From the NCBI RefSeq assembly GCF_029626025.1, contig NZ_JARUBF010000001.1, forward strand, positions 3,596,001-3,660,000: a DNA stretch of 64,000 nucleotides, read 5' to 3'. This document shows positions 1 through 64,000 of the stretch, in pieces; position 1 is the first letter of the stretch; each line of letters starts with the position of its first letter. The translations under genes were made by a program, and so were the position numbers. The stretch is from Solwaraspora sp. WMMD406. Its GTDB lineage: Bacteria > Actinomycetota > Actinomycetes > Mycobacteriales > Micromonosporaceae. The notes below the pieces were generated by a model, which saw only the letters and a program-made list of their open reading frames with translations, did no database searches and had not been told where the DNA came from.

Positions 1-122
1 ATATTCGTCGCCGATATCCTCAATCTCGTAACAAGGTCGGTTGCGATTCGCAGGACCGTCGGGGGCGGGACTTCGGCCAGGGGTCGCGTTTCATCGTCGG
101 TCACGACAACGCGGGAGACAGC

Positions 123-872
123 ATGCTCTTCGCCGAGGGATCGGTCGCGCTGGTCACCGGCGGCTCACGCGGCATCGGTCGGGCCGTGGCGCTCGACCTG
201 GCCAGGGAGGGTGCCCACGTCCTGGTCAACTACTCCCGGTCCGAGCAGGACGCCAAGGAACTGGTCGCCCGGATCAGCCAGGAGGGCGGCAGCGCGGCGG
301 CCCTGCACGCCGACGTGACCGACGAGTCGAGCGTCCGGGACATGTTCCGTGCCCTGCGGTCCGAACACGGCCGGCTCGACGTCCTGGTCACCAGCGCGGG
401 CATCACCCGCGACAAGCACCTGGTGGCGATGAGCCTCGGCCAGTTCCAGGAGACCATGGACGTCAACGTGCAGGGCACCTTCCTCAGCTGCCGCGAGGCG
501 ATGCGGATCATGCAGCACCAACGGCGCGGGGCGATCGTCACGCTCTCCTCGGCGAGCGGACTCGACGGCGGTTTCCCCGGACAGGCCAACTACGTCGCGT
601 CGAAGGGTGCCATCATCGCGTTCACCAAGGCGCTCGCGTACGAGGCCGCGCCGCACGGGGTACGCGCCAACGTCGTGGCGCCCGGATTCGTCGCCACCGA
701 CATGACCCGCGTGCTGCCCAGTCAGATCCGCAAGCAGTACGAGTCGCGGATCCGATTGGGCCGGATGGCCCGGCCCGAAGAGATCGCGGGCCTGGTCACG
801 TTTCTCGCATCGGAAAAGGCGTCGTACGTGACAGGTGAGGTTCTGGTCGCCAACGGCGGCGGTCTCGGCTGA
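123..872 (+). CDS. SDR ketoreductase, FabG-like (3-oxoacyl-ACP reductase)
   Basis: A 249-residue short-chain dehydrogenase, the usual length for FabG. The NAD(P)-binding motif TGGSRGIG is at residues 12-19, the TSAG motif near 90-93, and the catalytic Ser (SSASG, about 143), Tyr157 and Lys161 (YVASK) are all present. It would reduce beta-keto groups on ACP-bound chains to beta-hydroxy groups. The start at 123 has GGGAGA a few bases upstream. It is the first gene of a co-directional run with ACP and dehydratase, so it most likely serves the polyketide pathway rather than housekeeping fatty acid synthesis. The 122 bases before it hold no gene I can support and may carry the cluster promoter; the cluster may also extend beyond the window. 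Confidence 0.88.
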   Translation: MLFAEGSVALVTGGSRGIGRAVALDLAREGAHVLVNYSRSEQDAKELVARISQEGGSAAALHADVTDESSVRDMFRALRSEHGRLDVLVTSAGITRDKHLVAMSLGQFQETMDVNVQGTFLSCREAMRIMQHQRRGAIVTLSSASGLDGGFPGQANYVASKGAIIAFTKALAYEAAPHGVRANVVAPGFVATDMTRVLPSQIRKQYESRIRLGRMARPEEIAGLVTFLASEKASYVTGEVLVANGGGLG

Positions 873-906
873 GGTCATCGGGTACCTGAGAAAATGGAGG
901 CTATGG

Positions 907-1203
907 ATGACTCTGGATGACATCCGGGCGCGCGCGGCCGCACGTCGCGACGCGTGCGCACAGATAAAGAAGATGATCGTCACGCGTCTGGACATTCCGA
1001 TCGACCCCGAGTGGATCACCGACGACCAGCCGCTGTTCGGCCGTGGCCTGGAGCTGGACAGCCTCGACGTCCTCGAGCTCTACGTGGCGATCGAGGCGGA
1101 GTTCGGGGTGGCGCTCTATGACAGCGAGCTGTCGATCTTCGGCTCGGTGTCCCGACTCGCGGAGACGATCAATCCGGATCTGCTGCCCGCCACCGGGTCA
1201 TGA
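907..1203 (+). CDS. Acyl carrier protein
   Basis: A 98-residue discrete ACP. The phosphopantetheine attachment motif is LELDSLDVLEL, with Ser52 as the modified residue, inside an acidic helical protein of typical ACP length. I chose the ATG at 907 because TGGAGG lies just upstream (about 894-899). An overlapping ATG at 903 is in the wrong frame. It carries the growing chain between the KR, DH and KS-CLF enzymes encoded around it. It overlaps the dehydratase gene by 4 bases, which implies translational coupling. Two AcpS-type transferases further down the cluster are candidates for its activation. Confidence 0.9.
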   Translation: MTLDDIRARAAARRDACAQIKKMIVTRLDIPIDPEWITDDQPLFGRGLELDSLDVLELYVAIEAEFGVALYDSELSIFGSVSRLAETINPDLLPATGS

Positions 1204-1700
1204 GGGTCCGTACCCGGGCCACGTCCGCCAACGGGCACGCCACCGCCGCGTCGGTGGCGCTGACCAACGACCAGATCCGGACCCTGATCCCGCACCGCTG
1301 GCCGATGTTGCTGCTCGATCGCATCGAGAGCATCGAAGCGGGCGAGCGGGGGGTGGCCATCAAGAACGTCGCCGCGACCGAGCTGTGGTTCCAGGGCCAC
1401 TTCCCGGAGGAAGCGGTCCTGCCCGGCGTCGTGGTGATCGAGGCGATGGCGCAGCTCGCGGGCGCGGTCTTCGCGCTCGCCGGGGCCGGCCGGATCAGTT
1501 ACCTGACCGGGGTGCGGTCCATGCGGTTCCGTCGCCGGATCGTTCCCGGTGACCAGATCGTGCTCTCCGCCGAGCGGACCGCCGGCGCGGGGGGCATTGG
1601 CGAATACCGGGTCGTCGCACGGGTCGACGACCAGGTCGCGGCGGAAGGGTTGATCACCATCACCGACCCCGCCGCAGGAAAACCAGTTGGAGAGGCTTGA
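1200..1700 (+). CDS. FabZ-type 3-hydroxyacyl-ACP dehydratase
   Basis: A 166-residue single hot-dog-fold protein. It shows the FabZ signature PHRWPMLLLDR (31-41) followed by GHFPEE and PGVVVIEAMAQ. His67 (GHFP) and Glu81 (EAMAQ) match the catalytic His/Glu pair known for FabZ. It would dehydrate beta-hydroxyacyl-ACP to the trans-2-enoyl form. A dehydratase beside a ketoreductase and a discrete KS-CLF points to a reducing type II PKS that makes conjugated double bonds. No enoyl reductase of the FabI type is present, although a nitroreductase and an FAD enzyme lie downstream. It overlaps both its neighbours by 4 bases. Confidence 0.88.
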   Translation: MRVRTRATSANGHATAASVALTNDQIRTLIPHRWPMLLLDRIESIEAGERGVAIKNVAATELWFQGHFPEEAVLPGVVVIEAMAQLAGAVFALAGAGRISYLTGVRSMRFRRRIVPGDQIVLSAERTAGAGGIGEYRVVARVDDQVAAEGLITITDPAAGKPVGEA

Positions 1701-2767
1701 TGATGAATTCCGCGCTCACGGACGTCCATCCTGACGGCACGGTCTTCGGCAAGGTCGACGACGCCGAGGTCCCGCTGCGCTATTCCACCCTGGAGACCGA
1801 GTACGAGGCGGTCCGGGAACGGGCCGCGGTCATCGACCTGAGCCCGGTGTCGCTCATCGAGGTGCGCGGCGACGCGGCCGTGGACTTCGTCCAGCGGATC
1901 CTCGCCCGCGACGTGGAGTACCTGACCGCCGAACGGTGCATGAGCAGCCTGGTGCTCGCAGCTGACGGTCGGATCGTCGACCAGGTGGTGGTCTGGGGCC
2001 GCGAGGACGGGATGATCCTGGAAAGCTCCTGCGGCGCCGGATCCCGCCTGCTGGCGTACCTCGAGTCCCAGGACCACGACGGGGTCGAGATCGTCGACCG
2101 GTCGGACGATCTCGCGCTCGTCGCCTTCGAGGGCCCGTACTGCTGGGGGGTCATCGGTCGGCTGATCGACGGAGAACTGGCGGCGCTGCCGTTGGAGTCG
2201 GTCGCCGACACCACCTGGGACGGCGTGGACGTCGTCTTCGGCCGTACAGGCAGCACCGGTGAGTACGGCTACAAGATCATCGTGCCCCGTGCCGACGCCG
2301 CGAAGCTGTGGAGCCTGGCCGTCGAGCACGCCACGCCCGTCGGGCTCGAAGCCCTGGAACTGGCCATGATGGAGGTGCGCCAGCCGGTGCTGCGGCACGA
2401 GGACGGCCACCAGGCCAGCGTCCTCGAGCTCGGCGCCAACTGGCTCGTCGACTTCACCAAGGAGTCCTTCGTCGGCAGGGACGCGCTGCTGCGGGAGTTC
2501 GAAGGCACGCCGGGAGTGCGTACGGTCGGCTTCCGCTGTGGCAGCGCGCTGCCCGCCGCCGGCACCCGCGTACTGGCCGCCGGCGAGGAGATCGGGCAGG
2601 TCGTCTACGCCACGCACAGCATCGGCATCGGCGAGACCCTCGGCCTGGCCCGGGTGGCACCCGAGTTCGCGGCGGCCGGGCTGCACCTGACCGTAGGCGA
2701 CGCCGAGGCGGTCACCCTCAGCAGCCCGTACGTGACGCCCAAGAGCTGGAGCATCCCGGTCCTCTGA
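1697..2767 (+). CDS. GcvT/YgfZ-like folate-binding fold protein
   Basis: A 356-residue protein resembling the aminomethyltransferase (glycine cleavage T) and YgfZ family. Visible features include an early YEAVRERAAVIDLS segment (the region that in GcvT precedes the folate pocket), GSTGEYGYKI in the middle, LEALELAMMEVRQP, and a late KESFVGRDALLREFEG segment like the KGDFIG-type motif of T-proteins. No other glycine cleavage genes (gcvH, gcvP) are nearby, so a role in glycine breakdown is unlikely here. It sits between the dehydratase and the KS-CLF with overlapping or very short gaps, so it is probably a tailoring or one-carbon-transfer enzyme of the pathway. The actual reaction is not readable from the sequence. 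Confidence 0.7.
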   Translation: MMMNSALTDVHPDGTVFGKVDDAEVPLRYSTLETEYEAVRERAAVIDLSPVSLIEVRGDAAVDFVQRILARDVEYLTAERCMSSLVLAADGRIVDQVVVWGREDGMILESSCGAGSRLLAYLESQDHDGVEIVDRSDDLALVAFEGPYCWGVIGRLIDGELAALPLESVADTTWDGVDVVFGRTGSTGEYGYKIIVPRADAAKLWSLAVEHATPVGLEALELAMMEVRQPVLRHEDGHQASVLELGANWLVDFTKESFVGRDALLREFEGTPGVRTVGFRCGSALPAAGTRVLAAGEEIGQVVYATHSIGIGETLGLARVAPEFAAAGLHLTVGDAEAVTLSSPYVTPKSWSIPVL

Positions 2768-2802
2768 GCCACCGGACCGGATCGCTGGGAGAGAGGACGC
2801 AC

Positions 2803-5136
2803 ATGGCGCTTCCCACGGTCGTCATCACCGGCCTCGGGGTCATCTGCGCGATCGGCCGGGACCCCGACGAGTTCTGGCTGCGGCTCGCGTCGGGCACCGG
2901 CGGCATCAGCCTGATCGGCGACCCCGCCTTCGCCGCGTTCGAGGCGCGCCACGCCGGCCAGGTGCCCGACGAGTGGATCACGTCGCAGCTGGTCGCCGAC
3001 GAGGCCGGCCTCGACCGGACGGCGCAGCTGGCGATGGTCGCGGCGCGGCAGGCGCTCCGCCAGGCGGGTCTGGACCTGCCGGCGGGTCTGGACCTGTCAG
3101 CGGGTCTGAACCTGCCTGCGGGTCCCGACCAGCCGGCGGCCGGGACCGACCGGTTCGGACTGGTCCTCGGCAAGTGCCAGGCCACTCCGGACCCGGCCGA
3201 CAAGTATCAGCCGATGCATCGGACCGCTGACCTGGTGGCCGACCGGATCGGGGCGTACGGTCCCCGGATCCTGGTCTCGACCGCCTGCGCGGCCGGCGGC
3301 AACGCGGTCGGCCTGGCCCGCGACAAGATCATCACCGGTGAGGCGGACCTGGTCCTCGCCGGTGGCGTCGATCCGCTGCTGTTCGGCACCTACGCCGGCT
3401 TCGCCGGCCTGCAGGCGCTCAGCTCGGGAGTGTGCGCGCCGTACAGCCGCTCCGACGGCCTGAACCTCGGCGAAGGCGCGGCGTTCGTCCTGGTCGAACC
3501 GCTGGAGCGGGCACTGGCCCGAGGCGTCGAACCCCTCGCCGAGGTCGCCGGTTACGGACTGTCCGCCGACGCCTACCACGCGACCGCCCCCGACCCCACC
3601 GGCCGGGGCGGCGCCAGCGCGGTCCGGCGGGCGCTGGCCGACGCCGGCGTGGGTATCGACGACGTCGACTACGTCAACGGCCACGGCACCGGTACGCCCG
3701 CCAACGACACCATGGAAGCCAAGGTCATGCGGGTCGTCTTCGGCGACCGGGCCGCGCGTGTGCCCACCAGCAGCATCAAGTCGTTCCTCGGGCACACCCT
3801 GGGCGCGGCCGGCGCGGTGGAGACGGTCGCCAGCGTGCTGGCGCTGCGCCACGACACCGCCCCGCCGACCATCGGCTTCGACGACGAGGCGGCTGCCCGC
3901 GAAGGGCTGGACTTCGTCCCCAACACCGCCCGGAAGATGCCGATCGACGTGGTCGTCTGCAACAACTACGCCTTCGGCGGCAACAACGCCTCACTGGTGC
4001 TGACCACCCCCGGCCGGCCCCGCGCCGACCAGCCGGGCTACGACGCCGCCGCCCCGGTCGTGATCAGCGGTCTGGGCCCGGTCACCGGCCTCGGCATCGG
4101 GATCGGCGAGATCAGCGAGGCGGTCGGCACCGGCCGGACCGCGGTCGGGCAGGCACCGGACCTGACCAGCCGCACCTACGCCCCCCGCCCGGTCTGGCGG
4201 CACATGAACCACCTGTCCCGGATGGCCATCGCCGCGTCCCGGCTGGCCTGGGAGGACGCGGCCCTCAAACTGCCCCGTACGGCGCTCAACGACGTCGGTG
4301 TGGTCTTCGCCACCGCCGCCGGATCCGTGGAGAGCACCGACGACTTCGACCAAAGCGTTGCCGTCGACCCGGGCAAGGCGTCGGCGCTAAGCTTCTCCAA
4401 CGTGGTGCTCAACGCCACCGGCGGCGCGGTCTGTCAGGCGCTGGGCCTGCGCGGCCCGACCACCACGATCTGCAACGGCGGCGCGTCCGCGTCGATCGCG
4501 CTCGACTGCGCGGTGGAGATGATCCGGGCCGGCAAGGCCGAGGTGGTGCTGGTCGTCGCCGCCGACGAAACCGCCCGGCCGCCCGCCGAGGGCAGCACGG
4601 TCTCGCCGTACGACGTCTCCCGCGACGCCCCGGTGCCGGGCTCGGCGGCGGTCGCCCTCGTGGTGGAGTCCGCCGCGCACTGCGCGGCACGCGGCGGCCG
4701 GCCCTACGCGACCGTCGTCCGGACCCGGCACGCCACCGCCGCCGGCGGCACCGAACGCGACAGCGTGCGCCGCAGCCTGGCGACGATGACCCAAGAGCCC
4801 GGCATCGGCTTGGTGCTCGGCGCGGCCACCGGCGGAGCGCACGACGCCACCGAGGCGGCCGAACTGCTCGACGCCCTTCCCGGTGCGCTGCTGACCACCT
4901 CCGTCGGGCAGACCGGTGACTGCCAGGCGGCGACCGGCGCGATGAACATCGCCCTCGGTGCCCTGGCCATCCGCGATCGGGTCGCCCCCGCTGTGGCCGG
5001 GCTGCGGCGTCCGGAGGCCGGTGCGATCGAGTCCTACCTGACCAAGCCGGACATGCCGCCGGCGGTGGACCGGACCCTGGTGCTCACCGCCGCGCCCGGC
5101 TCGGTGCGCGGTGCCGTCCTGCTGGGGCCGGCGTGA
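2803..5136 (+). CDS. Fused ketosynthase - chain-length-factor-like didomain protein
   Basis: One uninterrupted 777-residue frame holds two thiolase-fold units. Unit 1 (about 1-410) is a complete ketosynthase with Cys162 (STACAAG), His294 (NGHGTGT) and His331 (FLGHTLG). Unit 2 begins near residue 419 (VVISGLGPVTG). It keeps a Cys at the equivalent position (Cys557, TICNGG), but both histidines are gone: the GHGTGT position reads GAATGG and the GHT position reads GQT. It therefore looks like a chain-length factor. In typical type II systems KS-alpha and CLF are separate, translationally coupled genes; here no stop codon separates them. Unit 1 also carries four 18-bp tandem repeats (3064-3135) encoding a Gly/Leu/Pro-rich insertion. 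The start at 2803 follows GGAGAGAGG. Confidence 0.88.
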   Translation: MALPTVVITGLGVICAIGRDPDEFWLRLASGTGGISLIGDPAFAAFEARHAGQVPDEWITSQLVADEAGLDRTAQLAMVAARQALRQAGLDLPAGLDLSAGLNLPAGPDQPAAGTDRFGLVLGKCQATPDPADKYQPMHRTADLVADRIGAYGPRILVSTACAAGGNAVGLARDKIITGEADLVLAGGVDPLLFGTYAGFAGLQALSSGVCAPYSRSDGLNLGEGAAFVLVEPLERALARGVEPLAEVAGYGLSADAYHATAPDPTGRGGASAVRRALADAGVGIDDVDYVNGHGTGTPANDTMEAKVMRVVFGDRAARVPTSSIKSFLGHTLGAAGAVETVASVLALRHDTAPPTIGFDDEAAAREGLDFVPNTARKMPIDVVVCNNYAFGGNNASLVLTTPGRPRADQPGYDAAAPVVISGLGPVTGLGIGIGEISEAVGTGRTAVGQAPDLTSRTYAPRPVWRHMNHLSRMAIAASRLAWEDAALKLPRTALNDVGVVFATAAGSVESTDDFDQSVAVDPGKASALSFSNVVLNATGGAVCQALGLRGPTTTICNGGASASIALDCAVEMIRAGKAEVVLVVAADETARPPAEGSTVSPYDVSRDAPVPGSAAVALVVESAAHCAARGGRPYATVVRTRHATAAGGTERDSVRRSLATMTQEPGIGLVLGAATGGAHDATEAAELLDALPGALLTTSVGQTGDCQAATGAMNIALGALAIRDRVAPAVAGLRRPEAGAIESYLTKPDMPPAVDRTLVLTAAPGSVRGAVLLGPA

Positions 5137-5900
5137 CCGGCGGCCCGTTCAACCCTGCTGCCGGCGCTGGCGTGACCGGCGGCCCGTTCGACTTGGCCGA
5201 GACGGACCGGCTGCTGACCACCACCCGCGCGGTCCGGCGTCGGCTCGACCTCGACCGGCCCGTCCCACGGCACCTGGTCGAGGAGGCCCTGGACATCGCC
5301 GTCCAGGCGCCGACCGCCAACAACCACCAGAACTGGCGCTGGCTGGTCATCACCGAACCCGACGTCAAGCAGCGGATCTCCGAGATCATCGCGCTGTCCT
5401 GGCAGTTCCACCGCGACGAGTCGTGGACCCGCTCCGGGCGGCAACGCAACACCGCGCAGGCGCGACGCAACACCGAATCCGCCGCCGCGTTGCAGGACAT
5501 CCTGCCCCGCGTACCGGTGATGATCCTGCCCTGCGTGCTCGGCCGACCGCCGGACACGGCGGCGATCGACGCCGAATGGGCCCGGTTCCGGGCCGGCAAA
5601 CCGGCCGGCGACCCGGCGCACGACGTACAACTCGGGCCGATGCGGCACAGCATCTACTACGGCTCGATCTTCCCGGCGATCTGGTCGCTGCAACTCGCCC
5701 TGCGCAGCCGGGGGTTGGGCAGCACCATCACCTGCATGCACCTGCCGTACGAGCGGCAGGTGGGACAACTCCTCGGCATCCCGTCCGGGGTCACGCAGAT
5801 CTGCCTGCTGCCGGTCGCCTACACGGTCGGCACCGACTTCCGGCCGGCCAAGCGGCGCCCGGCCAAGGAGCGCACCTTCTGGGAGAGGTGGGGAGCGTGA
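5133..5900 (+). CDS. Nitroreductase-family flavoprotein
   Basis: A 255-residue protein with nitroreductase-family features: TTRAVRRRLD near the N-terminus (equivalent to the RRSVR FMN-phosphate motif), APTANNHQNWRWLVI, and a late AYTVGTDFRPAKRRP segment resembling the family's closing G..K.RRP pattern. Members use FMN and NAD(P)H to reduce nitro groups, quinones, enones or azoles. Here it might saturate or desaturate the polyketide chain or a tailored group. The start is ambiguous: the first 39 bases (5133-5171) are a near duplicate of what follows, giving GTG starts at 5133 and 5172, both followed by TGGPF. It overlaps the KS-CLF stop and the next gene by 4 bases. Confidence 0.8.
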   Translation: MTGGPFNPAAGAGVTGGPFDLAETDRLLTTTRAVRRRLDLDRPVPRHLVEEALDIAVQAPTANNHQNWRWLVITEPDVKQRISEIIALSWQFHRDESWTRSGRQRNTAQARRNTESAAALQDILPRVPVMILPCVLGRPPDTAAIDAEWARFRAGKPAGDPAHDVQLGPMRHSIYYGSIFPAIWSLQLALRSRGLGSTITCMHLPYERQVGQLLGIPSGVTQICLLPVAYTVGTDFRPAKRRPAKERTFWERWGA

Positions 5901-7138
5901 CCAACCACAGCGCGGACGTCGTCATCGTCGGCGGTGGCATCGCCGGTGCCGCCGCCGCCTGCGACCTGTCCGCCCACGGACTGTCCGTCGTGCTGCTGGA
6001 AAAGCAGATTCGATACCAGGACCTGGTACGCGGTGAGTGGCTCGCCCCGTGGGGTATCGCCGAGGCGCAGCGGCTCGGCGTCGACGATGCCTTCGTGCTG
6101 GCCGGAGCCTGGGAGATCCGCGAGTGGGTGCAGTGGGACGAGGTCGTGCACCCCGACGAGGCGCAGGCCGTCGACATGTGCAGCTTCATGCCGGGTGTCG
6201 GCGGGCCGTACTCGTTCCCGCACCACCGGGTCTGCGAACTGATGGCCGAGCAGGCGGCGGGGAACGGTGCCCGGGTCGTGATGGGCGCGTCGCGGATCGC
6301 GGTCACCGCCGGCACCGAACCGACCGTCGCCTACCGTGACGCCGTCGGCGAACACCGGATCACCACCCGGATGGTCCTCGGCGCGACCGGCCGGGCCTGC
6401 ACGGTCGGCCGGCAGGTCGGCGTCACCATGAGCAACGCGATCCACCACTGGGGAGCCGGCCTGATGGTCGACGGCCTCGACGACTGGCCGGCCGACGTCC
6501 AGGCGATGGGCACGGCCGGTGACGTGATGTTCATGATCTTCCCGCAGGGCTACGGCCGGGCCCGGCTGTATCTCAACTTCGCCACCGGCCAGCAGACCCG
6601 CTACCGGGGGCCCGGCGGCGTGGACCGGTTCCTGGCCGCGTTCGAGTTGGACTGCCTGCCCGACAAGGGTGCCGCCGTCGTCGCCGCCAAAGCCGACGGG
6701 CCGCTGGTCGCCTGGCCGTCGGTGTCGATCGTGCCGGAGCGCCCGCCGCTGGCCCCGGGCGTGGTACTGATCGGCGACGAAGCCGGCAACGCCGACACGG
6801 TGCTCGGCACCGGCCTGTCGTGCAGCCTGCGCGACGCCCGTACGGTGTGCGAGCTGCTGCGCGGCACCGACGACTGGTCACCGGCGACGTTCGACCCGTA
6901 CGTGGCCGAGCGCGAAGCGCGGATGAAGCGGCTGCACTTCGGCGCCAACATCATGGCGAAACTGCACGTCGAGTTCGGCGAGGCGGCGGTGGAACGCCGC
7001 CGGCGGGCGCGGGCGCTGATGAACCAGAACGACGCCCTGCAGGTGACCGGCCTGCTGAACATGGTGCCGCCGGAACAGGTGCCGGACTTCGGGTTCAGTG
7101 AGTTCTTCGCCGAACGGCTGCTCAGGGAGACAGTGTGA
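5897..7138 (+). CDS. FAD-dependent oxidoreductase (class A monooxygenase type)
   Basis: A 413-residue flavoprotein. The N-terminal Rossmann motif VIVGGGIAGAAAACDL ends in an acidic residue (LLEK). The second FAD motif LIGDEAGNADTVLGTG lies near two thirds of the length. This layout matches PHBH-type hydroxylases, epoxidases and related oxidases. No TrpTrp or halogenase signature (WxWxIP) is visible. It starts at GTG 5897, overlapping the nitroreductase stop, and overlaps the next gene by 4 bases. An epoxide-hydrolase-like gene follows directly, so an epoxidation and epoxide-opening pair acting on the polyketide is a reasonable inference. The substrate is unknown. Confidence 0.8.
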   Translation: MTNHSADVVIVGGGIAGAAAACDLSAHGLSVVLLEKQIRYQDLVRGEWLAPWGIAEAQRLGVDDAFVLAGAWEIREWVQWDEVVHPDEAQAVDMCSFMPGVGGPYSFPHHRVCELMAEQAAGNGARVVMGASRIAVTAGTEPTVAYRDAVGEHRITTRMVLGATGRACTVGRQVGVTMSNAIHHWGAGLMVDGLDDWPADVQAMGTAGDVMFMIFPQGYGRARLYLNFATGQQTRYRGPGGVDRFLAAFELDCLPDKGAAVVAAKADGPLVAWPSVSIVPERPPLAPGVVLIGDEAGNADTVLGTGLSCSLRDARTVCELLRGTDDWSPATFDPYVAEREARMKRLHFGANIMAKLHVEFGEAAVERRRRARALMNQNDALQVTGLLNMVPPEQVPDFGFSEFFAERLLRETV

Positions 7139-7998
7139 TCAACAAAAAGGTGACGGTGAACGACGTCGAGATCGCCCTCGTCGACGAAGGCGCCGGCGAA
7201 CCGGTGCTGCTGCTGCACGGCTTCCCCGACTCGTCGTACCTGTGGCGGCACCAGATCCCGGCCCTGGTCGACGCCGGATACCGGGTCATCGCACCCGACC
7301 TGCGGGGCTTCGGCGAGTCGAGCAAACCGCAGGAGATCGAGGCGTACGACATGCGTACCGTCCTCAACGACCTGGTCGGCATCACCGGGCAGCTCGGCAT
7401 CCAGCGGGCCCACGTCGTCGGACACGACTGGGGCGCGGCGCTGGCCTGGATGTACGCGTTCCTCATGCCCCGCCGCGTCGACCACCTGGTGGTGCTGTCG
7501 GTCGGACACCCCGGCATGTTCGCCAACCCGAGCATCGAGCAGCGACAGAAGTCCTGGTACATGCTCTACTACCAGTTCCCGGGCGTGACCGAGGAACTGT
7601 TGCGCCGCAACGGCTGGCGGCTGTTCAAGCAAATCATGGGCCGGGAGGGTGACTACACCCGCTACCTGCGGGACCTGGCCCGTCCCGGCGCGCTGACCGC
7701 CGCACTGAACTGGTACCGGGCCAACCGGTCCCCGGAGGCGGAGCTGCGGACCCAGACCAACTTCCCGCCGGTGCTCGCCCCGACGCTCGGCATCTGGTCC
7801 GACGGGGACAAGGCCATGGAGGAAGAGGGCATGGCCAACTCCGGCAAGTACGTCAAGGGGCCGTGGCGCTACGAACGGATCGAGGGTGCCAGCCACTGGA
7901 TTCCGCTCGACGCGCCGGACAAGACCACCGAGCTGATCCTCGGCTTCCTCGGCACCCACGAGAGTGCCGAGCCGCAGCGGCGTCGCCGCCGGCTCTGA
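7135..7998 (+). CDS. Alpha/beta hydrolase, epoxide-hydrolase-like
   Basis: A 287-residue alpha/beta hydrolase. HGFPDSS (residues 29-34) forms the oxyanion segment. GHDWGA supplies Asp98 as nucleophile, the hallmark of epoxide hydrolases and haloalkane dehalogenases rather than serine esterases. GASHW near 252-255 supplies His254. DLRGFGESSKP is also typical of the family. It follows an FAD monooxygenase with a 4-base overlap, which fits opening of an epoxide made by that enzyme. A dehalogenase cannot be excluded, but no halogenase is seen nearby. Confidence 0.82.
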   Translation: MINKKVTVNDVEIALVDEGAGEPVLLLHGFPDSSYLWRHQIPALVDAGYRVIAPDLRGFGESSKPQEIEAYDMRTVLNDLVGITGQLGIQRAHVVGHDWGAALAWMYAFLMPRRVDHLVVLSVGHPGMFANPSIEQRQKSWYMLYYQFPGVTEELLRRNGWRLFKQIMGREGDYTRYLRDLARPGALTAALNWYRANRSPEAELRTQTNFPPVLAPTLGIWSDGDKAMEEEGMANSGKYVKGPWRYERIEGASHWIPLDAPDKTTELILGFLGTHESAEPQRRRRRL

Positions 7999-8022
7999 CC
8001 GCCGGTCGCGTTGGGAGGAGAC

Positions 8023-8928
8023 GTGCTCGCGTTCCTGTTCCCCGGGCAGGGGACCCTGCGGGTCGGCATGGGCGGCTGGCTGCGTCGCCACCCGGCGGCC
8101 GCGTCCGTCTTCGAGCAGGCCGACGCGATCCTGGAGATGCCGATCAGCCGGCTCTGCGCACGCGGGCCGGTCGACGACCTCGTCGCCACCGAACACGCCC
8201 AGCCGGCGGTGACGGTCTGCAACCTCGCCGCGTTGGCGGTGCTGCGGGCCGAGGGCCACGCCCCGGACATCGTCGCCGGGCACAGCGTCGGCGAACTCAG
8301 TGCCTTGTACGCCGCCGACGTACTGGACCTGGCGACGACGCTGCGTCTGGTGCGCGTACGGGCCCGGCTGATGGCCGAGGTCAGTGGCACCGGTGCGATG
8401 GCGGCCGTGCTGGGTGTGCCGCTGCCGCAGGTGCAGCGGTTGGTCGAGACCGTCAGCTCCGACGCCGAACCGCTGACCGTCGGCCTGGTCAACGCTCCCG
8501 ACCACGTGGTGGTTTCCGGCGCGGCGCCGGCCGTCGACCGGTTCCGCCAGTCGTTGGGCGCGACCGGCAAACTGGCACCGCTCAAGGTCAGCAACGCGTT
8601 CCACTCGCCGCTGATGGCCGAGGCGCTCGGCGAGTGGGAACGGGTCGTTCGTGACCAGCCGATGCGGACGCCGACCGTGCCGGTGGTGCCCAACGTGACC
8701 GCCACCCCGACCACCGATGCCGAGGTGTTGCGGGAATCGGTGATCAGCCAGCTGGTCGGGCGGGTGCGCTGGGCGGAGACGATGCGGCGGCTGCCGGCCG
8801 ACGCGACCTGCGTCGAGGTCGGGGACAGCCGGGCGTTGGCCGGGTTCGCCCGTGGCGCGGGTCTGCGCTGTCTGAGTTTGAGTGACCCGGCCAGCGTACG
8901 GCGTCTCGCCGGGGCGGTGACGGCGTGA
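8023..8928 (+). CDS. Malonyl-CoA:ACP transacylase (FabD-like)
   Basis: A 301-residue acyltransferase. It opens with FLFPGQG, contains GHSVGE with the nucleophile Ser88, and NAFHSPLM with His194, completing the Ser/His dyad of FabD and PKS acyltransferases. Length and motifs match a stand-alone malonyl transferase. A cluster-owned MAT is unusual for type II PKS clusters, which often borrow the one from fatty acid synthesis. I chose the GTG at 8023 because GGGAGGAG ends three bases before it; a frame-compatible TTG at 8011 lies inside that ribosome site. It overlaps the next gene by 4 bases. Confidence 0.87.
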   Translation: MLAFLFPGQGTLRVGMGGWLRRHPAAASVFEQADAILEMPISRLCARGPVDDLVATEHAQPAVTVCNLAALAVLRAEGHAPDIVAGHSVGELSALYAADVLDLATTLRLVRVRARLMAEVSGTGAMAAVLGVPLPQVQRLVETVSSDAEPLTVGLVNAPDHVVVSGAAPAVDRFRQSLGATGKLAPLKVSNAFHSPLMAEALGEWERVVRDQPMRTPTVPVVPNVTATPTTDAEVLRESVISQLVGRVRWAETMRRLPADATCVEVGDSRALAGFARGAGLRCLSLSDPASVRRLAGAVTA

Positions 8929-9428
8929 CGCCGCGGGAGGGTGACGGCGTGACGCGGTGGGGCTGCGCGGTGGTCGACTTCGGCGGGCTCACCCGCCCAC
9001 AGCAGTTGATCGACGGGATGGACCTGCACGAGGTCTACACCCGGGGGGAACGGATCCGTTCCGGGGCGGGTCGCGGCCTGCGGCACTGGGCCGGGCGGCT
9101 GGCCGCGAAGCGGGCGGTCCTGGACGTCCTCGGCGTCACCGCCGGGGCCGCCCACCTGGGCCAGGCCGAGGTGTTGCCCCGACCGACGGCGCTCTGCGAC
9201 CGGTCGGCCCGCTGCCAGCACGGCCACCCCCCGGCCGTACGGCTGCACGGGATGCTCGCCGACCGCGCCCGGCGGCGGGGGATCGAGCAGATCCGCCTGT
9301 CCATCACCCACACCGCCGACACGGCTCTCGCGGTGGCGCTGGTCGGCCCCCGGCTATCCGACGACGACCCGCCGGAGGCCGCCGTGACGACCATGACGGA
9401 CGCGAGCATGCCGCCGGAGGCGCGATGA
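8925..9428 (+). CDS. AcpS-type 4'-phosphopantetheinyl transferase, first copy
   Basis: A 167-residue protein with AcpS-family features: an N-terminal VVDFGGLTRPQ segment, WAGRLAAKRAVLDVLG (equivalent to the W..KEA.KAL.G motif that binds Mg and CoA), and SITHTADTALAVAL (equivalent to the SISH.....A.A motif). It would load phosphopantetheine on an ACP. It is longer and more diverged than housekeeping AcpS (about 120-130 residues). There are two possible GTG starts, 8925 (overlapping the MAT stop) and 8949; the second has GGGAGGG upstream. A second AcpS-like gene is at 11103, so the cluster has two. Confidence 0.72.
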   Translation: MTPREGDGVTRWGCAVVDFGGLTRPQQLIDGMDLHEVYTRGERIRSGAGRGLRHWAGRLAAKRAVLDVLGVTAGAAHLGQAEVLPRPTALCDRSARCQHGHPPAVRLHGMLADRARRRGIEQIRLSITHTADTALAVALVGPRLSDDDPPEAAVTTMTDASMPPEAR

Positions 9429-10279
9429 CGACCAAGCTGGCCCGGATTGCCCGCGCCCATCTCGACGCGTGGCAGTCCGGCGACGCCGACGCGGTGGCCG
9501 GCTCGGTCGACTCCTACCAGGACCCGGACACCGCCGACGCGATCGCCGGCGCCGACCTCGCCCGCCACGCGACCGAGTTCCTGCACACGTTCCGCAACGC
9601 CCGGTTCGAGGTAGGGCACGCGGTCGCCGACGAGACGGTCGCCGTCCTGGGGTGGACGATGGCCGCCGAGCATCGAGCACCGTACCGTGGGGTGCCGGCG
9701 ACCAACACGTCGTTGTCGGTCAGTGGCGTGGACACGGTCACCCAGGTAGGCGAGACGGTACGGGTCGCCCGGCGGTTCGACCGGCTCGCCGTGCTCGAGG
9801 CGCTGGGCTACCAGGGCCAGGCGTTGCCGGTCGACGAGTCCGACCGGCAGTTCGGCACCAGCTCGCGCACCCTGTCGGGGCGGACCGCCCGGCCCGGAGC
9901 CCTGGTCCTGACCTCCCTGCAGGTCCGCGACGACGCCGAGAGCGCCGAGGTGGATCTGCTGGTCACCCCGATCGTGACGGCGCTGCGGGCCTCGCGTGGC
10001 TTTCTCGGCATGTCGACCTTCGACGTCGGCGACCGCAAGTTCACGGTGTCCACCTTCGACAGCCCAACGTCGGTACGGGCCGTGCACGCCCGCCCGCACC
10101 AGCGGGCCGTCCGGCGGTTCTTCCAGGGCGGACTGTGTCTGCGGTCGATGACCAGCGTCTGGGAAGCGACGTCCGTGCACGACTTCGCCCGCTGTCCGCG
10201 ATGCGGCGCGGTGGTGGCGGTACACAAGGAACCACTGTGTGAATGCGGTTGGTCCGTCCCCGACGATTCCCTTCTGTGA
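9425..10279 (+). CDS. SnoaL-like / ABM-like fusion protein with C-terminal zinc-ribbon motif
   Basis: A 284-residue protein that seems to hold three parts. Residues about 1-135 (ARAHLDAWQSGDADAVAGSV onward) look like a SnoaL-like NTF2-fold domain, used in polyketide cyclases and hydroxylases. Residues about 150-245 resemble an antibiotic-biosynthesis-monooxygenase-type ferredoxin-like barrel (vTaLRASRGFLGMSTFDVGD). The C-terminus has CPRCG and CECGW, four cysteines spaced like a zinc ribbon. The SnoaL assignment is fairly sure; the middle-domain name is tentative. It starts at ATG 9425, overlapping the upstream stop by 4 bases. A role in cyclisation or oxidation of the chain is inferred only from fold and context. 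Confidence 0.65.
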   Translation: MTTKLARIARAHLDAWQSGDADAVAGSVDSYQDPDTADAIAGADLARHATEFLHTFRNARFEVGHAVADETVAVLGWTMAAEHRAPYRGVPATNTSLSVSGVDTVTQVGETVRVARRFDRLAVLEALGYQGQALPVDESDRQFGTSSRTLSGRTARPGALVLTSLQVRDDAESAEVDLLVTPIVTALRASRGFLGMSTFDVGDRKFTVSTFDSPTSVRAVHARPHQRAVRRFFQGGLCLRSMTSVWEATSVHDFARCPRCGAVVAVHKEPLCECGWSVPDDSLL

Positions 10280-10291
10280 GCGGAGCCAGAA

Positions 10292-11071
10292 ATGTCGTTC
10301 AGCTTCGACTATCAGCCGGCCGGCGACGCCCGACCTCCGGTGGTCTTCATGTCGGCGCTGTTCGCCGGCGGTTGGATCTGGGACCACCCGTACACGGCGT
10401 TGGCGCGCTCCGGCCGGGGTGTGCTGCGGACCCGGGAGGCGATCTGCGCCCTCGACAGCAAGATCGCCGGATCGATCGAACGGCTCGGTGAGGAGCTGCT
10501 GGCCGCCGTCGACGCGGCCGGGATCGGCGAGTTCGTGCTCTGCGCGAACTCGCTCGGCGGGCTCGTCGCCATCGACATGGCCAGCCGCTACCCGGACCGG
10601 GTACGCGGCATCGTGGTCAGCGGGGCACCCGGGCTCACCCCCGACCCGGACGTCGGCCTCAACATCGACCGTCGGGCCAGCGTGCAGCTCGCCGGCGAGG
10701 AGTTCCGCGAGCGGATGCTGGACGCGCTGTTCCACCGGGGCCGGCACTTCACCGAGGACCAGATCGAGCAGACCGCGCAGCTGCTGCGCCAGCCGGCCGC
10801 GATGGTCAGCATGGCCCGTAGCCTCAAGGCGACCCGGCGGTTCGCCGTCACGCCGGCCGTCGACCAGGTGCCCTGCCCGGCGCTGTACGTGTGGGGCCGC
10901 TACGACCGGATGACCCCGATCGACCCGTGGCTGGCGCTGCTGTCCGAGCGGCCGAACACCGAGTTCGTCGTGGTCGAGGAGTGCGGCCACATTCCGATGG
11001 CGGAACGCCCCGACGAGTACACGTCGGTGCTGGAAGGCTTCCTGAGCCGGCGGGCGGGGCTGCCGGTATGA
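10292..11071 (+). CDS. Alpha/beta hydrolase
   Basis: A 259-residue alpha/beta hydrolase. The nucleophile elbow reads CANSLGG, an unusual variant of G-x-S-x-G in which the first Gly is replaced, with Ser as nucleophile. The C-terminal segment VVVEECGHIPMAERPDEY carries the catalytic His. WGRYDRMTPID is the usual acid-loop region. Unlike the hydrolase at 7135 it has Ser rather than Asp, so an esterase, thioesterase or C-C hydrolase role is likely. One guess is that it releases or edits the chain, because no other thioesterase is present. It starts at ATG 10292 with GGAG upstream. Confidence 0.78.
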   Translation: MSFSFDYQPAGDARPPVVFMSALFAGGWIWDHPYTALARSGRGVLRTREAICALDSKIAGSIERLGEELLAAVDAAGIGEFVLCANSLGGLVAIDMASRYPDRVRGIVVSGAPGLTPDPDVGLNIDRRASVQLAGEEFRERMLDALFHRGRHFTEDQIEQTAQLLRQPAAMVSMARSLKATRRFAVTPAVDQVPCPALYVWGRYDRMTPIDPWLALLSERPNTEFVVVEECGHIPMAERPDEYTSVLEGFLSRRAGLPV

Positions 11072-11102
11072 CGAGGATTCGCGCTATGACCGGGCCTGCG
11101 GC

Positions 11103-11633
11103 ATGACGGGTCTGCCGGCGCTGGTCGGCGTGGACATCGCCGAGGTCTCCCGGGTGGCTCGCGCGGTCGCCGACCTCGGTGACAGCTACACCCGGCACGT
11201 GATGACCCCCGCCGAGCGGGCCGCCGCCGGTGACGACGCCGTCGCCGTGACGGCCAGCGTGGCCATGAAGGAATGCCTGATCAAGGCCGTCGGCGGCCGG
11301 CCGGCCGGGTTCAGCTGGCACGACTTCGACCCGGTCACCGGCCGACGGGACGATTCCGCCCGCCCGGTCACGCGGCTGCTCGACGAAGCCACCGGTCCGG
11401 TCGCGCAACTGCTCGACGAAGCCGCCGAACGGCTACGTGCCGTCACCGACTTGCCGCTGCGCCACGAGGTCGTCCACCACGTACGGGGAGCCAGCCGCCG
11501 GGCCGCGTTGGCCCGGTTGACCTCGGGCGACGCGGCCACGACACCGGTCGTCGGCGTTGCCAGATGGGGCTGCCACGGCGACGCGGTGATCGCGTTGGCA
11601 TTACTGGTTGTCGACAATCGAGAAGAACGGTGA
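11103..11633 (+). CDS. Holo-ACP synthase (AcpS-type), second copy
   Basis: A 176-residue protein. It opens with the AcpS signature VGVDIAEVSRVARAV (Asp for Mg binding) and has VAMKECLIKAVGGRP, equivalent to WAAKEA.xKALG. The C-terminal half is longer than in housekeeping AcpS and ends in VARWGCHGDAVIALALLV. It is more canonical than the paralogue at 8925. The start ATG at 11103 lies in a short imperfect duplication (ATGACCGGGCCTGCGGC / ATGACGGGTCTGCCGGC). It overlaps the next gene at the stop. It probably activates the cluster ACP. Confidence 0.78.
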   Translation: MTGLPALVGVDIAEVSRVARAVADLGDSYTRHVMTPAERAAAGDDAVAVTASVAMKECLIKAVGGRPAGFSWHDFDPVTGRRDDSARPVTRLLDEATGPVAQLLDEAAERLRAVTDLPLRHEVVHHVRGASRRAALARLTSGDAATTPVVGVARWGCHGDAVIALALLVVDNREER

Positions 11634-12663
11634 TGAACATGACCGACGAGGTGCTGGTCGCTGCGGGCGAATCGGTGCAACAGGCGCTCGACGCCGCCGG
11701 ACCGGGTGCCACCATCCGGCTCGCCGCCGGCGAACACCCCGGCAACCTGTGGATCCGGCACAGCGGTGTCACCCTGATCGGCGCGGGAGCCGGCGCCACC
11801 GTCATCACACCCGGCGAGGTCCGGCCGGCGCAGTTGCCGCCGCTGCACGACGCCCCGCCGGACGTGGTCAACGGCATCGGCATCCACGGCGACGGCGTAC
11901 GGGATGTGCGGGTCCAAGGGCTGACGGTGCGCGGCTTCTCCGGTGCCGGCGTCTACGTCCACTCCGCGCACGACGTGCACCTCGAGGACGTCCACGCCGA
12001 GAGCAACGCCGTCTGGGGCATCTACCTGCGGGAAAGCAGCGGGCTGGAGGTGCTGCGCTGCACAGCCTCCGGCAGCCAGTACGCCGGGATCGGCGTCAGC
12101 TTCTGCCCGGCCGCGCGGGCCCACATCAACCAGTGCGAGACCTACGCCAACGCGTTCGGCGTCTTCGTCGACAACTCGTCCTTCGTCAAGGTGCTGCGCG
12201 GCACCAGCCACGGCAACGCGGCCGGTGTGCTGCTGCTCAACCAGGTCTACGCCGGTGAGCTGCCCGGCGGCGTCAGCGACTGCCTCGTCGCCGACAACGA
12301 CATCTACGACAACACCCTGGCCAGCGGCGGCAACCCGGAGGGTCTGGGCGCGGCCGGCCCGCCGATCTCCGGCGTCGGCCTGTCGATGATCGGCACCACC
12401 CGGGTGACAGCGGTCGGCAACCGGATCCGTGGCCACCACCCGGGCGGCCCGTCGGTGATGGGTGCCGCCGTCGTGGTCGGCTCGTCCAAGGAATGGGGCG
12501 GCGACGACCCGTACGACAACTACCTGCTCTGGAACGAGGTGCTGGGCAACGCCCCGCTGGACATCGCGATCGCCGACGGCATCCCGTCCCAGCATCTGGC
12601 CAACAACACGGCGTCGCTGACCGCGCCGGAGAAGATCGACGGGTGCACCGCGCCGGAAGTCCC

Positions 12664-12667
<4 letters not shown>
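11633..12667 (+). CDS. Right-handed parallel beta-helix protein
   Basis: A 344-residue protein built of pectate-lyase/NosD-type beta-helix repeats. The series begins IRLAAGEHPGNLWIRHSGVTLIGAG and continues with recurrent V-x-G-x-x-I/V..N..G turns such as VHSAHDVHLEDVHAESNAVWGIYL and ETYANAFGVFVDNS. No signal peptide is visible, so it is probably cytoplasmic, unlike pectinases. Such folds act as lyases, epimerases or isomerases; the reaction here is unknown. It starts at ATG 11633, overlapping the AcpS stop by one base, and its end overlaps the ABC ATPase by 4 bases, so it belongs to the same operon. Confidence 0.75.
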
Positions 12668-13602
<935 letters not shown>

Positions 13603-13604
13603 GC

Positions 13605-14783
13605 ATGATCCGCGCCTTGTTGGTGATCGCCGCGCACGAACTGCGTACCCGGCTGCGGGACGGCACCGCCATCCTGATCGCGTTCGTCGCACCGGTCGCC
13701 CTCGCCTCGATGTTCGCGCTGGCCCTCGGCGGCGACGACCCACCGCTGCGGGCGACCGTCGGCATCGTCGACCTCGACGGCGGCGAGTTCCCGGCCAGCG
13801 TACGACGCGAAGCCCTCGCCGCCGACGAACTCGACGGCATCCTGACCCTGCGGTCGTACGCCGACGAAACCGACGCCCGCCGCGACCTCGACGACGGCGA
13901 GATCGGCGCGGCGATCGTCTTCCCCGCCGGGTTCAGCGACAGCGTACGGGCCGGCGACGGCGGCGAGGTCCGGGTGCTGCGTTCACCCGAGGCGCCGCTG
14001 GCCGGGGTCGTCGCCAGCAGCATGGTCGACCGCATCTCGGCCCTGGTCGACGCCCGTACCCTCGCCGTCAAAGCGTCGCTCGCGGCCGGCGTACCCGCCG
14101 ACGAGGTGCAGCTGTTCGTCGAGGAGAACGGCGCCGACGGGCCGGCGTTGAGCCTCGCCGGCGACCCGGTCTCCGGCGGCACCGTCGACCTCGGCGTCTA
14201 CTACGGCTCCGGCATGGCGGCCCTGTTCGTCTTCTTCGTCGTCGGCACCTGCGCCCGCAGCCTGCTCACCGACCGGCAACTCGGCACCCTCAGCCGCCTG
14301 CAGGCCGCGCCGATCCCGGCGTCGGCGATCGTCCTCGGCAAAGGCCTGGTCGGTTTCCTCCTCGCCCTGGCCAGCTTCTGCGCCACCTGGCTGTCTTCGG
14401 TGCTGATCTTCGGCACCACCTGGGGCGACCCGGTCGGTGTGCTGGCTATCGGCACCGCCCACGTGCTCGCCGCCACCGCCATCGTCATGCTGGTCGCCGC
14501 CGGAGCCCGGACCGACTCGCAGGCCGACGGCTTCGTGCTCGGCATCGCGTTCGTCTTCGCGCTGCTCGGCGGCAGCCTCGTGCCGCTCTACGACCTGCCG
14601 GAGCTGCTGCAGGGCCTGGCGATGGTCACCCCCAACGGCTGGACCTCCACCGGGCTCGCCCGGCTGGCCGGCTCCAGCGACGGTGTCACCGCCGTAGCGA
14701 CCCCGGTCGCCGTCCTGGCCGGTATCGCGTTCGTCGCCGGGGCACTGGCCGTGCTCCGCTTCCGCAAAGGGCTCATCCGATGA
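13605..14783 (+). CDS. ABC-2 type transporter permease
   Basis: A 392-residue membrane protein of the ABC-2/YhgE-type exporter class. There is one N-terminal membrane segment (ILIAFVAPVALASMFALALGG), a large extracytoplasmic domain of about 170 residues (VGIVDLDGGEFPASV, a usual start of this domain), then five or so hydrophobic segments from about residue 200 to the end. It starts at ATG 13605, two bases after the ATPase stop. It pairs with the next permease to form a heterodimeric channel. Confidence 0.87.
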   Translation: MIRALLVIAAHELRTRLRDGTAILIAFVAPVALASMFALALGGDDPPLRATVGIVDLDGGEFPASVRREALAADELDGILTLRSYADETDARRDLDDGEIGAAIVFPAGFSDSVRAGDGGEVRVLRSPEAPLAGVVASSMVDRISALVDARTLAVKASLAAGVPADEVQLFVEENGADGPALSLAGDPVSGGTVDLGVYYGSGMAALFVFFVVGTCARSLLTDRQLGTLSRLQAAPIPASAIVLGKGLVGFLLALASFCATWLSSVLIFGTTWGDPVGVLAIGTAHVLAATAIVMLVAAGARTDSQADGFVLGIAFVFALLGGSLVPLYDLPELLQGLAMVTPNGWTSTGLARLAGSSDGVTAVATPVAVLAGIAFVAGALAVLRFRKGLIR

Positions 14784-15949
14784 GATCACGGCCCGTCAGG
14801 GCGCGGCCACGGGCCGTCCGGGCGCTGATCGTCGCCAACCTGCTGCGCCAGTCACGCGACCGGGTCGGCCTGTTCTTCATGGTCGTCATGCCGTTCGTGA
14901 CGATCGCCTTCGTCGGCCTGGCCCTCGGCGGCAGCGCCTCCGGGCAGGAAAAACTCCCCGTCGGGGTGGTCGCCCAAGACTCCGACCCGGTCGCCGCCGC
15001 CGTGCTGCGCGAGCTCACCGCCCGACCCGATCTGGAGGTACGGCGGATCGCCGACCCGGCCCAGGTACGCGCCGACGTACGAGAAGGTGCGCTCGCCGCC
15101 GGCCTGGTCATCACCCCCGGTGAATCCGAACTGGAACTGGTCGTCACCCAGACCAACGGCAGCGGCATGGCCGCCCGCAGCGCGCTCGACGTCGCCGTCG
15201 GCAAAATCTCGGCGGTACGGGAAGCGGTGCGCGCCGCCGAAGCCGCCGGTGCCAGCCCACAGGAGGCCGAAGCGCTGGTCGAGGCCGCACGGCAGGAGTC
15301 GGCGTCGGTGGCCGTACGGACCGCCGACGACGGCGACACCACGCCGCGCGGCTTCGCCTACACGGCACCCGCCAACGTCCTCCTGTTCACCTTCGTCAAC
15401 TCGATGGCGGTCGCGGCCGCGCTGGTGGAAAGCCGCCGCCTCGGCATGGTCCGCCGCAGCCTCGGCGCCCCGGTCCGCCGTTCGGCGATCCTGCTCGGCG
15501 AGGCGCTGAGCCGGTTCATCGTGGCGATCACCCAGGCGATCCTGATCATCGTCGTGAGCGCGCTGCTGTTCGGCGTGTCCTGGGGGGACCCGCTGGCCGT
15601 CGCCGTCGTCGTCGGCGCGTTCGCCCTGGTCGCCACCGGTGCCGCCATGCTGGTCGGCAGCCTGGCCAGGTCGGGCGCGCAGGCCCCGGCGATCGGCCCG
15701 CCGGTCGGCATCTTCCTCGGCATGCTCGGCGGCTGCCTCTGGCCCCGGGAAGTCGCGGGGGAGACCCTGAACCTGATCGGCTACGTCACCCCGCACGCCT
15801 GGGCGTTGGACGCCCTGCTGGCGGTGACGGTCCCCGGTCGCGGCCTCGCTGACGTGACGACCGAGGTCGCGGTGCTGCTCGCCATGGCGGTCGGGCTGCT
15901 CGGTGCGGCACTGCTGGTGTTCCACCGCCGCGCCCTGTCCACGACCTGA
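14780..15949 (+). CDS. ABC-2 type transporter permease
   Basis: A 389-residue homologue of the preceding permease with the same plan: an N-terminal anchor (FFMVVMPFVTIAFVGLALGG), an extracytoplasmic domain beginning KLPVGVVAQDSDPVA, and C-terminal membrane helices ending LAMAVGLLGAALLVFHRRAL. It overlaps the upstream gene by 4 bases. It is the last gene of the biosynthetic run. I see no convincing hairpin terminator in the roughly 110 bases after it. Confidence 0.87.
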   Translation: MRSRPVRARPRAVRALIVANLLRQSRDRVGLFFMVVMPFVTIAFVGLALGGSASGQEKLPVGVVAQDSDPVAAAVLRELTARPDLEVRRIADPAQVRADVREGALAAGLVITPGESELELVVTQTNGSGMAARSALDVAVGKISAVREAVRAAEAAGASPQEAEALVEAARQESASVAVRTADDGDTTPRGFAYTAPANVLLFTFVNSMAVAAALVESRRLGMVRRSLGAPVRRSAILLGEALSRFIVAITQAILIIVVSALLFGVSWGDPLAVAVVVGAFALVATGAAMLVGSLARSGAQAPAIGPPVGIFLGMLGGCLWPREVAGETLNLIGYVTPHAWALDALLAVTVPGRGLADVTTEVAVLLAMAVGLLGAALLVFHRRALSTT

Positions 15950-16058
15950 CCACGCCGTACCGGGACAGGACGGGCCGGTTGGGTTGGTCGGCGTCGATAG
16001 CATGTGGGCTTCTGGTTGCGGGCTGTACGCAGAGGAGCCGACGCGAGAGGCGATCCGG

Positions 16059-17369
16059 ATGTCCGACGACGAGGTGCGGACCGTCACCACGCGGGAGTTT
16101 GTCGATGAGCTGGTGATGGTCACCCGACAACGGGACGCGTCAACCTATCTCTATCTCAACCTGGAAGCCGGCGGCCGGATCTGGGTGCAGTGGGAGCAGC
16201 CGGGCGTCGATCATCCTCGCCGATACCGGGTCGTCGACCCGACCGGGCCGGCCTGCCCGCACTGCACGATCCTCGAAGGCGTCGCGCGGCTGGCACCGGT
16301 GCTGCCGCTCGACGGGCTGCGCCTCGGGCGGTCGCGACCCCAGTACGAGGCGGTCCTGGCCACCGGACGACTGCCGTCGATGGCGTTCGGCCGGCGAGCG
16401 TGGGACCCGTCGGCCAGCTGGGCCGGCGACTGCCACGCCGCCGTCGGTGACCCGCACACCCCTGCTGACTGCGCCGCCCATCGCAGACCTTCCGACACTG
16501 CAGACGTCGGCGATCCGCTCACCATGGTCGACCCGCTGCCGCTGGCCGTACAGCAGCGGTATCCCGACCCCGACACGGCCGTCCGGGACGTCGCGGCCCG
16601 GCTCAGCGTGGCCCGGGACTGGCGTGACGCCGCCGACGAGGTCGCCGGCCGGCGGGCCGAAACCGAGGCGACCCGGGCGTTCCTGGCGCGCTGCCCACTC
16701 GCCCTGCCGCTGTCGGACGCGATGGTCTTCGCGCTGCGTCCCGGTGAGCCGGCCAGCACCAGCACGCTGCTCGACCTGCTGGCCGCTGCCGGTCGCAAGC
16801 AGAGCGGTGCCGGCCTGGACGAGTATCGGTATCACCGCTTCGCCTGCCTGATGCCTGAGCCGACGACGGGCCGGCTTCCGACGTTCCGTGGGGCGTTCGA
16901 CGTGTCGTCCGGTGAACCGGTCCGTACGCTGCGGCTGCCAACCGGGAGCGCACCGTTGAGCCGACGCGGCCGTGGCATCCTGCTGCTGTTCGAGGCCCGG
17001 CACACGATGAACGTCCACATCGTACCCGGCCCGGACGCCGCGTCGCCTGGTTACTGGCAGTCCGAGGCCGCGCTGCACGTCTTCGAGTTCGGACTGCTCA
17101 GCGCACTTGGCGGCGGCTACGAGGCGGCGGTGGACGCCTTCCTCGCCACGCTGCGCCGTACCGGTGATCTGCTCGACCGCCCGGAGCGGGTGCTCAACCG
17201 GCGGCAACGCAAGGCACTGGCCGAGCCGTTCGGCGACATCGACGACTTCGAGCTGCACCTGTGGGCTTTGGTCGCGTACCGCAACGCGATCTACCTCGCG
17301 TTGGGCAGCCAGGAGGCGTTCGCCGAGCACCTACGGCTCCAGGACCAGCTCCGGACTCGAGGACGGTAG
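16059..17369 (+). CDS. Hypothetical protein, 436 residues
   Basis: I do not recognise this protein. It is soluble, acidic and rich in Ala, Arg and Leu, with no signal peptide or membrane segment. A CPHC pair (PTGPACPHCTILEG) occurs near residue 65. The C-terminal third is strongly helical in composition (ERVLNRRQRKALAEPFGDIDDFELHLWALVAYRNAIYLAL). The ATG at 16059 is the best start because the reading frame upstream overlaps the 3' end of the permease and lacks coding character. It lies between the biosynthetic cluster and the CRISPR region and cannot be assigned to either. Confidence 0.6.
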   Translation: MSDDEVRTVTTREFVDELVMVTRQRDASTYLYLNLEAGGRIWVQWEQPGVDHPRRYRVVDPTGPACPHCTILEGVARLAPVLPLDGLRLGRSRPQYEAVLATGRLPSMAFGRRAWDPSASWAGDCHAAVGDPHTPADCAAHRRPSDTADVGDPLTMVDPLPLAVQQRYPDPDTAVRDVAARLSVARDWRDAADEVAGRRAETEATRAFLARCPLALPLSDAMVFALRPGEPASTSTLLDLLAAAGRKQSGAGLDEYRYHRFACLMPEPTTGRLPTFRGAFDVSSGEPVRTLRLPTGSAPLSRRGRGILLLFEARHTMNVHIVPGPDAASPGYWQSEAALHVFEFGLLSALGGGYEAAVDAFLATLRRTGDLLDRPERVLNRRQRKALAEPFGDIDDFELHLWALVAYRNAIYLALGSQEAFAEHLRLQDQLRTRGR

Positions 17370-17401
17370 GCGACTACGCCAGCTTTAGGCGCGCTAAGCG
17401 C

Positions 17402-17588
17402 CATGATCAACCAAGTACGGACTCGATCCTGGACCGAGGTCTGGGTACGCCGCCGGCCACGAGGGTACGCTGACCCGGTCGCGGCTCTCTCGGGAGCTGC
17501 GCCCTTTCATTGAGGCATGCCGGTAGGGTCGGCATTGTCGTCGGGGCTGTTGGTCGCAGCTTTCTCGGGAGCTGTCCTTCGTTGAGGT
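17402..17588 (+). CRISPR. Fossil CRISPR unit: cas2 scrap plus two decayed repeats
   Basis: Bases 17402-17429 (ATGATCAACCAAGTACGGAC onward) match a stretch of cas2 around 39112 with one or two changes. They are followed by two decayed copies of the array repeat: 17478-17516 (extra bases inserted) and 17553-17588 (several substitutions), separated by a 36-base spacer-like segment. The order, cas2 then repeats, is the same as in the two intact loci, so this is most simply a third, largely deleted copy. Without a leader it is unlikely to be transcribed from its own promoter. Confidence 0.75.
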
Positions 17589-17599
17589 GTGCGCAGGAT

Positions 17600-17637
17600 G
17601 GTGCGGGTGACTCTGGACCTCCAGAGTCACCCGTACC
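17600..17637. terminator. Hairpin, probable bidirectional terminator
   Basis: A 13-bp perfect inverted repeat (GGGTGACTCTGGA / TCCAGAGTCACCC, 17605-17617 and 17620-17632) with a 2-base centre, extended by further pairs with one mismatch. It lies just after the fossil repeats and 20 bases beyond the stop of the DUF397 remnant on the - strand. A hairpin in the same relative place exists after the intact DUF397 gene (23640-23678). Confidence 0.6.
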
Positions 17638-17657
17638 AATTGAGCCGGTGAGTTGAG

Positions 17658-17720
17658 TCAGCAGGGAAGAGCGCCGGTCTGCAGGGCGGTGGTGAGGGTG
17701 CCCCGTTGGTCGGCGGCGTT
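17658..17720 (-). pseudogene. DUF397 remnant (C-terminal end only)
   Basis: On the - strand this reads DQRGTLTTALQTGALP and a stop. It is nearly the same as the end of the intact DUF397 protein at 23691 (SQWGTFTTALQSGTLP). The rest of the gene and its usual XRE partner are missing; a Uma2-type gene begins 15 bases further on. With the fossil repeats and the hairpin it repeats the layout array end, hairpin, DUF397 seen at 22700-23885. Confidence 0.7.
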
Positions 17721-17734
17721 GACTTCGTCAGCGG

Positions 17735-18289
17735 TCAGCCGAGGTCGTGCTCGTCCGGGCTGGTGTTGAGGACCCAGGCAAGCGGCATCGTCGCGTGCAC
17801 CGTGAAGCGATCACCGGCCAGGCGATGCATGGTGACGGTCTGGGCCGGATCCTGGTCGACGATCCAGTACTGCGGGATGCCGGCTGCCGCGTACTCATTA
17901 CGCTTGGTGATCAGATCAATGCCTTCTGAACCCGGCGACATGATTTCGACGACGAGCAGTACGTCTGCGACCGGCAGCCAGACGGCGTCGGACTGCGGCT
18001 TGCTCCACACGACCGGGTCGGGGATCCGTCCACCGACCGTGCCACCGCGACCTGGGATGCGCAGTCCGACCGCCTGGGCGATCCGCTCCGCCGGGACACC
18101 GGCGGAGGCAAGCCACACCGTGAGCCGGGTCGCGATGATCGCATGAGCGTACCCAGGCGGCGGCATGATCGAGAGTGCTCCCTCGGGGCTGATCTCATAT
18201 CGATGAGATTCGTCCGCAGCCATCATCGCGGTGAGGTCGTCGAGCGTCACCACCGTAGGCATGTGCCTGCCGACTGCCTCCGAACTCAT
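17735..18289 (-). CDS. Uma2-family (DUF820) putative endonuclease
   Basis: A 184-residue protein with the Uma2/DUF820 layout: VTLDDLTAMM near the start, PDPVVW about two thirds along, then LLVVEIMSPGSE and TKRNEYAAAGIPQYWIVD. The Asp in PDPVV and the Glu/Ser in VEIMSP correspond to the PD-(D/E)XK nuclease core of the family. The biological role of Uma2 proteins is poorly known; they are abundant in actinobacteria and cyanobacteria. It lies alone between the DUF397 remnant and the broken cas2, facing the opposite way to the arrays. Confidence 0.85.
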   Translation of the reverse strand: MSSEAVGRHMPTVVTLDDLTAMMAADESHRYEISPEGALSIMPPPGYAHAIIATRLTVWLASAGVPAERIAQAVGLRIPGRGGTVGGRIPDPVVWSKPQSDAVWLPVADVLLVVEIMSPGSEGIDLITKRNEYAAAGIPQYWIVDQDPAQTVTMHRLAGDRFTVHATMPLAWVLNTSPDEHDLG

Positions 18290-18401
18290 GCCCGCATAAT
18301 ACGCCGTCCGGCGCTGCTTGACGTGCGCGACCAGCCGCTGTGTGGTCAGCTGACGCTGGCCCAGGCGGTCGTGTCTCGATAGCGATCGTTGGCTCGCATG
18401 G

Positions 18402-18577
18402 GGCCCGTCCGGCGAAGGTCCTGCGGTCGCGGGCCGCGCTCACCGACATGATCAACCAGGGTACGGACTCGATCCTCTTCTGCGACCTCGGTACGCTTCG
18501 GGAGCGTGCCGGCCGGTCGCTTGACTTTGTTCGGTCAGGGTCGTCCGATCACCGGGCACGGTCCGGCGATCTTGTAG
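18402..18577 (+). pseudogene. Truncated, frameshifted cas2 copy
   Basis: This segment encodes RPAKVLRSRAALTDMINQGT, then continues through DSILFCDLGTLRERA, very close to residues about 44-85 of the intact Cas2 at 38938. After that a frameshift occurs, although the DNA still matches down to the former stop (TAG 18575-18577). The first 43 or so codons, including the catalytic Asp of YDVSDD, are absent. It directly precedes a duplicated leader and the first array. No cas1 remains here. Confidence 0.85.
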
Positions 18578-18785
18578 CCTCTTCGTCCGTCTTGTCGTTG
18601 CCCGCCGCGAGGGGTCCGTCGTGACGGCCGTGAGCGTGGACCTCTCGCGGAGCTGTTTTCCCTGTTCAGATGCCGTTCGATAGTGGACGATCGCGGCTTT
18701 TTGGTGGTCGGGGAGCCCTCTGTCGGGGGACCTCTCGCGGGGCGGTTGTTCCGCCGCAGGTCAGGAGGGGTAAGATTTGGACCCT
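18578..18785 (+). promoter_or_regulatory. CRISPR leader of the upstream array
   Basis: This 208-bp stretch is a close copy of the leader at 39241-39450; the 43 bases next to the first repeat (18743-18785) are identical. It holds two direct copies of GGACCTCTCGCG (18638-18649 and 18728-18739) exactly 90 bp apart, as in the other leader. TAAGAT, a likely -10 element, lies 10 bases before the first repeat. The upstream inverted copy of the 12-mer is degraded here. Confidence 0.75.
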
Positions 18786-21700
18786 GTCGCAGCTCTCTCG
18801 GGAGCTGCCCTTCATTGAGGCCCGCCGGTGACGTCGATCGCGTCCTGCATGGTGCCGTTGTCGCAGCTCTCTCGGGAGCTGCCCTTCATTGAGGCGAGGC
18901 GGACGCGCTGGTGACCGCCACCTGGCGCGACGGTCGCAGCTCTCTCGGGAGCTGCCCTTCATTGAGGCCTGGCTGCAACCTGGCCACCAACTGGGTGGCC
19001 GGATCGGTCGCAGCTCTCTCGGGAGCTGCCCTTCATTGAGGCCTGACACGCCAGCGCTTGCCGCGCCCGTGCTTCGCGTCGCAGCTCTCTCGGGAGCTGC
19101 CCTTCATTGAGGCATCGCCGGTACGCCGGGGCCGACGCCGGCGGAAGTCGCAGCTCTCTCGGGAGCTGCCCTTCATTGAGGCTTCATGTCGATCAGGCCA
19201 TCGGCGTTGATGTCCTGGTCGCAGCTCTCTCGGGAGCTGCCCTTCATTGAGGCACCCGCCTGCTAACCGAGCAGCAGACCGTCAGGGGGTCGCAGCTCTC
19301 TCGGGAGCTGCCCTTCATTGAGGCCCAGCTCCGACGGTCCCAGGTGCACCTGCAGGGAGTCGCAGCTCTCTCGGGAGCTGCCCTTCATTGAGGCCAGGTG
19401 ATCAGTCTGGTGGTGGACGATGGCGCGACCGGGTCGCAGCTCTCTCGGGAGCTGCCCTTCATTGAGGCCTGGCCGGTGGGTGATGGCGGCGGGGCACTGG
19501 ACCGTCGCAGCTCTCTCGGGAGCTGCCCTTCATTGAGGCGCCACCGGCGACCGACGGCTCACCCGCGCCCGCCGCCGGTCGCAGCTCTCTCGGGAGCTGC
19601 CCTTCATTGAGGCCGATTATCCAACATCGAATCAACCGGCAGGTTGTATCAAGTCGCAGCTCTCTCGGGAGCTGCCCTTCATTGAGGCTCGGCGACCAAC
19701 GCGGCCCCGGCGGTGACGACACCGGTCGCAGCTCTCTCGGGAGCTGCCCTTCATTGAGGCGAGTCGCTCGGGCTCGACGCGCACAAGATGTCCAAGTCGC
19801 AGCTCTCTCGGGAGCTGCCCTTCATTGAGGCTACGGAACGATCAGCGCATGGTGGGTGCCGGCCGCCGGTCGCAGCTCTCTCGGGAGCTGCCCTTCATTG
19901 AGGCACTAGTGGCATGACGACGACGTACCCCTGGACCTCCCGTCGCAGCTCTCTCGGGAGCTGCCCTTCATTGAGGCTCGTCCGCGTCGACGCCGGCGCT
20001 GCTGGCGCAGACCGTCGCAGCTCTCTCGGGAGCTGCCCTTCATTGAGGCGGTGTCCATCGGGTCGCCTCCATGCGGCGATCAAGGTCGCAGCTCTCTCGG
20101 GAGCTGCCCTTCATTGAGGCTCGTCGATCAGCTTCACGGCCGGCGCCAGGTCGCTACGTCGCAGCTCTCTCGGGAGCTGCCCTTCATTGAGGCTCGTCGT
20201 GTCCGGAGGAGATCACCACGGCGCGGCCGGTCGCAGCTCTCTCGGGAGCTGCCCTTCATTGAGGCTGGGCGCGTGCGTCGGTGTTGGCGAGCACGCCGGC
20301 CGTGGTCGCAGCTCTCTCGGGAGCTGCCCTTCATTGAGGCCTCACATCGGATCGGCGGCGGCCGAGGTCGTCTGTCGCAGCTCTCTCGGGAGCTGCCCTT
20401 CATTGAGGCCTCACATCGGATCGGCGGCGGCCGAGGTCGTCTGTCGCAGCTCTCTCGGGAGCTGCCCTTCATTGAGGCACCGAACCATGCGAAGGGTGCG
20501 AGCTGTGACCGACGCCAGTCGCAGCTCTCTCGGGAGCTGCCCTTCATTGAGGCTTACGCCAGCAACGCCAGCGATATTCGTTATATCCGGTCGCAGCTCT
20601 CTCGGGAGCTGCCCTTCATTGAGGCTTCGGCGCCGTCGCCGAGGTACGCGACATCGGATACGAACGTCGCAGCTCTCTCGGGAGCTGCCCTTCATTGAGG
20701 CGCAGCCGCACGGAATGCCCTCACTGTGGCGGCGGTCGCAGCTCTCTCGGGAGCTGCCCTTCATTGAGGCATCTCCCGCACCACTACACCAGCTCCGGTC
20801 GACCCGGTCGCAGCTCTCTCGGGAGCTGCCCTTCATTGAGGCTGACTTTACGATCATGTTGGAATCGTAATTAAATGTCGCAGCTCTCTCGGGAGCTGCC
20901 CTTCATTGAGGCGGCGTTCGGCAGGGTCGCGGCGTACCGGCGGTGCTGGGTCGCAGCTCTCTCGGGAGCTGCCCTTCATTGAGGCCTGTAGCCCCAGTTC
21001 GCGTCGTCGCTGTACTTCGTGTCGCAGCTCTCTCGGGAGCTGCCCTTCATTGAGGCCTGGGAGCCGCGTCGCCGTGAGGTGAGGACGAGTCCGTCGCAGC
21101 TCTCTCGGGAGCTGCCCTTCATTGAGGCCCCAAGACGGTCGACTTCGGCGACCTCGACCAGCAGGTCGCAGCTCTCTCGGGAGCTGCCCTTCATTGAGGC
21201 GAGGTGCGGGAGCAGTCCCCGGCGTCGGGGGTGTGGGAGGTCGCAGCTCTCTCGGGAGCTGCCCTTCATTGAGGCACCTCTACCCGCGCGGGGTGGTGGC
21301 GCAGCGCGTTGTCGCAGCTCTCTCGGGAGCTGCCCTTCATTGAGGCTGGTCCTGCCAGTCGTACACAAACCTCGGTACGGGTCGCAGCTCTCTCGGGAGC
21401 TGCCCTTCATTGAGGCGCCGAGCGGAATCTGCGGCTGGCGCAGGTGTCGGTCACGTCGCAGCTCTCTCGGGAGCTGCCCTTCATTGAGGCCCGGTGGGCG
21501 AGTTCGTGGGCGGTGGTCCGGTCCAACGGTCGCAGCTCTCTCGGGAGCTGCCCTTCATTGAGGCCCGGTGCGCTGGGTGATCGAGACGCAGCAGCATCAG
21601 GCGTCGCAGCTCTCTCGGGAGCTGCCCTTCATTGAGGCGAGGCCGCACCATAGCGACGGGCCCGCCGATCTTCTCGCGTCGCAGCTCTCTCGGGAGCTGC

Positions 21701-22735
21701 CCTTCATTGAGGCTGTCGTTGAGTGCACCACGTGATGCGCACTCGGCGACGAAGTCGCAGCTCTCTCGGGAGCTGCCCTTCATTGAGGCCTGCAGGAGGT
21801 CGCCGGCGAACTAGTGCGGGCCGTCGCAGCTCTCTCGGGAGCTGCCCTTCATTGAGGCTACCCCCGGGCCGACGTGGACACGCTGCTCGCCGGGAGTCGC
21901 AGCTCTCTCGGGAGCTGCCCTTCATTGAGGCCTACCTGGAGGGTCGGGTCGGGACACTCGCGGAGGCGTCGCAGCTCTCTCGGGAGCTGCCCTTCATTGA
22001 GGCCGCTCAGCCGCGATCCGGGTGTCCGATCGAGGGTCGTCGCAGCTCTCTCGGGAGCTGCCCTTCATTGAGGCCGGGCGTCGGATGTCGACGCGTGGGT
22101 GGCGACCTGGTCGGTCGCAGCTCTCTCGGGAGCTGCCCTTCATTGAGGCGAGTTGCCGGCAGTGCTGACGTCCAGCTCCATCCGTCGCAGCTCTCTCGGG
22201 AGCTGCCCTTCATTGAGGCCAGACCGACTTCAACCCGTACCACGACCAGCCCGCACCCAGTCGCAGCTCTCTCGGGAGCTGCCCTTCATTGAGGCCCCTC
22301 CGGGGGTCCGTCTCAGCGCTCCACCGGGGCGCGCTGTCGCAGCTCTCTCGGGAGCTGCCCTTCATTGAGGCCCGGGCCGCTGGCACACCGTGATAGCGCC
22401 GACAGGTCGCAGCTCTCTCGGGAGCTGCCCTTCATTGAGGCGGGCACTTGCGCGGGGGCAGGGGCATCAGGACTCCTGCGGTCGCAGCTCTCTCGGGAGC
22501 TGCCCTTCATTGAGGCCGCTTGAGGGTGGCGGGCGGCACCACGGCGACCGGCCGTCGCAGCTCTCTCGGGAGCTGCCCTTCATTGAGGCATGACCCTCAA
22601 CCCGTGCAACCCGGCGCTACTCGCCCTGTCGCAGCTCTCTCGGGAGCTGCCCTTCATCAAGGCAGGGGGATGGTGGCGTGGGTGGGTAGGACCACGCCGG
22701 TCGCGGCTCTTGAGAGCTGTCAATCGTTAAGACCG
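18786..22735 (+). CRISPR. CRISPR array 1 (type I-G repeat), 54 repeats plus one decayed
   Basis: A 36-bp repeat beginning GTCGCAGCTC and ending TTCATTGAGGC, with an internal GCAGCTC/GAGCTGC stem. I counted 54 copies with starts from 18786 to 22628 and spacers of 33-40 bases. The 54th has CATCAAGGC near its end. A 55th, strongly decayed copy starts at 22700 and is cut by the IS element at 22731. All inner repeats are identical, so the leader-proximal side is at the left and transcription runs rightward. Spacers 22 and 23 (20341-20373 and 20410-20442) are identical. The cas genes are 8 kb downstream, and the same repeat is used in the cas-adjacent array. Confidence 0.98.
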
Positions 22736-23624
22736 TGTGTCAGTAGGGGTTGTTGCTGGTCAACAGGTTGAGTCGGTCGGCGCGGCGGTAGCAGATCAGA
22801 GCGCATGCCAGGTGGAGGAATCCGAGGTAGTGGGAAGCCTTGCGGTCGTAGCGGCGGACCAGCCGTCGGAACCGGGTCATCCACTCGAGGCAGCGTTCGA
22901 TGACGTAGCGGTGCCGGCCCAGCCGCTTCGACGACTCGACGCCCTTGCGCGCGATCCGTGCGACGATGCCGCGTGCGCGCAGCAGGTCGCGGCATTCGGG
23001 GTAGTCGTAGCCCTTGTCGCCGTGGAGTTTGGCCGGTCGTCGACGCGGCCGGCCGACCGGTTGACGCACTGGTGTGACGCCGTCGACCATGTCCTCGAGC
23101 ATCCGGTGGTCGTTGAGGTTCGCGGCGGAGACGCCCACGTGCAGCGGCAACCCGCCCCGGTCGCTCATGGCGTGGATCTTGGAGCCGGGCTTGCCCCGGT
23201 CCACCGGGCTGGGCCCGGTCAGGTCCCCCTTTTCACCGCGCGTACGTGCATGCTGTCGACACTCACCCTCGACCAGTCGATCCGCCCGGCCGCGCCGAGG
23301 ACATCGAGCGTCGCCCGGTGCAGGGCGGTCATCACCCCGGCCTCGACCCATTCGGCGAACCGGCGGTGCGCGGTGCGCCAGTGGACCGGGAACGAGGCGG
23401 GCAGCTTGCGCCACGAGCAGCCGGACTCCAGTACGTACAGGATCGCCGCGAGCATCGCCCGGTCATCGGTCCGCCGCCGGCCGCCGCCCTGGTGCCTTTC
23501 CGGGTGCGGCGGCAGCAACGGCCGCGCGAGGTGCCACAACGCGTCGGGGCAGTACTTCTCCACGTCATCCACACCACGTCAACGAATGACCTTGAACTTC
23601 AACAACCCCAAACGACACACGGTC
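22731..23624 (-). mobile_element. IS5-family insertion sequence (IS427-like), complete
   Basis: An 894-bp element. The 25-bp terminal inverted repeats start GACCGTGTGTC and match at 22 of 25 positions (22731-22755 against 23600-23624). It is flanked by the 3-bp direct repeat TAA (22728-22730 and 23625-23627), which fits the TNA target preference of IS427-type elements. The transposase is split in two frames on the - strand. The element sits inside the last, decayed repeat of array 1. Confidence 0.9.
22740..23572 (-). CDS. IS5-family transposase, two overlapping frames joined by -1 frameshift
   Basis: The first frame (23572 to 23219, 117 residues) has the DUF4096-type N-terminus LWHLARPLLPPHPERH and the first catalytic Asp in RVSVDSMHVR. 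The second frame continues GDLTGPSPVDRGKPGSK, has the second Asp in KLHGDKGYDYPECR, and ends with RHYVIERCLEWMTRFRRLVRRYD, where the Glu completes the DDE triad. The frames meet at AAAAGGGGGA on the coding strand, a classic slippery run, so a programmed -1 shift rather than a damaging mutation is likely. The element could be active. Confidence 0.88.
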
Positions 23625-23639
23625 TAAGTGCGGACGGGG

Positions 23640-23678
23640 CGGTGGGGTCGCCTCGGGGTACCCGAGGCGACCCCACCG
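23640..23678. terminator. Strong hairpin terminator
   Basis: An 18-bp perfect stem (CGGTGGGGTCGCCTCGGG and its complement, 23640-23657 and 23661-23678) with a 3-base loop. It ends 12 bases before the stop of the DUF397 gene on the - strand, so it probably terminates that operon and may also shield it from the IS and the array. Confidence 0.8.
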
Positions 23679-23690
23679 TCGTGGGTTGGG

Positions 23691-23885
23691 TCAGTGGGGG
23701 AGGGTGCCGGACTGCAGGGCGGTGGTGAAGGTGCCCCACTGGGAAGTGCTGAACGTCAGGGTGGGGCCGGTGCGGTCCTTGCTGTCGCGTACCTCGGCGT
23801 GGCCGGCGTGCCGGCGGGCCTCGACGCACGCTCCGCCGTTGCCGCCGCTGCGGCTGGAGGTGAACCAGGGGGTGTCGGGCTTCAT
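23691..23885 (-). CDS. DUF397 protein
   Basis: A 64-residue small protein with the DUF397 pattern: W-F-TSSRSGGNGGACVEARR, then VRDSKDRTGPTLTFSTSQW. I chose the ATG at 23885, which overlaps the XRE regulator stop by 4 bases. DUF397 proteins are co-encoded with XRE/DUF5753 regulators throughout actinobacteria and in some cases act as their partners in antibiotic and sporulation control (BldB/WhiJ-type systems). The specific target here is unknown. A sister pair lies at 43796-44808. Confidence 0.88.
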   Translation of the reverse strand: MKPDTPWFTSSRSGGNGGACVEARRHAGHAEVRDSKDRTGPTLTFSTSQWGTFTTALQSGTLPH

Positions 23886-24709
23886 CGCAGGTGCTCCTCG
23901 ATCGGGATCGACTGCTCGCGGACCTCGCGGAAAATTCGACGGTACTCGGCCAACTCGTCCGGACGCTCCAGGTAGCGAGCGCCCACATGGGACTCGACGT
24001 AGGCGATGTCGGGGTCGTCGGGGTCGGCGAAGTCGAGCAGAATGAACGGGCTGACCATCGCGGCGTGGGCACCGGCGGACCACGGCAGGACGCGGATCTC
24101 CACCCGGACCCGTCGACCCACGCTGGCCAGGTGGGCGCGTTGCTCGGCCATCACCGCCGGGCCGCCGACCTCACGGGCCAACGCGCCAGCACCGAGGACC
24201 GCGACGATCCTCGCCGGATCGGCCCGGTCGTAGTAGGAAATCTGCCGATCGAGCCGCAGCGACACCAGCCGCTCGATCTGCTGCTCGGATGCCTGCCGGT
24301 CGGCCGCCCGGAACACGGCGCGCATGTAGTCCGGCGTCTGGAGTAGACCGTGGATCAGCTCAGGGTCATACAGATGGATCTCGGTGGCGGCGGCTTCGAG
24401 GCCGAGATAGAGCTGAAACCAATCCGGTACGGCGTCACCGTGCGACTCCCACCAACCGTGCTCGTCACACGCGGCGGCCAGGCGGGTCAACGCGTCCGTC
24501 GTCTCCGGGTCGGCACCGTAGAACCAGCACAGACCCCGGACCGTGTTCATCTTCACCGGGAACTTGCCGTTCTCGATGCGCCACAACGTCGTACGGGAAC
24601 AGACCTTGGCCCGCTCCACTTCCTGCTCGGTGCGGGCCGCCTCCTCGCGCAGTCGGCGCAGTCGTCGCCCCAGCTGACGGCGCACCACAGTCGGTCCGGT
24701 GACCGGCAT
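23882..24709 (-). CDS. XRE-family regulator with DUF5753 (Scr1-like)
   Basis: A 275-residue regulator. The N-terminal helix-turn-helix spans about 8-60 (RLRRLREEAARTEQEVERA, TLWRIENGK), followed by a DUF5753 domain with the usual LGLEAAATEIHLYDPELIHGLLQTPDYMRAVF stretch. I chose the ATG at 24709 (MPVTGPTVV), preceded by GGAAGG; a frame extension to 24748 is weaker. It overlaps the DUF397 gene. A perfect TGTTTCA-AAA-TGAAACA palindrome 45 bp upstream is a likely autoregulatory operator. Confidence 0.85.
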   Translation of the reverse strand: MPVTGPTVVRRQLGRRLRRLREEAARTEQEVERAKVCSRTTLWRIENGKFPVKMNTVRGLCWFYGADPETTDALTRLAAACDEHGWWESHGDAVPDWFQLYLGLEAAATEIHLYDPELIHGLLQTPDYMRAVFRAADRQASEQQIERLVSLRLDRQISYYDRADPARIVAVLGAGALAREVGGPAVMAEQRAHLASVGRRVRVEIRVLPWSAGAHAAMVSPFILLDFADPDDPDIAYVESHVGARYLERPDELAEYRRIFREVREQSIPIEEHLR

Positions 24710-24753
24710 CGCTTCACCTTCCTTTCGTCCGACACACCCACCACCCATGCCGA

Positions 24754-24770
24754 TGTTTCAAAATGAAACA
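24754..24770. promoter_or_regulatory. Palindromic operator candidate for the XRE regulator
   Basis: TGTTTCA-AAA-TGAAACA: 7-bp perfect arms with a 3-base centre, AT-rich in an otherwise GC-rich stretch, 45 bp before the start of the XRE gene. Position and symmetry fit a dimeric HTH binding site. I did not find the same palindrome ahead of the sister regulator at 43796. Confidence 0.5.
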
Positions 24771-25162
24771 CCGGACCGGGTTGGCCGCCGAATTCGCACG
24801 TCAGAGCTGTGACAGATCGGCGTCCACGATCGAGTGTGCCGTACGCGGGCGGAAAATGTGGTCCGCCACCAGGGTGGAATCGACGCGGGTTCGCTGAGAA
24901 AGTTGATCAAAGCTGAGCGGCGGTCGCCAAGCCGGCCGATCATCCGCACCGCTCATTCGATCCTGCCGGTGGGCTGACGTGACGCCCCTTGATCAGGTCA
25001 CGGCTGGTGCCAGGCGGCGGCGATACACCGACGTTCGGATGATTGCCGATCCGATCACCGCTTCGCCACTATGGGTGCCGACTTCTCACGTTAGGCGGGT
25101 CGTTGGTCTATTCGCTCTCGCAGGTCCCAACTGGTCAGGTGGTGTGGATCAGGCACCTACGC
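24771..25162. other. Intergenic region between divergent operons
   Basis: About 390 bases without a convincing gene. It separates the leftward XRE-DUF397 operon from the rightward DUF559-ATPase operon and should hold both promoters. I see no clear repeat, riboswitch or RNA gene. The open frame of the nuclease gene extends into it as far as a TTG at 25043, but this part lacks the codon bias of the rest. Confidence 0.5.
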
Positions 25163-26113
25163 GTGAGTGACTGGGAACAGGGATTATTGACAGCAACTGA
25201 TGCTCCGGCGGTCGTCGTTCACCGTACCGCCGGGTTGTCGGGCCAGCAGGCGACCGTCGCCGCCGTCCTCGACGAGCTGGAGGCGACCGCCGGCCAGCTT
25301 TTCCCCGCCTGGCTGCCCGGAGCCGAAGGGATCACGACGTCTGCCGGTGCCGCGCCGGTCGCCGTACGCAGGCTCGCTGTCGCCCACGCCGCCGCGACCG
25401 GCCAGTCCGGCCCGTTCCTCGCGGACCTGGCGGCCGCCGCGCTCACCGGGTCGGCGGCCCACACCCGGCGGCATCCGCCGGAGGTACGGGCACGCGGGCT
25501 GGCCCGGGTCATCGCGGCCAGCTTCGGCCGGCCGGCGTGCGCGTTGGTGCTACGGCCGCCCGATCATCTTGACGAGGCGGCCACGCTGGCGCTGGCCCAG
25601 GCGGCGCAGTGGCTGGTCGACCACGGTCGGCTGACTGTATGGATCGACAGCGATTCGCCGTACGGCATCGAGAGCCAGCCGCGTGCGACGGAGCCTCCGT
25701 CGGTGGCCCGGCCGCGTCGTGAACCGCGCGCCGGAACCCGACGGACGAGGGACGTCGTCGGCAGGCCGCATCCGAGCAGTCGCGCCGAGGTGGTGCTCGA
25801 AGCCGCCTTGGCCCGCCGGACCTGGGCGGCCGGCCGCGCCTGGAACCACACCATCAGACCGGGTCCGCTGGTCAACCCCGTCCGGGTCGACCTGCTGTGG
25901 AAACGGGAACGGTGCGTCGTCGAGATCGACGGAGACGACCACCGTACGCCGGCGAAGTTCACCGAGGACCGGCACCGCGACGTGATGCTCCAGATCAACG
26001 GGTACGCCGTACTCCGTTTCACCAACACCCAGGTGCTCGACGACATCGACAACGTGCTCGTGCTCCTGCAGCAGTTCCTCGCCACCCGTCGCCGTATCAG
26101 AAAAGGACCCTGA
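25163..26113 (+). CDS. DUF559 (Vsr-like) endonuclease-domain protein
   Basis: A 316-residue protein from GTG 25163. The C-terminal 110 residues form a DUF559 domain: PVRVDLLWKRERCVVEIDGD, then DRHRDVMLQINGYAVLRF. This carries the Asp, the E-x-D and the Arg/His-rich helix of the Vsr/PD-(D/E)XK nuclease fold. The N-terminal 200 residues match nothing I know; they are Ala-rich, apart from a W-LVDHGRLTVWIDSD stretch. The start is uncertain: the frame is open to a TTG at 25043. It is two bases from the next gene, and the three genes form one operon next to CRISPR-Cas. A DNA-cutting effector role is inferred. Confidence 0.75.
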   Translation: MSDWEQGLLTATDAPAVVVHRTAGLSGQQATVAAVLDELEATAGQLFPAWLPGAEGITTSAGAAPVAVRRLAVAHAAATGQSGPFLADLAAAALTGSAAHTRRHPPEVRARGLARVIAASFGRPACALVLRPPDHLDEAATLALAQAAQWLVDHGRLTVWIDSDSPYGIESQPRATEPPSVARPRREPRAGTRRTRDVVGRPHPSSRAEVVLEAALARRTWAAGRAWNHTIRPGPLVNPVRVDLLWKRERCVVEIDGDDHRTPAKFTEDRHRDVMLQINGYAVLRFTNTQVLDDIDNVLVLLQQFLATRRRIRKGP

Positions 26114-26114
26114 C

Positions 26115-26846
26115 ATGTCGGACGAGAAGTTGACCTCGGTGGAGACGGCCGCTCTCTTCATTCTCCTCACCGAGGCCGGCGAAGCGCTGAACGTGAAGCT
26201 CGCCCAGGAGCATGGCTGCAAGCTGGAGAAGCGTTCGCGCGAGAAGCTGGAAAAATTGAGACTGATCAAGGTCGGGGGCACCCCTCGCCGGCTCGTCCTG
26301 CGGCTGACCGAGGCGGGTCGGGATCGTTGCCGCGCCGAATTCGCCGCCGGATCGCCGCCACCACGGTCGGGGCCTATGGGTGGCGCGCTCTACGCACTCC
26401 TGCTGACGGTGGATCGTTTCCTCACCGCCCGGGGGCTCAGCCTCGGTGACTTCGTGACCGCCTCGAACGCGCCGGTCGCCGAGGACCTACCGGCCGTGCC
26501 CGCCGCGTCGGCGGCTGCCGAGCCAACAAGCGCCGAGCCGGCGTTGGACGGGCCGGCGTTGGACGGGCCGGCGTTGGACGAGCCTGCCGTCGAGGAGCGG
26601 GTACGGGCGGCGTACCACAAACTCGCACCCCGGACCGGCGACCTGGTCAACCTTGCCGACCTGCGCGACCTGGTCGTCGACCTCGACCCGGCCGACGTCG
26701 ACGCGGCCCTGCGCCGGCTGCACCGCCGACCCGGTGTCACCCTCGTGCCGGAAGCCAACCAGAAGGCCCTCGACGCACGGACCCGGGCCGCCGCCGTCGT
26801 GGTCGGTGACCAGCCCAAGCACATGATCACCATGGCGGCATCATGA
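26115..26846 (+). CDS. Winged-helix-like small protein of the ATPase cassette
   Basis: A 243-residue protein. Residues about 5-75 (ETAALFILLTEAGEALNVKL, then REKLEKLRLIKV) resemble a winged-helix DNA-binding domain ending in a beta-wing (RRLVLRLTEAGRDR). The middle has a linker of three 15-bp DNA repeats encoding LDGPA/LDEPA (about 26536-26582). The C-terminal 80 residues (RVRAAYHKLAPRTGDLVNLADLRDLV..) look like a second helical domain with a DPADVDAALRRLHRRPGVTLVPE stretch. It begins two bases after the nuclease stop and overlaps the ATPase by 4 bases. It is probably a DNA-recognition or adaptor subunit of the cassette; the function is unproven. Confidence 0.65.
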   Translation: MSDEKLTSVETAALFILLTEAGEALNVKLAQEHGCKLEKRSREKLEKLRLIKVGGTPRRLVLRLTEAGRDRCRAEFAAGSPPPRSGPMGGALYALLLTVDRFLTARGLSLGDFVTASNAPVAEDLPAVPAASAAAEPTSAEPALDGPALDGPALDEPAVEERVRAAYHKLAPRTGDLVNLADLRDLVVDLDPADVDAALRRLHRRPGVTLVPEANQKALDARTRAAAVVVGDQPKHMITMAAS

Positions 26847-29800
26847 CCGAAGCGGCGCTGAAAGCACTCACCCATCTGCAGTTCAGCTACACCCCGACCA
26901 TGAACGACGTCTGGCGGCCGGCGGCGTCCCACGTCGACGGGCTGCACACGGACGTGCTCCGGACCATCCTCGACGGCCTGGCACTGGCCAAGAAAAGCCG
27001 GGACACCAGCCCTATCGGTGTCGCCGTGCAGGGCCAACGCGGCGCGGGCAAGACCCATCTGCTCAGCCGGGTCCGCGAGCTGACCCAGCTCGACGGCGGC
27101 TACTTCTTCCTGATCAACCTGCTCGACGCCAACGCCTTCTGGCGCAGCGCCGCAGTGTCGATCGTCGACGGCCTGCACCAGCCGGTGGACGACGACGGCA
27201 CCACCCAGCTGCAGATGTTCCTGCACCGACTCGCCGACGGCCTCGAACTGTCCGTGGTGACCCGGATGGCGGTGACCGGCCGGGCCCCGATGACCGTGGA
27301 CCGGCTCAACGAGTTCGTGGCCGCCCTGACCTGGTCCCACCGCCGGATCGGGATCGGCTGCCGGGACACCGCCCGCGCGCTGACCCTGCTCGCCGGCATC
27401 GACCCGCGAGCCCAAGACGTCGCCAACTCGTGGCTGCTCGCCGGCGACGAGGCGGAGCCCGGTGAACGGGCCGCCTGGGGGATCCGGCCGGCCCGGCGGC
27501 TGCCGCAGGAGATCGTCTCGGATGTGTCACGCCTGCTGGCGCTGACCGGCCCGTCGGTCATCGCGGTCGACCAGGTCGACGGCCTGATCGCGCAGGTCGC
27601 CAACCGCAGCCACGTATCCGGGCCGCCCAGCACCGGTGCGGAGGAGGACGGCTGGCGGGCAGCGGTCTCGATCGACCAGGTCGCCAGCGGTCTGATGGAG
27701 CTACGGGAGCTGACCCAACGGACGCTGACGGTGCTGTCGTTGCTGCCCGTTTCCTGGGCGTTGATCAAGAGCCACGCCGTCGACACCGCCCAGGACCGGT
27801 TCCGGGAAACCGCACCGCTCGAATCGATCCCGGACGCCGACCTCGGCCGCACCCTGGTCGAACGCCGACTCGCGGCGCACTATGCCGACGTCGGGTTCGT
27901 GCCGCCGTACCCGAGTTGGCCGGTGCGACCCGAAGCGTTCGCCGACGCCCCGGATTTCACCCCACGGCAGCTGCTCATCAACGTCGAGAAGCACATTCGC
28001 GCGTGCGTACGCGACGGCCAGGTCACCGAGATGACCACGCTCACCACGCTCACTCCGGCCGCCGCCGGGAAGCCGACTGCCGGGAAGCCGACTGCCGGGA
28101 AGCCGACTGCCGGGAAGCCGACGTCGTCGACACGTACGCCGACGACACCGACAGCTGACGGCTCGCCGTTGGGCAGGCTCGATCAGCGGTACGCCGAACT
28201 GCGCGCGAAGGCAGACACCGCCGGACTGCTCGACCCGGCCAACGAGGACACCCAGGTGCCGCAGCTGCTCGCCGCCGGGCTGCGCGCGTGGACCTGGGAA
28301 AGCGCGGACACCGACTTCGACCAGGACACCATCCCGGCCCGCCGGCCGGTGCTGCACGCCCGGCTGCGACGCACCCTCGACGACACGACCGGCGACGAGG
28401 CCCACTGGGCGTTTCGGGCCATCGCCGCGCAGCACTACAACGGCGAGCTGGCCCGGCTGCGCAACGCCTGCGTCGCCGCCGGGCTGGCCCACGGGGTCGC
28501 CAACCGGCGACTGTTCATCCTGCGCAACGACGAGTGGCCACGAACACCTGCCGTACGCAAGGCGGTGGACGATTTCGTCGCCGCCGGTGGCCGGACGCTG
28601 CCGGTCACTGACGACGACCTGCGCAGCCTGGTCGCGCTGCACGCGTTGCTCGCCGAGGAACCGGACGGACTGCAGGCCTGGCTGGCGGACCGGCGTCCCG
28701 CCTCCCGTACCGCCTTGTTGTCGACCGCGCTCGCCGACGCCGTCCGCGAACCGGCCGCCGACGAACAACCGACCGTTGAACCGGCCGGCGTCGTACCCGA
28801 TCGCGAACCGGCCGCCGACGGACCCGGGGTGCGGCTGCGGGTCGGCGTCGACTTCGACAACGGCGATCCCGTACGGGTGGAACTGGCCGCGCTGCGCAAG
28901 CACATCGCCGTCTACGCCGGCTCCGGATCCGGCAAGACCGTCCTGATCCGGCGACTGGTCGAGGAGTGCGCGCTGCTCGGCGTATCCGCGATCGTCCTGG
29001 ACCCCAACAACGACCTGGCGCGGCTCGGCGACCCGTGGCCGGAGCAGCCGGCCGCGTGGGGTGACGGCGACGCGCGGGCCGCCGCCGACTACCTTGACGC
29101 AACCGACGTCGTGGTGTGGACGCCGGGCCGCGAGGGTGGCCGACCGTTGACGTTCCAGCCGCTTCCCGACTTTTCTGGCGTCAACGACGATCCGGACGAG
29201 TTCACCCAGGCAGTGGACAGCGCCGTCGACGCCCTGGCCCCGCGCGCCAAGGTGGCCGCCAACACCGCCAAGGCGATGCGTGGACAGGCCGTACTGCGGC
29301 AGGCGCTGCGCCACTACGGCCGACACGCTGACACGTCGACCCTCACCGGGCTGATCGCGCTGCTCCGCGATCTGCCGGACGGGGTGAGCGAGCTGACCGG
29401 AGCGGTAGCGATCGCCGCCGACCTCGCCGAAAACCTGGAGGCGGCGCGGATCAACGACCCGATGTTCGGCGGTACGGGGGAGTCTGCCGACCCCGGAACG
29501 CTGCTCACCCCGGCTCCGGGTAAACGCGCCCGCGTCTCCGTGATCAGCTTCATCGGACTGCACGGCGAGGAGAAACGGCAGGGCTTCGTCAACCAGCTGC
29601 AGCTGGCGCTGTTCTCCTGGATCAAGCGGAACCCGGCCGGTGACCGACCGCTGGGCGGTCTGCTGGTGATGGACGAGGCGCAGACCCTCGCGCCCTCCGG
29701 GCCGATCACGCCCTGCACCCGCAGCACACTGATGCTCGCTTCCCAGGCCCGTAAGTACGGCCTCGGCCTGGTCTTCGCCACCCAGGCACCGAAGGGCCTG

Positions 29801-30091
29801 CACAGTCAGATCCCCGGTAACGCGGCGACCCAGTTCTTCGGGCTGCTCAACGCTCCGGTGCACATCGAAGCGGCCCGCGAGATGGCCCGCTTCAAAGGCG
29901 GTGACGTGCCGGACATATCGCAGCTGACCAGCGGACAGTTCTACGTCGCGGTCGAGGGGCAACCGTTCCGCAAGACCCGTACGCCGCTCTGCCTCACCCA
30001 CCACCCGGCCAGCCCACTGACCGCCGAAGACGTCCTCACCCGCGCCCAGCAGCCTTCATCTCCAGCGCATAACAAAGAGTCGGCCGAGTGA
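26843..30091 (+). CDS. Large protein with two P-loop ATPase domains (N-terminal AAA-like, C-terminal HerA/FtsK-like)
   Basis: A 1082-residue protein. The N-terminal domain has Walker A GQRGAGKT (64-71) and a Walker B-like VIAVDQVDGLI near 240. A linker of four 15-bp repeats encoding AGKPT (about 28063-28122) follows near residue 410. The C-terminal domain has Walker A GSGSGKT (about 692-698) and Walker B LLVMDEAQTLAPS near 940, followed by a FATQAPKGL sensor-like strand; this is the pattern of HerA/VirB4/FtsK-type DNA-translocating ATPases. The first domain recalls the ATPases of BREX-like systems only in general style. It overlaps the winged-helix gene. An assembly with the DUF559 nuclease, analogous to the known SIR2-HerA and DUF4297-HerA defence pairs, is my inference. 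Confidence 0.75.
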   Translation: MTEAALKALTHLQFSYTPTMNDVWRPAASHVDGLHTDVLRTILDGLALAKKSRDTSPIGVAVQGQRGAGKTHLLSRVRELTQLDGGYFFLINLLDANAFWRSAAVSIVDGLHQPVDDDGTTQLQMFLHRLADGLELSVVTRMAVTGRAPMTVDRLNEFVAALTWSHRRIGIGCRDTARALTLLAGIDPRAQDVANSWLLAGDEAEPGERAAWGIRPARRLPQEIVSDVSRLLALTGPSVIAVDQVDGLIAQVANRSHVSGPPSTGAEEDGWRAAVSIDQVASGLMELRELTQRTLTVLSLLPVSWALIKSHAVDTAQDRFRETAPLESIPDADLGRTLVERRLAAHYADVGFVPPYPSWPVRPEAFADAPDFTPRQLLINVEKHIRACVRDGQVTEMTTLTTLTPAAAGKPTAGKPTAGKPTAGKPTSSTRTPTTPTADGSPLGRLDQRYAELRAKADTAGLLDPANEDTQVPQLLAAGLRAWTWESADTDFDQDTIPARRPVLHARLRRTLDDTTGDEAHWAFRAIAAQHYNGELARLRNACVAAGLAHGVANRRLFILRNDEWPRTPAVRKAVDDFVAAGGRTLPVTDDDLRSLVALHALLAEEPDGLQAWLADRRPASRTALLSTALADAVREPAADEQPTVEPAGVVPDREPAADGPGVRLRVGVDFDNGDPVRVELAALRKHIAVYAGSGSGKTVLIRRLVEECALLGVSAIVLDPNNDLARLGDPWPEQPAAWGDGDARAAADYLDATDVVVWTPGREGGRPLTFQPLPDFSGVNDDPDEFTQAVDSAVDALAPRAKVAANTAKAMRGQAVLRQALRHYGRHADTSTLTGLIALLRDLPDGVSELTGAVAIAADLAENLEAARINDPMFGGTGESADPGTLLTPAPGKRARVSVISFIGLHGEEKRQGFVNQLQLALFSWIKRNPAGDRPLGGLLVMDEAQTLAPSGPITPCTRSTLMLASQARKYGLGLVFATQAPKGLHSQIPGNAATQFFGLLNAPVHIEAAREMARFKGGDVPDISQLTSGQFYVAVEGQPFRKTRTPLCLTHHPASPLTAEDVLTRAQQPSSPAHNKESAE

Positions 30092-30174
30092 CGTCAAGGG
30101 GAGAAGGTGCAGGAGAGAAGGTGCAGGAAGGGATGCAGCGAACTGCTCAGAGGTTGGGCGCATTGCGCGACCAA

Positions 30175-30204
30175 GCCTTAATGAAGGGCACCCCCACCTG
30201 CGTC
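30175..30204 (-). repeat. Orphan, inverted CRISPR-repeat-like sequence upstream of cas genes
   Basis: Read on the - strand the segment ends TGCCCTTCATTAAGGC, which matches 15 of the last 16 bases of the array repeat. It begins GACGCAGG, close to the repeat's first bases, but the stem-loop centre is shortened by about 6 bases. It stands alone, in the opposite orientation to the arrays, in the roughly 600-bp gap before csb1. Single diverged repeats next to cas operons are known in other subtypes to encode Cas-regulating RNAs (CreR and creTA); whether this is one, or only a fossil, is open. Confidence 0.55.
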
Positions 30205-30291
30205 TACAGTCTGGCCGACTCCAGAGCGATCGGCAACCCGACCTGCACCTGCCAGGCTGTGTCTGGTGGCGTCATGCCACCTGGTGCGCGG

Positions 30292-30543
30292 TCATCTGCC
30301 GAGCCCGACAAGGCTGCGGATGGCGGCCATCGCGGGGATCAGCACCGAAACCAGCTCACCTGCACGGCGTACGTGAGTGCCGTCAGCGTTCGGGCTCTCC
30401 GGCGCTTGCGGAGCGGTGGCATCGGCCGGGGTGGTCTGTACGAACACTCCGACGTTCGACCCGTTGATAGAGATCAAGGGCTGCTGGCGCACAGGCGGTA
30501 CCTCGACTTTCGACGTTGGACTGTACGATGGCGACCGTACCAC
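30292..30543 (-). CDS. Possible small hypothetical protein, 83 residues
   Basis: A GTG-started frame with a plausible soluble sequence (PLISINGSNVGVFVQTTPAD in the middle, and a hydrophobic C-terminus VSVLIPAMAAIRSLVGL). I see no family match and no good ribosome site, so support is weak. It runs divergently from csb1 in the otherwise empty gap between the ATPase cassette and the cas operon. The rest of the gap, apart from the orphan repeat and the putative promoter, shows nothing I can name. Confidence 0.3.
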   Translation of the reverse strand: MVRSPSYSPTSKVEVPPVRQQPLISINGSNVGVFVQTTPADATAPQAPESPNADGTHVRRAGELVSVLIPAMAAIRSLVGLGR

Positions 30544-30571
30544 AGCGCTGAGACTAGGTGATGAGGTCGGG

Positions 30572-30599
30572 TTGAGCGCTCTACGCTACCAAGTACATT
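30572..30599 (+). promoter_or_regulatory. Candidate promoter of the cas operon
   Basis: TTGAGC (30572-30577) and TACATT (30594-30599) are separated by 16 bases, close to the actinobacterial housekeeping pattern of TTGAC and TAnnnT. It would give a 5' untranslated region of roughly 85 bases before the csb1 GTG at 30693. This is inference from sequence only. Confidence 0.4.
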
Positions 30600-30692
30600 C
30601 TTAGTCGCCAGGCTGCTCGCCGCAGGCGCAGCGTCGTCTGTGGAGCCGTACGCTACGAGGTCACTTAGGTGACAGCTATGAAGGGAATTTGA

Positions 30693-31928
30693 GTGCGTTC
30701 GTTGGATCTTGATGTGTTGCTGGCCGCCGGGTCGCCCGGCGGGTCGAGCTGTTTGACGTCGACGACCACGTTGGAGCCGGCCGGTGGCCGGCACACGTCG
30801 GTCGCGCCGGCCAAGTTCGCCCCCGAGCGCGGGAAGGGGTCCGTGTACGCGTACGAGCAGCGGTTCCTCGGTGACGAGAGCCGTTACGCCGCGATCATCG
30901 ACAGCAAGCAATCCCAGCTCAACCGCGCCGAGCAGGCCCTTGCTCAGGCCATCGAGGATGGACATCCGCTGCTGTCGCGGGTGCCGCACGTGCAGGTCAC
31001 CTACGAGCGGGACGGCGCGGTCGAGCGCTACTACGACCTTACGCTGCCACATAGGATCTTCGACGGTCACATTCGCGCCGGCACGATCGACGGGGTGCCG
31101 ACGACGCAGACTCCGGCGTACCGGGCGGTGCGCGACGCCAGCCCGGCCAACGCGCGGGCGCTGCTGGAAACCAGCCCGATCACGCTGGTCTTCGGCGGCT
31201 GGGATTCGAGCCGGCGCAGCCGGCAGGGCCGCTGGCGTAGCGCCCTGGTCGGGGAGATCGTCGGTTTCGTCGCGGCGAGCCGGGACGACACCGGCGTGTT
31301 GAGCGCGCCACGGCCCGCGTTGCGCGGTGGCGCGCGGGTCGACCCGGTCGGCATGCAGATCAACCTCGACAAGAAGACGATGACCGAGACGGCGACCCGG
31401 CAGCAGGCCGAGTTGAGCCCCGGCACGTACAGCAAGATCGTCAAAACTGCCAACGCGATCAAGGTCGGCACCGCGGAGTCGGCGTCCGCGCTCGGTCTCG
31501 GTGGCATCCCGCCGACCCTGGACCAGCTGGCCGGCGTCGCCTGCGACACCATCATCCGTACGCACGTGTTGTCGTTCGCGACGCTGCGGCAGATGCGCTT
31601 CGGGGCCGGCGTCGACGGCGACGCCGCCTGCCGGGCGCTGCTGGCCGCGTTGGCGCTCAACGCGCTCGCCCGCTCCGACGCCGAACTGTGCCTGCGGGCC
31701 AACTGCGACCTGGTCGAAGCCGAGCAGCCGAAGGTCCGGCTCGACCAGCGCGGCGGGTCGTTCGCCGACGTCGAGCCGCTGAGCATCGACGCCGCCGACC
31801 TGCTGCTCGGCGAGGCCCTCGCGCACGCTGAGAAGGTCGCCGACGTCACCTGGTCGGGCCTGGCGATGCGGGTCGTCGGCAACCCGGACATCGTCTCCGG
31901 CGCGCTCGAAACGGGTGACGACGCGTGA
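30693..31928 (+). CDS. csb1: Csb1, Cas7-like backbone protein of type I-G Cascade
   Basis: A 411-residue protein of the Csb1 (GSU0053, Cas7g) RAMP family. Recognisable features are FAPERGKGSVYAYEQRFLGD, LVDSKQSQ-type IIDSKQSQLNRAEQAL, PVGMQINLDKKTM and the conserved LRLRANCDLVE-like stretch near the C-terminus. It would polymerise along the crRNA to form the backbone of the interference complex. It starts at GTG 30693 after GAAGGGA. It overlaps csb2 by 4 bases and is the first gene of the cas operon. Confidence 0.88.
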   Translation: MRSLDLDVLLAAGSPGGSSCLTSTTTLEPAGGRHTSVAPAKFAPERGKGSVYAYEQRFLGDESRYAAIIDSKQSQLNRAEQALAQAIEDGHPLLSRVPHVQVTYERDGAVERYYDLTLPHRIFDGHIRAGTIDGVPTTQTPAYRAVRDASPANARALLETSPITLVFGGWDSSRRSRQGRWRSALVGEIVGFVAASRDDTGVLSAPRPALRGGARVDPVGMQINLDKKTMTETATRQQAELSPGTYSKIVKTANAIKVGTAESASALGLGGIPPTLDQLAGVACDTIIRTHVLSFATLRQMRFGAGVDGDAACRALLAALALNALARSDAELCLRANCDLVEAEQPKVRLDQRGGSFADVEPLSIDAADLLLGEALAHAEKVADVTWSGLAMRVVGNPDIVSGALETGDDA

Positions 31929-33454
31929 GCTTCGCGATCGTCGCCGAACCGGTCCTCGGCGTCTACAAGGGGCACGTCGGCAGCGGTGAGCTCGACCCGC
32001 TGCCGTCGCCGGCCCGGCTGCACGCCGCCCTGCTCTGCGCTGCCGCCCAAGGGGTGCGAGCGGTCGCCGACGGCGACAGTCTCCAGCCGTGCGACACCGA
32101 CCGGGAGGCGCTGCGCTGGCTGGAGGCCAACCCGCCGGACGGCATCGCCGTGCCGCAGACCCTCCCCAACGGCGGCGGCGCGGCGACGGCGTACCGGCAG
32201 GAGGGTTTGATCGTCAAGGAAGGTCGCGGCCCGCTGGCGGAGAAGCTGGTCGGCAAGCCGGCGGTGACCGGTGTCGCGGTGACCGGACGGTACGCGTGGA
32301 CGTGGGAGCAGCCGCCACCGGAGCCGGTGGCCGCCGCGTTGACCGCGCTCTGCCCCGAGGTGCCCTACCTCGGCACGACCGAGTCGCCGGTACGGCTCGT
32401 CGTCGCCGACGCCGAGCCGACGCACCGGCTCGACCCCGACGCGGACCTGTTCACCGGCGACGGCCTCGACCTGGCGGTGGCGACCGCCGGCCGGTCCGAC
32501 GCCCTCGAAGCCGCGCACCGGGAGACGACGGCCGTGCCGCCGGTGAAATCCGACGCGCACCGCTCCAGCGAGAAGACGGTCGCGCCGCCGACCGTGACCG
32601 CCGGCGTCGAACTCGGCCGCTACACCCCGCGAACCTCGCCGCCTCCGCTGACGCCGTGGACGTCGGTGCTGCTGTTCCGCATGCGTGAGCCGGTCCCGCC
32701 GCAGCTGCGGGTGCGGTACGCGGTCGCCGTACACCGGGCGTTGATCTCGCTCGTCGGCGACGGCGCGCCCGCGATCCTCACCGGTACCTACGCGGACGAC
32801 GCGCGACAACCGGTCAACCGCTGCGCGATCCAGTTCGTCGGCCCGAACGCGCCGCACGTCGGCGGCACCGCGATGGCGCTGCTGCTGCCCCGCGACGCCG
32901 ACGACATCGACCTGACCCTGATCCGGATGGCGGCACACCACCTGCGGCAGGTCAAGGTCGCCGCCGGCCCGTTCACCCTCGACCCGCCGGTCGAGGTCGC
33001 GGCCGACGAGTTCTGGCCGGAGCCGGCCGCCGGCACCCAGCGGTGGTGGCAGACCGACCCGGTCGCCGTACCCGACAGTCGGCCGCCACGCGGACACGTC
33101 CGGAACTGGACGCTGGCCGACGCCGCCGCGTTGTCGGTCGCGCTGGTCTGGCGCGACGAGTTCGAGTCGGTGCCGGAACGGGGCGAAGCGCGCTATCAGG
33201 CGTTGGCGCGGGCGGCAGCCGAGCGCGGGGTCCGGGTCGAATCAGCGGTACGGGTGATGGACGGCGACGTCGGCCGGTACGTCCACAAGGTCCACAGTGA
33301 CACGATCATCCAGCCGTACCGGGCGGTGCTCAACCTCGGCAACCTGACCGGCCCTCGGACGATCGCCGCCATCGGACAGAGCCGCCACCTCGGCGGCGGC
33401 CTACTCGTGCCCCGGGACCTGCCGGAGGCCATCGCCCGCCGGCTGGCCCGGTGA
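31925..33454 (+). CDS. csb2: Csb2, Cas5-Cas6 fusion of type I-G
   Basis: A 509-residue protein of the Csb2 (GSU0054) family, which in type I-G combines the Cas5 role (binding the crRNA 5' handle) with the Cas6 role (pre-crRNA cleavage at the repeat stem). The N-terminal third (ARLHAALLCAAAQGVRA, EALRWLEANPPDGIAVP) is typical. The C-terminal part contains GPRTIAAIGQSRHLGGGLLVP, a glycine-rich RAMP-type loop with a His that could be catalytic. No separate cas6 or cas5 gene is present, which agrees with the fusion. It overlaps both its neighbours by 4 bases. Confidence 0.85.
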   Translation: MSFAIVAEPVLGVYKGHVGSGELDPLPSPARLHAALLCAAAQGVRAVADGDSLQPCDTDREALRWLEANPPDGIAVPQTLPNGGGAATAYRQEGLIVKEGRGPLAEKLVGKPAVTGVAVTGRYAWTWEQPPPEPVAAALTALCPEVPYLGTTESPVRLVVADAEPTHRLDPDADLFTGDGLDLAVATAGRSDALEAAHRETTAVPPVKSDAHRSSEKTVAPPTVTAGVELGRYTPRTSPPPLTPWTSVLLFRMREPVPPQLRVRYAVAVHRALISLVGDGAPAILTGTYADDARQPVNRCAIQFVGPNAPHVGGTAMALLLPRDADDIDLTLIRMAAHHLRQVKVAAGPFTLDPPVEVAADEFWPEPAAGTQRWWQTDPVAVPDSRPPRGHVRNWTLADAAALSVALVWRDEFESVPERGEARYQALARAAAERGVRVESAVRVMDGDVGRYVHKVHSDTIIQPYRAVLNLGNLTGPRTIAAIGQSRHLGGGLLVPRDLPEAIARRLAR

Positions 33455-36282
33455 GCGTCGGCCGCGCCGACTTCGGCGCCTTCTTCGCCGCCGTCCGCGC
33501 CGGACAGCAGCCGTTCCGCTGGCAGGAGCGGCTGCTCGACCACCTGCTGGCCACCGGCCGCTGGCCGGACCAGCTGGTCGCGCCGACCGGCGCCGGCAAG
33601 ACCAGCGTCATCGACGTACACGTGTTCGCCGTGGCGATGATGGCCGCCGGCCACCCCGTACGGGTGCCGCGCCGGCTCGCCCTCGTCGTCGACCGCCGGG
33701 CCCTCGTCGACGACCAGCACCGCCACGCGACGACGATCGCCGACCTGCTGGCGGCCGCCCGAGACGACCGGACCGTGCTGGCTCGGGTCGCCGCCGCACT
33801 CGGCGGCCTGCGTACCGGGCAGGTGGATCCGACCGCGAGTCCGCTGACGGTGGCGTTGCTGCGCGGCGGCGCACCACCGTCACGGTCCTGGCTGGACGAG
33901 CCGGTTGGTGCCGCCGTGCTCTGCGCCACCCCGGACATGTGGGGTTCGCGGCTGCTGCTCGCCGGCTACGGGTCGCGGGCACAGGCCCGGCCGCGCGAAG
34001 CCGGACTGCTCGCCTACGACACCGTCGCCGTCGTCGACGAGGCGCACCTGTCCCGGCAGCTGGTGACCACCGCCCGCCGGGTCGCCGAGCTGGCCGTCGT
34101 CGCCGACGAGCAGCTCGGCGTACCGGTGCTGCAGGTCGTCGAGACCACCGCCACGCCGCACGCCGACGCCGGGGTCGCGGTCGGCGTCGAAGCCGACGAT
34201 CTGGCCGTGGACGCGCCGCTGCGGCAGCGGCTGACCACCCCGAAGCCGGTCACCCTGCTGCCGGTCCCGACCTGGCCGATCCCGCGCAGCGGCCCGGCCG
34301 CCAAGGCGGGCGTCGCGGCGCTCGCCGACGAGGCGGTACGGCTGCGCGAGGCGCACGGCGCGACGGTCGGCTGTTTCGTCAACACCGTCGCGGTCGCCGC
34401 CGCCGTCGCCGCCGAACTGCGGGCGCGTGACCTCAAGGTCGAGCTGATCTGTGGGCGGCTGCGGCCGTACGACGTGGATCGGCTGCGGCCGCCGGCGTCG
34501 AACCTGCTCAGCCTCGGCGGTGACCCGACGGTCGACGTCCTGGTCAGTACGCAGAGCCTCGAAGTCGGTGTCGACCTTGATCTGGCGGCCGCCGTGACCG
34601 AGCTCGCTCCCGGTGGGGCGCTCGCCCAGCGGGCCGGCCGGGTCAACCGGCTCGGCGTCCGTCCCGCCACCGAGGTCAGCGTCGTGGTGCCGGCCGGCGA
34701 GCTGCCCGACGCGGCCCAGTCCGGGCCGTACCAGCGGGACGACCTGGCGGCCGCCCTCACCTGGCTGGCCGGGCGGGCCGCCGACCCGGCGGGCCTCGCC
34801 CCGTGGGCGTTGCGCGACCCACGGCCGCCGGCCCCGGCGCTGCGTCGCGACCTGCTGCAACGGCTGGAGTTGGCCCAGGCGTGGCACCTTGCTCGGACCA
34901 GCGACGACCTCGCCGCCGCGCCGGACGACCTCGACCTGTGGCTCTCCGACGACCTCGACGCAGCCGACCACGAGTTCGGCATCGTCGTGCGACGGGCGCT
35001 GCCAGCCGACACCTCAGACGCCGTACGGCTGATCGAAGCCCTGCCGCCCCGCCCGCACGAGGTCTTTCCGGTGTCGATCCGGCAGTCGCCGGAGATCAGC
35101 AGGCGGATCGACGACATCGCTACGGCAGCTGTCAGGGCCCGCCGGGACCCGCCGCCCACGCCGATACTGGTCCGGCCCGGAGAGTCCGCGCCGCGCCCGT
35201 TGACCGCCGGAGAGCGGATCCGCCCTGGTGATCAGCTGGTCATCGACGACACGACCGAGCTGTTCACCTCCGGCGTCGTCGACCCGGCCGGCACCGAACG
35301 CGTCGACGACGTGCTCGACGCCCTCGCCGACCCGAAACCCGGCGACATCGTGCTCCGGATCGAACGCGACACCGCCGCGCACCGCCGGTTCCTCGACGCC
35401 GTCGCCGCCACCATCGTCGACCAGGACGACCCGGAGAGCCATGGTGCCGTGGAACCCGACCCGGAGGAGGTCGCCCAGCTGCTGCGGATGCACCGCGACG
35501 AGCTGACGCCGCGCCCGATGGTGATCGCGGCGGCCGCCCTGCTCGACCGGCCGGAGACCGAACGGGCCGGGGCTCAGGTGATCCCGCACTGGCAGGATTC
35601 CGATGACGGCAAGCCGGAACTCGCCCGGCTGATCGTCGTCGACCTGCGCAAGGCCACCGTCGACGACGAGTTGCGCCAGACGTGGACCCCGCGCCGCCGG
35701 AAGGTGCTGCTGAGCCAGCACGCCGACGCCGTCGCCGAACGCGCCGAAACGGTCGGCGACCGGCTCGGCCTTCCCGCCGAACTGGTGGCGGTGCTGAGGC
35801 TGGCCGGCCTGCACCACGACGACGGTAAATCGGATGAACGCTTCCAAAAGCGGCTCGCCGCCGACCCGACCGAGCTGCTGGCCAAGAGCAAAGTACGGGA
35901 CGCACGACGGGACCGGAAGCTGCTGAAGGAGTCCCGGCTGCCGACCGGATGGCGCCACGAGCAACTCTCCGTCGTCCGGGCCTGGCCGAACCTGTCCACC
36001 CAGGACGATGCCAACCGAGAGCTGATCGCCCGGCTGGTCGGCACCAGCCACGGACACGGCCGGCACGGCTTCCCCCACACCGCCGGGCAGCTCGTCGGCA
36101 CTGTCGACACCACCGCCATTGACGCTACCGCCGTCAACGCCACCGCCGTCGACCTGTTCGACGAAGGCCGGTGGGACGAACTGATCGAACGCACCCATCG
36201 CCGGTGGGGGGTGTGGGGCTGCGCCTACCTGGAAGCGCTGCTCCGCGCCGCCGACGGGCAGGTATCCGCGGAGGGATCGTGA
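33451..36282 (+). CDS. cas3: Cas3 helicase-nuclease with C-terminal HD domain (type I-G)
   Basis: A 943-residue protein. A superfamily 2 helicase occupies roughly the first 480 residues: Walker A APTGAGKT (44-51), the DEAH box VVDEAHLSRQ (about 196-199) and motif VI-like GALAQRAGRVNRLG. The HD nuclease follows at the C-terminus with HHDDGKSDERF (His788, His789, Asp790, Asp791) and a later THS-type HGHGRHGF segment. Helicase-then-HD is the order reported for type I-G, reversed compared with I-E and I-C. It unwinds and degrades target DNA after recognition by Cascade. Confidence 0.9.
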   Translation: MSVGRADFGAFFAAVRAGQQPFRWQERLLDHLLATGRWPDQLVAPTGAGKTSVIDVHVFAVAMMAAGHPVRVPRRLALVVDRRALVDDQHRHATTIADLLAAARDDRTVLARVAAALGGLRTGQVDPTASPLTVALLRGGAPPSRSWLDEPVGAAVLCATPDMWGSRLLLAGYGSRAQARPREAGLLAYDTVAVVDEAHLSRQLVTTARRVAELAVVADEQLGVPVLQVVETTATPHADAGVAVGVEADDLAVDAPLRQRLTTPKPVTLLPVPTWPIPRSGPAAKAGVAALADEAVRLREAHGATVGCFVNTVAVAAAVAAELRARDLKVELICGRLRPYDVDRLRPPASNLLSLGGDPTVDVLVSTQSLEVGVDLDLAAAVTELAPGGALAQRAGRVNRLGVRPATEVSVVVPAGELPDAAQSGPYQRDDLAAALTWLAGRAADPAGLAPWALRDPRPPAPALRRDLLQRLELAQAWHLARTSDDLAAAPDDLDLWLSDDLDAADHEFGIVVRRALPADTSDAVRLIEALPPRPHEVFPVSIRQSPEISRRIDDIATAAVRARRDPPPTPILVRPGESAPRPLTAGERIRPGDQLVIDDTTELFTSGVVDPAGTERVDDVLDALADPKPGDIVLRIERDTAAHRRFLDAVAATIVDQDDPESHGAVEPDPEEVAQLLRMHRDELTPRPMVIAAAALLDRPETERAGAQVIPHWQDSDDGKPELARLIVVDLRKATVDDELRQTWTPRRRKVLLSQHADAVAERAETVGDRLGLPAELVAVLRLAGLHHDDGKSDERFQKRLAADPTELLAKSKVRDARRDRKLLKESRLPTGWRHEQLSVVRAWPNLSTQDDANRELIARLVGTSHGHGRHGFPHTAGQLVGTVDTTAIDATAVNATAVDLFDEGRWDELIERTHRRWGVWGCAYLEALLRAADGQVSAEGS

Positions 36283-37340
36283 CCGACTTCGTACTGCCGC
36301 ACGCCGACCCGTACACGATGTTGTCGCACATGGCGCTGTACGGGCTCGCGGCCATCGCCGAAGACGCCGGCCTCGACGACGTCCGGCTCTCCTGGACGCC
36401 CGGCATGAACCGCCGTCCGGTGCTCAGCGCCCCGCAGGCCACCCCGGAGACGATCGGCGACATCGTCCGCCGGCACGCCGCCCGCCACGACGACCCGGAC
36501 GCCTGGCCCAGCCGGCAACTGCGCGACGGCGAGCCCCGAGCCCTGATGAGCCCCCGGATCAGCGTCATCACCACCGACGACGGCTGGCGATCACTGCAGG
36601 ACCGGCGGCACGCCGTCCTCGACCAGCTCACCCAGGCGCGGGCGCTGCTCGACCTGCGGCTGATCGCCGCACTCGGCGAACCGGCCTACTGGAGCCGCAA
36701 CGGCAAAGGCGACCGGCTGCAGGACGACGGTGCCAGCCGGCTGGAGATGCAGCCCCGCAACCAGGGCTCCGAATTCGTCGGCAACCGGCTCCGGCCACTC
36801 GCCGCAGCGGTCGCCGCCCGTACCGCCGACGAGATCGCCGACGGCCTGACCGGCCGCCGGGTCCGCGACGAAATCGGCAAAGACCAACCCGCCAGCCGTA
36901 CGCCGACCGGCTTCGCCGCCCCCGGCCCGACCGACAACGCCCTCGCCTGGTGCGCGCTCTGGGGCATCTCGCAGTTCCCCATCGCCCAGCGCGTCAACGC
37001 CACCGCCACCGCCAGCATCCACCTTGGACGGGCCACCGGCGGCTGGTTCTGCGTACCCGTGTGGACCGGGCGGTGGCGCACGGCCCGGCACCGGACGGTC
37101 CTCGCCAGCGGACAGCTCACCAGGTTCGCGGCGGCCGGGCTGTCACCCAAGGCGCTCGGGATGCCGTCGGGCAGCACACCGGTCGACGGTGAACCCGCCC
37201 GAGGGTGGCTGGCGGCCCGAGGTGTCACCTCCGTCGTCCGGTTCCCGGTGCAGCGCTTCGGCAGCGACAGCGCCCCCGAACGCCGGGCCATGCGCGGCGA
37301 GCTCATCAAGACCGAGCGGCCACTCGTCGTGAGACGCTGA
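36279..37340 (+). CDS. Cas8-like / Csb3-type subunit of type I-G
   Basis: A 353-residue protein beginning DFVLPHADPYTMLSHMALYGLAAI, which I associate with the Csb3/Cas8g2-type protein that replaces the larger Csx17 large subunit in some I-G loci. It has DRLQDDGASRLEMQPRNQGSEFVGNRLRPL in mid-sequence. By position (after cas3, before cas4/cas1) it should be the large-subunit or PAM-recognition component. I am sure it is part of the cas operon and less sure of its exact family name. It starts at GTG 36279, overlapping the cas3 stop; the next gene begins 3 bases after its stop. Confidence 0.7.
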   Translation: MTDFVLPHADPYTMLSHMALYGLAAIAEDAGLDDVRLSWTPGMNRRPVLSAPQATPETIGDIVRRHAARHDDPDAWPSRQLRDGEPRALMSPRISVITTDDGWRSLQDRRHAVLDQLTQARALLDLRLIAALGEPAYWSRNGKGDRLQDDGASRLEMQPRNQGSEFVGNRLRPLAAAVAARTADEIADGLTGRRVRDEIGKDQPASRTPTGFAAPGPTDNALAWCALWGISQFPIAQRVNATATASIHLGRATGGWFCVPVWTGRWRTARHRTVLASGQLTRFAAAGLSPKALGMPSGSTPVDGEPARGWLAARGVTSVVRFPVQRFGSDSAPERRAMRGELIKTERPLVVRR

Positions 37341-37342
37341 CG

Positions 37343-38941
37343 ATGACGACGCCGGAACTGCTCCCGATTAGCCTGGTGGCGCACCAGGCGTTCTGCCCTC
37401 GCCGGGCCTGGCTGGAAGCAGCCGGCGAGTCGACCGACACCCACCAGGTGCAGGTCGGCGTCCAAGCCCACACCCCGGCCGACGACCCGACCGGGTCGCG
37501 GTCGCGACGCTACCGGGCCGTCGACGTCGTCAGCCACGAGCTCGGCGTGTACGGGCGCTGCGACACCGTCGAACTCGACGACGACGCCGCGATGACCGTC
37601 GTCGAACACAAGGCCACCCCGGTGCGCCGAAGGCCGGAAGTCACCGAACCGATGCGGATCCAGGTCGCCCTCCAGGCTCGGGCGCTGGCCGACATGGGCT
37701 ACCCGGTGGCCGGGCAGGCCGTCTACTTCACCAACCATCGGGTACGGGTCGACATCACCCTGTCGCCGGCGGATGTCGCCGCCGCCCGGGAGATGGTGGC
37801 GGCCACCGCGCGTACGCTCGACGCCGAGCAGGCCCCGCCGCCGCTGGAAGACGACCGGCGGTGCTCCCGCTGCTCGCACATCAGCGTCTGCCTGCCCGAC
37901 GAACGTCCGCTCACGCCGGTGACCCGCCGGATCGTCGTCGCCGACCCGGACACCCAGGTGCTGCACCTGACCACGCCAGGGTCGCGGGCGTACGTCGAGC
38001 GTGGCCGGATCGAGGTCAGCAAGAGCGGCGAGAAGATCGGGTCGTTTCCGATCGAACGGGTGCAAGGCTTGGTGGTGCACGGCAACGTCGACCTGTCCAG
38101 CGGCCTCATCCGGGAAGTGCTGTGGCGCAGCCTGTCGGTGGTGTGGTGCACCAGCAGCGGCCGGGTCACCGGATGGGCCAGGGCAGCCCAAGGACCCAAC
38201 GGCAGCCCGCGACTGTTGCAACACGTCGCCTCCCACAACGGGCGCATCGACCTGGCCCGGCAGTTCGTCACCGCGAAGATCGCCAACCAGGCGACGTTGC
38301 TGCGCCGGCTCGGCGACGCCCCGGACACGGTGGCCCGCCTGCGTGAGCTGCAACGGCAAACCCTCGACGCGCCGTCGTTGGCTGACCTGTTCGGCATCGA
38401 AGGCGAGGCCGCCGCCAGCTACTTCGACCGGTTCCTGACCATGTTCCGGCCGAAGGTCGTCGACACCGAGCAGCTTTCCTTCTCCGTACGGACCCGACGC
38501 CCGGCCCGCGACCCGATCAACGCAGCGTTGAACCTCTGCTACGGGCTGCTGACCGCCGACGCCCTCCGGGCGGTCGTCGCCTGCGGGCTCGACCCGCACG
38601 CCGGGTTCCTGCACAGCTCCGGCCGCAACAAGCCGGCGCTGGCGCTCGACCTGGTCGAGGAGTTCCGGGCGGTGGTCGCCGACTCGGTCGTCATCACCGC
38701 GTTCAACAACGGCGAGATCCGCGCCCGCGACTTCTCCACTGTGCTGGGCACCACCCGGATCAGCGCGAACGGGCGCAAGGCGCTCATCGCCGGCTACGAA
38801 CGCCGGATCACCAGCACCTTCCGGCATCCGATCTTCGGCTACGAGGTGACCTGGCGACGCGCGATGGAGATCCAGGCGCGCCTGGTGCTCGGCGTGATCG
38901 ACGGGACGCAGCCCCGGTACGAGGGGATCAAGATCCGATGA
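37343..38941 (+). CDS. cas1: Cas4-Cas1 fusion, spacer integrase
   Basis: A 532-residue fusion. The Cas4 part (about 1-195) has Cys18 (HQAFCPRRAWLE), a RecB-like core with AMTVVEHKATP (E-x-K), and a C-terminal cluster RRCSRCSHISVC giving the other cysteines of the iron-sulphur site. The Cas1 part (about 205-532) has the metal ligands Glu (FGIEGEAAASYF), His (AGFLHSSGR) and Asp (ALALDLVEEFR). Cas4-Cas1 fusion is characteristic of type I-G; Cas4 trims prespacers next to the PAM before Cas1-Cas2 integrates them. I chose the ATG at 37343, 3 bases after the upstream stop, rather than an upstream frame extension lying inside the cas8-like gene. Confidence 0.93.
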   Translation: MTTPELLPISLVAHQAFCPRRAWLEAAGESTDTHQVQVGVQAHTPADDPTGSRSRRYRAVDVVSHELGVYGRCDTVELDDDAAMTVVEHKATPVRRRPEVTEPMRIQVALQARALADMGYPVAGQAVYFTNHRVRVDITLSPADVAAAREMVAATARTLDAEQAPPPLEDDRRCSRCSHISVCLPDERPLTPVTRRIVVADPDTQVLHLTTPGSRAYVERGRIEVSKSGEKIGSFPIERVQGLVVHGNVDLSSGLIREVLWRSLSVVWCTSSGRVTGWARAAQGPNGSPRLLQHVASHNGRIDLARQFVTAKIANQATLLRRLGDAPDTVARLRELQRQTLDAPSLADLFGIEGEAAASYFDRFLTMFRPKVVDTEQLSFSVRTRRPARDPINAALNLCYGLLTADALRAVVACGLDPHAGFLHSSGRNKPALALDLVEEFRAVVADSVVITAFNNGEIRARDFSTVLGTTRISANGRKALIAGYERRITSTFRHPIFGYEVTWRRAMEIQARLVLGVIDGTQPRYEGIKIR

Positions 38942-39240
38942 GCCTGGACGACGTACGGCGCTACTTGATCGCGTACGACGTCTCCGACGACGTACGGCGG
39001 ACAAAGGTCGCCAAGAAGCTCGAATCGTACGGCGACCGCGTCCAGTACAGCGTGTTCGTCGTTGACGCCCGTCCGGCGAAGATCCTGCGGCTGCGGGACG
39101 CGCTCACCGACATGATCAACCAGGGTACGGATTCGATCCTGTTCTGTGACCTGGGTACGCTTCGGGAGCGTGCCAGCCGATCGCTTGATGTGATCGGCCA
39201 GGGTCGCCCGATCACCGGGCACGGTCCGGCGATCCTGTAG
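38938..39240 (+). CDS. cas2: Cas2, adaptation subunit
   Basis: A 100-residue ferredoxin-fold protein with YLIAYDVSDDVRRTKVAKKL (Asp14) and QYSVFVVDA, the usual Cas2 core. It overlaps the end of cas1 by 4 bases. Two damaged copies of this gene lie upstream, one before array 1 (18402-18577) and a 28-base scrap at 17402. The stop is followed directly by the leader of array 2. Confidence 0.93.
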   Translation: MSLDDVRRYLIAYDVSDDVRRTKVAKKLESYGDRVQYSVFVVDARPAKILRLRDALTDMINQGTDSILFCDLGTLRERASRSLDVIGQGRPITGHGPAIL

Positions 39241-39450
39241 TCCCGCCGTCCGTCCTGTCGGTGCCACCTCCGCGAGAGGTCCGTCGTGACGGCCGTGAGC
39301 GTGGACCTCTCGCGGAGCTGTTTTGCCTGCTCAGATGCTGCTCTATAGTGGACGGTCGCGGCTTTTGGGCGGTCGGGGAACCCTCTGTCGGCGGACCTCT
39401 CGCGGGCCGGTTGTTCCGCCGCAGGTCAGGAGGGGTAAGATTTGGACCCT
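39241..39450 (+). promoter_or_regulatory. CRISPR leader of array 2
   Basis: This 210-bp leader starts right after the cas2 stop. The 12-mer GGACCTCTCGCG occurs at 39303-39314 and 39393-39404 (90 bp apart), with a perfect inverted copy CGCGAGAGGTCC at 39271-39282. TAAGAT at 39436-39441, 10 bases before the first repeat, is a candidate -10 element, with a weak TTGTTC-like -35. The 43 bases next to the array are identical to the leader of array 1. Confidence 0.75.
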
Positions 39451-42400
39451 GTCGCAGCTCTCTCGGGAGCTGCCCTTCATTGAGGCTGAGTGGCTAGACA
39501 TTATGGAGCGTGTCAGAGGTGAGTCGCAGCTCTCTCGGGAGCTGCCCTTCATTGAGGCGCATCACGTCGATAGCCGACATCACCACTCCATCCAGTCGCA
39601 GCTCTCTCGGGAGCTGCCCTTCATTGAGGCACCCGGACATGACGATGGGGCCGGCGTGCGGGCCGAGTCGCAGCTCTCTCGGGAGCTGCCCTTCATTGAG
39701 GCTTTCGGTTTGCGTCGTCGAGACTCGCGCCGTGCTGTCGCAGCTCTCTCGGGAGCTGCCCTTCATTGAGGCACGTCATCGTCGGTCGGAGCAGCCGGCC
39801 CCCACGTGTCGCAGCTCTCTCGGGAGCTGCCCTTCATTGAGGCTGCACGCTCGGATCGTCCATGGTGCCACCGGTCACCGGTCGCAGCTCTCTCGGGAGC
39901 TGCCCTTCATTGAGGCTTGATTCCACCCCACCACACACCGAAAACACGCAGTCGCAGCTCTCTCGGGAGCTGCCCTTCATTGAGGCGATTCTGGTTGACG
40001 CCTTCCATTTGGACGGGGTCGTCGCAGCTCTCTCGGGAGCTGCCCTTCATTGAGGCCAGGACGAGACCCGACCGGTCGGGCGAAGGCGTGGTACGTCGCA
40101 GCTCTCTCGGGAGCTGCCCTTCATTGAGGCATGAATCGGATTTTGATGAAAAGGGACGAGTCAAGGCAGGTCGCAGCTCTCTCGGGAGCTGCCCTTCATT
40201 GAGGCTGGGGCAGCCAGTCGTCGGCCGCGCCGGCGAACCGGAGTCGCAGCTCTCTCGGGAGCTGCCCTTCATTGAGGCATCTCGTCGTCGCCGCGCCGGC
40301 GCATGAACTCCGGTCGCAGCTCTCTCGGGAGCTGCCCTTCATTGAGGCATCCAGCAACACACCTCGCCCGTGCTACTAGACGGTCGCAGCTCTCTCGGGA
40401 GCTGCCCTTCATTGAGGCGAATTGCCGCCGGTCCTCGGTCGGCGGCAGGACGGTCGCAGCTCTCTCGGGAGCTGCCCTTCATTGAGGCCTTAGTCGGGCT
40501 GTCAAGGGCGTGACTCTGCGTGAGGTCGCAGCTCTCTCGGGAGCTGCCCTTCATTGAGGCTCCCACCTGTACCGGTGGTGGCCGGACGTGCTGTTGAGTC
40601 GCAGCTCTCTCGGGAGCTGCCCTTCATTGAGGCCTACCACACCAGAACGTACTTCTGCCCCACTATCATAAGTCGCAGCTCTCTCGGGAGCTGCCCTTCA
40701 TTGAGGCAAGATCACCATCGAGACAGGAGACGGATCATGAAGTCGCAGCTCTCTCGGGAGCTGCCCTTCATTGAGGCTCCGACGCGAACCGCTGTGCGTC
40801 TGCGAAGACGAGAGCCACGTCGCAGCTCTCTCGGGAGCTGCCCTTCATTGAGGCGTCTCCCACTCGAACTGCGCCGAGCTGGTCTGGCCGTCGCAGCTCT
40901 CTCGGGAGCTGCCCTTCATTGAGGCATCAACACACGTACCGGCGCGATGATTAGAACTCGGTCGCAGCTCTCTCGGGAGCTGCCCTTCATTGAGGCTACA
41001 GCAACAGTCGAGAATCTGTTCGACTGTTCAAGTCGCAGCTCTCTCGGGAGCTGCCCTTCATTGAGGCGTCAGCCCGCCGCCCGTCGGGGTGGTCAGCGTC
41101 TGTCGCAGCTCTCTCGGGAGCTGCCCTTCATTGAGGCATTCGGCGGTGATCAGGTGGCTTCCAGCACCGGGAGTCGCAGCTCTCTCGGGAGCTGCCCTTC
41201 ATTGAGGCGCACGCCGCGCCGAGTCTGGCGGAGATCCGGGTGAGTCGCAGCTCTCTCGGGAGCTGCCCTTCATTGAGGCATGACCAGGTCACCCGGACCG
41301 ACGGACGCCCGGTCGCAGCTCTCTCGGGAGCTGCCCTTCATTGAGGCGGGGCGAGACCCTGCGCGAGTTCTTCGAGTTCATGTCGCAGCTCTCTCGGGAG
41401 CTGCCCTTCATTGAGGCGAGACATGCGGCGTTTCAGTGGTGGCCACGACATGTCGCAGCTCTCTCGGGAGCTGCCCTTCATTGAGGCCGCACCGAACAGC
41501 CGGCGGGCGGTGGGTCGGATGAGTGTCGCAGCTCTCTCGGGAGCTGCCCTTCATTGAGGCGTGCTGGCGCTGCCGTGCATCGGCGTGGCAGCCCCGGTCT
41601 GTCGCAGCTCTCTCGGGAGCTGCCCTTCATTGAGGCGTCGAGCAGATCGACGCCACCGCCGGGCAGCGCGGCGAGGTCGCAGCTCTCTCGGGAGCTGCCC
41701 TTCATTGAGGCCGGTCTCCCTCCTGTCGCACCTGAACGCGGGTACCAGTCGCAGCTCTCTCGGGAGCTGCCCTTCATTGAGGCTTGTCTTGGTCGTGTTG
41801 GAGATACCCGAACTGAAGTGTCGCAGCTCTCTCGGGAGCTGCCCTTCATTGAGGCGCAAGCCGACGGTGGAGAACGGGGCCGTCAACTTCGTCGCAGCTC
41901 TCTCGGGAGCTGCCCTTCATTGAGGCCCGGCCGCCGGCAGACCGTCAGCCGGGGGCGGGGTGTGTCGCAGCTCTCTCGGGAGCTGCCCTTCATTGAGGCT
42001 CGACGCAATGGACCTGACGCTCGGCGTGGTCCGGGTGGTCGCAGCTCTCTCGGGAGCTGCCCTTCATTGAGGCCAGCTGTTGGGTCAGCAGGGTGAGGTG
42101 GCGCCGTGGTCGCAGCTCTTTCGGGAGCTGCCCTTCATTGAGGCTGGCCATGCAACGACGGCAGCGACGCGGGCGGGTGCGTGGTCGCAGCTCTCTCGGG
42201 AGCTGCCCTTCATTGAGGCGTGTTCGCCCCGCCATGGGTGGGTGTCCGGTGGCGGCAGGTGGTCGCAGCTCTCTCGGGAGCTGCCCTTCATTGAGGCCAG
42301 GGGTCAGACGGCCGCTGGTACTGCTGGGTCGTCGCAGCTCTCTCGGGAGCTGCCCTTCATTGAGGCCCGGCAGCCCTGCACCACTGTAGATGTGCGTCGA

Positions 42401-42582
42401 TGGTCGCAGCTCTCTCGGGAGCTGCCCTTCATTGAGGCGAGCACGTCCGCGCCGGCTGGCTGCTGCTGCGCCCCTGTTGCAGCCCTCTTGGGAGCTGCCC
42501 TTCATTGAGGCGCCCATGCGCTTACACGGACCCTGGGGTTGAGCATGGTCGCAGCTCTCGGGGTGTTGCCCTTCGTTGAGAC
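39451..42582 (+). CRISPR. CRISPR array 2 (cas-adjacent), 42 good repeats plus two decayed
   Basis: The same 36-bp repeat as array 1. I counted 42 copies with starts from 39451 to 42403, one of which (42109) has a single change (CTCTTTCGGG). Decayed copies start at 42476 and 42548. Spacers are 32-42 bases. Decay at the right end and identical repeats at the left place the growing end beside the leader and cas2. One spacer (40707-40741) ends in an AGGAG-ATG arrangement, as expected if it was captured from the start of a gene. Confidence 0.98.
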
Positions 42583-42689
42583 GTCTCGTGGATTTCGGGG
42601 CAGTCGTTTTCGCTGTCCGGCGGCGTTCGACTGCGGAGAATGACATCGATGACGGTATTCGTTGTTGGGTGCCCGCGAGTATGTGATCT

Positions 42690-42761
42690 GGCCTCACCGA
42701 GGTGAGGCTTATCCACGTCACCCGCGAGAATAACGTGGATAAGCCTCACCTCGGTGAGGTC
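42690..42761. repeat. Long near-perfect inverted repeat beyond array 2
   Basis: Arms of 29 bases (42690-42718 and 42733-42761) match at 28 positions and flank a 14-base loop. Each arm also contains CCTCACC-GA-GGTGAGG or its complement, so arms can fold on themselves as well as with each other. A short A-run follows the right arm. It could be a terminator for read-through from array 2, or a small inverted-repeat element. The rest of 42583-42903 holds no gene I can support. Confidence 0.75.
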
Positions 42762-42903
42762 AAAAATCGTGATGGGGTGGCGGTGCCGTCGCTGGCACGT
42801 GGACTCGCTGAAGGCGTGGCGGGTCAACCGTGAGCTGGGAAGTTGCAGCGTGGCCAACCGGCGTACGGCGAGCGCGGGTGCCGGTGGAGACCCGATAGCC
42901 GGG

Positions 42904-43191
42904 TTACAGTTCGGGGTCGACGCCGTTGGCATGGCGGCGCTGGGCTTCCCGGACTCCGGTGTGGGTGAGGGCGGACTTGTAGACGGCGATCGACACCATC
43001 CGGCCGTCGCGGCCCGCGCCGACGACGGTCGCCAGGATGCCGATCACGGGGGAGTGCGGGTCGTCGTGGCCGTACCGGATGTCGGAAACCCGTACGCGCA
43101 TGGCGCGGTCGCCGTACACCCAGTCGGCTTTGCCGAGATGCAGCGTCTCGCCGACGCGCAGCGGTTCCTCAGACGGCATCGGGGTCGCCAT
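42904..43191 (-). CDS. Hypothetical protein, 95 residues
   Basis: I do not recognise a named family. The sequence EEPLRVGETLHLGKADWVYG followed by MRVRVSDIRYG looks like a small beta-barrel-rich protein of the type often found next to XRE-DUF397 pairs in actinobacteria. The start is either ATG 43191 (overlapping the upstream gene by 23 bases) or ATG 43179. It shares an operon with the following entry and faces away from the XRE regulator at 43796. Confidence 0.6.
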   Translation of the reverse strand: MATPMPSEEPLRVGETLHLGKADWVYGDRAMRVRVSDIRYGHDDPHSPVIGILATVVGAGRDGRMVSIAVYKSALTHTGVREAQRRHANGVDPEL

Positions 43192-43690
43192 CCGTCTCGT
43201 CTTCCGCGTCGTCCCCGAGGCCGTATTCCATCAGCGGCTCAGGTGAAGACAGGCCGGACAGGTGGAGCACGGCTCGGATTCGTCGCGCCGTGACGCCATC
43301 CCAGCGGTCCAAGATCGCCAGCGCGCGCAGAAACGGTCGGCAGGGTGCCGCCACGTCGCATCGCCGACATTCACCGATCCGACTCGGCAGGTGCAGCGTG
43401 GCGTCGTCGCGTGCCTGCGCGATCGTCCGCGCCGTCGACGGGCTGTGCGGGCCGCCGGTGCGGGCCTCGGGCGGTGCCGGGGTGACCCCTCGGGCGGCGG
43501 CCAGCCGGAAACGTCGGTCCTGGTTGATGTCGGTTGTGCCAGGGGTACGGCGAGGCAGCGGCGGCCGGTTGGGGGTCGGCTCCGACGACCGCGACCTGCC
43601 GCCAAACGAGGTGTATCGGGCGAGGCGGGGCGTACCGCCGATCCCGTCGTTTCTGAGCACGGTGATCCTCCCTCGTGGATAGGCAATCAC
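43169..43690 (-). CDS. Hypothetical protein, 173 residues
   Basis: No family recognised. The first 90 residues are basic and low in secondary structure (VIAYPRGRITVLRNDGIGGT onward). The C-terminal half contains GECRRCDVAAPCRPFLRALAILDRWDG, with three cysteines that could bind a metal, and an acidic tail. I chose GTG 43690, preceded by GGGAAG. It is divergent from the XRE regulator at 43796, so the 105-bp gap should hold both promoters. Confidence 0.55.
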   Translation of the reverse strand: MIAYPRGRITVLRNDGIGGTPRLARYTSFGGRSRSSEPTPNRPPLPRRTPGTTDINQDRRFRLAAARGVTPAPPEARTGGPHSPSTARTIAQARDDATLHLPSRIGECRRCDVAAPCRPFLRALAILDRWDGVTARRIRAVLHLSGLSSPEPLMEYGLGDDAEDETDGDPDAV

Positions 43691-43795
43691 ATTCGCTTCC
43701 CGATCCACCCTGGACTCCGCAGCGGTCCTGTGGAAGGTTGATTGGCGGCAACGAACTTGAACGTCTCCACACCCGCGAAGGAAGGACCTGTAACC

Positions 43796-44587
43796 ATGAG
43801 CACCTACGGTGGCGTGGCGCGAATCCTGAAATTCATTCGTAACCATTCGGGCATGACACAAGACCAGCTGGCCGATCGGATCAACGTATCGTCGTCCTTG
43901 ATCGCGAAGTTCGAGACCAACCGGGCCATCCCCAAGCCGGACACCGCGCGGCACCTGGACGCCCTGTTCGACGGGGGCGACATGTTCCAGGAGCTGGCCG
44001 CCGAGGCGCGGGCCAACCTCGGCAAGCCGATCTGGGTCCGCTCCTGGCTGGAACACGAGAGCAACGCGACGATGGTCCGCTCGTTCCAGCCATTGTTCGT
44101 GCCCGGTCTGCTGCAGACCGAGGAGTACGCCCGGGCCATCCTGACCTACGCCGGCACCCGGGTCGCCGACATCGAGGCCGCCGTCGACGCCCGGCTGGGC
44201 CGGGCCGGTGTGCTGCACCGCTCCGACATGCCGTGCCGGCTGTTCGCGGTGATCGACGAGGCAGTGTTACGCCGGCCGGTCGGCGGCCCGGAGGTGATGC
44301 GCGACCAGCTCCAGGCGATCGTCAAAGCGTGCGCCGGACCGACCGTCGAGGTGGCGGTGGTGCCGTCCACGGTCGGTGCCTACCCCGGCCTCAACGGGCC
44401 GCTGGCGATCGCCACCGTCGAGGGCCGCAACGTCGCCTTCCTGGACGGGCCGATGGGCGGCCAGGTGATCGAGGACTCCGACCAGGTCGCGATGCTCGAA
44501 GAACTCTGGGAAGGCGTCCGGGGTTACGCTCTGCCGCGACAGCCGTCCCTCGATCTGATCACGGAGGCCGCAGAGGCATGGAACTGA
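43796..44587 (+). CDS. XRE-family regulator with DUF5753 (Scr1-like), second copy
   Basis: A 263-residue regulator. The helix-turn-helix is at about 6-60 (GMTQDQLADRINVSSSLIAKFET), followed by the DUF5753 domain (WLEHESNATMVRSFQPLFVPGLLQTEEYAR). I chose the ATG at 43796 after GAAGGA; an extension to 43742 is possible but has no ribosome site. It overlaps the DUF397 gene at 44578. Together with the pair at 23691-24709 and the DUF397 remnant at 17658, such pairs occur repeatedly next to the arrays. Confidence 0.87.
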   Translation: MSTYGGVARILKFIRNHSGMTQDQLADRINVSSSLIAKFETNRAIPKPDTARHLDALFDGGDMFQELAAEARANLGKPIWVRSWLEHESNATMVRSFQPLFVPGLLQTEEYARAILTYAGTRVADIEAAVDARLGRAGVLHRSDMPCRLFAVIDEAVLRRPVGGPEVMRDQLQAIVKACAGPTVEVAVVPSTVGAYPGLNGPLAIATVEGRNVAFLDGPMGGQVIEDSDQVAMLEELWEGVRGYALPRQPSLDLITEAAEAWN

Positions 44588-44808
44588 CCGACACCCCCCG
44601 CTGGCGCACGTCCCGCCGCAGCAACGGCCAGGGCGGCGACTGCGTCGAGGTCGCCGACAACCTGCCCGGTCGGATCCTGGTCCGCGATTCCAAGGACCGG
44701 TCCGGGCCGACGCTGACCTTCGGCCCGGCCGCCTGGCGTTCCTTCGTCACCGACGTGTCCGACGTGTCCGACGTGTCCGACGGGCCCGAGCTGCGCGCCG
44801 ACCACTGA
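44578..44808 (+). CDS. DUF397 protein, second copy
   Basis: A 76-residue protein: WRTSRRSNGQGGDCVEVAD, then VRDSKDRSGPTLTFGPAAWRSF. A tail of three tandem DVS units follows, encoded by 9-bp DNA repeats (about 44752-44782). The ATG at 44578 overlaps the XRE gene by 10 bases. It is the probable partner of that regulator. Confidence 0.88.
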   Translation: MELTDTPRWRTSRRSNGQGGDCVEVADNLPGRILVRDSKDRSGPTLTFGPAAWRSFVTDVSDVSDVSDGPELRADH

Positions 44809-44855
44809 CAGTCGAGACCTGACTCCCGCTCGTCGCGGGCCGGCAATCACGCTCG

Positions 44856-44908
44856 ATGTGAGCGCCATTGTTGTCAAAACGCCATCGTGACAACCACAGC
44901 GCTCACAT
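44856..44908. terminator. Nested hairpin between convergent genes
   Basis: Outer arms ATGTGAGCGC (44856-44865) and GCGCTCACAT (44899-44908) and inner arms TTGTCA (44871-44876) and TGACAA (44888-44893) are separated by matching 5-base internal loops. It lies between the rightward DUF397 gene and the leftward RiPP cluster, so a bidirectional terminator is the simple reading. Confidence 0.6.
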
Positions 44909-44930
44909 TGATCCTGATGCCGGGCGGGGT

Positions 44931-46472
44931 CTACCGCTGACGCCAGCGGGCCAGGGCGTACAGGGCGAAGCACAGGTGCGGTCGCGGCGAGGCGTGGCGC
45001 TGCTCGGTCAGCAGTTCCGGCAGTAGGGTCGGATCGAGCAGGTCGGCCACGGCGTCGCCGTCGAGGCGGGCCAACGCCGCCAACGCCGCCCCGTCCCCGT
45101 GGAACGCCGTCTGGTCCACGTAGAAGGGTCCGGTCGGCGGCCGGGGTCCGCGCGTCCAGTAACGGGCGGGTGGCCGCGACGCGGTCCGTCCGCCGTACCC
45201 CTGCTCGGGGTAGTCCAGCAGCCGGGGCCAGAGCCGGCTGATGGCGTACCGATGCCAGCGGTCGCCGAGCTGCGCGCGGACCGGCAGCCCCCGCACGGCG
45301 TCGGTCCACGTCGGATCGAGGTACGGCACCCGCCACGCGGGGTGCCCGCCGATCGCCGCCAGATTGGTGCCGATCTTGCGGCGACCGTACTGCGTGTGGA
45401 AGAAGTCGGCGGTCGCCCGCGCCAGGGTGCCGGTCGTCGGCAGCACCCGGTCGATCCGGGCGCGCAGCGCCGCCGGGCGCAGCGCGTCGGCGAGTTCGGC
45501 CGACAGTCGGCGGTGCTCGTCGGCGCGGAACGGGTGGGCGAACCGGCGCAGCAGATGGTCGGTGGCGTGTCCCGCGCCCCGATACGCCAGCCGCAGCGCG
45601 GCAGCACCGACCGGCGGCAGATAGTAGCCACGGGCGAATTCGCCGTGGTAGCCGAGCAGCACCGGCGGGTTTGGCGGAGTCGGTGTGCTGAGGTGTGCCA
45701 TGCCGGCCCAGTTGCTGATCGGCAGTAGACCGCCGGTGGCGCGGGCGGTCCGCTCCGTCCCGGCGTCGAGGTCCCCCGCCGGTACGGCCCGGACGGTGTA
45801 CGGCAGCCCCAGATCGGTGGCGATAGTGGTCGCCACCTGCCGGTCGAAGGACCCGGCGACGCCGGAGACGAGCAGGTGCGGACGGTGCCCGTCGGCGAGC
45901 AGCGCGGCCAGCAGCAGTCGGGCGTCCAACCCGCCGGACATGGACAGCGTGCAGTCGACAGCACTGTGCCCGTCGGTTCCGGCAGGCGCGGAAACGGCCC
46001 GCCGTACGCTGTCGCGCAGTGCCCGCACCGCGTCGTCCGGTGTGGTGGGCGACGGCATCCGGATCGCCGGGCCGGCCGACACCCGGGCGCCGTCGCGGTC
46101 GAGGGTGACCACCGCGCCGGCCGGGACCCGCCGCACGTGCCGGTCCAGGGTTTCGTCGCCGAGCAGGTGCCCGACGGCGAGGTAGTCGGCGACCGCCTCG
46201 TGGTTCCAGCTCAGCGGACGTCGTGCCGCGGCCAGGACGTCGTCGACGGTGCGCCCGTGCGTCAGCGGTGACCGGGTGTCGTAGAAGTGGTCGACGACGC
46301 CGGACCGGGAGCTGATCAGGGTCACCTGGTCCGGATCGGTCACCGCGATCACGAAGTCACCGGGCAATACGGTCAGCGCGGCCGCCTGACCGGAGCCGAT
46401 CAGGTCGGTGATCCGCTGTGGGTTTTCCGCGCAGTGACCGAAGACGGTCACCTCGTCGGTGCCGGCGGTCAT
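44931..46472 (-). CDS. Asparagine-synthetase-like enzyme of a RiPP cluster
   Basis: A 513-residue protein of the asparagine synthetase class B fold. The N-terminal glutaminase-like domain lacks the Cys at position 2 needed for glutaminase activity. The synthetase domain carries the ATP-binding motif SMSGGLDAR (177-185), an SGGxDS variant with Ala in the last place. Such proteins adenylate a carboxylate; in lasso peptides they close a macrolactam. The neighbours are a radical SAM enzyme and a short peptide, so peptide side-chain or C-terminal carboxylate activation is inferred. No lasso protease or PqqD-like gene accompanies it. It overlaps the radical SAM gene by 4 bases and is last in the operon. 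Confidence 0.75.
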   Translation of the reverse strand: MTAGTDEVTVFGHCAENPQRITDLIGSGQAAALTVLPGDFVIAVTDPDQVTLISSRSGVVDHFYDTRSPLTHGRTVDDVLAAARRPLSWNHEAVADYLAVGHLLGDETLDRHVRRVPAGAVVTLDRDGARVSAGPAIRMPSPTTPDDAVRALRDSVRRAVSAPAGTDGHSAVDCTLSMSGGLDARLLLAALLADGHRPHLLVSGVAGSFDRQVATTIATDLGLPYTVRAVPAGDLDAGTERTARATGGLLPISNWAGMAHLSTPTPPNPPVLLGYHGEFARGYYLPPVGAAALRLAYRGAGHATDHLLRRFAHPFRADEHRRLSAELADALRPAALRARIDRVLPTTGTLARATADFFHTQYGRRKIGTNLAAIGGHPAWRVPYLDPTWTDAVRGLPVRAQLGDRWHRYAISRLWPRLLDYPEQGYGGRTASRPPARYWTRGPRPPTGPFYVDQTAFHGDGAALAALARLDGDAVADLLDPTLLPELLTEQRHASPRPHLCFALYALARWRQR

Positions 46473-47695
46473 GCCGCGCTACTTTCACCTGCCGCCGCGA
46501 ACTCGTCGGCCGCGTCGGGATCGTCGGCCGGGTCGAGCTGTTCCAGGACGGTGTCGGCGACGGCCAGCACCCCCAGGGTGCAGAAGCGGGTCCGGGTGCT
46601 GGTGAAATCGCTGTTCTCGGCCCACTTGTTGGCCGGTGCGCCGCCGCCGCAGAGCGCGAAGTAGCCGCAGGTTCGTGCGCAGGCACGCCGGCCCTGTTCG
46701 ACCTGGGCGGCCAGCCGGGCGAACCCCGGCCGCCAGCGGTCCAGGGCGAAGCCAGGCTCGGTGACGTTGCCGAGGACGAAGTCGCCGTGGTCGGCGGCGC
46801 GCCAGCCGAGCAGCTCGGGGGAGAAGGAGCCGACGTCGCCGTTCGCGCCGACGGTCACGATCGCCAGGGGTTCGCTCTGGGTGTTGCCGATCGGCAGCTG
46901 GTGGGACACGATGTGCGTCCGCATGGCGGCCAACTCCCGTACCCGGATGCCGGTCTCGGCCGACCAGGTGGCGACTCGGCGCAGGAAAGCCCGGTAGGCG
47001 GCGTCGAAGTCGGCCAGCCGGTGCAGCGTCGACGTGTTGCCGCCTTCGGTCTCCTCCGGGTTGAGCCCGATCGAGCGGGGCCGCAGCTCGGCCAGGTAGT
47101 CCAGCCACAGATCCTGGTGACGCAACGTCTGTGGGGTCACCACGGAGATCACGTCGAAGGGTATGCCGGCGGCGTGCAGCCGCCCGGCTCCCCGATGGGC
47201 GCGGGCGTGGGTGCCGCGTCCCTGCCGGGTCCGCCGGTGGACGTCGTGGATCACCGCCGGCCCGTCGATGCTGACCCCGACCCGGATCTGTTCGTCGCGC
47301 AGCAGCGCGCACCAGGCGTCGTCGATCAGCAGACCGTTGGTCTGCAGCGAAAACCCCACCCGGGTGTACGGGCCCAGTTCGCGGCGCAGGATCTCGTTGG
47401 CCTGCCGGTAGAAGTCGCGGGGGGCGGTCAACGGTTCACCGGCGTGCCAGCGGACCTCGACCTGCTCGGCAAGGATGCCGGAGCCGGTCAGGGTGTGGGC
47501 GGTCGCTTCGACCACGTCCAGCGGCATCAGGGTGCGCCGCTCCCGGTCCGGCAGGTAGCAGTAGCCGCAGTTGATGTTGCAGTAGCCGGTGGCTTGCAGG
47601 ACGACCTGCCGGACCGGGCCGAGACGTGGGGCGTGGGCCGGGGCGATGTCCGGGCCGAGAGCCGGGTTGTTGGGTGGGCGCGGCATCCGGTTCAC
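46469..47695 (-). CDS. Radical SAM-SPASM peptide maturase (GrrM/OscB-like)
   Basis: A 408-residue enzyme. The radical SAM cluster motif is CNINCGYC (Cys39, Cys43, Cys46). The C-terminal SPASM region has ACARTCGYFALCGGGAPANK, then a run ending in RFC. The G-x-P-x-NK...EN..F..T.T..C pattern resembles the GrrM/OscB family, whose members install cyclophane cross-links on aromatic residues of precursor peptides. It overlaps the oxygenase-like gene and the synthetase gene by 4 bases each. The likely substrate is the 65-residue peptide at 48678, whose core has Tyr60 and Trp63. Confidence 0.82.
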   Translation of the reverse strand: MNRMPRPPNNPALGPDIAPAHAPRLGPVRQVVLQATGYCNINCGYCYLPDRERRTLMPLDVVEATAHTLTGSGILAEQVEVRWHAGEPLTAPRDFYRQANEILRRELGPYTRVGFSLQTNGLLIDDAWCALLRDEQIRVGVSIDGPAVIHDVHRRTRQGRGTHARAHRGAGRLHAAGIPFDVISVVTPQTLRHQDLWLDYLAELRPRSIGLNPEETEGGNTSTLHRLADFDAAYRAFLRRVATWSAETGIRVRELAAMRTHIVSHQLPIGNTQSEPLAIVTVGANGDVGSFSPELLGWRAADHGDFVLGNVTEPGFALDRWRPGFARLAAQVEQGRRACARTCGYFALCGGGAPANKWAENSDFTSTRTRFCTLGVLAVADTVLEQLDPADDPDAADEFAAAGESSAA

Positions 47696-48537
47696 CCCGC
47701 CGGGCTCGGTGCCATCGCGCGGGCGCTGAGCGCGTTGGCGGTCAGCATCGACACGTCCGGTAGGCCGACGTCGTTGGTGGCTCCGTCGTGCAACACGTCT
47801 TGGGTGTTGACCACGTACGCCTGTCCGGGTCGCAGGCGGATCCGCACCACCGGGTAGCCGCCGAAGGCCGCGAAGAACGCGTTCTTGAGTGCGTGGGTGG
47901 TGATCGGCACCGGGTGGCCGGTCTCCCGCAGCAGCCGGATCAGGTCGACGACCCGCAGGTTGACAAAGTGGACGTACCGGTGGGCGAAGCCCAGGTTGAC
48001 CCCGGCGAGCAGGTACGACAGGTGCCGTTCGGTGAGCGGGTAGTCCTGGTGGTTGTCCAGGTGCAGGCCCATGAAGACCCGTTCGGCGTAGTTGTAGGCG
48101 GTGGACAGCTGCTGCGGGGAGTGCACGACGGTGTCGGCCGGGCCGTGGTCGCCGCAGGTGATGCCGGCGCGCTGGTAGAGCGTGTCGAGGAGCAGGTCCC
48201 GGGCGGCCCGTACGGTGGCTGTCCGGCGTTCGGCGTCCGCCGGCGTGTCGGCCGGGTCGGCGAGCAGCGGCAGCATCCGCTGCTGGATGTCCGTCAACGC
48301 CGCCGGGTCGAGATCGATCAGGGTGAGCATTTCGTGCAGCTGGGTGTCGGGGGTCGGCCGCAGCAGGTCGAATTCGGCGGTGGTGAGGGGCCGCCAGTCG
48401 TCGCGGGGAACGATCGCCGACGCCGCCGCCGGCACGTTCGCGCAGTCGGCCAACGAGCGGGTCCCCGAGCTGATCGCGATGTCGGTGGACTCGTGTACGT
48501 CGGACAGGACGTTGAGGGTGATGCCGGGAATGAGCAC
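47692..48537 (-). CDS. Putative oxygenase-like tailoring protein
   Basis: A 281-residue protein from GTG 48537. It has VFMGLHLDNHQDYPL (His-x-Asp) near residue 155 and VNTQDVLHDGAT (second His) near 246, an arrangement that recalls the His-x-Asp...His iron site of 2-oxoglutarate-type oxygenases; RLRPGQAYVVNTQD also fits that fold. The assignment is tentative. I chose GTG 48537 because GGAG lies 7 bases before it. The frame is open to ATG 48666, but that would place a strong hairpin (48610-48650) inside the coding sequence and add a Pro/Ala/Thr-rich, unlikely N-terminus. It overlaps the radical SAM gene. Confidence 0.55.
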   Translation of the reverse strand: MLIPGITLNVLSDVHESTDIAISSGTRSLADCANVPAAASAIVPRDDWRPLTTAEFDLLRPTPDTQLHEMLTLIDLDPAALTDIQQRMLPLLADPADTPADAERRTATVRAARDLLLDTLYQRAGITCGDHGPADTVVHSPQQLSTAYNYAERVFMGLHLDNHQDYPLTERHLSYLLAGVNLGFAHRYVHFVNLRVVDLIRLLRETGHPVPITTHALKNAFFAAFGGYPVVRIRLRPGQAYVVNTQDVLHDGATNDVGLPDVSMLTANALSARAMAPSPAG

Positions 48538-48609
48538 GGTGCCGCTCCAGCTTTCGATCGGTTTCGGGGTGGCTTGCGAAGTGGGCGGTGACGGGGTGGT
48601 GGTGGCTTT

Positions 48610-48650
48610 CGGCGGAGGGCCGGCGCGTGCGGGGCGCCGGCCCTCCGCCG
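48610..48650 (-). terminator. Hairpin between precursor peptide and enzyme genes (attenuator candidate)
   Basis: A perfect 16-bp GC-rich stem (48610-48625 and 48635-48650) with a 9-base loop, 28 bases after the precursor stop and about 70 bases before the chosen start of the first enzyme gene. A leaky terminator in this place would give much more precursor mRNA than enzyme mRNA, a common arrangement in peptide operons. No T-run follows, as is usual in high-GC actinobacteria. Confidence 0.65.
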
Positions 48651-48677
48651 ACGCCGGATCAGGCATCGGAGGCGAGG

Positions 48678-48875
48678 TCAGTCGCCCCAGGTGGAGTAGC
48701 CCGACTGGCAGGAGCCACGGCTGCCGGACCGCTCGGCGGTGCGGATGCGCTGGACACGGTCCTCGACGGACCGCAGCTGGCCGGTGTCGCTGGACACCGA
48801 GATCGGGACCGTACGGGCGGCGGAGGACGCGAGGACCCGCTCCGCCAGTTCGGCCTGCCACTGGTTGATCGCCAC
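48678..48875 (-). CDS. Putative RiPP precursor peptide, 65 residues
   Basis: It starts at GTG 48875 with GGGAGAA upstream. The first 48 or so residues (AINQWQAELAERVLASSAAR onward) are charged and leader-like. The last 15 residues are small and Gly/Ser-rich with single Cys56, Tyr60 and Trp63: GSRGSCQSGYSTWGD, ending in Asp. It is too short for an enzyme and lies immediately upstream of a radical SAM maturase operon. The Trp-Gly-Asp and Tyr-Ser-Thr triplets are possible three-residue cyclophane sites, and the terminal or side-chain Asp is a possible target for the synthetase. The core boundary is unknown. Confidence 0.72.
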   Translation of the reverse strand: MAINQWQAELAERVLASSAARTVPISVSSDTGQLRSVEDRVQRIRTAERSGSRGSCQSGYSTWGD

Positions 48876-49179
48876 GGTGTTCTCCCTCGGAGGTAGGTGA
48901 CTGTGGTGCTCCTAGGAAAGCGACGTCTCCGCTTCCGGCGAAAGCACACGGCTGCTGGCCTACCGCTTCCGTACCGCTTCCCTTCTGCTTCCATACCGCT
49001 TCCGTTGCCCGCGCGGCCCGTCGAGGTGGGGGCGCGGGGTGGACCGGGTCGAGGTCCTCCGGGCGGCCGCGTTACAGGTAACGGTTTGAAAACTTCGCCC
49101 ACGGTCTTGACAAGGAGGGGGGTTCAGTAAGAACTTTTACCACTAACAGTTAACACTCTTTCCCGAAAGGTTGGCGCCG
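48876..49179. other. Divergent promoter region, RiPP operon and RpiR operon
   Basis: About 300 bases without a gene. TTGACA at 49107-49112 followed by an AT-rich TAAGAACTTTTACCACTAACA stretch (given here from 49128) may form the promoter and operator of the RpiR gene; the 15-base spacing to TAAGAA is short, so this is weak. The left half should hold the promoter of the precursor peptide. Confidence 0.35.
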
Positions 49180-50220
49180 ATGGCTGACAGCGAGGTGGAG
49201 ATCCCCGCGCGGACCGCGGTGGTCGACGCCCCGGGGCCGGCCGACTCGGTGCTGGCCCGGGTACGGCTCACCGACTTCACCGGAGCGTTGCGGCGGGTCG
49301 CCGACCAGGTGCTCACCGACCCGGCGGCGGCCGCCCGCGCCACCATCGTCGAGCTGGCCGAACGCAGCGGTACGTCACCGGCGACGGTGACCCGCTTCTG
49401 CCGGGCGCTCGGCTTCGACGGCTACGCCGACCTGCGGCTCGGCATCGCCGCCGAGACCGGCCGGGCGCGCGCCGCCGGCTGGACCGTCGACATCGGACGC
49501 GAGATCCAACCCACCGACCCGCTCGACCGGGTGCTCGGCCAGATCATGGCCGCCGACACCCAGGCCATGAACGACACCGCCGCCCTGCTCGACCTGGCCG
49601 AGGTCGACAAGGCCGCCAACGCCGTCGCCGCCGCCAGCCGGGTCAACATATTCGGTGCCAGCGGCAGCGCCCTGGTCGGCGAGGAGATGCAGTTCAGCCT
49701 GCACCGCATCGGCGTACCGGCGTGGGCCTGGACCGACCTGCACAACGGGCTGGCCAGCGCGGCGCTGATGCGCGACGGCGATGTGGCCCTCGGCATTTCG
49801 CACACCGGCCAGACCCGGGAAACCATCGAGATGGTCGCCGAGGCCGGCAGCCACGGCGCGACGACCGTCGCGCTGACCAGCTTCCCCCGCTCCACCCTGG
49901 CCGAGCTGGCCGACATCGTCCTGCTCACCGCCACCCAGGCGACGACCTTCCGGCCGGACGCGTTGTCCGCCCGGCACCCGCAACTCGTCGTGCTCGACCT
50001 GCTCTACGTCGCCGTCGCGCAGCGGACCCACGACCGGGCGCACGCCGCGTTCCGCCGGACCGCCCGTGCCGTCGACGGACACAAGGCCGTTGACGGACAC
50101 AAGGCCGTCGACGGACACAAGGCCGTTGACGGACACAAAGCCGTCGATGGTCAGAAGTCCGTCGACAGTCACAAAGCCATGAACCCGATCATCCACCGCC
50201 CCGCCGAAACCCCCAGCTGA
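49180..50220 (+). CDS. RpiR/MurR-family regulator with SIS domain
   Basis: A 346-residue regulator. The N-terminal RpiR helix-turn-helix (TIVELAERSGTSPATVTRFC, then RALGFDGYADLRLGIA) is followed by a sugar-phosphate-binding SIS domain (VNIFGASGSALVGEEMQF, ALGISHTGQTRETIEMV). Such regulators sense phosphorylated amino sugars or hexoses. The last 37 residues contain six units of DGHKAV type encoded by exact 18-bp DNA repeats (50071-50178), an addition not typical of the family. I chose ATG 49180 over TTG 49171. It is followed 12 bases later by a sugar ABC importer, which it probably controls. Confidence 0.87.
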   Translation: MADSEVEIPARTAVVDAPGPADSVLARVRLTDFTGALRRVADQVLTDPAAAARATIVELAERSGTSPATVTRFCRALGFDGYADLRLGIAAETGRARAAGWTVDIGREIQPTDPLDRVLGQIMAADTQAMNDTAALLDLAEVDKAANAVAAASRVNIFGASGSALVGEEMQFSLHRIGVPAWAWTDLHNGLASAALMRDGDVALGISHTGQTRETIEMVAEAGSHGATTVALTSFPRSTLAELADIVLLTATQATTFRPDALSARHPQLVVLDLLYVAVAQRTHDRAHAAFRRTARAVDGHKAVDGHKAVDGHKAVDGHKAVDGQKSVDSHKAMNPIIHRPAETPS

Positions 50221-50232
50221 GGAGCGCAGATC

Positions 50233-51684
50233 ATGTCCCTTTTCCCGGATTCCGCCCGGATCCCGTCCGCCGTCGCCGGTGCCTCGGTGCGCCGCCGGAC
50301 CCTGCTGCGTCGGGCAGCCGCCGCCGGTCTGCTGGCCAGCCCGGCCGCCGGCCTGCTCGCCGCCTGCGCGGGCAGCACGCCGGACAGCGGCAGCACCGAG
50401 TCCGGCACCAAGAGCCCGGACAACCCGTTCGGCGTCGCCGACAACAGCAGCGTCGACGTCGTCGTGTTCAACGGCGGCCTTGGTGACGAGTACCCGGAGT
50501 TCGACAAGACGCTCTTCGTGGCCAAGCACGACAGCGTGACGGTCAACCTCAGCTCCACCCAGAAGATCAAGACCGAGCAGCAGCCGAAGTTCTCCACCAC
50601 CCCGGCCGACCTGATCAACAACTCGGGCGCCGACCTGATGGCGATCGACACCCTGATCAACGAAGGCGCGCTGACCGAGCTGACCCCGCTGCTGGACGCG
50701 CCGAGCTGGGACGACCCGGACGTCAAGGTCCGCGACACGCTGCTGCCCGGCACCGTCGACGACGGTACGTTCGACGGCGAGTACTTCCAGCTCAACTACG
50801 CGTACACGGTCTTCGGTCTCTGGTTCGACCAGGCGCTGTTCGACCGCAACGGGTGGGCGTTGCCGACCAGCTTCGACGAGTTCTTCACCCTCGCCCCGAA
50901 GATCAAGGCGGCCGGCGTCGCGCCGTTCGCGTTCGCCGGCAAGTACCCGTACTACATGCGGTGGCCGATCATGACCTGGATCTGGTTGGCCGGCGGCCGC
51001 CAGGCCGTCGTCGACATCGACAACCTCGCCGAAGGCGCCTGGCAGACCGACGCGGTCACCGCCGCGATGAGCGCCGTCGAGAAGATGGTCAAAGACGGCT
51101 ACACGCTGACCGGCAGCGACACGCTGACCCACACCGAGTCGCAGCAGGCCTGGCTCGACGGCAAAGCGGCGTTCCTGCCCTGCGGCACCTGGCTGGAGAA
51201 CGAGATGCGCTCCACCATCCCGACCGGCTTCCAGATGACCATCGCCCCGGTGTGGAGCGTCGGCGCGAACGACGCCGCCCCGTACGGCACCGTGCAGGCC
51301 GGCTCCGGCGAAGGCTGGATCGTGCCGAAGAAGGCCGCCAACGCCCCCGGCGGGATGGAGTTCCTGCGGGCCATGCTCTCCAAGGAGGGAGCCAGCAAGT
51401 TCGCCGAACTGACCAGCTCGCTTGCCTCGGTCAAGGGCTCCGGCGACAACGTCACCACCTCCACCGCGCTCACCTCGGCCAACGAGATGATGACCAACGC
51501 CCCCGGTGACCTGGTGTCGTTCCGCCACCCCGACTGGTACGCCGACGTCGACAAGGTGGAGCAGAACGCGATCGGTGAGCTGATGGCCGGGCGGATGACC
51601 GCCGCCCAGTTCCAGGCGGCGCTGCAGGAGGCGTCCGACGCCGTCGCGGCCGACGACTCGATCAACAAGTTCACCCGGTCCTGA
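50233..51684 (+). CDS. ABC sugar-binding lipoprotein (NgcE-like)
   Basis: A 483-residue extracellular solute-binding protein of family 1. The N-terminus has a twin-arginine-type motif VRRRTLLRR (19-27), a hydrophobic stretch, and the lipobox LLAAC (Cys45), so it is a Tat-exported lipoprotein. The sequence LSSTQKIKTEQQPKFSTTPA and the overall layout resemble NgcE, the N-acetylglucosamine/chitobiose binder of Streptomyces; I judge this likely but not certain. It is followed by two permease genes. No ATPase gene is in the set, as with ngcEFG and dasABC, which share the ATPase MsiK. Confidence 0.82.
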   Translation: MSLFPDSARIPSAVAGASVRRRTLLRRAAAAGLLASPAAGLLAACAGSTPDSGSTESGTKSPDNPFGVADNSSVDVVVFNGGLGDEYPEFDKTLFVAKHDSVTVNLSSTQKIKTEQQPKFSTTPADLINNSGADLMAIDTLINEGALTELTPLLDAPSWDDPDVKVRDTLLPGTVDDGTFDGEYFQLNYAYTVFGLWFDQALFDRNGWALPTSFDEFFTLAPKIKAAGVAPFAFAGKYPYYMRWPIMTWIWLAGGRQAVVDIDNLAEGAWQTDAVTAAMSAVEKMVKDGYTLTGSDTLTHTESQQAWLDGKAAFLPCGTWLENEMRSTIPTGFQMTIAPVWSVGANDAAPYGTVQAGSGEGWIVPKKAANAPGGMEFLRAMLSKEGASKFAELTSSLASVKGSGDNVTTSTALTSANEMMTNAPGDLVSFRHPDWYADVDKVEQNAIGELMAGRMTAAQFQAALQEASDAVAADDSINKFTRS

Positions 51685-51736
51685 CCCGGAGACCGCGGCC
51701 CGGTAATCGGTCGGTCCAGGAAGGAAGCGACAGGTC

Positions 51737-52678
51737 ATGCGGCACGGGAAGGCCCGGTTCGTCACCGGATTTCTGGCACTGCCGGTAGCGCTGTACGTGT
51801 TCTACGTCGTCTGGCCGTACGCGCAGGCGGTTGGCTACTCGATGACCAACTGGGGTGGCTACTCCGACACCCAGGAGTTCGTGGGCCTGGCCAACTACGT
51901 CCGGCTCTTCGGCGACGAGCTGATCCGTACGGCGTTCTGGCACAACGTGTTCTTCCTGGTCACCCTGCCGCTGTTCACCATCGCGCTGGCCCTGTTCCTG
52001 GCGTTCCTGCTCAACGTGGGCGGACGCGGGGACAGGGCCGGCGTCCGGGGAGTACGCGGATCCGGCACCTACAAGATCATCTTCTTCTTCCCGCAGGTGC
52101 TGTCCCTGGTGCTGATCGCCATCATGTGGGGCGCCATCTACCGGGGCGACAGCCAGGGACTGCTCAACGGCATCCTGATCAGGATCGGGCTGGTCGACGC
52201 CGAGGCGCCGCTGAAGTTCGTCTCCGACCCGACACCGTTCCTCGGCGTACCGGCGGTGCTGTGGTGGCTGCTGCTGATCGCCGTCTGGGGCGGCGTCGGC
52301 TTCTACATGGTGCTCTTCTCCGCCGCAATGCAGTCCATCCCCAAGGACATCTTCGAAGCGGCGATGCTCGACGGCGCCAGCCGGGTCGCCAGCTTCCTGC
52401 GGATCACCCTGCCGCTGCTGCGCGACAGCATCTCGGTGGCCTGGGTCTACCTCGGCTTCATCGCCCTCGACATGTACGCCCTGGTCTTCGTGATGACCCC
52501 CAACCAGGGCGGCCCCGACCACGCCAGCGAGGTCTTCGCCTCGGTCATCAACTTCACCGCCTTCAGCAAGGGCCAGTTCGGGTACGCCTGCGCGATCGGT
52601 GTCTCGCTGGCCATCTTCACGCTGCTGCTCGCCGCCGTGCAGCTGCGGATCACCCGCCGCGAGCGGATCGAATACTAG
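51737..52678 (+). CDS. ABC sugar transporter permease (MalF/NgcF type)
   Basis: A 313-residue inner-membrane protein with six predicted helices, beginning FVTGFLALPVALYVFYVVWPYAQAV. The cytoplasmic EAA loop, which contacts the ATPase, is EAAMLDGASRVASFLRITLPLL. It is 50 bases after the binding-protein stop, with GGAAGG before the ATG. It pairs with the next gene. Confidence 0.9.
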   Translation: MRHGKARFVTGFLALPVALYVFYVVWPYAQAVGYSMTNWGGYSDTQEFVGLANYVRLFGDELIRTAFWHNVFFLVTLPLFTIALALFLAFLLNVGGRGDRAGVRGVRGSGTYKIIFFFPQVLSLVLIAIMWGAIYRGDSQGLLNGILIRIGLVDAEAPLKFVSDPTPFLGVPAVLWWLLLIAVWGGVGFYMVLFSAAMQSIPKDIFEAAMLDGASRVASFLRITLPLLRDSISVAWVYLGFIALDMYALVFVMTPNQGGPDHASEVFASVINFTAFSKGQFGYACAIGVSLAIFTLLLAAVQLRITRRERIEY

Positions 52679-52689
52679 GGAGGGCCGCG

Positions 52690-53661
52690 ATGAGCACGAT
52701 CACCAATCCACCGACCGGCGCGGCCACCCCACCGCCCCCCACCGTCACCGGGGGACGCCGTACCGCCAAGCCGTTGCCGCCCCGACGACGGCCCGGCGCG
52801 GTCTCCGATACCTTCTTCAACGGCTTCTCCCACCTGTTCCTGCTGGTGTGGGGCGCGATGGTGGTGCTGCCGCTGCTGTGGGTGGTGATGTCGTCGTTCA
52901 AGGACGACGCGCAGATCATCCGCGACCCGCTGTCGTTGATCCCCGATCAGCTGCACTGGGACAACTTCGCTCGCGCCTGGGTCGACGGCGGAATCGGCGA
53001 CTTCTTCGTCAACACCCTCGTCATCGTCGGCGGCGGCGTGTTCCTGACCATGCTGCTCGGCTCGATGGCCGCGTACGTGCTGGCCCGCTACGAGTTCCCC
53101 GGCAACCGGTTCATCTACTACATGTTCCTGTCCGGGCTGACCCTGCCGGTGTTCATGGCCGCCGTACCGCTGTACAAAGGCGTGTACAACACCGGGGTCG
53201 TGCTGCCGCTGCTCGGCCCGAACAGCCACCTCATGCTGATCCTCGTCTACACCGCTTGGTCGTTGGCGTTCACCGTGTTCTTCATGCACTCGTTCTTCAA
53301 AACGCTGCCGGACACCGTCGCCGAAGCGGCGATGGTCGACGGGGCCTCGCACTCCACCCTCTTCTTCCGGATCATGCTGCCGATGGCCCGACCCGGTCTG
53401 ATCAGCATCGGCATCTTCAACGTCATCGGCCAATGGAACCAGTGGTACCTGCCGTACCTGCTGATGCAGCCCAGCGGCGGCGAGGCCAAGAACCAGGTCA
53501 TCGCCCAGGGTCTGATCGACCTGTCGGTCAACCAGGGCTACCAGTCCGACTGGTCCGGCCTGTTCGCCGGCGTCACCATGGCCATGCTGCCGGTCCTGAT
53601 CGTCTACATCATCTTCCAGCGGCAGGTGCAGTCCGGCCTCACCGGCAGCGTCTCCAAGTAG
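52690..53661 (+). CDS. ABC sugar transporter permease (MalG/NgcG type)
   Basis: A 323-residue membrane protein. A Pro-rich cytoplasmic N-terminus (about 40 residues) precedes six helices. The EAA loop reads EAAMVDGASHSTLFFRIMLPMA. It starts at ATG 52690 with GGGAGGG upstream. It completes the import channel with the preceding permease. Last gene of the operon. Confidence 0.9.
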   Translation: MSTITNPPTGAATPPPPTVTGGRRTAKPLPPRRRPGAVSDTFFNGFSHLFLLVWGAMVVLPLLWVVMSSFKDDAQIIRDPLSLIPDQLHWDNFARAWVDGGIGDFFVNTLVIVGGGVFLTMLLGSMAAYVLARYEFPGNRFIYYMFLSGLTLPVFMAAVPLYKGVYNTGVVLPLLGPNSHLMLILVYTAWSLAFTVFFMHSFFKTLPDTVAEAAMVDGASHSTLFFRIMLPMARPGLISIGIFNVIGQWNQWYLPYLLMQPSGGEAKNQVIAQGLIDLSVNQGYQSDWSGLFAGVTMAMLPVLIVYIIFQRQVQSGLTGSVSK

Positions 53662-53721
53662 CCGGCACCAGCTGGCAAGCGGCCGGCCACAGATGTCGCA
53701 GCCGGCGGTCACAATGGCCGG

Positions 53722-55428
53722 GTGCTGGTGGCGGTGACGGCGGGACCTGGCGGCGGCGGATCACTGCGCCCGCTGCGGCCCGACGGGCACCCCGCCGGCT
53801 CGGTCGAGCTCGTCGCCGACCTGGCAGCCGCGATCACCAGCTATCCCGATCCCGGTACGGCCGGTCCGCCCCGATGGGTGTGGGCCGCCACCGGCGGGAT
53901 CTACCCCGGCCTGCTACGGGCCGGCGTACGAGTCGACCGCTGCCACGACATCGAGCTGACCGAGGCCCTGCTGCTCGGCCACGCCGGCCGCTGGGGCGAA
54001 CCCCGGTCGCTGGCCGCCGCGTACGCCCGGCTCACCGGCGCGCCGGTACCCGCCGATCCACCCGCCCACGTGGCCACCCCGCCCGGCCACGACCAGCCGG
54101 CGCTCTTCGACGACCTGCCGGCGGTCGCGCCCCGTACCGACCCGCTGCGCACCCTCGCCGAGGTCTACGCCGACCAGCTTCGCCGGATCGCCGAGACCAG
54201 CCACCCCGACCGGTTCCGGCTGCTGGTCGCCGCCGAGTCGGCCGGTGCGCTGGTCGCCGCCGAAATGGGCGCGACCGGGCTGCCCTGGCGGGCCGACCTG
54301 CACGACGCGCTGCTGACCGAGCTGCTCGGCGCGCCGTCGCCGGTCGGCGGACCGCCCCGGCGGCTGGCCGAACTGTCCGCCCGGATCGCCGTCGCGTTCG
54401 GTCTGCGGCACCTGCACGCCGACTCACCAGCCGAGGTGCTGCGGGCCTTCGCCCGCGCCGGCATCAGCGTGCCCAACACCCGGGCCTGGGTGCTGCGCGG
54501 CGTCAACCATCCGGCCGTACCGCTGCTGATCCAATACAAGGAACTGCACCGGATCTGGACCGCGCACGGCTGGGCCTGGCGGGAGGCGTGGGTCCGGGAC
54601 GGCCGCTTCCGACCCGAGTACGTCCCCGCCGGGGTGGTCTCCGGCCGCTGGGCCACCCGGGGCGGCGGCGCCCTGCAGATCCCCAAGGTGATCCGCCGGG
54701 CCGTGGTGGCCGACCCCGGCTGGTGTCTCGTCGTCGCCGACGCCGCCCAGCTGGAGCCACGGGTGCTGGCCGCCATGTCGGGCGACGCGCGGCTGGCCGC
54801 CGCCGGCAGCGCCGGTGACCTGTACGCCGCGCTGGCCCACGACGCGTTCGGCGGCGACCGGGACCGGGCCAAGGTGGCGCTGCTCGGCGCGATGTACGGC
54901 CAGACCGGTGGGGCCGCCGTACCGGCCCTCGCCGTGCTGCGGCGCAACTACCCGGTCGCCTTCGACTACGTTGAGGCGGCCGCCCGTACCGGCGAATCGG
55001 GTGGCCTGGTGCGCTCCTGGCTCGGCCGCACCTGCCCGCCGGCCAGCGTCGGCCCACAGTTCGACCAGGGCGCTGAGCCGGCCTTCGTCGAGACGCCGGA
55101 CGGCCCACCGGCCGCAGGATCCGTCGGCGGGGCCGGCGCGCGGGCCCGTGGCCGGTTCACCCGCAACTTCGTCATCCAGGCGACCGCCGCCGAGTGGGCG
55201 CTGATCCTGCTCGCCACCGCCCGACAAGCCATCACCGGCACCCCGGCCGAGCTCGTCTTCTTCCAGCACGACGAGGTGGTGGTGCACTGTCCGGCGGAGC
55301 AGGCCGAAGAGGTCGCCGCCGGGCTGCGGCAGGCGGCGGAGCGGGCCACCCGGCTGCTGTTCGGCGACACCCCGGTCCGGGTGCCGCTCGACGTCGACAT
55401 CGTCACCTGTTACGGCGACGCGCGGTGA
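53722..55428 (+). CDS. Bifunctional 3'-5' exonuclease/DNA polymerase (family A)
   Basis: A 568-residue PolA-like protein of the actinobacterial bifunctional type. The polymerase motifs are visible: motif A VVADAAQLEPRVLAAMSGD, motif B RDRAKVALLGAMYGQTGG, and motif C FFQHDEVVVH. The N-terminal 200 residues correspond to the exonuclease-like domain, although several classic acidic residues are hard to place and activity is uncertain. It has no 5'-3' exonuclease domain and is much shorter than PolI. It starts at GTG 53722. A role in DNA repair is the family expectation. Confidence 0.85.
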   Translation: MLVAVTAGPGGGGSLRPLRPDGHPAGSVELVADLAAAITSYPDPGTAGPPRWVWAATGGIYPGLLRAGVRVDRCHDIELTEALLLGHAGRWGEPRSLAAAYARLTGAPVPADPPAHVATPPGHDQPALFDDLPAVAPRTDPLRTLAEVYADQLRRIAETSHPDRFRLLVAAESAGALVAAEMGATGLPWRADLHDALLTELLGAPSPVGGPPRRLAELSARIAVAFGLRHLHADSPAEVLRAFARAGISVPNTRAWVLRGVNHPAVPLLIQYKELHRIWTAHGWAWREAWVRDGRFRPEYVPAGVVSGRWATRGGGALQIPKVIRRAVVADPGWCLVVADAAQLEPRVLAAMSGDARLAAAGSAGDLYAALAHDAFGGDRDRAKVALLGAMYGQTGGAAVPALAVLRRNYPVAFDYVEAAARTGESGGLVRSWLGRTCPPASVGPQFDQGAEPAFVETPDGPPAAGSVGGAGARARGRFTRNFVIQATAAEWALILLATARQAITGTPAELVFFQHDEVVVHCPAEQAEEVAAGLRQAAERATRLLFGDTPVRVPLDVDIVTCYGDAR

Positions 55429-55555
55429 GGCCGAGCGCGCCCGGCGACACCTGTTCGGCGCTTGATCGTTGGGATCGTTGTGCGTTCCATCGAGTCGGCG
55501 GCGGGCGTGCCGTCTCCGGTCGGTGCGACATGACCGGTCGAGCAGCGTGGCGGGG

Positions 55556-56176
55556 GTGGCTCAGCTGAGTCGGATCGCGGGGATGATCATTGCCGCTGGT
55601 GGTGGTCGTCGAATCGGTGGGCCGGAGGCCCTGCTGTATCGCGGCGACCAGCTGCTGGTCGAGCGGGCGCTGCGCATCGTCCGGGAAACCGGCTGCGATC
55701 CGGTGGTGGTGGTCCTCGGGGCCGCCGCCGACCAGGTCCGCGAGGAGGCTGACCTGAGCGGCGCCACCGTTGTGGTGAACCGGGCCTGGGGCACCGGGCT
55801 CGGTTCGTCGCTGCGGGTCGGCCTCGACGCGTTGAAGGACGCCGACGTCGAAGCGGTCGTGGTGTTCCCGGTCAACATGCCGGGGATCACCGCCGACGCG
55901 TTGCGCCGGGTGGCCGCGCTGCCGTACCCGGAGGTGCTGGTCTGCGCCACCTACGCCGGGCTGCGCAGCTACCCGATGGTGTTCGGACGCCGACACTGGT
56001 CGGCGATCGCGACGCTGGCCAACGCCGACGGCGGTGCCCGACCGTACCTGCTCGCCCACAAGGGCGAGGTGGTCGACATCGCCTGCGACGGGATCGCCGT
56101 CGGCGGTGCGGTGGACACTCCCGAGTCGGTGGTGGCCTGGGGGCTCGCCGTACCGGTGCAGCGCACGCCTGCCTGA
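55556..56176 (+). CDS. MobA-like nucleotidyltransferase
   Basis: A 206-residue NTP-transferase-fold protein. IAGMIIAAGGGRRIGGPEALL is the nucleotide-binding loop (L.AGG.S.RMG.pK type, with the usual Lys replaced), and VVVFPVNMPGIT replaces the common D.P segment. It resembles MocA-type molybdenum cofactor cytidylyltransferases, but loss of the Lys and of the Asp in D-x-P makes catalysis doubtful. I chose GTG 55556, close to the domain start. It is a single gene. Confidence 0.7.
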   Translation: MAQLSRIAGMIIAAGGGRRIGGPEALLYRGDQLLVERALRIVRETGCDPVVVVLGAAADQVREEADLSGATVVVNRAWGTGLGSSLRVGLDALKDADVEAVVVFPVNMPGITADALRRVAALPYPEVLVCATYAGLRSYPMVFGRRHWSAIATLANADGGARPYLLAHKGEVVDIACDGIAVGGAVDTPESVVAWGLAVPVQRTPA

Positions 56177-56214
56177 TCGGCGGCTCAGCCGAACCTGTCC
56201 AGCTGACCGGCGGC

Positions 56215-57021
56215 TCAGCCGCCGGTGAAGTGTCGGTACAGCGTCGGCATCAGCAGCCCGACGATGGCCAGCACCGAGACGACGGTGAACACGCCGCGCA
56301 GCACGACGACCTCGAAGGTGCTGCCCGCCGTGAGGGAATACTTGTTCGGTGGCCCGATCATCTTCCACATCCGCCGGCCGATCGGGATCGGCCACAGGAT
56401 CGGCACCCCGGCCTTGGTGACCAGGTCGCCGAGTATGTGTACGAAACAACCGACCCCGACCGCCAGACCGAGCATCGGGTAACCCCTGCCGCCGGGCAGG
56501 TGCAGGTAGGTGAACCAGGCGGCGGCGAGCGCGACCAGGGTCACGATCACCCAGCCGGCGCGTTTGGCCCATTCGTCGAACAGTCCACGCAGGGCGAGGC
56601 CGATCATGAAGAACAGGATGCCGATGACGGCCCACTTGCCGTACGCGGTGCACAGTGCCGTGGTGCCCCAGCCGACCAGCACGGTGAACGGGATGGTGTG
56701 GGTGAGGGTCCGGTGTCCGTTGTTGCGATGTGGATCCTTGCTGAGCTTCGTCGCGTGGTAGACGCCCAGGGAGACCTTCTCGATCACCTCCGCGACGAAC
56801 AAGGACACCACCCCGAAGGTACGGGCGACGGTGGCACCGCCCTGATTGCGGGTGACCTTGCCGGAGAGGTCCAGATCGGGGAAGAGCGCCCCGCCGGCGC
56901 AGACGGCGGTGCCCACCGCGATCGCCAGTGGCGACTGTTCGTAGCCGGCGAACTGGTCGAGCGCCCAACAGCCGGCCAGCCAGACGGAGGCACCGGACAG
57001 GGCATGGGACGGACCCATCAT
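56215..57021 (-). CDS. YdjM-type (DUF457) membrane-bound putative metal-dependent hydrolase
   Basis: A 268-residue integral membrane protein. MMGPSHALSGASVWLAG at the N-terminus, ALFPDLDLSGKVTRNQGG, HRTLTHTIPF and HILGDLVTKAGVPILWPI are the conserved His/Asp motifs of the YdjM/DUF457 family, which resembles phospholipase C-type zinc hydrolases. There are several membrane segments. It starts at ATG 57021 with GGAGGAAG upstream. The cellular role is unknown. Confidence 0.88.
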   Translation of the reverse strand: MMGPSHALSGASVWLAGCWALDQFAGYEQSPLAIAVGTAVCAGGALFPDLDLSGKVTRNQGGATVARTFGVVSLFVAEVIEKVSLGVYHATKLSKDPHRNNGHRTLTHTIPFTVLVGWGTTALCTAYGKWAVIGILFFMIGLALRGLFDEWAKRAGWVIVTLVALAAAWFTYLHLPGGRGYPMLGLAVGVGCFVHILGDLVTKAGVPILWPIPIGRRMWKMIGPPNKYSLTAGSTFEVVVLRGVFTVVSVLAIVGLLMPTLYRHFTGG

Positions 57022-57185
57022 GGTTGAGCTTCCTCCAAGGTCATCTTCGCAGCGGAGGTCACTCTGTCAGACGCGCACCGGTCGGACAATCACCGCACCC
57101 ACCACTATGGCCGTGGAGCGTGTCGCGACGATCGGCCACAGCTCGCCACCCGATGCCCATAGTAGACACAAGCGGACCGGACCGC

Positions 57186-57953
57186 TCAGATCACCCGGGT
57201 GACGTTTTCCGTGTCGACGCGGGCGTCGAGTCGGTCCGGGTTGAGGTTGACGCACAGCACCACCGACGCGCCGACCGCGAGTGGCGCGAGCAGCCAGTAC
57301 AGCGGATGCTCGTGCTGGCCGGCGTCGACGAGCACCCGGTCGCCGGTGGTGATGTCCTGCTGTGCGGCGATCTCCACCGCCAACGATTCCCACTCGGCGT
57401 AACTGGTGCCGTCGACGCTCGCCGGGTCACCGGGGCGCACCAGCGTGTAGGCCGGGGCCCGGCCGACGTACCGACCGGCCTCGGTCAGGAAGGCACCGTA
57501 GCCGTCCGGCGGGTCGCCACCCGGCGTGGCCTTCGCTCCGACGTCGAGCACGAAACGGTGCCGCGCGGCGGGCACCTCCTCCAGCCAGTCGTCGACCCGG
57601 CCGCGCGCGGCGAACACCACGTCCAGCGGCTCGTCGGCCCCGGGTTCGAGCACCGGCAGCCCGGCGGTCGCGGACAGCCGGATCGACACCGAGACACCGA
57701 TCGACCAGGTGCCCAGGAGCACGGCCGCGCTCTGCCAGTGCGGTGGCAGCAGCACGGCGGCCCGGTCACCGGCGGCCAACCCGCAGCCGTCGCCCAGCAA
57801 CGCGGCGGTCCGCGCCGCCCAGGCGCCGAGCGCGGTCGCCGACAGCTCGGTCCGTTCGCCGGTCGCGTCGTCGTAGTAGGTCAGCAGCGGTGGGCCCGAA
57901 CCATTGCCGACGGTGCCCGTACCGGGCCGGCTGGTGACGGCTGACGCGTCCAT
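57186..57953 (-). CDS. TIGR03089-family protein (truncated acyl-CoA synthetase-like)
   Basis: A 255-residue protein resembling only the N-terminal portion of AMP-binding enzymes: GERTELSATALGAWAARTAALL and AAGDRAAVLLPPHWQSAAVLLGTWSIG. The phosphate-binding loop and the adenylation core are absent, so it should not activate acids. This short form is known from actinobacterial genomes as TIGR03089. I chose ATG 57953, preceded by GAAGGAG. Confidence 0.8.
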   Translation of the reverse strand: MDASAVTSRPGTGTVGNGSGPPLLTYYDDATGERTELSATALGAWAARTAALLGDGCGLAAGDRAAVLLPPHWQSAAVLLGTWSIGVSVSIRLSATAGLPVLEPGADEPLDVVFAARGRVDDWLEEVPAARHRFVLDVGAKATPGGDPPDGYGAFLTEAGRYVGRAPAYTLVRPGDPASVDGTSYAEWESLAVEIAAQQDITTGDRVLVDAGQHEHPLYWLLAPLAVGASVVLCVNLNPDRLDARVDTENVTRVI

Positions 57954-58003
57954 CGAGACTCCTTCGGCCACGGACGGTGTGACGGGCGGGACCGCCTGCG
58001 ACC

Positions 58004-58927
58004 CTACCGGTTCGGGGCGCTGGGAACCCGTAACCGGGTCGCCACGTCGCGCAGTCGCGGCCAGGTCGGTGCCGGAGGACGGTCCCGGGCACGACGACGG
58101 TCGCAGATCCGACTCAGCAACCGGTCCACCTCGGCCGCGTCCAGTCGGCGACGAGGATCGCGGCGCAACGGGCCGGCCAGGACCGGGCGCAGCGGCCCGG
58201 CCCGCGGCGCCGGATCGGGCGGTACGGTGGCCAACGCGGTCAACGTCGCCATCGGCGTCGACCGGGCGTACGGTGAACGACCCTGCACGGCGGCGTACAG
58301 CGTCGCGCCGAGCGACCACAAGTCGGCGGCCACGCTGGACACACCGTCGCGGGCCCGTTCCGGGGCCATGTACTGCGGTGATCCCACCACGGCTCCGGTG
58401 ACGGTGATCGACCCGTCGCCGTCGAGGGTGGCGAGTCCGAAATCGGTCAACACCACCCGGCCGTGCTCGCCGATCAGGACGTTGTGCGGCTTGACGTCGC
58501 GGTGCAGCACACCGGCGCGGTGGGCGGCGCGCAGGGCGGCGAGCACCTGCCGGCCGATCTCGGCGACCCGGACCGGTGCCAGCGGCCCCTCGTCGGCGAC
58601 GACCTGGTGCAACGATCGGGAACGGACGTGCTCCATGACGATCAGCGGCGAGTCGTCGACGTGCCGTACGTCGTAGATCCGGACCACGTTCGGATGGTTG
58701 AGCCGGGCGGCGCTGCGAGCCTCGCGCAGTGTACGGTGCCGCAGTTCGGTGCGTTCGGTGTCGGTCATCCAGCCCGGCGGGAGGACCTCCTTGACGGCGA
58801 CCTCACGCCCCAGGACCTCGTCGCGGGCCAGCCAGACCCGTCCCATGCCGCCGCTGCCGACCGGCCGGAGCAGTTGGTACCGGTCGGCGATCAGATCCGG
58901 TCGCACGATCCGGTCTCCCATCGTCAT
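58004..58927 (-). CDS. Soluble Ser/Thr protein kinase
   Basis: A roughly 307-residue kinase of the PknB type. The glycine loop is GSGGMGRVWLARD, the ATP-anchoring Lys is in VAVKEV, the catalytic loop is HRDVKPHN, the Mg loop is DFGLA, and the substrate segment is GSPQYMAPE. There is no transmembrane helix and no PASTA or other sensor domain, only a short basic tail. The frame is open to GTG 58942; I take ATG 58927. The upstream gap (58928-59105) holds no gene I can support. Confidence 0.87.
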   Translation of the reverse strand: MTMGDRIVRPDLIADRYQLLRPVGSGGMGRVWLARDEVLGREVAVKEVLPPGWMTDTERTELRHRTLREARSAARLNHPNVVRIYDVRHVDDSPLIVMEHVRSRSLHQVVADEGPLAPVRVAEIGRQVLAALRAAHRAGVLHRDVKPHNVLIGEHGRVVLTDFGLATLDGDGSITVTGAVVGSPQYMAPERARDGVSSVAADLWSLGATLYAAVQGRSPYARSTPMATLTALATVPPDPAPRAGPLRPVLAGPLRRDPRRRLDAAEVDRLLSRICDRRRARDRPPAPTWPRLRDVATRLRVPSAPNR

Positions 58928-59105
58928 GTCCCGATCGCACACGGTAATCGCTGGTGTGACGACGACACATCAGCTGGAAACCCGGCGAACCTCCACCGTT
59001 CAGCTGTCCCGCGTCCACCAACAGCCGAACGACAGCGCCCGGACGCCGACGGGGGTGCCCCACGGCGCGCGATGCGCGCGGGACACCCCCGGTCGGTTCG
59101 GTCGG

Positions 59106-60434
59106 TCAGGAAGCGCTGCCGACGGCGAGCAGGTTGCCGTCCGGTACGACGATCTTGTGCGCGCCGCCGGCGAGCTGGGCCGCCGCCCGGCGCGTGTTGA
59201 AGCTCGGCGCCTCCCGTACCGCCGTCGCGTAGGCCGCCGCCGTCTGGGCGGCGATCGTCGACCAGCCGTACCGTCGGATCACCTGCTGGCGGGCCGCGCG
59301 CGCCACCCGCCGCGCGAACACCTCGTCGACCAGCAGCGCGTGCACCGCCTCGGCCAACCCGTGCGAATCCTGCGGCTGGAACCGCATGCCGGTCACACCG
59401 GGCTCGACGATCTCGGCCAGGCCGCCGGTCGCCGACACCGCCAACGGCGCTCCCGCCGCCGCCGCTTCGAGAGCCACCATGCCGAACGGCTCGTACAGGC
59501 TCGGCACCACGGTCGCGTCGGTGGCCCCCAGCACCGCCGGGAGCTGCGCCTCGGTCATGAACCCGGCGAAGTTGATCAGGTCGGCGACGCCGAGCCGCTC
59601 GGCCTGTGCCTGCAGCTCACCCCGGTACGGCCCGTCCCCGGCGATGATCACCCGCAACCCGGCGTGCCGCTGGCGCAGCCACGGCAGGGCGGCGATCAGG
59701 TGCTGCACGCCCTTCTCGTAGACCAGCCGGCCGGCGAAGCCGATCAGCGGACCGTCCGCCGCGTACTTCTCCCGTGCCGCCGCGACCGCCCGCGCCGAGG
59801 AGCGCCACACCCGGTCGTTCACCCCGTTGGCGATCACGTCCACCCGGGCCGCCGGCAATTCCAGTAGCTGGCTGACCTCCCACCGCATGTACTCCGAGCA
59901 GGTGATCACCCGACACGACTCGTGGCCGAGCCAGTGCTCGATGGAGTGGATGGACTTGTTCATCTCGTTGGGCAGCCAGCCCTGGTGGCGGCCGGCTTCG
60001 GTGGCGTGGATGGTGGCGACGAGGGGGATGTCGAGGTGTTCCTTGAGGGTGATGGCGGTGTGGGTGACGAGCCAGTCGTGGGCGTGGATGACGTCGTATT
60101 CGGCGGACTGGGTGGCGCGTAGGGCGGCGCGGGTGAGGGTGTGGTTGAAGGCCATGGTCCAGGCGAGGAGGCTGGGGGTGGCCAGGGGGAACAGGGGTGG
60201 GTCTTCGGCGGCGCGGATGATGCGTACGCCGTCGGCGTATTCCTCGAGGGGTGCGCCGGGGGCGTGGCGGGTGACGACGGTGACCTCGTGGCCGGCGTTG
60301 GCCAGGGCGACGGACAGGGCGTGCACGTGCCGGCCCAGCCCACCCACCACCACCGGCGGGTATTCCCAGGACAACATCAACACCCGCTGCGCCCGTGGTG
60401 CGCGGATGTCGATCACGTCGGCGGTTGGTGACAT
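59106..60434 (-). CDS. Glycosyltransferase family 4, glycogen-synthase-like
   Basis: A 442-residue GT-B fold enzyme. MLSWEYPPVVVGGLGRHVHAL is the donor-domain glycine loop used by glycogen/alpha-glucan synthases; GFAGRLVYEKGVQHLIAALP and EPFGMVALEAAAAGAPL (the E-x7-E motif) mark the C-terminal domain. I chose ATG 60434, preceded by GAGGGG. It is downstream of a debranching enzyme in the same direction, so alpha-glucan synthesis is likely. A stretch of about 330 bases (59985-60315) uses almost only C in third position, unlike the rest of the gene. Confidence 0.85.
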   Translation of the reverse strand: MSPTADVIDIRAPRAQRVLMLSWEYPPVVVGGLGRHVHALSVALANAGHEVTVVTRHAPGAPLEEYADGVRIIRAAEDPPLFPLATPSLLAWTMAFNHTLTRAALRATQSAEYDVIHAHDWLVTHTAITLKEHLDIPLVATIHATEAGRHQGWLPNEMNKSIHSIEHWLGHESCRVITCSEYMRWEVSQLLELPAARVDVIANGVNDRVWRSSARAVAAAREKYAADGPLIGFAGRLVYEKGVQHLIAALPWLRQRHAGLRVIIAGDGPYRGELQAQAERLGVADLINFAGFMTEAQLPAVLGATDATVVPSLYEPFGMVALEAAAAGAPLAVSATGGLAEIVEPGVTGMRFQPQDSHGLAEAVHALLVDEVFARRVARAARQQVIRRYGWSTIAAQTAAAYATAVREAPSFNTRRAAAQLAGGAHKIVVPDGNLLAVGSAS

Positions 60435-60585
60435 CGACAGACCCCCCTCAAAATGTTCTGCGCCTGGGCATGCGCGATCAGACACCATTAGCGGGTGCTG
60501 ACGCGTCGTTGGGTTGCGGCCAATACTGCCCGCAAAGGGATAACCAGGGAAGACGTTCGCGTTGCGCTGGTGTAACGAGCACGGA

Positions 60586-62517
60586 TCAGACTTGTCGGAC
60601 CCGTAGTAGTTCGGCCATCGACCACGCCTGGAACGGACAGCCGGTCGCCCCGTGCGGCGGATCTCCGTCAGCCGTTTCGCTGACCGAACCCAGGCCGTAC
60701 TCGCCCAGGTGCGCGGTCAACCCGGCGAAGACGTCCGCCACCTCCAGCCCGGCCCGGCGGGCCGCCGACACGTACGGGCCGACCAGCCACGGCCACACCG
60801 TGCCCTGGTGATAGGCGCCGTCGCGCTTGGCCGGCCCGCCCCGGTGCCGGCCGAGGTAGCCGGCCGAGTCCGCAGCCAGGCTGCGCAGCCCGAGCGGCGT
60901 CAGCAGCGCCTGACCAATCGCCCGGATCGTCGCCGGCTCCGGCTTCAACGGGGCGTACGGCAGCGACCAGGCGAGCAGCTGGTTGGGGCGCAACGCGTCG
61001 TCGTCGGCGTGCGGATCGCCGCCGAGCGGATACTGCGCCGGAGCGTCCAACACGTCGTAGAGCCACCCGGACGGGGCCGGATAGCGGGTCCGGAACGACT
61101 CGTACGCCTGTGGGTAGGTCGTCGCGGCCGGCCCGGAATCGGCGTCGACCAGCGAGGCCAACTCGTTCACCGCCGCCAACCCGTTGACCCACAACGCGTT
61201 GACCTCCACCGGCTTGCCCTCCCGGGCGGTGATCGGCACCCCGTACACGCGAGCGTCCATCCAGGTCAGTGCCTCACCGCTGGCGCCGGCGGTGAGTAGC
61301 CCGTCGGCCGGATCGACCTGGATGCCGTAGCGGGTACCCCGTAGATGCGCCGCGATCACCTCCCGCAGCGCCGGTAGCAACTCGGCGGCCAGGTCGATGT
61401 CGCTGGTCGCGGCGACGTGCCGGTCCACCGCGTGCAGGAACCACAGGGTGCCGTCGACGGTGTTGTACTCGACGTGGCCGGTGTCGGCGGTGTTGGCCAG
61501 CATGCCCTCGGACAGCGTCGCCGCGTAGCCGCGCAGCAGCTCCCGGCCCTCGTCGGACCGTCCGGTGGCCAGGAACAGCCCTTCGTAGGAGATCATCGTG
61601 TCCCGCGACCAGCTGCCGAACCACGGATAGCCGGCGACGACGTCCGGGCCGGTCGACGTGCGCACCACGAACGTGTCGGCGGCCAGCGCCAGCGTGGCGT
61701 CCACCTCGTCGGCCGGCTTGGCGGCGGCCACCACCGTCTGGTTGCGTTTGCGGGCGGCGTCGACGATTGCCGATGCCGGCTCCGGCCGCTGCTCCAGGTG
61801 CTCCGCCCAGGCGGTCACCTCGGCCACCGCGCCGGGGCCGTCCAGCACGGCGGTGAAGCTGCCCGCGTACCACAGGTCCTCCTCCGGACGCAGCCCCCGG
61901 GCCGCCTCCTCCCGGTGGTAGACCCCGTCCCACCAGGTGCCGGCCGGCACCCAGTCCGGGCCGCTGATCCGGTACGCGCCCTCGATCACCACGCCCCCGT
62001 CGACGTTCTCCATCCGGGGTGGGGGAGCGTCGGCGTACCGCTCACCGTGCGCGTCCCGCCACGTGGTCACCGCAGCCAGGGTCAACGTCACCGGGCCGCC
62101 GCTGACCAGCCGGTGGGTGACCGCCACGCACGGGCTGCCGTGGCGCATGGCGATCTCGCGTTCGATCACGATGTCGCCGATGCGCCACCGCCAGCGCGGC
62201 ACGCCGTCGGTCAGGTCGAAGCGTTCCAGCAGGTTGTAGCCAGGTGGGTCCACCGCGCCGGAGGACCACTCGTGCACGCCGAGGCGGATCTGCGCCCCAG
62301 TGGGCAACGTCACCGCCGGGTCCAGGCTGACCAGCCCGACCCGCCGGACCGCCGGGGTGGCTCCGGCGACCACCAGCAGGCCGTGGTAACGGCGGGTCCG
62401 CAGGCCGCTGACGGTCCCCATCGCGTAGCCGCCACGACCATCCGTGACCAGCCATTCCCGGCTGGCTCCGGCGGTGAGGTCGGCGCAGAGCTGCGGTCCG
62501 AAGGTGATACCGGGCAA
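60586..62517 (-). CDS. Glycogen debranching enzyme (amylo-alpha-1,6-glucosidase type)
   Basis: A 643-residue protein with the GDE layout. The N-terminal domain is SREWLVTDGRGGYAMGTVSG-TRRYHGLLV. The C-terminal (alpha/alpha)6 barrel includes GYPWFGSWSRDTMISYEGL, where Asp is a likely catalytic acid, and NTVDGTLWFLHAV. It would remove alpha-1,6 branches from glycogen-like glucan. It is the first gene of a leftward operon with the GT4 gene (151-base gap) and is divergent from the GH63-like gene at 62694. Confidence 0.88.
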   Translation of the reverse strand: MPGITFGPQLCADLTAGASREWLVTDGRGGYAMGTVSGLRTRRYHGLLVVAGATPAVRRVGLVSLDPAVTLPTGAQIRLGVHEWSSGAVDPPGYNLLERFDLTDGVPRWRWRIGDIVIEREIAMRHGSPCVAVTHRLVSGGPVTLTLAAVTTWRDAHGERYADAPPPRMENVDGGVVIEGAYRISGPDWVPAGTWWDGVYHREEAARGLRPEEDLWYAGSFTAVLDGPGAVAEVTAWAEHLEQRPEPASAIVDAARKRNQTVVAAAKPADEVDATLALAADTFVVRTSTGPDVVAGYPWFGSWSRDTMISYEGLFLATGRSDEGRELLRGYAATLSEGMLANTADTGHVEYNTVDGTLWFLHAVDRHVAATSDIDLAAELLPALREVIAAHLRGTRYGIQVDPADGLLTAGASGEALTWMDARVYGVPITAREGKPVEVNALWVNGLAAVNELASLVDADSGPAATTYPQAYESFRTRYPAPSGWLYDVLDAPAQYPLGGDPHADDDALRPNQLLAWSLPYAPLKPEPATIRAIGQALLTPLGLRSLAADSAGYLGRHRGGPAKRDGAYHQGTVWPWLVGPYVSAARRAGLEVADVFAGLTAHLGEYGLGSVSETADGDPPHGATGCPFQAWSMAELLRVRQV

Positions 62518-62693
62518 CGTTCCTCCATTGCTGATGAGCCGACGAGCGAGTGCGGGCGGAGCGGGGTGCCGGTGGGGCGACGAGCGGGTTCTACCGGAGC
62601 GAGGTGCGGGCGGAGCGGGGTGCGGGGCCGGGGGGACCGACGAGGTGGCGATCCGACAAGTGCCGGAAACACGTCCCAGGGAGAATGTCCGTC

Positions 62694-64000
62694 ATGGTCA
62701 ACTCCAGGCGAACGTATCGTGATCCGGAACGCACCCGGTTGGCGGAGGCCGACGCGGGTGAGCTGCCGTGGCGGGCATGGGGACCCTATGTCTCAGAACG
62801 GGCATGGGGAACGGTACGGGAGGACTACAGCGAGCACGGTACGGCGTGGGACTACTTTCCGCATGATCATGCCCGATCGCGTGCGTACCGCTGGAACGAG
62901 GATGGCATGGCCGGCGTCTGCGACGACCGTCAGACATTCTGCTTCGGGTTGGCCCTGTGGAACGGTGTGGATCCCATTCTTAAGGAACGCATGTTCGGCC
63001 TCGGCGGCGACGGCGGCAATCACGGTGAGGACGCCAAGGACTACTGGTGGTACGAGGACTCCACGCCCACCCACTCCTGGATGCGCTGGCGCTACCACTA
63101 TCCGCAAGCCGCCTTCCCCTACGATGACCTCGTCGCCGTCAACGGTATGCGCGGCCGCGAGGAGACCGAGTACGAACTGGTCGACACCGGCGTCTTCGAC
63201 GACGACCGCTACTGGGCGGTGACTGTCGACTACGCCAAGGCCGGCCCGACCGATCTGTGCATCGAGATCACCGTCGCCAACCGGGGCGACCAACCGGCCC
63301 GGTTGCACGTGCTGCCCAGCCTGTGGTTCCGCAACACCTGGGCCTGGGGACTGCCCGGCCGTGACCAGATCCCGGTGCTCACCGGCGACGACTCCCGCCT
63401 GGTCGGCCACCACTCGGTGCTCGGGCAGCTGGTGCTGCAGGGCGACGGCCAGCCGACCCCGCTGCTGTGCGACAACGACACCAACGCCGAACGGCTCTGG
63501 GGACAACCGTCGCGTACCCCGTACCCGAAGGACGGCATCAACGACCACGTCGTCGACGGCGCCGACACCGTCAACCCCGAGCGCACCGGCACCAAGGGCG
63601 CGCTGCACTACGTGCTTGACGTCCTACCCGGCTGCGAGGACCGGATCCGGCTGCGGTTGACGTTGACCGCACCGCCACCGGGCAACGCCCCGCCGCCCCG
63701 GCTCAACCTCGGCGCCGGGCACGCCGCCACCCTCGCCGCCCGGCACGCCGAAGCCGACCAGTACTACGACACGGTGATCCCGGCCGCCGCCACCGACGAC
63801 GAGCGGCTGGTCGCCCGACGCGCCCTGGCCGGGGTGCTCTGGGGCAAACAGTTCTACCACTTCGACGTTGCCCAGTGGCTGTCCGGCGATCCGGCCAGCC
63901 CGCCCCCGCCGCCGGGGCGGGCGCACGGACGCAACGCCGCCTGGTGGCACATGAACAGCTTCGACGTCATCTCGATGCCGGACCCCTGGGAATACCCCTG
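62694..64000 (+). CDS. GH63-like glucosidase, cut by window end
   Basis: The first 435 residues of a longer protein; the frame is open to the last base of the window. It starts at ATG 62694 after GGGAGAA (62680-62686). The sequence RAWGPYVSERAWGTVREDYS, then DGMAGVCDDRQ and FGLALWNG, belongs to large (about 850-900 residue) MGH1/GH63-like glucosidases common in actinobacteria. The region near the end (MNSFDVISMPDPWEYPW) is the start of the catalytic (alpha/alpha)6 barrel; the catalytic acids lie beyond the window. It fits the alpha-glucan context of the neighbours. Confidence 0.85.
   Translation, partial: MVNSRRTYRDPERTRLAEADAGELPWRAWGPYVSERAWGTVREDYSEHGTAWDYFPHDHARSRAYRWNEDGMAGVCDDRQTFCFGLALWNGVDPILKERMFGLGGDGGNHGEDAKDYWWYEDSTPTHSWMRWRYHYPQAAFPYDDLVAVNGMRGREETEYELVDTGVFDDDRYWAVTVDYAKAGPTDLCIEITVANRGDQPARLHVLPSLWFRNTWAWGLPGRDQIPVLTGDDSRLVGHHSVLGQLVLQGDGQPTPLLCDNDTNAERLWGQPSRTPYPKDGINDHVVDGADTVNPERTGTKGALHYVLDVLPGCEDRIRLRLTLTAPPPGNAPPPRLNLGAGHAATLAARHAEADQYYDTVIPAAATDDERLVARRALAGVLWGKQFYHFDVAQWLSGDPASPPPPPGRAHGRNAAWWHMNSFDVISMPDPWEYP

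Follow-up and report, generated by a model that had tools for sequence, protein, structure and literature searches.

What do three tightly packed genes between a CRISPR array and a set of type I-G cas genes do for their host, and are they part of the CRISPR system beside them? The locus lies in the window, the whole stretch of 64,000 nucleotides analysed here. A preliminary description had placed this operon between array 1 and the cas genes; that layout stands, with array 1 ending at 22662, the cas genes starting at 30693 and all three closely packed frames present in the list of open reading frames (ORFs). The features, in window coordinates, are as follows.

18786–22662, plus strand: CRISPR array 1, 54 repeats, repeat type shared with array 2, located upstream of the triad.
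25103–26113, plus strand: gene 1, nuclease subunit, 336 amino acids (ORF list; start from the alignment of relatives; Pfam DUF559; fold).
Gene 1, residues ~1–165: P-loop-like domain, Walker A motif missing (predicted fold).
Gene 1, residues ~166–215: linker (low confidence in the predicted structure).
Gene 1, residues ~216–336: endonuclease domain of DUF559/EDxHD-Vsr type (Pfam; fold, 3r3p and 3hrl).
26115–26846, plus strand: gene 2, winged-helix protein, 243 amino acids (ORF list; winged-helix profile of the N-domain).
Gene 2, parts: N-terminal winged helix at residues ~5–82, then a linker that varies, then WHC, a domain conserved at the C-terminus (~158–242).
26843–30091, plus strand: gene 3, double ATPase, 1082 amino acids (ORF list; Pfam AAA_16, AAA_22 and DUF87; PADLOC mad8; HerA chains in the PDB).
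Gene 3, N-terminal part: AAA module, Walker A at residue 64 and Walker B-like motif at residue 239.
Gene 3, residues ~440–632: middle domain, putative fold.
Gene 3, residues ~660–1070: C-terminal HerA/FtsK translocase, Walker A at residue 692 and Walker B-like motif at residue 940.
30693–39240, plus strand: type I-G cas genes (cas7g, cas5/6g, cas3g, a gene in the cas8 position, cas4-cas1, cas2), directly downstream of the triad.
39451–42510, plus strand: CRISPR array 2, 43 repeats, downstream of cas2.

The repeat count of array 1 leaves out an isolated degenerate repeat at 17553 that had brought the script's count to 55. Family models assign cas7g, cas5/6g and cas3g, and with them type I-G; the labels of the gene in the cas8 position, cas4-cas1 and cas2 come from position and reading. 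Genes 2 and 3 overlap by four bases (26843–26846), as first described, and genes 1 and 2 are separated by one base (26114) rather than the two given originally.

The description of gene 1 as a DUF559 nuclease-domain protein is borne out by a Pfam match that exceeds the curated cut-off (E = 7.9e-12) and by a catalytic set (D263, E274, D276, H280 and D293) whose D/E/D/H/D pattern holds in all 22 relatives aligned; its nuclease fold is common to site- or modification-specific cutters (3r3p, PvuRTs1I). The start had been put at GTG 25163, which would drop about 20 residues, SLSQVPTGQVVWIRHL, that are alignable in relatives; we therefore moved it to TTG 25103, the best-fitting start, which gives 336 residues with the stop ending at 26113. 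The N-terminal stretch of some 200 residues, said before to belong to no recognised family, indeed has no family match above that family's cut-off in Pfam and defence-model scans, and Foldseek gives a weak likeness (E = 0.04–0.5) between its predicted fold and P-loop NTPases, namely RdrA and ABC ATPases.

Gene 3 likewise answers to its initial description as a 1082-residue protein with two P-loop modules, the second HerA/FtsK-like: the DUF87/HerA match is over the Pfam cut-off (E = 3.3e-8), the profile matches HerA chains in the PDB and residues 674–1037 match the PADLOC model mad8 (E = 4.3e-17). AAA_16 and AAA_22 are found in 10 of 10 members, among which ORC-CDC6-like appears weakly in two (best E = 0.13); the same family reaches E = 0.0081, below cut-off, in the paralogue L014. 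The predicted model of residues 1–632 is of low quality (pLDDT 62; Foldseek matches no better than E = 0.54), with helices and short strands across 440–632 and pLDDT below 50 at 489–533 and 545–555, and we therefore claim neither an Orc/CDC6 identity nor an inactive restriction endonuclease (REase) for this protein. Strict Walker patterns are present in 44 (A1), 42 (B1), 45 (A2) and 47 (B2) of 48 loci, so that some copies diverge. No relatives of gene 3 were found in phage records at E = 1e-5 or, by a pattern-based search, in viral contigs.

For gene 2, the Pfam scan of the single sequence gave no match, and the view of it as a small DNA-binding-like protein draws its support from the N-domain profile (39 loci), which matches winged-helix chains in the PDB, closest to AspA (E = 1.7e-4) and more weakly to chains of MarR/ArsR type. 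The C-terminal WHC domain is probably a second winged helix: its best Pfam match is MCM4_WHD (E = 0.0018), seen in 4 of 39 members. Scans of individual N-domains and WHC domains also return numerous unrelated weak names. Calmodulin and myosin light chain matches of the whole-protein profile (best E = 0.007 among the 60 PDB matches listed) were taken as chance, as were the calmodulin-type chains that are the sole type among the 60 PDB matches listed for the WHC profile (best E = 0.0015). WHC also occurs in prophage portal-fusion proteins, head-module proteins and one tape-measure protein. It is not a phage-specific domain, since 13 plasmid records—two triad loci and the query's own record among them—have it too, in proteins annotated as HTH proteins, helicases, a ribonuclease G/E-like protein and hypotheticals; a pattern-based search with WHC found no relative in viral contigs. 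The domain could be a contact to incoming DNA at an entry or packaging machine, or the target at which a phage decoy is aimed. Among same-genus loci, dS is 0.57 and 0.55 in the gene 2 N-domain and linker and 0.18–0.29 in the other seven protein segments tested, which points to allele exchange; positive selection, considered for this gene, was set aside because dS in these two segments is itself high.

The three genes travel together, as had been proposed. Genes 2 and 3 co-occur in the identical 27 of 61 related genomes, and gene 1 stands directly upstream of gene 3 in 17 of its 22 places there. Gene 2 was detected in 46 of 49 loci, its three misses being a contig edge that still shows the gene's end and two I-G loci with a remnant triad or none. 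Plasmid searches with gene 1 and with gene 3 return the identical three records, and the triad is also carried by a Methylobacterium plasmid. The reading frames are conserved between genera and also in a second phylum, and the nine protein segments compared among same-genus loci have dN/dS of 0.13–0.43, so that the frames are more than chance; gene boundaries in relatives are from simple ORF scoring, except in L096, which is annotated. The core formed by genes 2 and 3 is patchy in distribution: it is present in 26 of 37 sampled genomes of the same family (the window's own counted), where this compact module is thus frequent, in 1 of 24 genomes of the same order and in 5 of 60 of a class-wide sample. 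No constant housekeeping pathway, which would have spoken against a defence role, was seen with the genes, and the neighbours of defence type include type I-G cas genes, AbiU/AIPR, Trypco1 with a trypsin-like/WD40 protein and, in one scanned locus, GmrSD. These observations support the view that the three genes are one conserved unit with defence-type neighbours.

Within this unit, comparison of 48 loci shows that the constant core is the predicted winged-helix and double-ATPase pair, and that the DUF559 nuclease belongs to a set of partners that replace one another. The nuclease accompanies the core in 24 loci, a divergent trypsin-like/WD40 protein in eight and AbiU/AIPR in five; ten loci, two at contig ends and all four from Mycolicibacterium among them, show none of these three, one keeps a remnant, and none has two partner classes together. 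The partner classes cluster on the ATPase tree. The AbiU/AIPR abortive-infection proteins, missing from the window's triad, lie directly downstream of the core (two of the five loci scanned; AbiU E = 7e-110 for one AIPR partner), and Trypco1 was found beside the WD40 protein partner in a scanned locus. The module has the look of a defence kit, little known and with exchangeable parts, that one CRISPR lineage has adopted.

Our best reading is a guide-independent DNA-capture and cleavage module that entered a type I-G locus a single time, and we hold it probable, if well short of certain, that the triad acts on its own against invaders, seizing and cutting their DNA without a guide as a second layer beside type I-G. 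The winged-helix protein would recognise invader DNA or a DNA–protein complex, the N-terminal AAA module would load the machine, the HerA ring would pump duplex DNA, and the nuclease, attached by way of its P-loop-like domain, would cut the DNA as it is pumped; none of these steps would need a CRISPR guide. Since AbiU or the trypsin-like/WD40 protein takes the nuclease's place elsewhere, the same sensor-motor core would there trigger a different outcome. In its favour are the joint occurrence of the genes, the conserved nuclease residues, the mutual exclusion of the partner classes and their clustering on the ATPase tree, the defence-type character of the partners and the precedent of HerA–nuclease pairs. 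The patchy core, the loci with none of the three partners, the diverged Walker motifs, the poor model of gene 3 residues 1–632 and the negative searches of phage records and viral contigs are observations that weigh against capture and cleavage. So does the finding that no modification gene is seen, which leaves self/non-self discrimination without explanation in this scheme.

How close is the tie to CRISPR? The triad might be a functional accessory of type I-G that, for example, makes fragments for spacer acquisition or breaks down DNA opened by Cas3g. Among 150 genomes, a recognisable triad lies upstream of cas7 in 11 of 13 I-G loci, and the I-G-linked ATPases form one clade on the ATPase tree; together these comparisons show a link between one triad clade and the type I-G cas genes. 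In one locus, an insert of ~9 kb that carries type III-B genes has displaced neither the triad nor the cas side, and pairwise distances of the nuclease and ATPase track those of the cas proteins (r = 0.84–0.97, 11 loci), a correlation confounded by shared species history. However, 13 of the 24 nuclease loci are without I-G cas genes in the fetched stretch (one, L063, has them about 9 kb further), and among the 13 I-G loci the triad is broken in G006, a fragment in G108 and absent in G026 while the I-G cas ORFs persist in all three, so that the triad is an accessory and not a part of the cas core. A close Cas5/6g occurs only in the window's own genome in a phylum-wide sample of 80, so the link was examined, bar some loci, within one family. 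We consider a functional role in type I-G unlikely. We are similarly doubtful of a bolder version, in which this I-G lineage has a built-in guide-independent HerA module that cooperates with cas, the core being a sensor-motor whose output—DNA cutting, AbiU or protease—is set by partner exchange. The naturally occurring I-G loci with, without or with a broken triad make it testable whether a second, guide-free DNA-cutting layer is of benefit.

The core could instead sense invasion and activate a partner directed at the host cell, with harm to the host in place of restriction of the invader. AbiU and the trypsin-like/WD40 protein with Trypco1, two of the three partner classes, are of suicide or effector type. 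The window's clade, however, pairs a DNA nuclease of 3r3p- and PvuRTs1I-like fold with a DNA translocase, as would be expected if pumped DNA were cut directly, and we regard such an abortive-infection device as rather improbable here. Natural partner swaps allow a test of whether the HerA core decides the target and the partner the mode of attack. Maintenance or transfer of a mobile element, by partition or DNA pumping, with defence genes reached by hitchhiking, would be in keeping with AspA, a plasmid partition protein, as the closest chain to the gene 2 N-domain, with the resemblance of the HerA/FtsK part to conjugation couplers (Pfam and model scans) and with WHC in plasmid and prophage proteins. 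Against it stand an apparently intact nuclease active site, the stable I-G cas link in one clade and, by reading, no relaxase or partition gene beside the window's triad; this explanation seems to us very improbable.

Several known systems resemble the triad in part. As a whole it matches no PADLOC system. MADS, reported to act together with CRISPR-Cas, offers the best match to the HerA part of gene 3 in mad8; no other mad model matched among the seven proteins scanned. The HerA–NurA repair pair is not recovered (helicase_HerA 22.5 bits against a cut-off of 970; no NurA at E up to 1). HerA–nuclease pairs are known anti-phage machines, and HerA-DUF4297 and SIR2-HerA (PMC12198126) share with the triad a HerA-type ATPase paired with an enzymatic partner. 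Unlike them, the triad adds an AAA module and a winged-helix subunit; the Pfam scan of gene 1 (E up to 1) gives DUF559 but neither SIR2 nor DUF4297, and the scores for the two HerA antiphage models, 15.3 and 9.8 bits, are far below their cut-offs, 800 and 850. BREX-related capture (BRC; PMC12839542) likewise joins a HerA/FtsK translocase to other ATPases, a wHTH protein and an effector; unlike BRC, the triad has no PglZ, DUF6079 or DUF4007 match at E up to 1 (Pfam).

The preliminary statement that no named system has this composition was too strong, because Orc/CDC6-linked 'HerA-FtsK capture' systems have been described computationally in the main text of PMC10853773, with an Orc/CDC6-type AAA ATPase, HerA/FtsK, REase and wHTH in mobile neighbourhoods; they are proposed to capture invader DNA, and their component fusions vary. 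Our search, which covered neither preprints nor most subscription papers, found no literature uniting HerA, DUF559 and CRISPR in such a module. The main text of PMC10853773 deals with two REase families, names neither DUF559 nor AbiU and refers to CRISPR a single time, in a general way, and its section on these systems does not describe AbiU or a trypsin-like/WD40 protein as alternative partners. Unlike the systems described there, the triad has its AAA and HerA modules in a single protein and an intact DUF559 domain as its REase. Its predicted parts nonetheless resemble these nearest described relatives, themselves a computational prediction (PMC10853773), in sharing an AAA ATPase, an REase, a HerA/FtsK translocase (in gene 3, from DUF87 and the PDB HerA chains) and a winged-helix gene (gene 2, from its N-domain profile).

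The genome carrying the window measures 7.16 Mb, with the window at positions 3596001–3660000 of its contig 1. Within it, three genes encoding a DUF559 nuclease (gene 1), a winged-helix protein (gene 2) and a double ATPase (gene 3) are followed 3′ by the type I-G genes cas7g, cas5/6g and cas3g (assigned by family models), and this triad and the cas genes together are flanked by two CRISPR arrays of identical repeat.

23882–24748, minus strand: XRE-DUF5753 regulator, between array 1 and the triad
~25103–30091, all on one strand: the three genes of the triad
26586–26840: WHC, the conserved C-terminal domain of the gene 2 protein

Only base 26114 separates gene 1 (end at 26113) from gene 2 (start at 26115), and gene 2 shares the four bases ATGA with gene 3. 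The preliminary description had placed the start of gene 1 at GTG 25163, which is too late, as the alignment of relatives extends about 20 residues upstream; TTG 25103 fits best as the predicted start. The regulator likewise precedes the triad in four loci of the same genus (90–98% identity), and ORFs at 22740–23572 (minus strand), likewise between array 1 and the triad, resemble what we take to be a split transposase. A duplication of the cas2–leader–array end of the locus probably gave rise to array 1, because a cas2 remnant (residues 44–100, ~83% identical) and a leader-like copy stand 5′ of it (18403–18574). Two adjacent repeat–spacer units of array 1 are identical (20305–20442); a scripted count gives 96 spacers, 95 of them different, and takes as a spacer the gap that follows an isolated repeat at 17553.

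Genes 2 and 3, each searched against the same set of 61 genomes, gave identical sets of 27 positives (26/37 genomes of the same family and 1/24 of the same order), and gene 1, positive in 17/61, lies directly upstream of a gene 3 place in 17 of its 22 places (merged from 27 rows), bearing out the grouping that the preliminary description had proposed. The chance of identical sets is 6e-18 assuming independent genomes; these genomes are related, hence this is no true p-value. For one genome (G019), the gene 2 match of the genome search is weak (E = 7.8e-4) and lies elsewhere, and phmmer finds gene 2 in the ATPase locus L049. The remaining five gene 1 places comprise one that runs off its contig (G008:C67), a short fragment that contains a stop (G001) and three in the fragmented genome G033 (C149, C361 and C180), of which C149 adjoins a bare ATPase tail. 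Plasmid searches with genes 1 and 3 returned the same three records, one of which, from Methylobacterium in another phylum, holds the whole triad (gene 3, 35% identity). In a class-wide sample, gene 3 occurs in 5/60 genomes, the window's own counted. In Tsukamurella tyrosinosolvens, the triad, VapBC and a helicase split the ribosomal protein cluster between rpsQ and rplN (L096, 6272–11240).

The gene 3 protein consists of an AAA-type N-terminal and a HerA/FtsK C-terminal P-loop module, the latter with mad8 as its best PADLOC match, and its middle (~440–632) is conserved. Strict Walker patterns were found in 44, 42, 45 and 47 of 48 loci; distant copies and the remnant L086 are among those that failed to match, and L035 and L062 each show one base-pattern miss. 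The linker contains AGKPT repeats, encoded by an in-frame 15-base tandem repeat (28064–28122) that is absent in all 8 relatives of alignment A2.

The N-domain of gene 2 is a winged helix by its profile (39 loci), which matches AspA (E = 1.7e-4) and, more weakly, MarR/ArsR-type chains. WHC, with the motif PExNQK...RAAAV.IG..KHLI, is more conserved than the N-domain (mean column identity 56% versus 42%) and is probably another winged helix, matching MCM4_WHD in 4/39 members (best E = 0.0018). WHC also recurs in prophage virion modules and on plasmids (13 plasmid records in all); no copy of the gene 2 N-terminal winged helix turned up in the stretches fetched. Loci with WHC include:

L099, gene 7262–9334, minus strand: 691-aa protein with two WHC copies (E = 1e-25 and 8e-22), between genes for portal and head-maturation protease
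L100, 6707–7009, plus strand: reading frame with WHC
L101, gene 2082–7172, plus strand: 1697-aa portal-fusion protein with WHC (E = 2e-18), 3′ of terminase
L102, 7815–8849, minus strand: 345-aa protein of a small plasmid with WHC

Gordonia phage Mollymur likewise has WHC in its tape-measure protein (E = 2e-5).

The C-terminal part of gene 1 encodes a nuclease of the DUF559 family (Pfam E = 7.9e-12), and its sequence matches 3hrl with E = 4.9e-8. In an AlphaFold model built from seven sequences (mean pLDDT 75.5), the nuclease is placed with the I-Bth0305I catalytic domain, NGO0050 and PvuRTs1I (Foldseek probability 1.00, E = 0.016–0.052; no Foldseek match below 0.001). D263, E274, D276, H280 and D293 are invariant in 22/22 aligned relatives, with L040 and L083 omitted for broken frames. 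As described before, the N-terminus matches no recognised family: family searches with its ~165 residues gave nothing above cut-off. Its model has weak Foldseek matches, several to RADAR's RdrA ring protein and ABC ATPases (E = 0.04–0.5), and no Walker A motif was seen; we infer that it may be a degenerate P-loop domain.

The partners of the core formed by genes 2 and 3 are exchangeable and mutually exclusive. Among 48 loci with a gene 3 match (four duplicates dropped), 24 have an upstream DUF559 nuclease, 8 a divergent large protein of the L014 type and 5 an AIPR-type protein directly downstream (L056 being counted by gene order, as stop-to-stop frames there overlap); 10 have none of these classes, 1 is a remnant (L086), and two classes stand together in none of the 48. 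L014 is a second core copy in the window's own genome, without DUF559:

L014, 3041–11881 (contig 1, ~615040–623880): core adjoined by divergent genes, which encode Trypco1 and a WD40 protein of 1354 aa whose N-terminus is protease-like

The large protein has WD40 repeats (Pfam); a protease part is suggested by our reading of the sequence and by weak PADLOC hits on protease domains (best E = 2.5e-5), and by that reading alone it may contain a STAND-like NTPase part. A Trypco1-like small gene occurs in 6/8 loci of this type. The two AIPR partners that were scanned match AIPR with E = 9.6e-44 (L052, which also matches AbiU with E = 7e-110) and 1.4e-29 (L045). The partnerless loci include two at contig ends (L043 and L046), four from Mycolicibacterium, L050, in which a CBS-domain protein follows the core immediately, and L048, which has genes for GmrSD and AAA_15 in its neighbourhood. 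In the ATPase tree of 47 rows (quick search with SH-aLRT support only; L049 and L045 on long branches, L049/L050 possibly falsely joined), the five partner states require 10 changes versus 27.9 with shuffled labels. The trypsin-type group and contig-edge locus L046 form one clade (99); clustering of the AIPR label alone is not significant (54/500 shuffles as low).

Cas5/6g occurs in 13/150 family genomes. A complete triad lies just upstream of cas7 in 9/13 I-G loci, including G061, in which the nuclease spans two frames, and a recognisable triad is present in 11/13. G006 (L040, 6788–11353) has a triad with nuclease and HerA part broken and I-G cas ORFs open within the fetched stretch; G108 retains only ATPase residues 855–1055, and no triad was found just upstream of cas7 in G026. 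In G029, a complete triad is separated from I-G cas by ~9 kb with type III-B genes:

L082, 7639–16423: Cas10, Cmr4, Cmr6, Cmr1, CARF-RelE and a 6TM membrane protein

Outside the 13, Actinoplanes regularis (L013) also has triad and I-G, its ATPase with a frame break. Eleven I-G-linked ATPases and that of G029 (L063) form one clade (100), which suggests that the triad joined type I-G in one event. Between pairs of loci, nuclease and ATPase distances correlate with those of the cas proteins (r = 0.84–0.97; gene 2 lower, 0.59–0.62; 11 loci, 55 pairs), as shared species history alone could explain. We take the triad to be an accessory of the I-G locus and an independent module by origin, because cas ORFs persist where it is missing or broken, and because other loci have a homologous triad with no cas in the stretch fetched.

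Across nine segments of same-genus loci, dN/dS is 0.13–0.43, so selection maintains the triad genes. The dS of the gene 2 N-domain (0.57) and linker (0.55) exceeds that of the other seven segments (0.18–0.29), as expected if these parts were swapped among lineages; a sensor role would fit. For HerA-DUF4297, dsDNA is reported to go through the ring to the nucleases (PMC12198126), and a capture model is outlined in PMC10853773 and PMC12839542. By analogy with these, on which the pump-and-cut step is modelled, we consider most likely, with moderate confidence, a joint mechanism in which the winged-helix protein would direct the complex to DNA of the invader. Loading would be the task of the AAA module, the HerA ring would pump the DNA and the DUF559 nuclease would cut it.

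The nearest description is that of the HerA-FtsK capture systems of the Orc/CDC6 class, whose HerA and wHTH features are both present in the triad. Results for the Orc/CDC6 AAA, the inactive REase and the REase family are equivocal, so we do not assign the triad to this class. As far as our searches of the literature show, the variant that has DUF559 and fused ATPases, the mutual exclusivity of the partners and the tie to one type I-G lineage are new.
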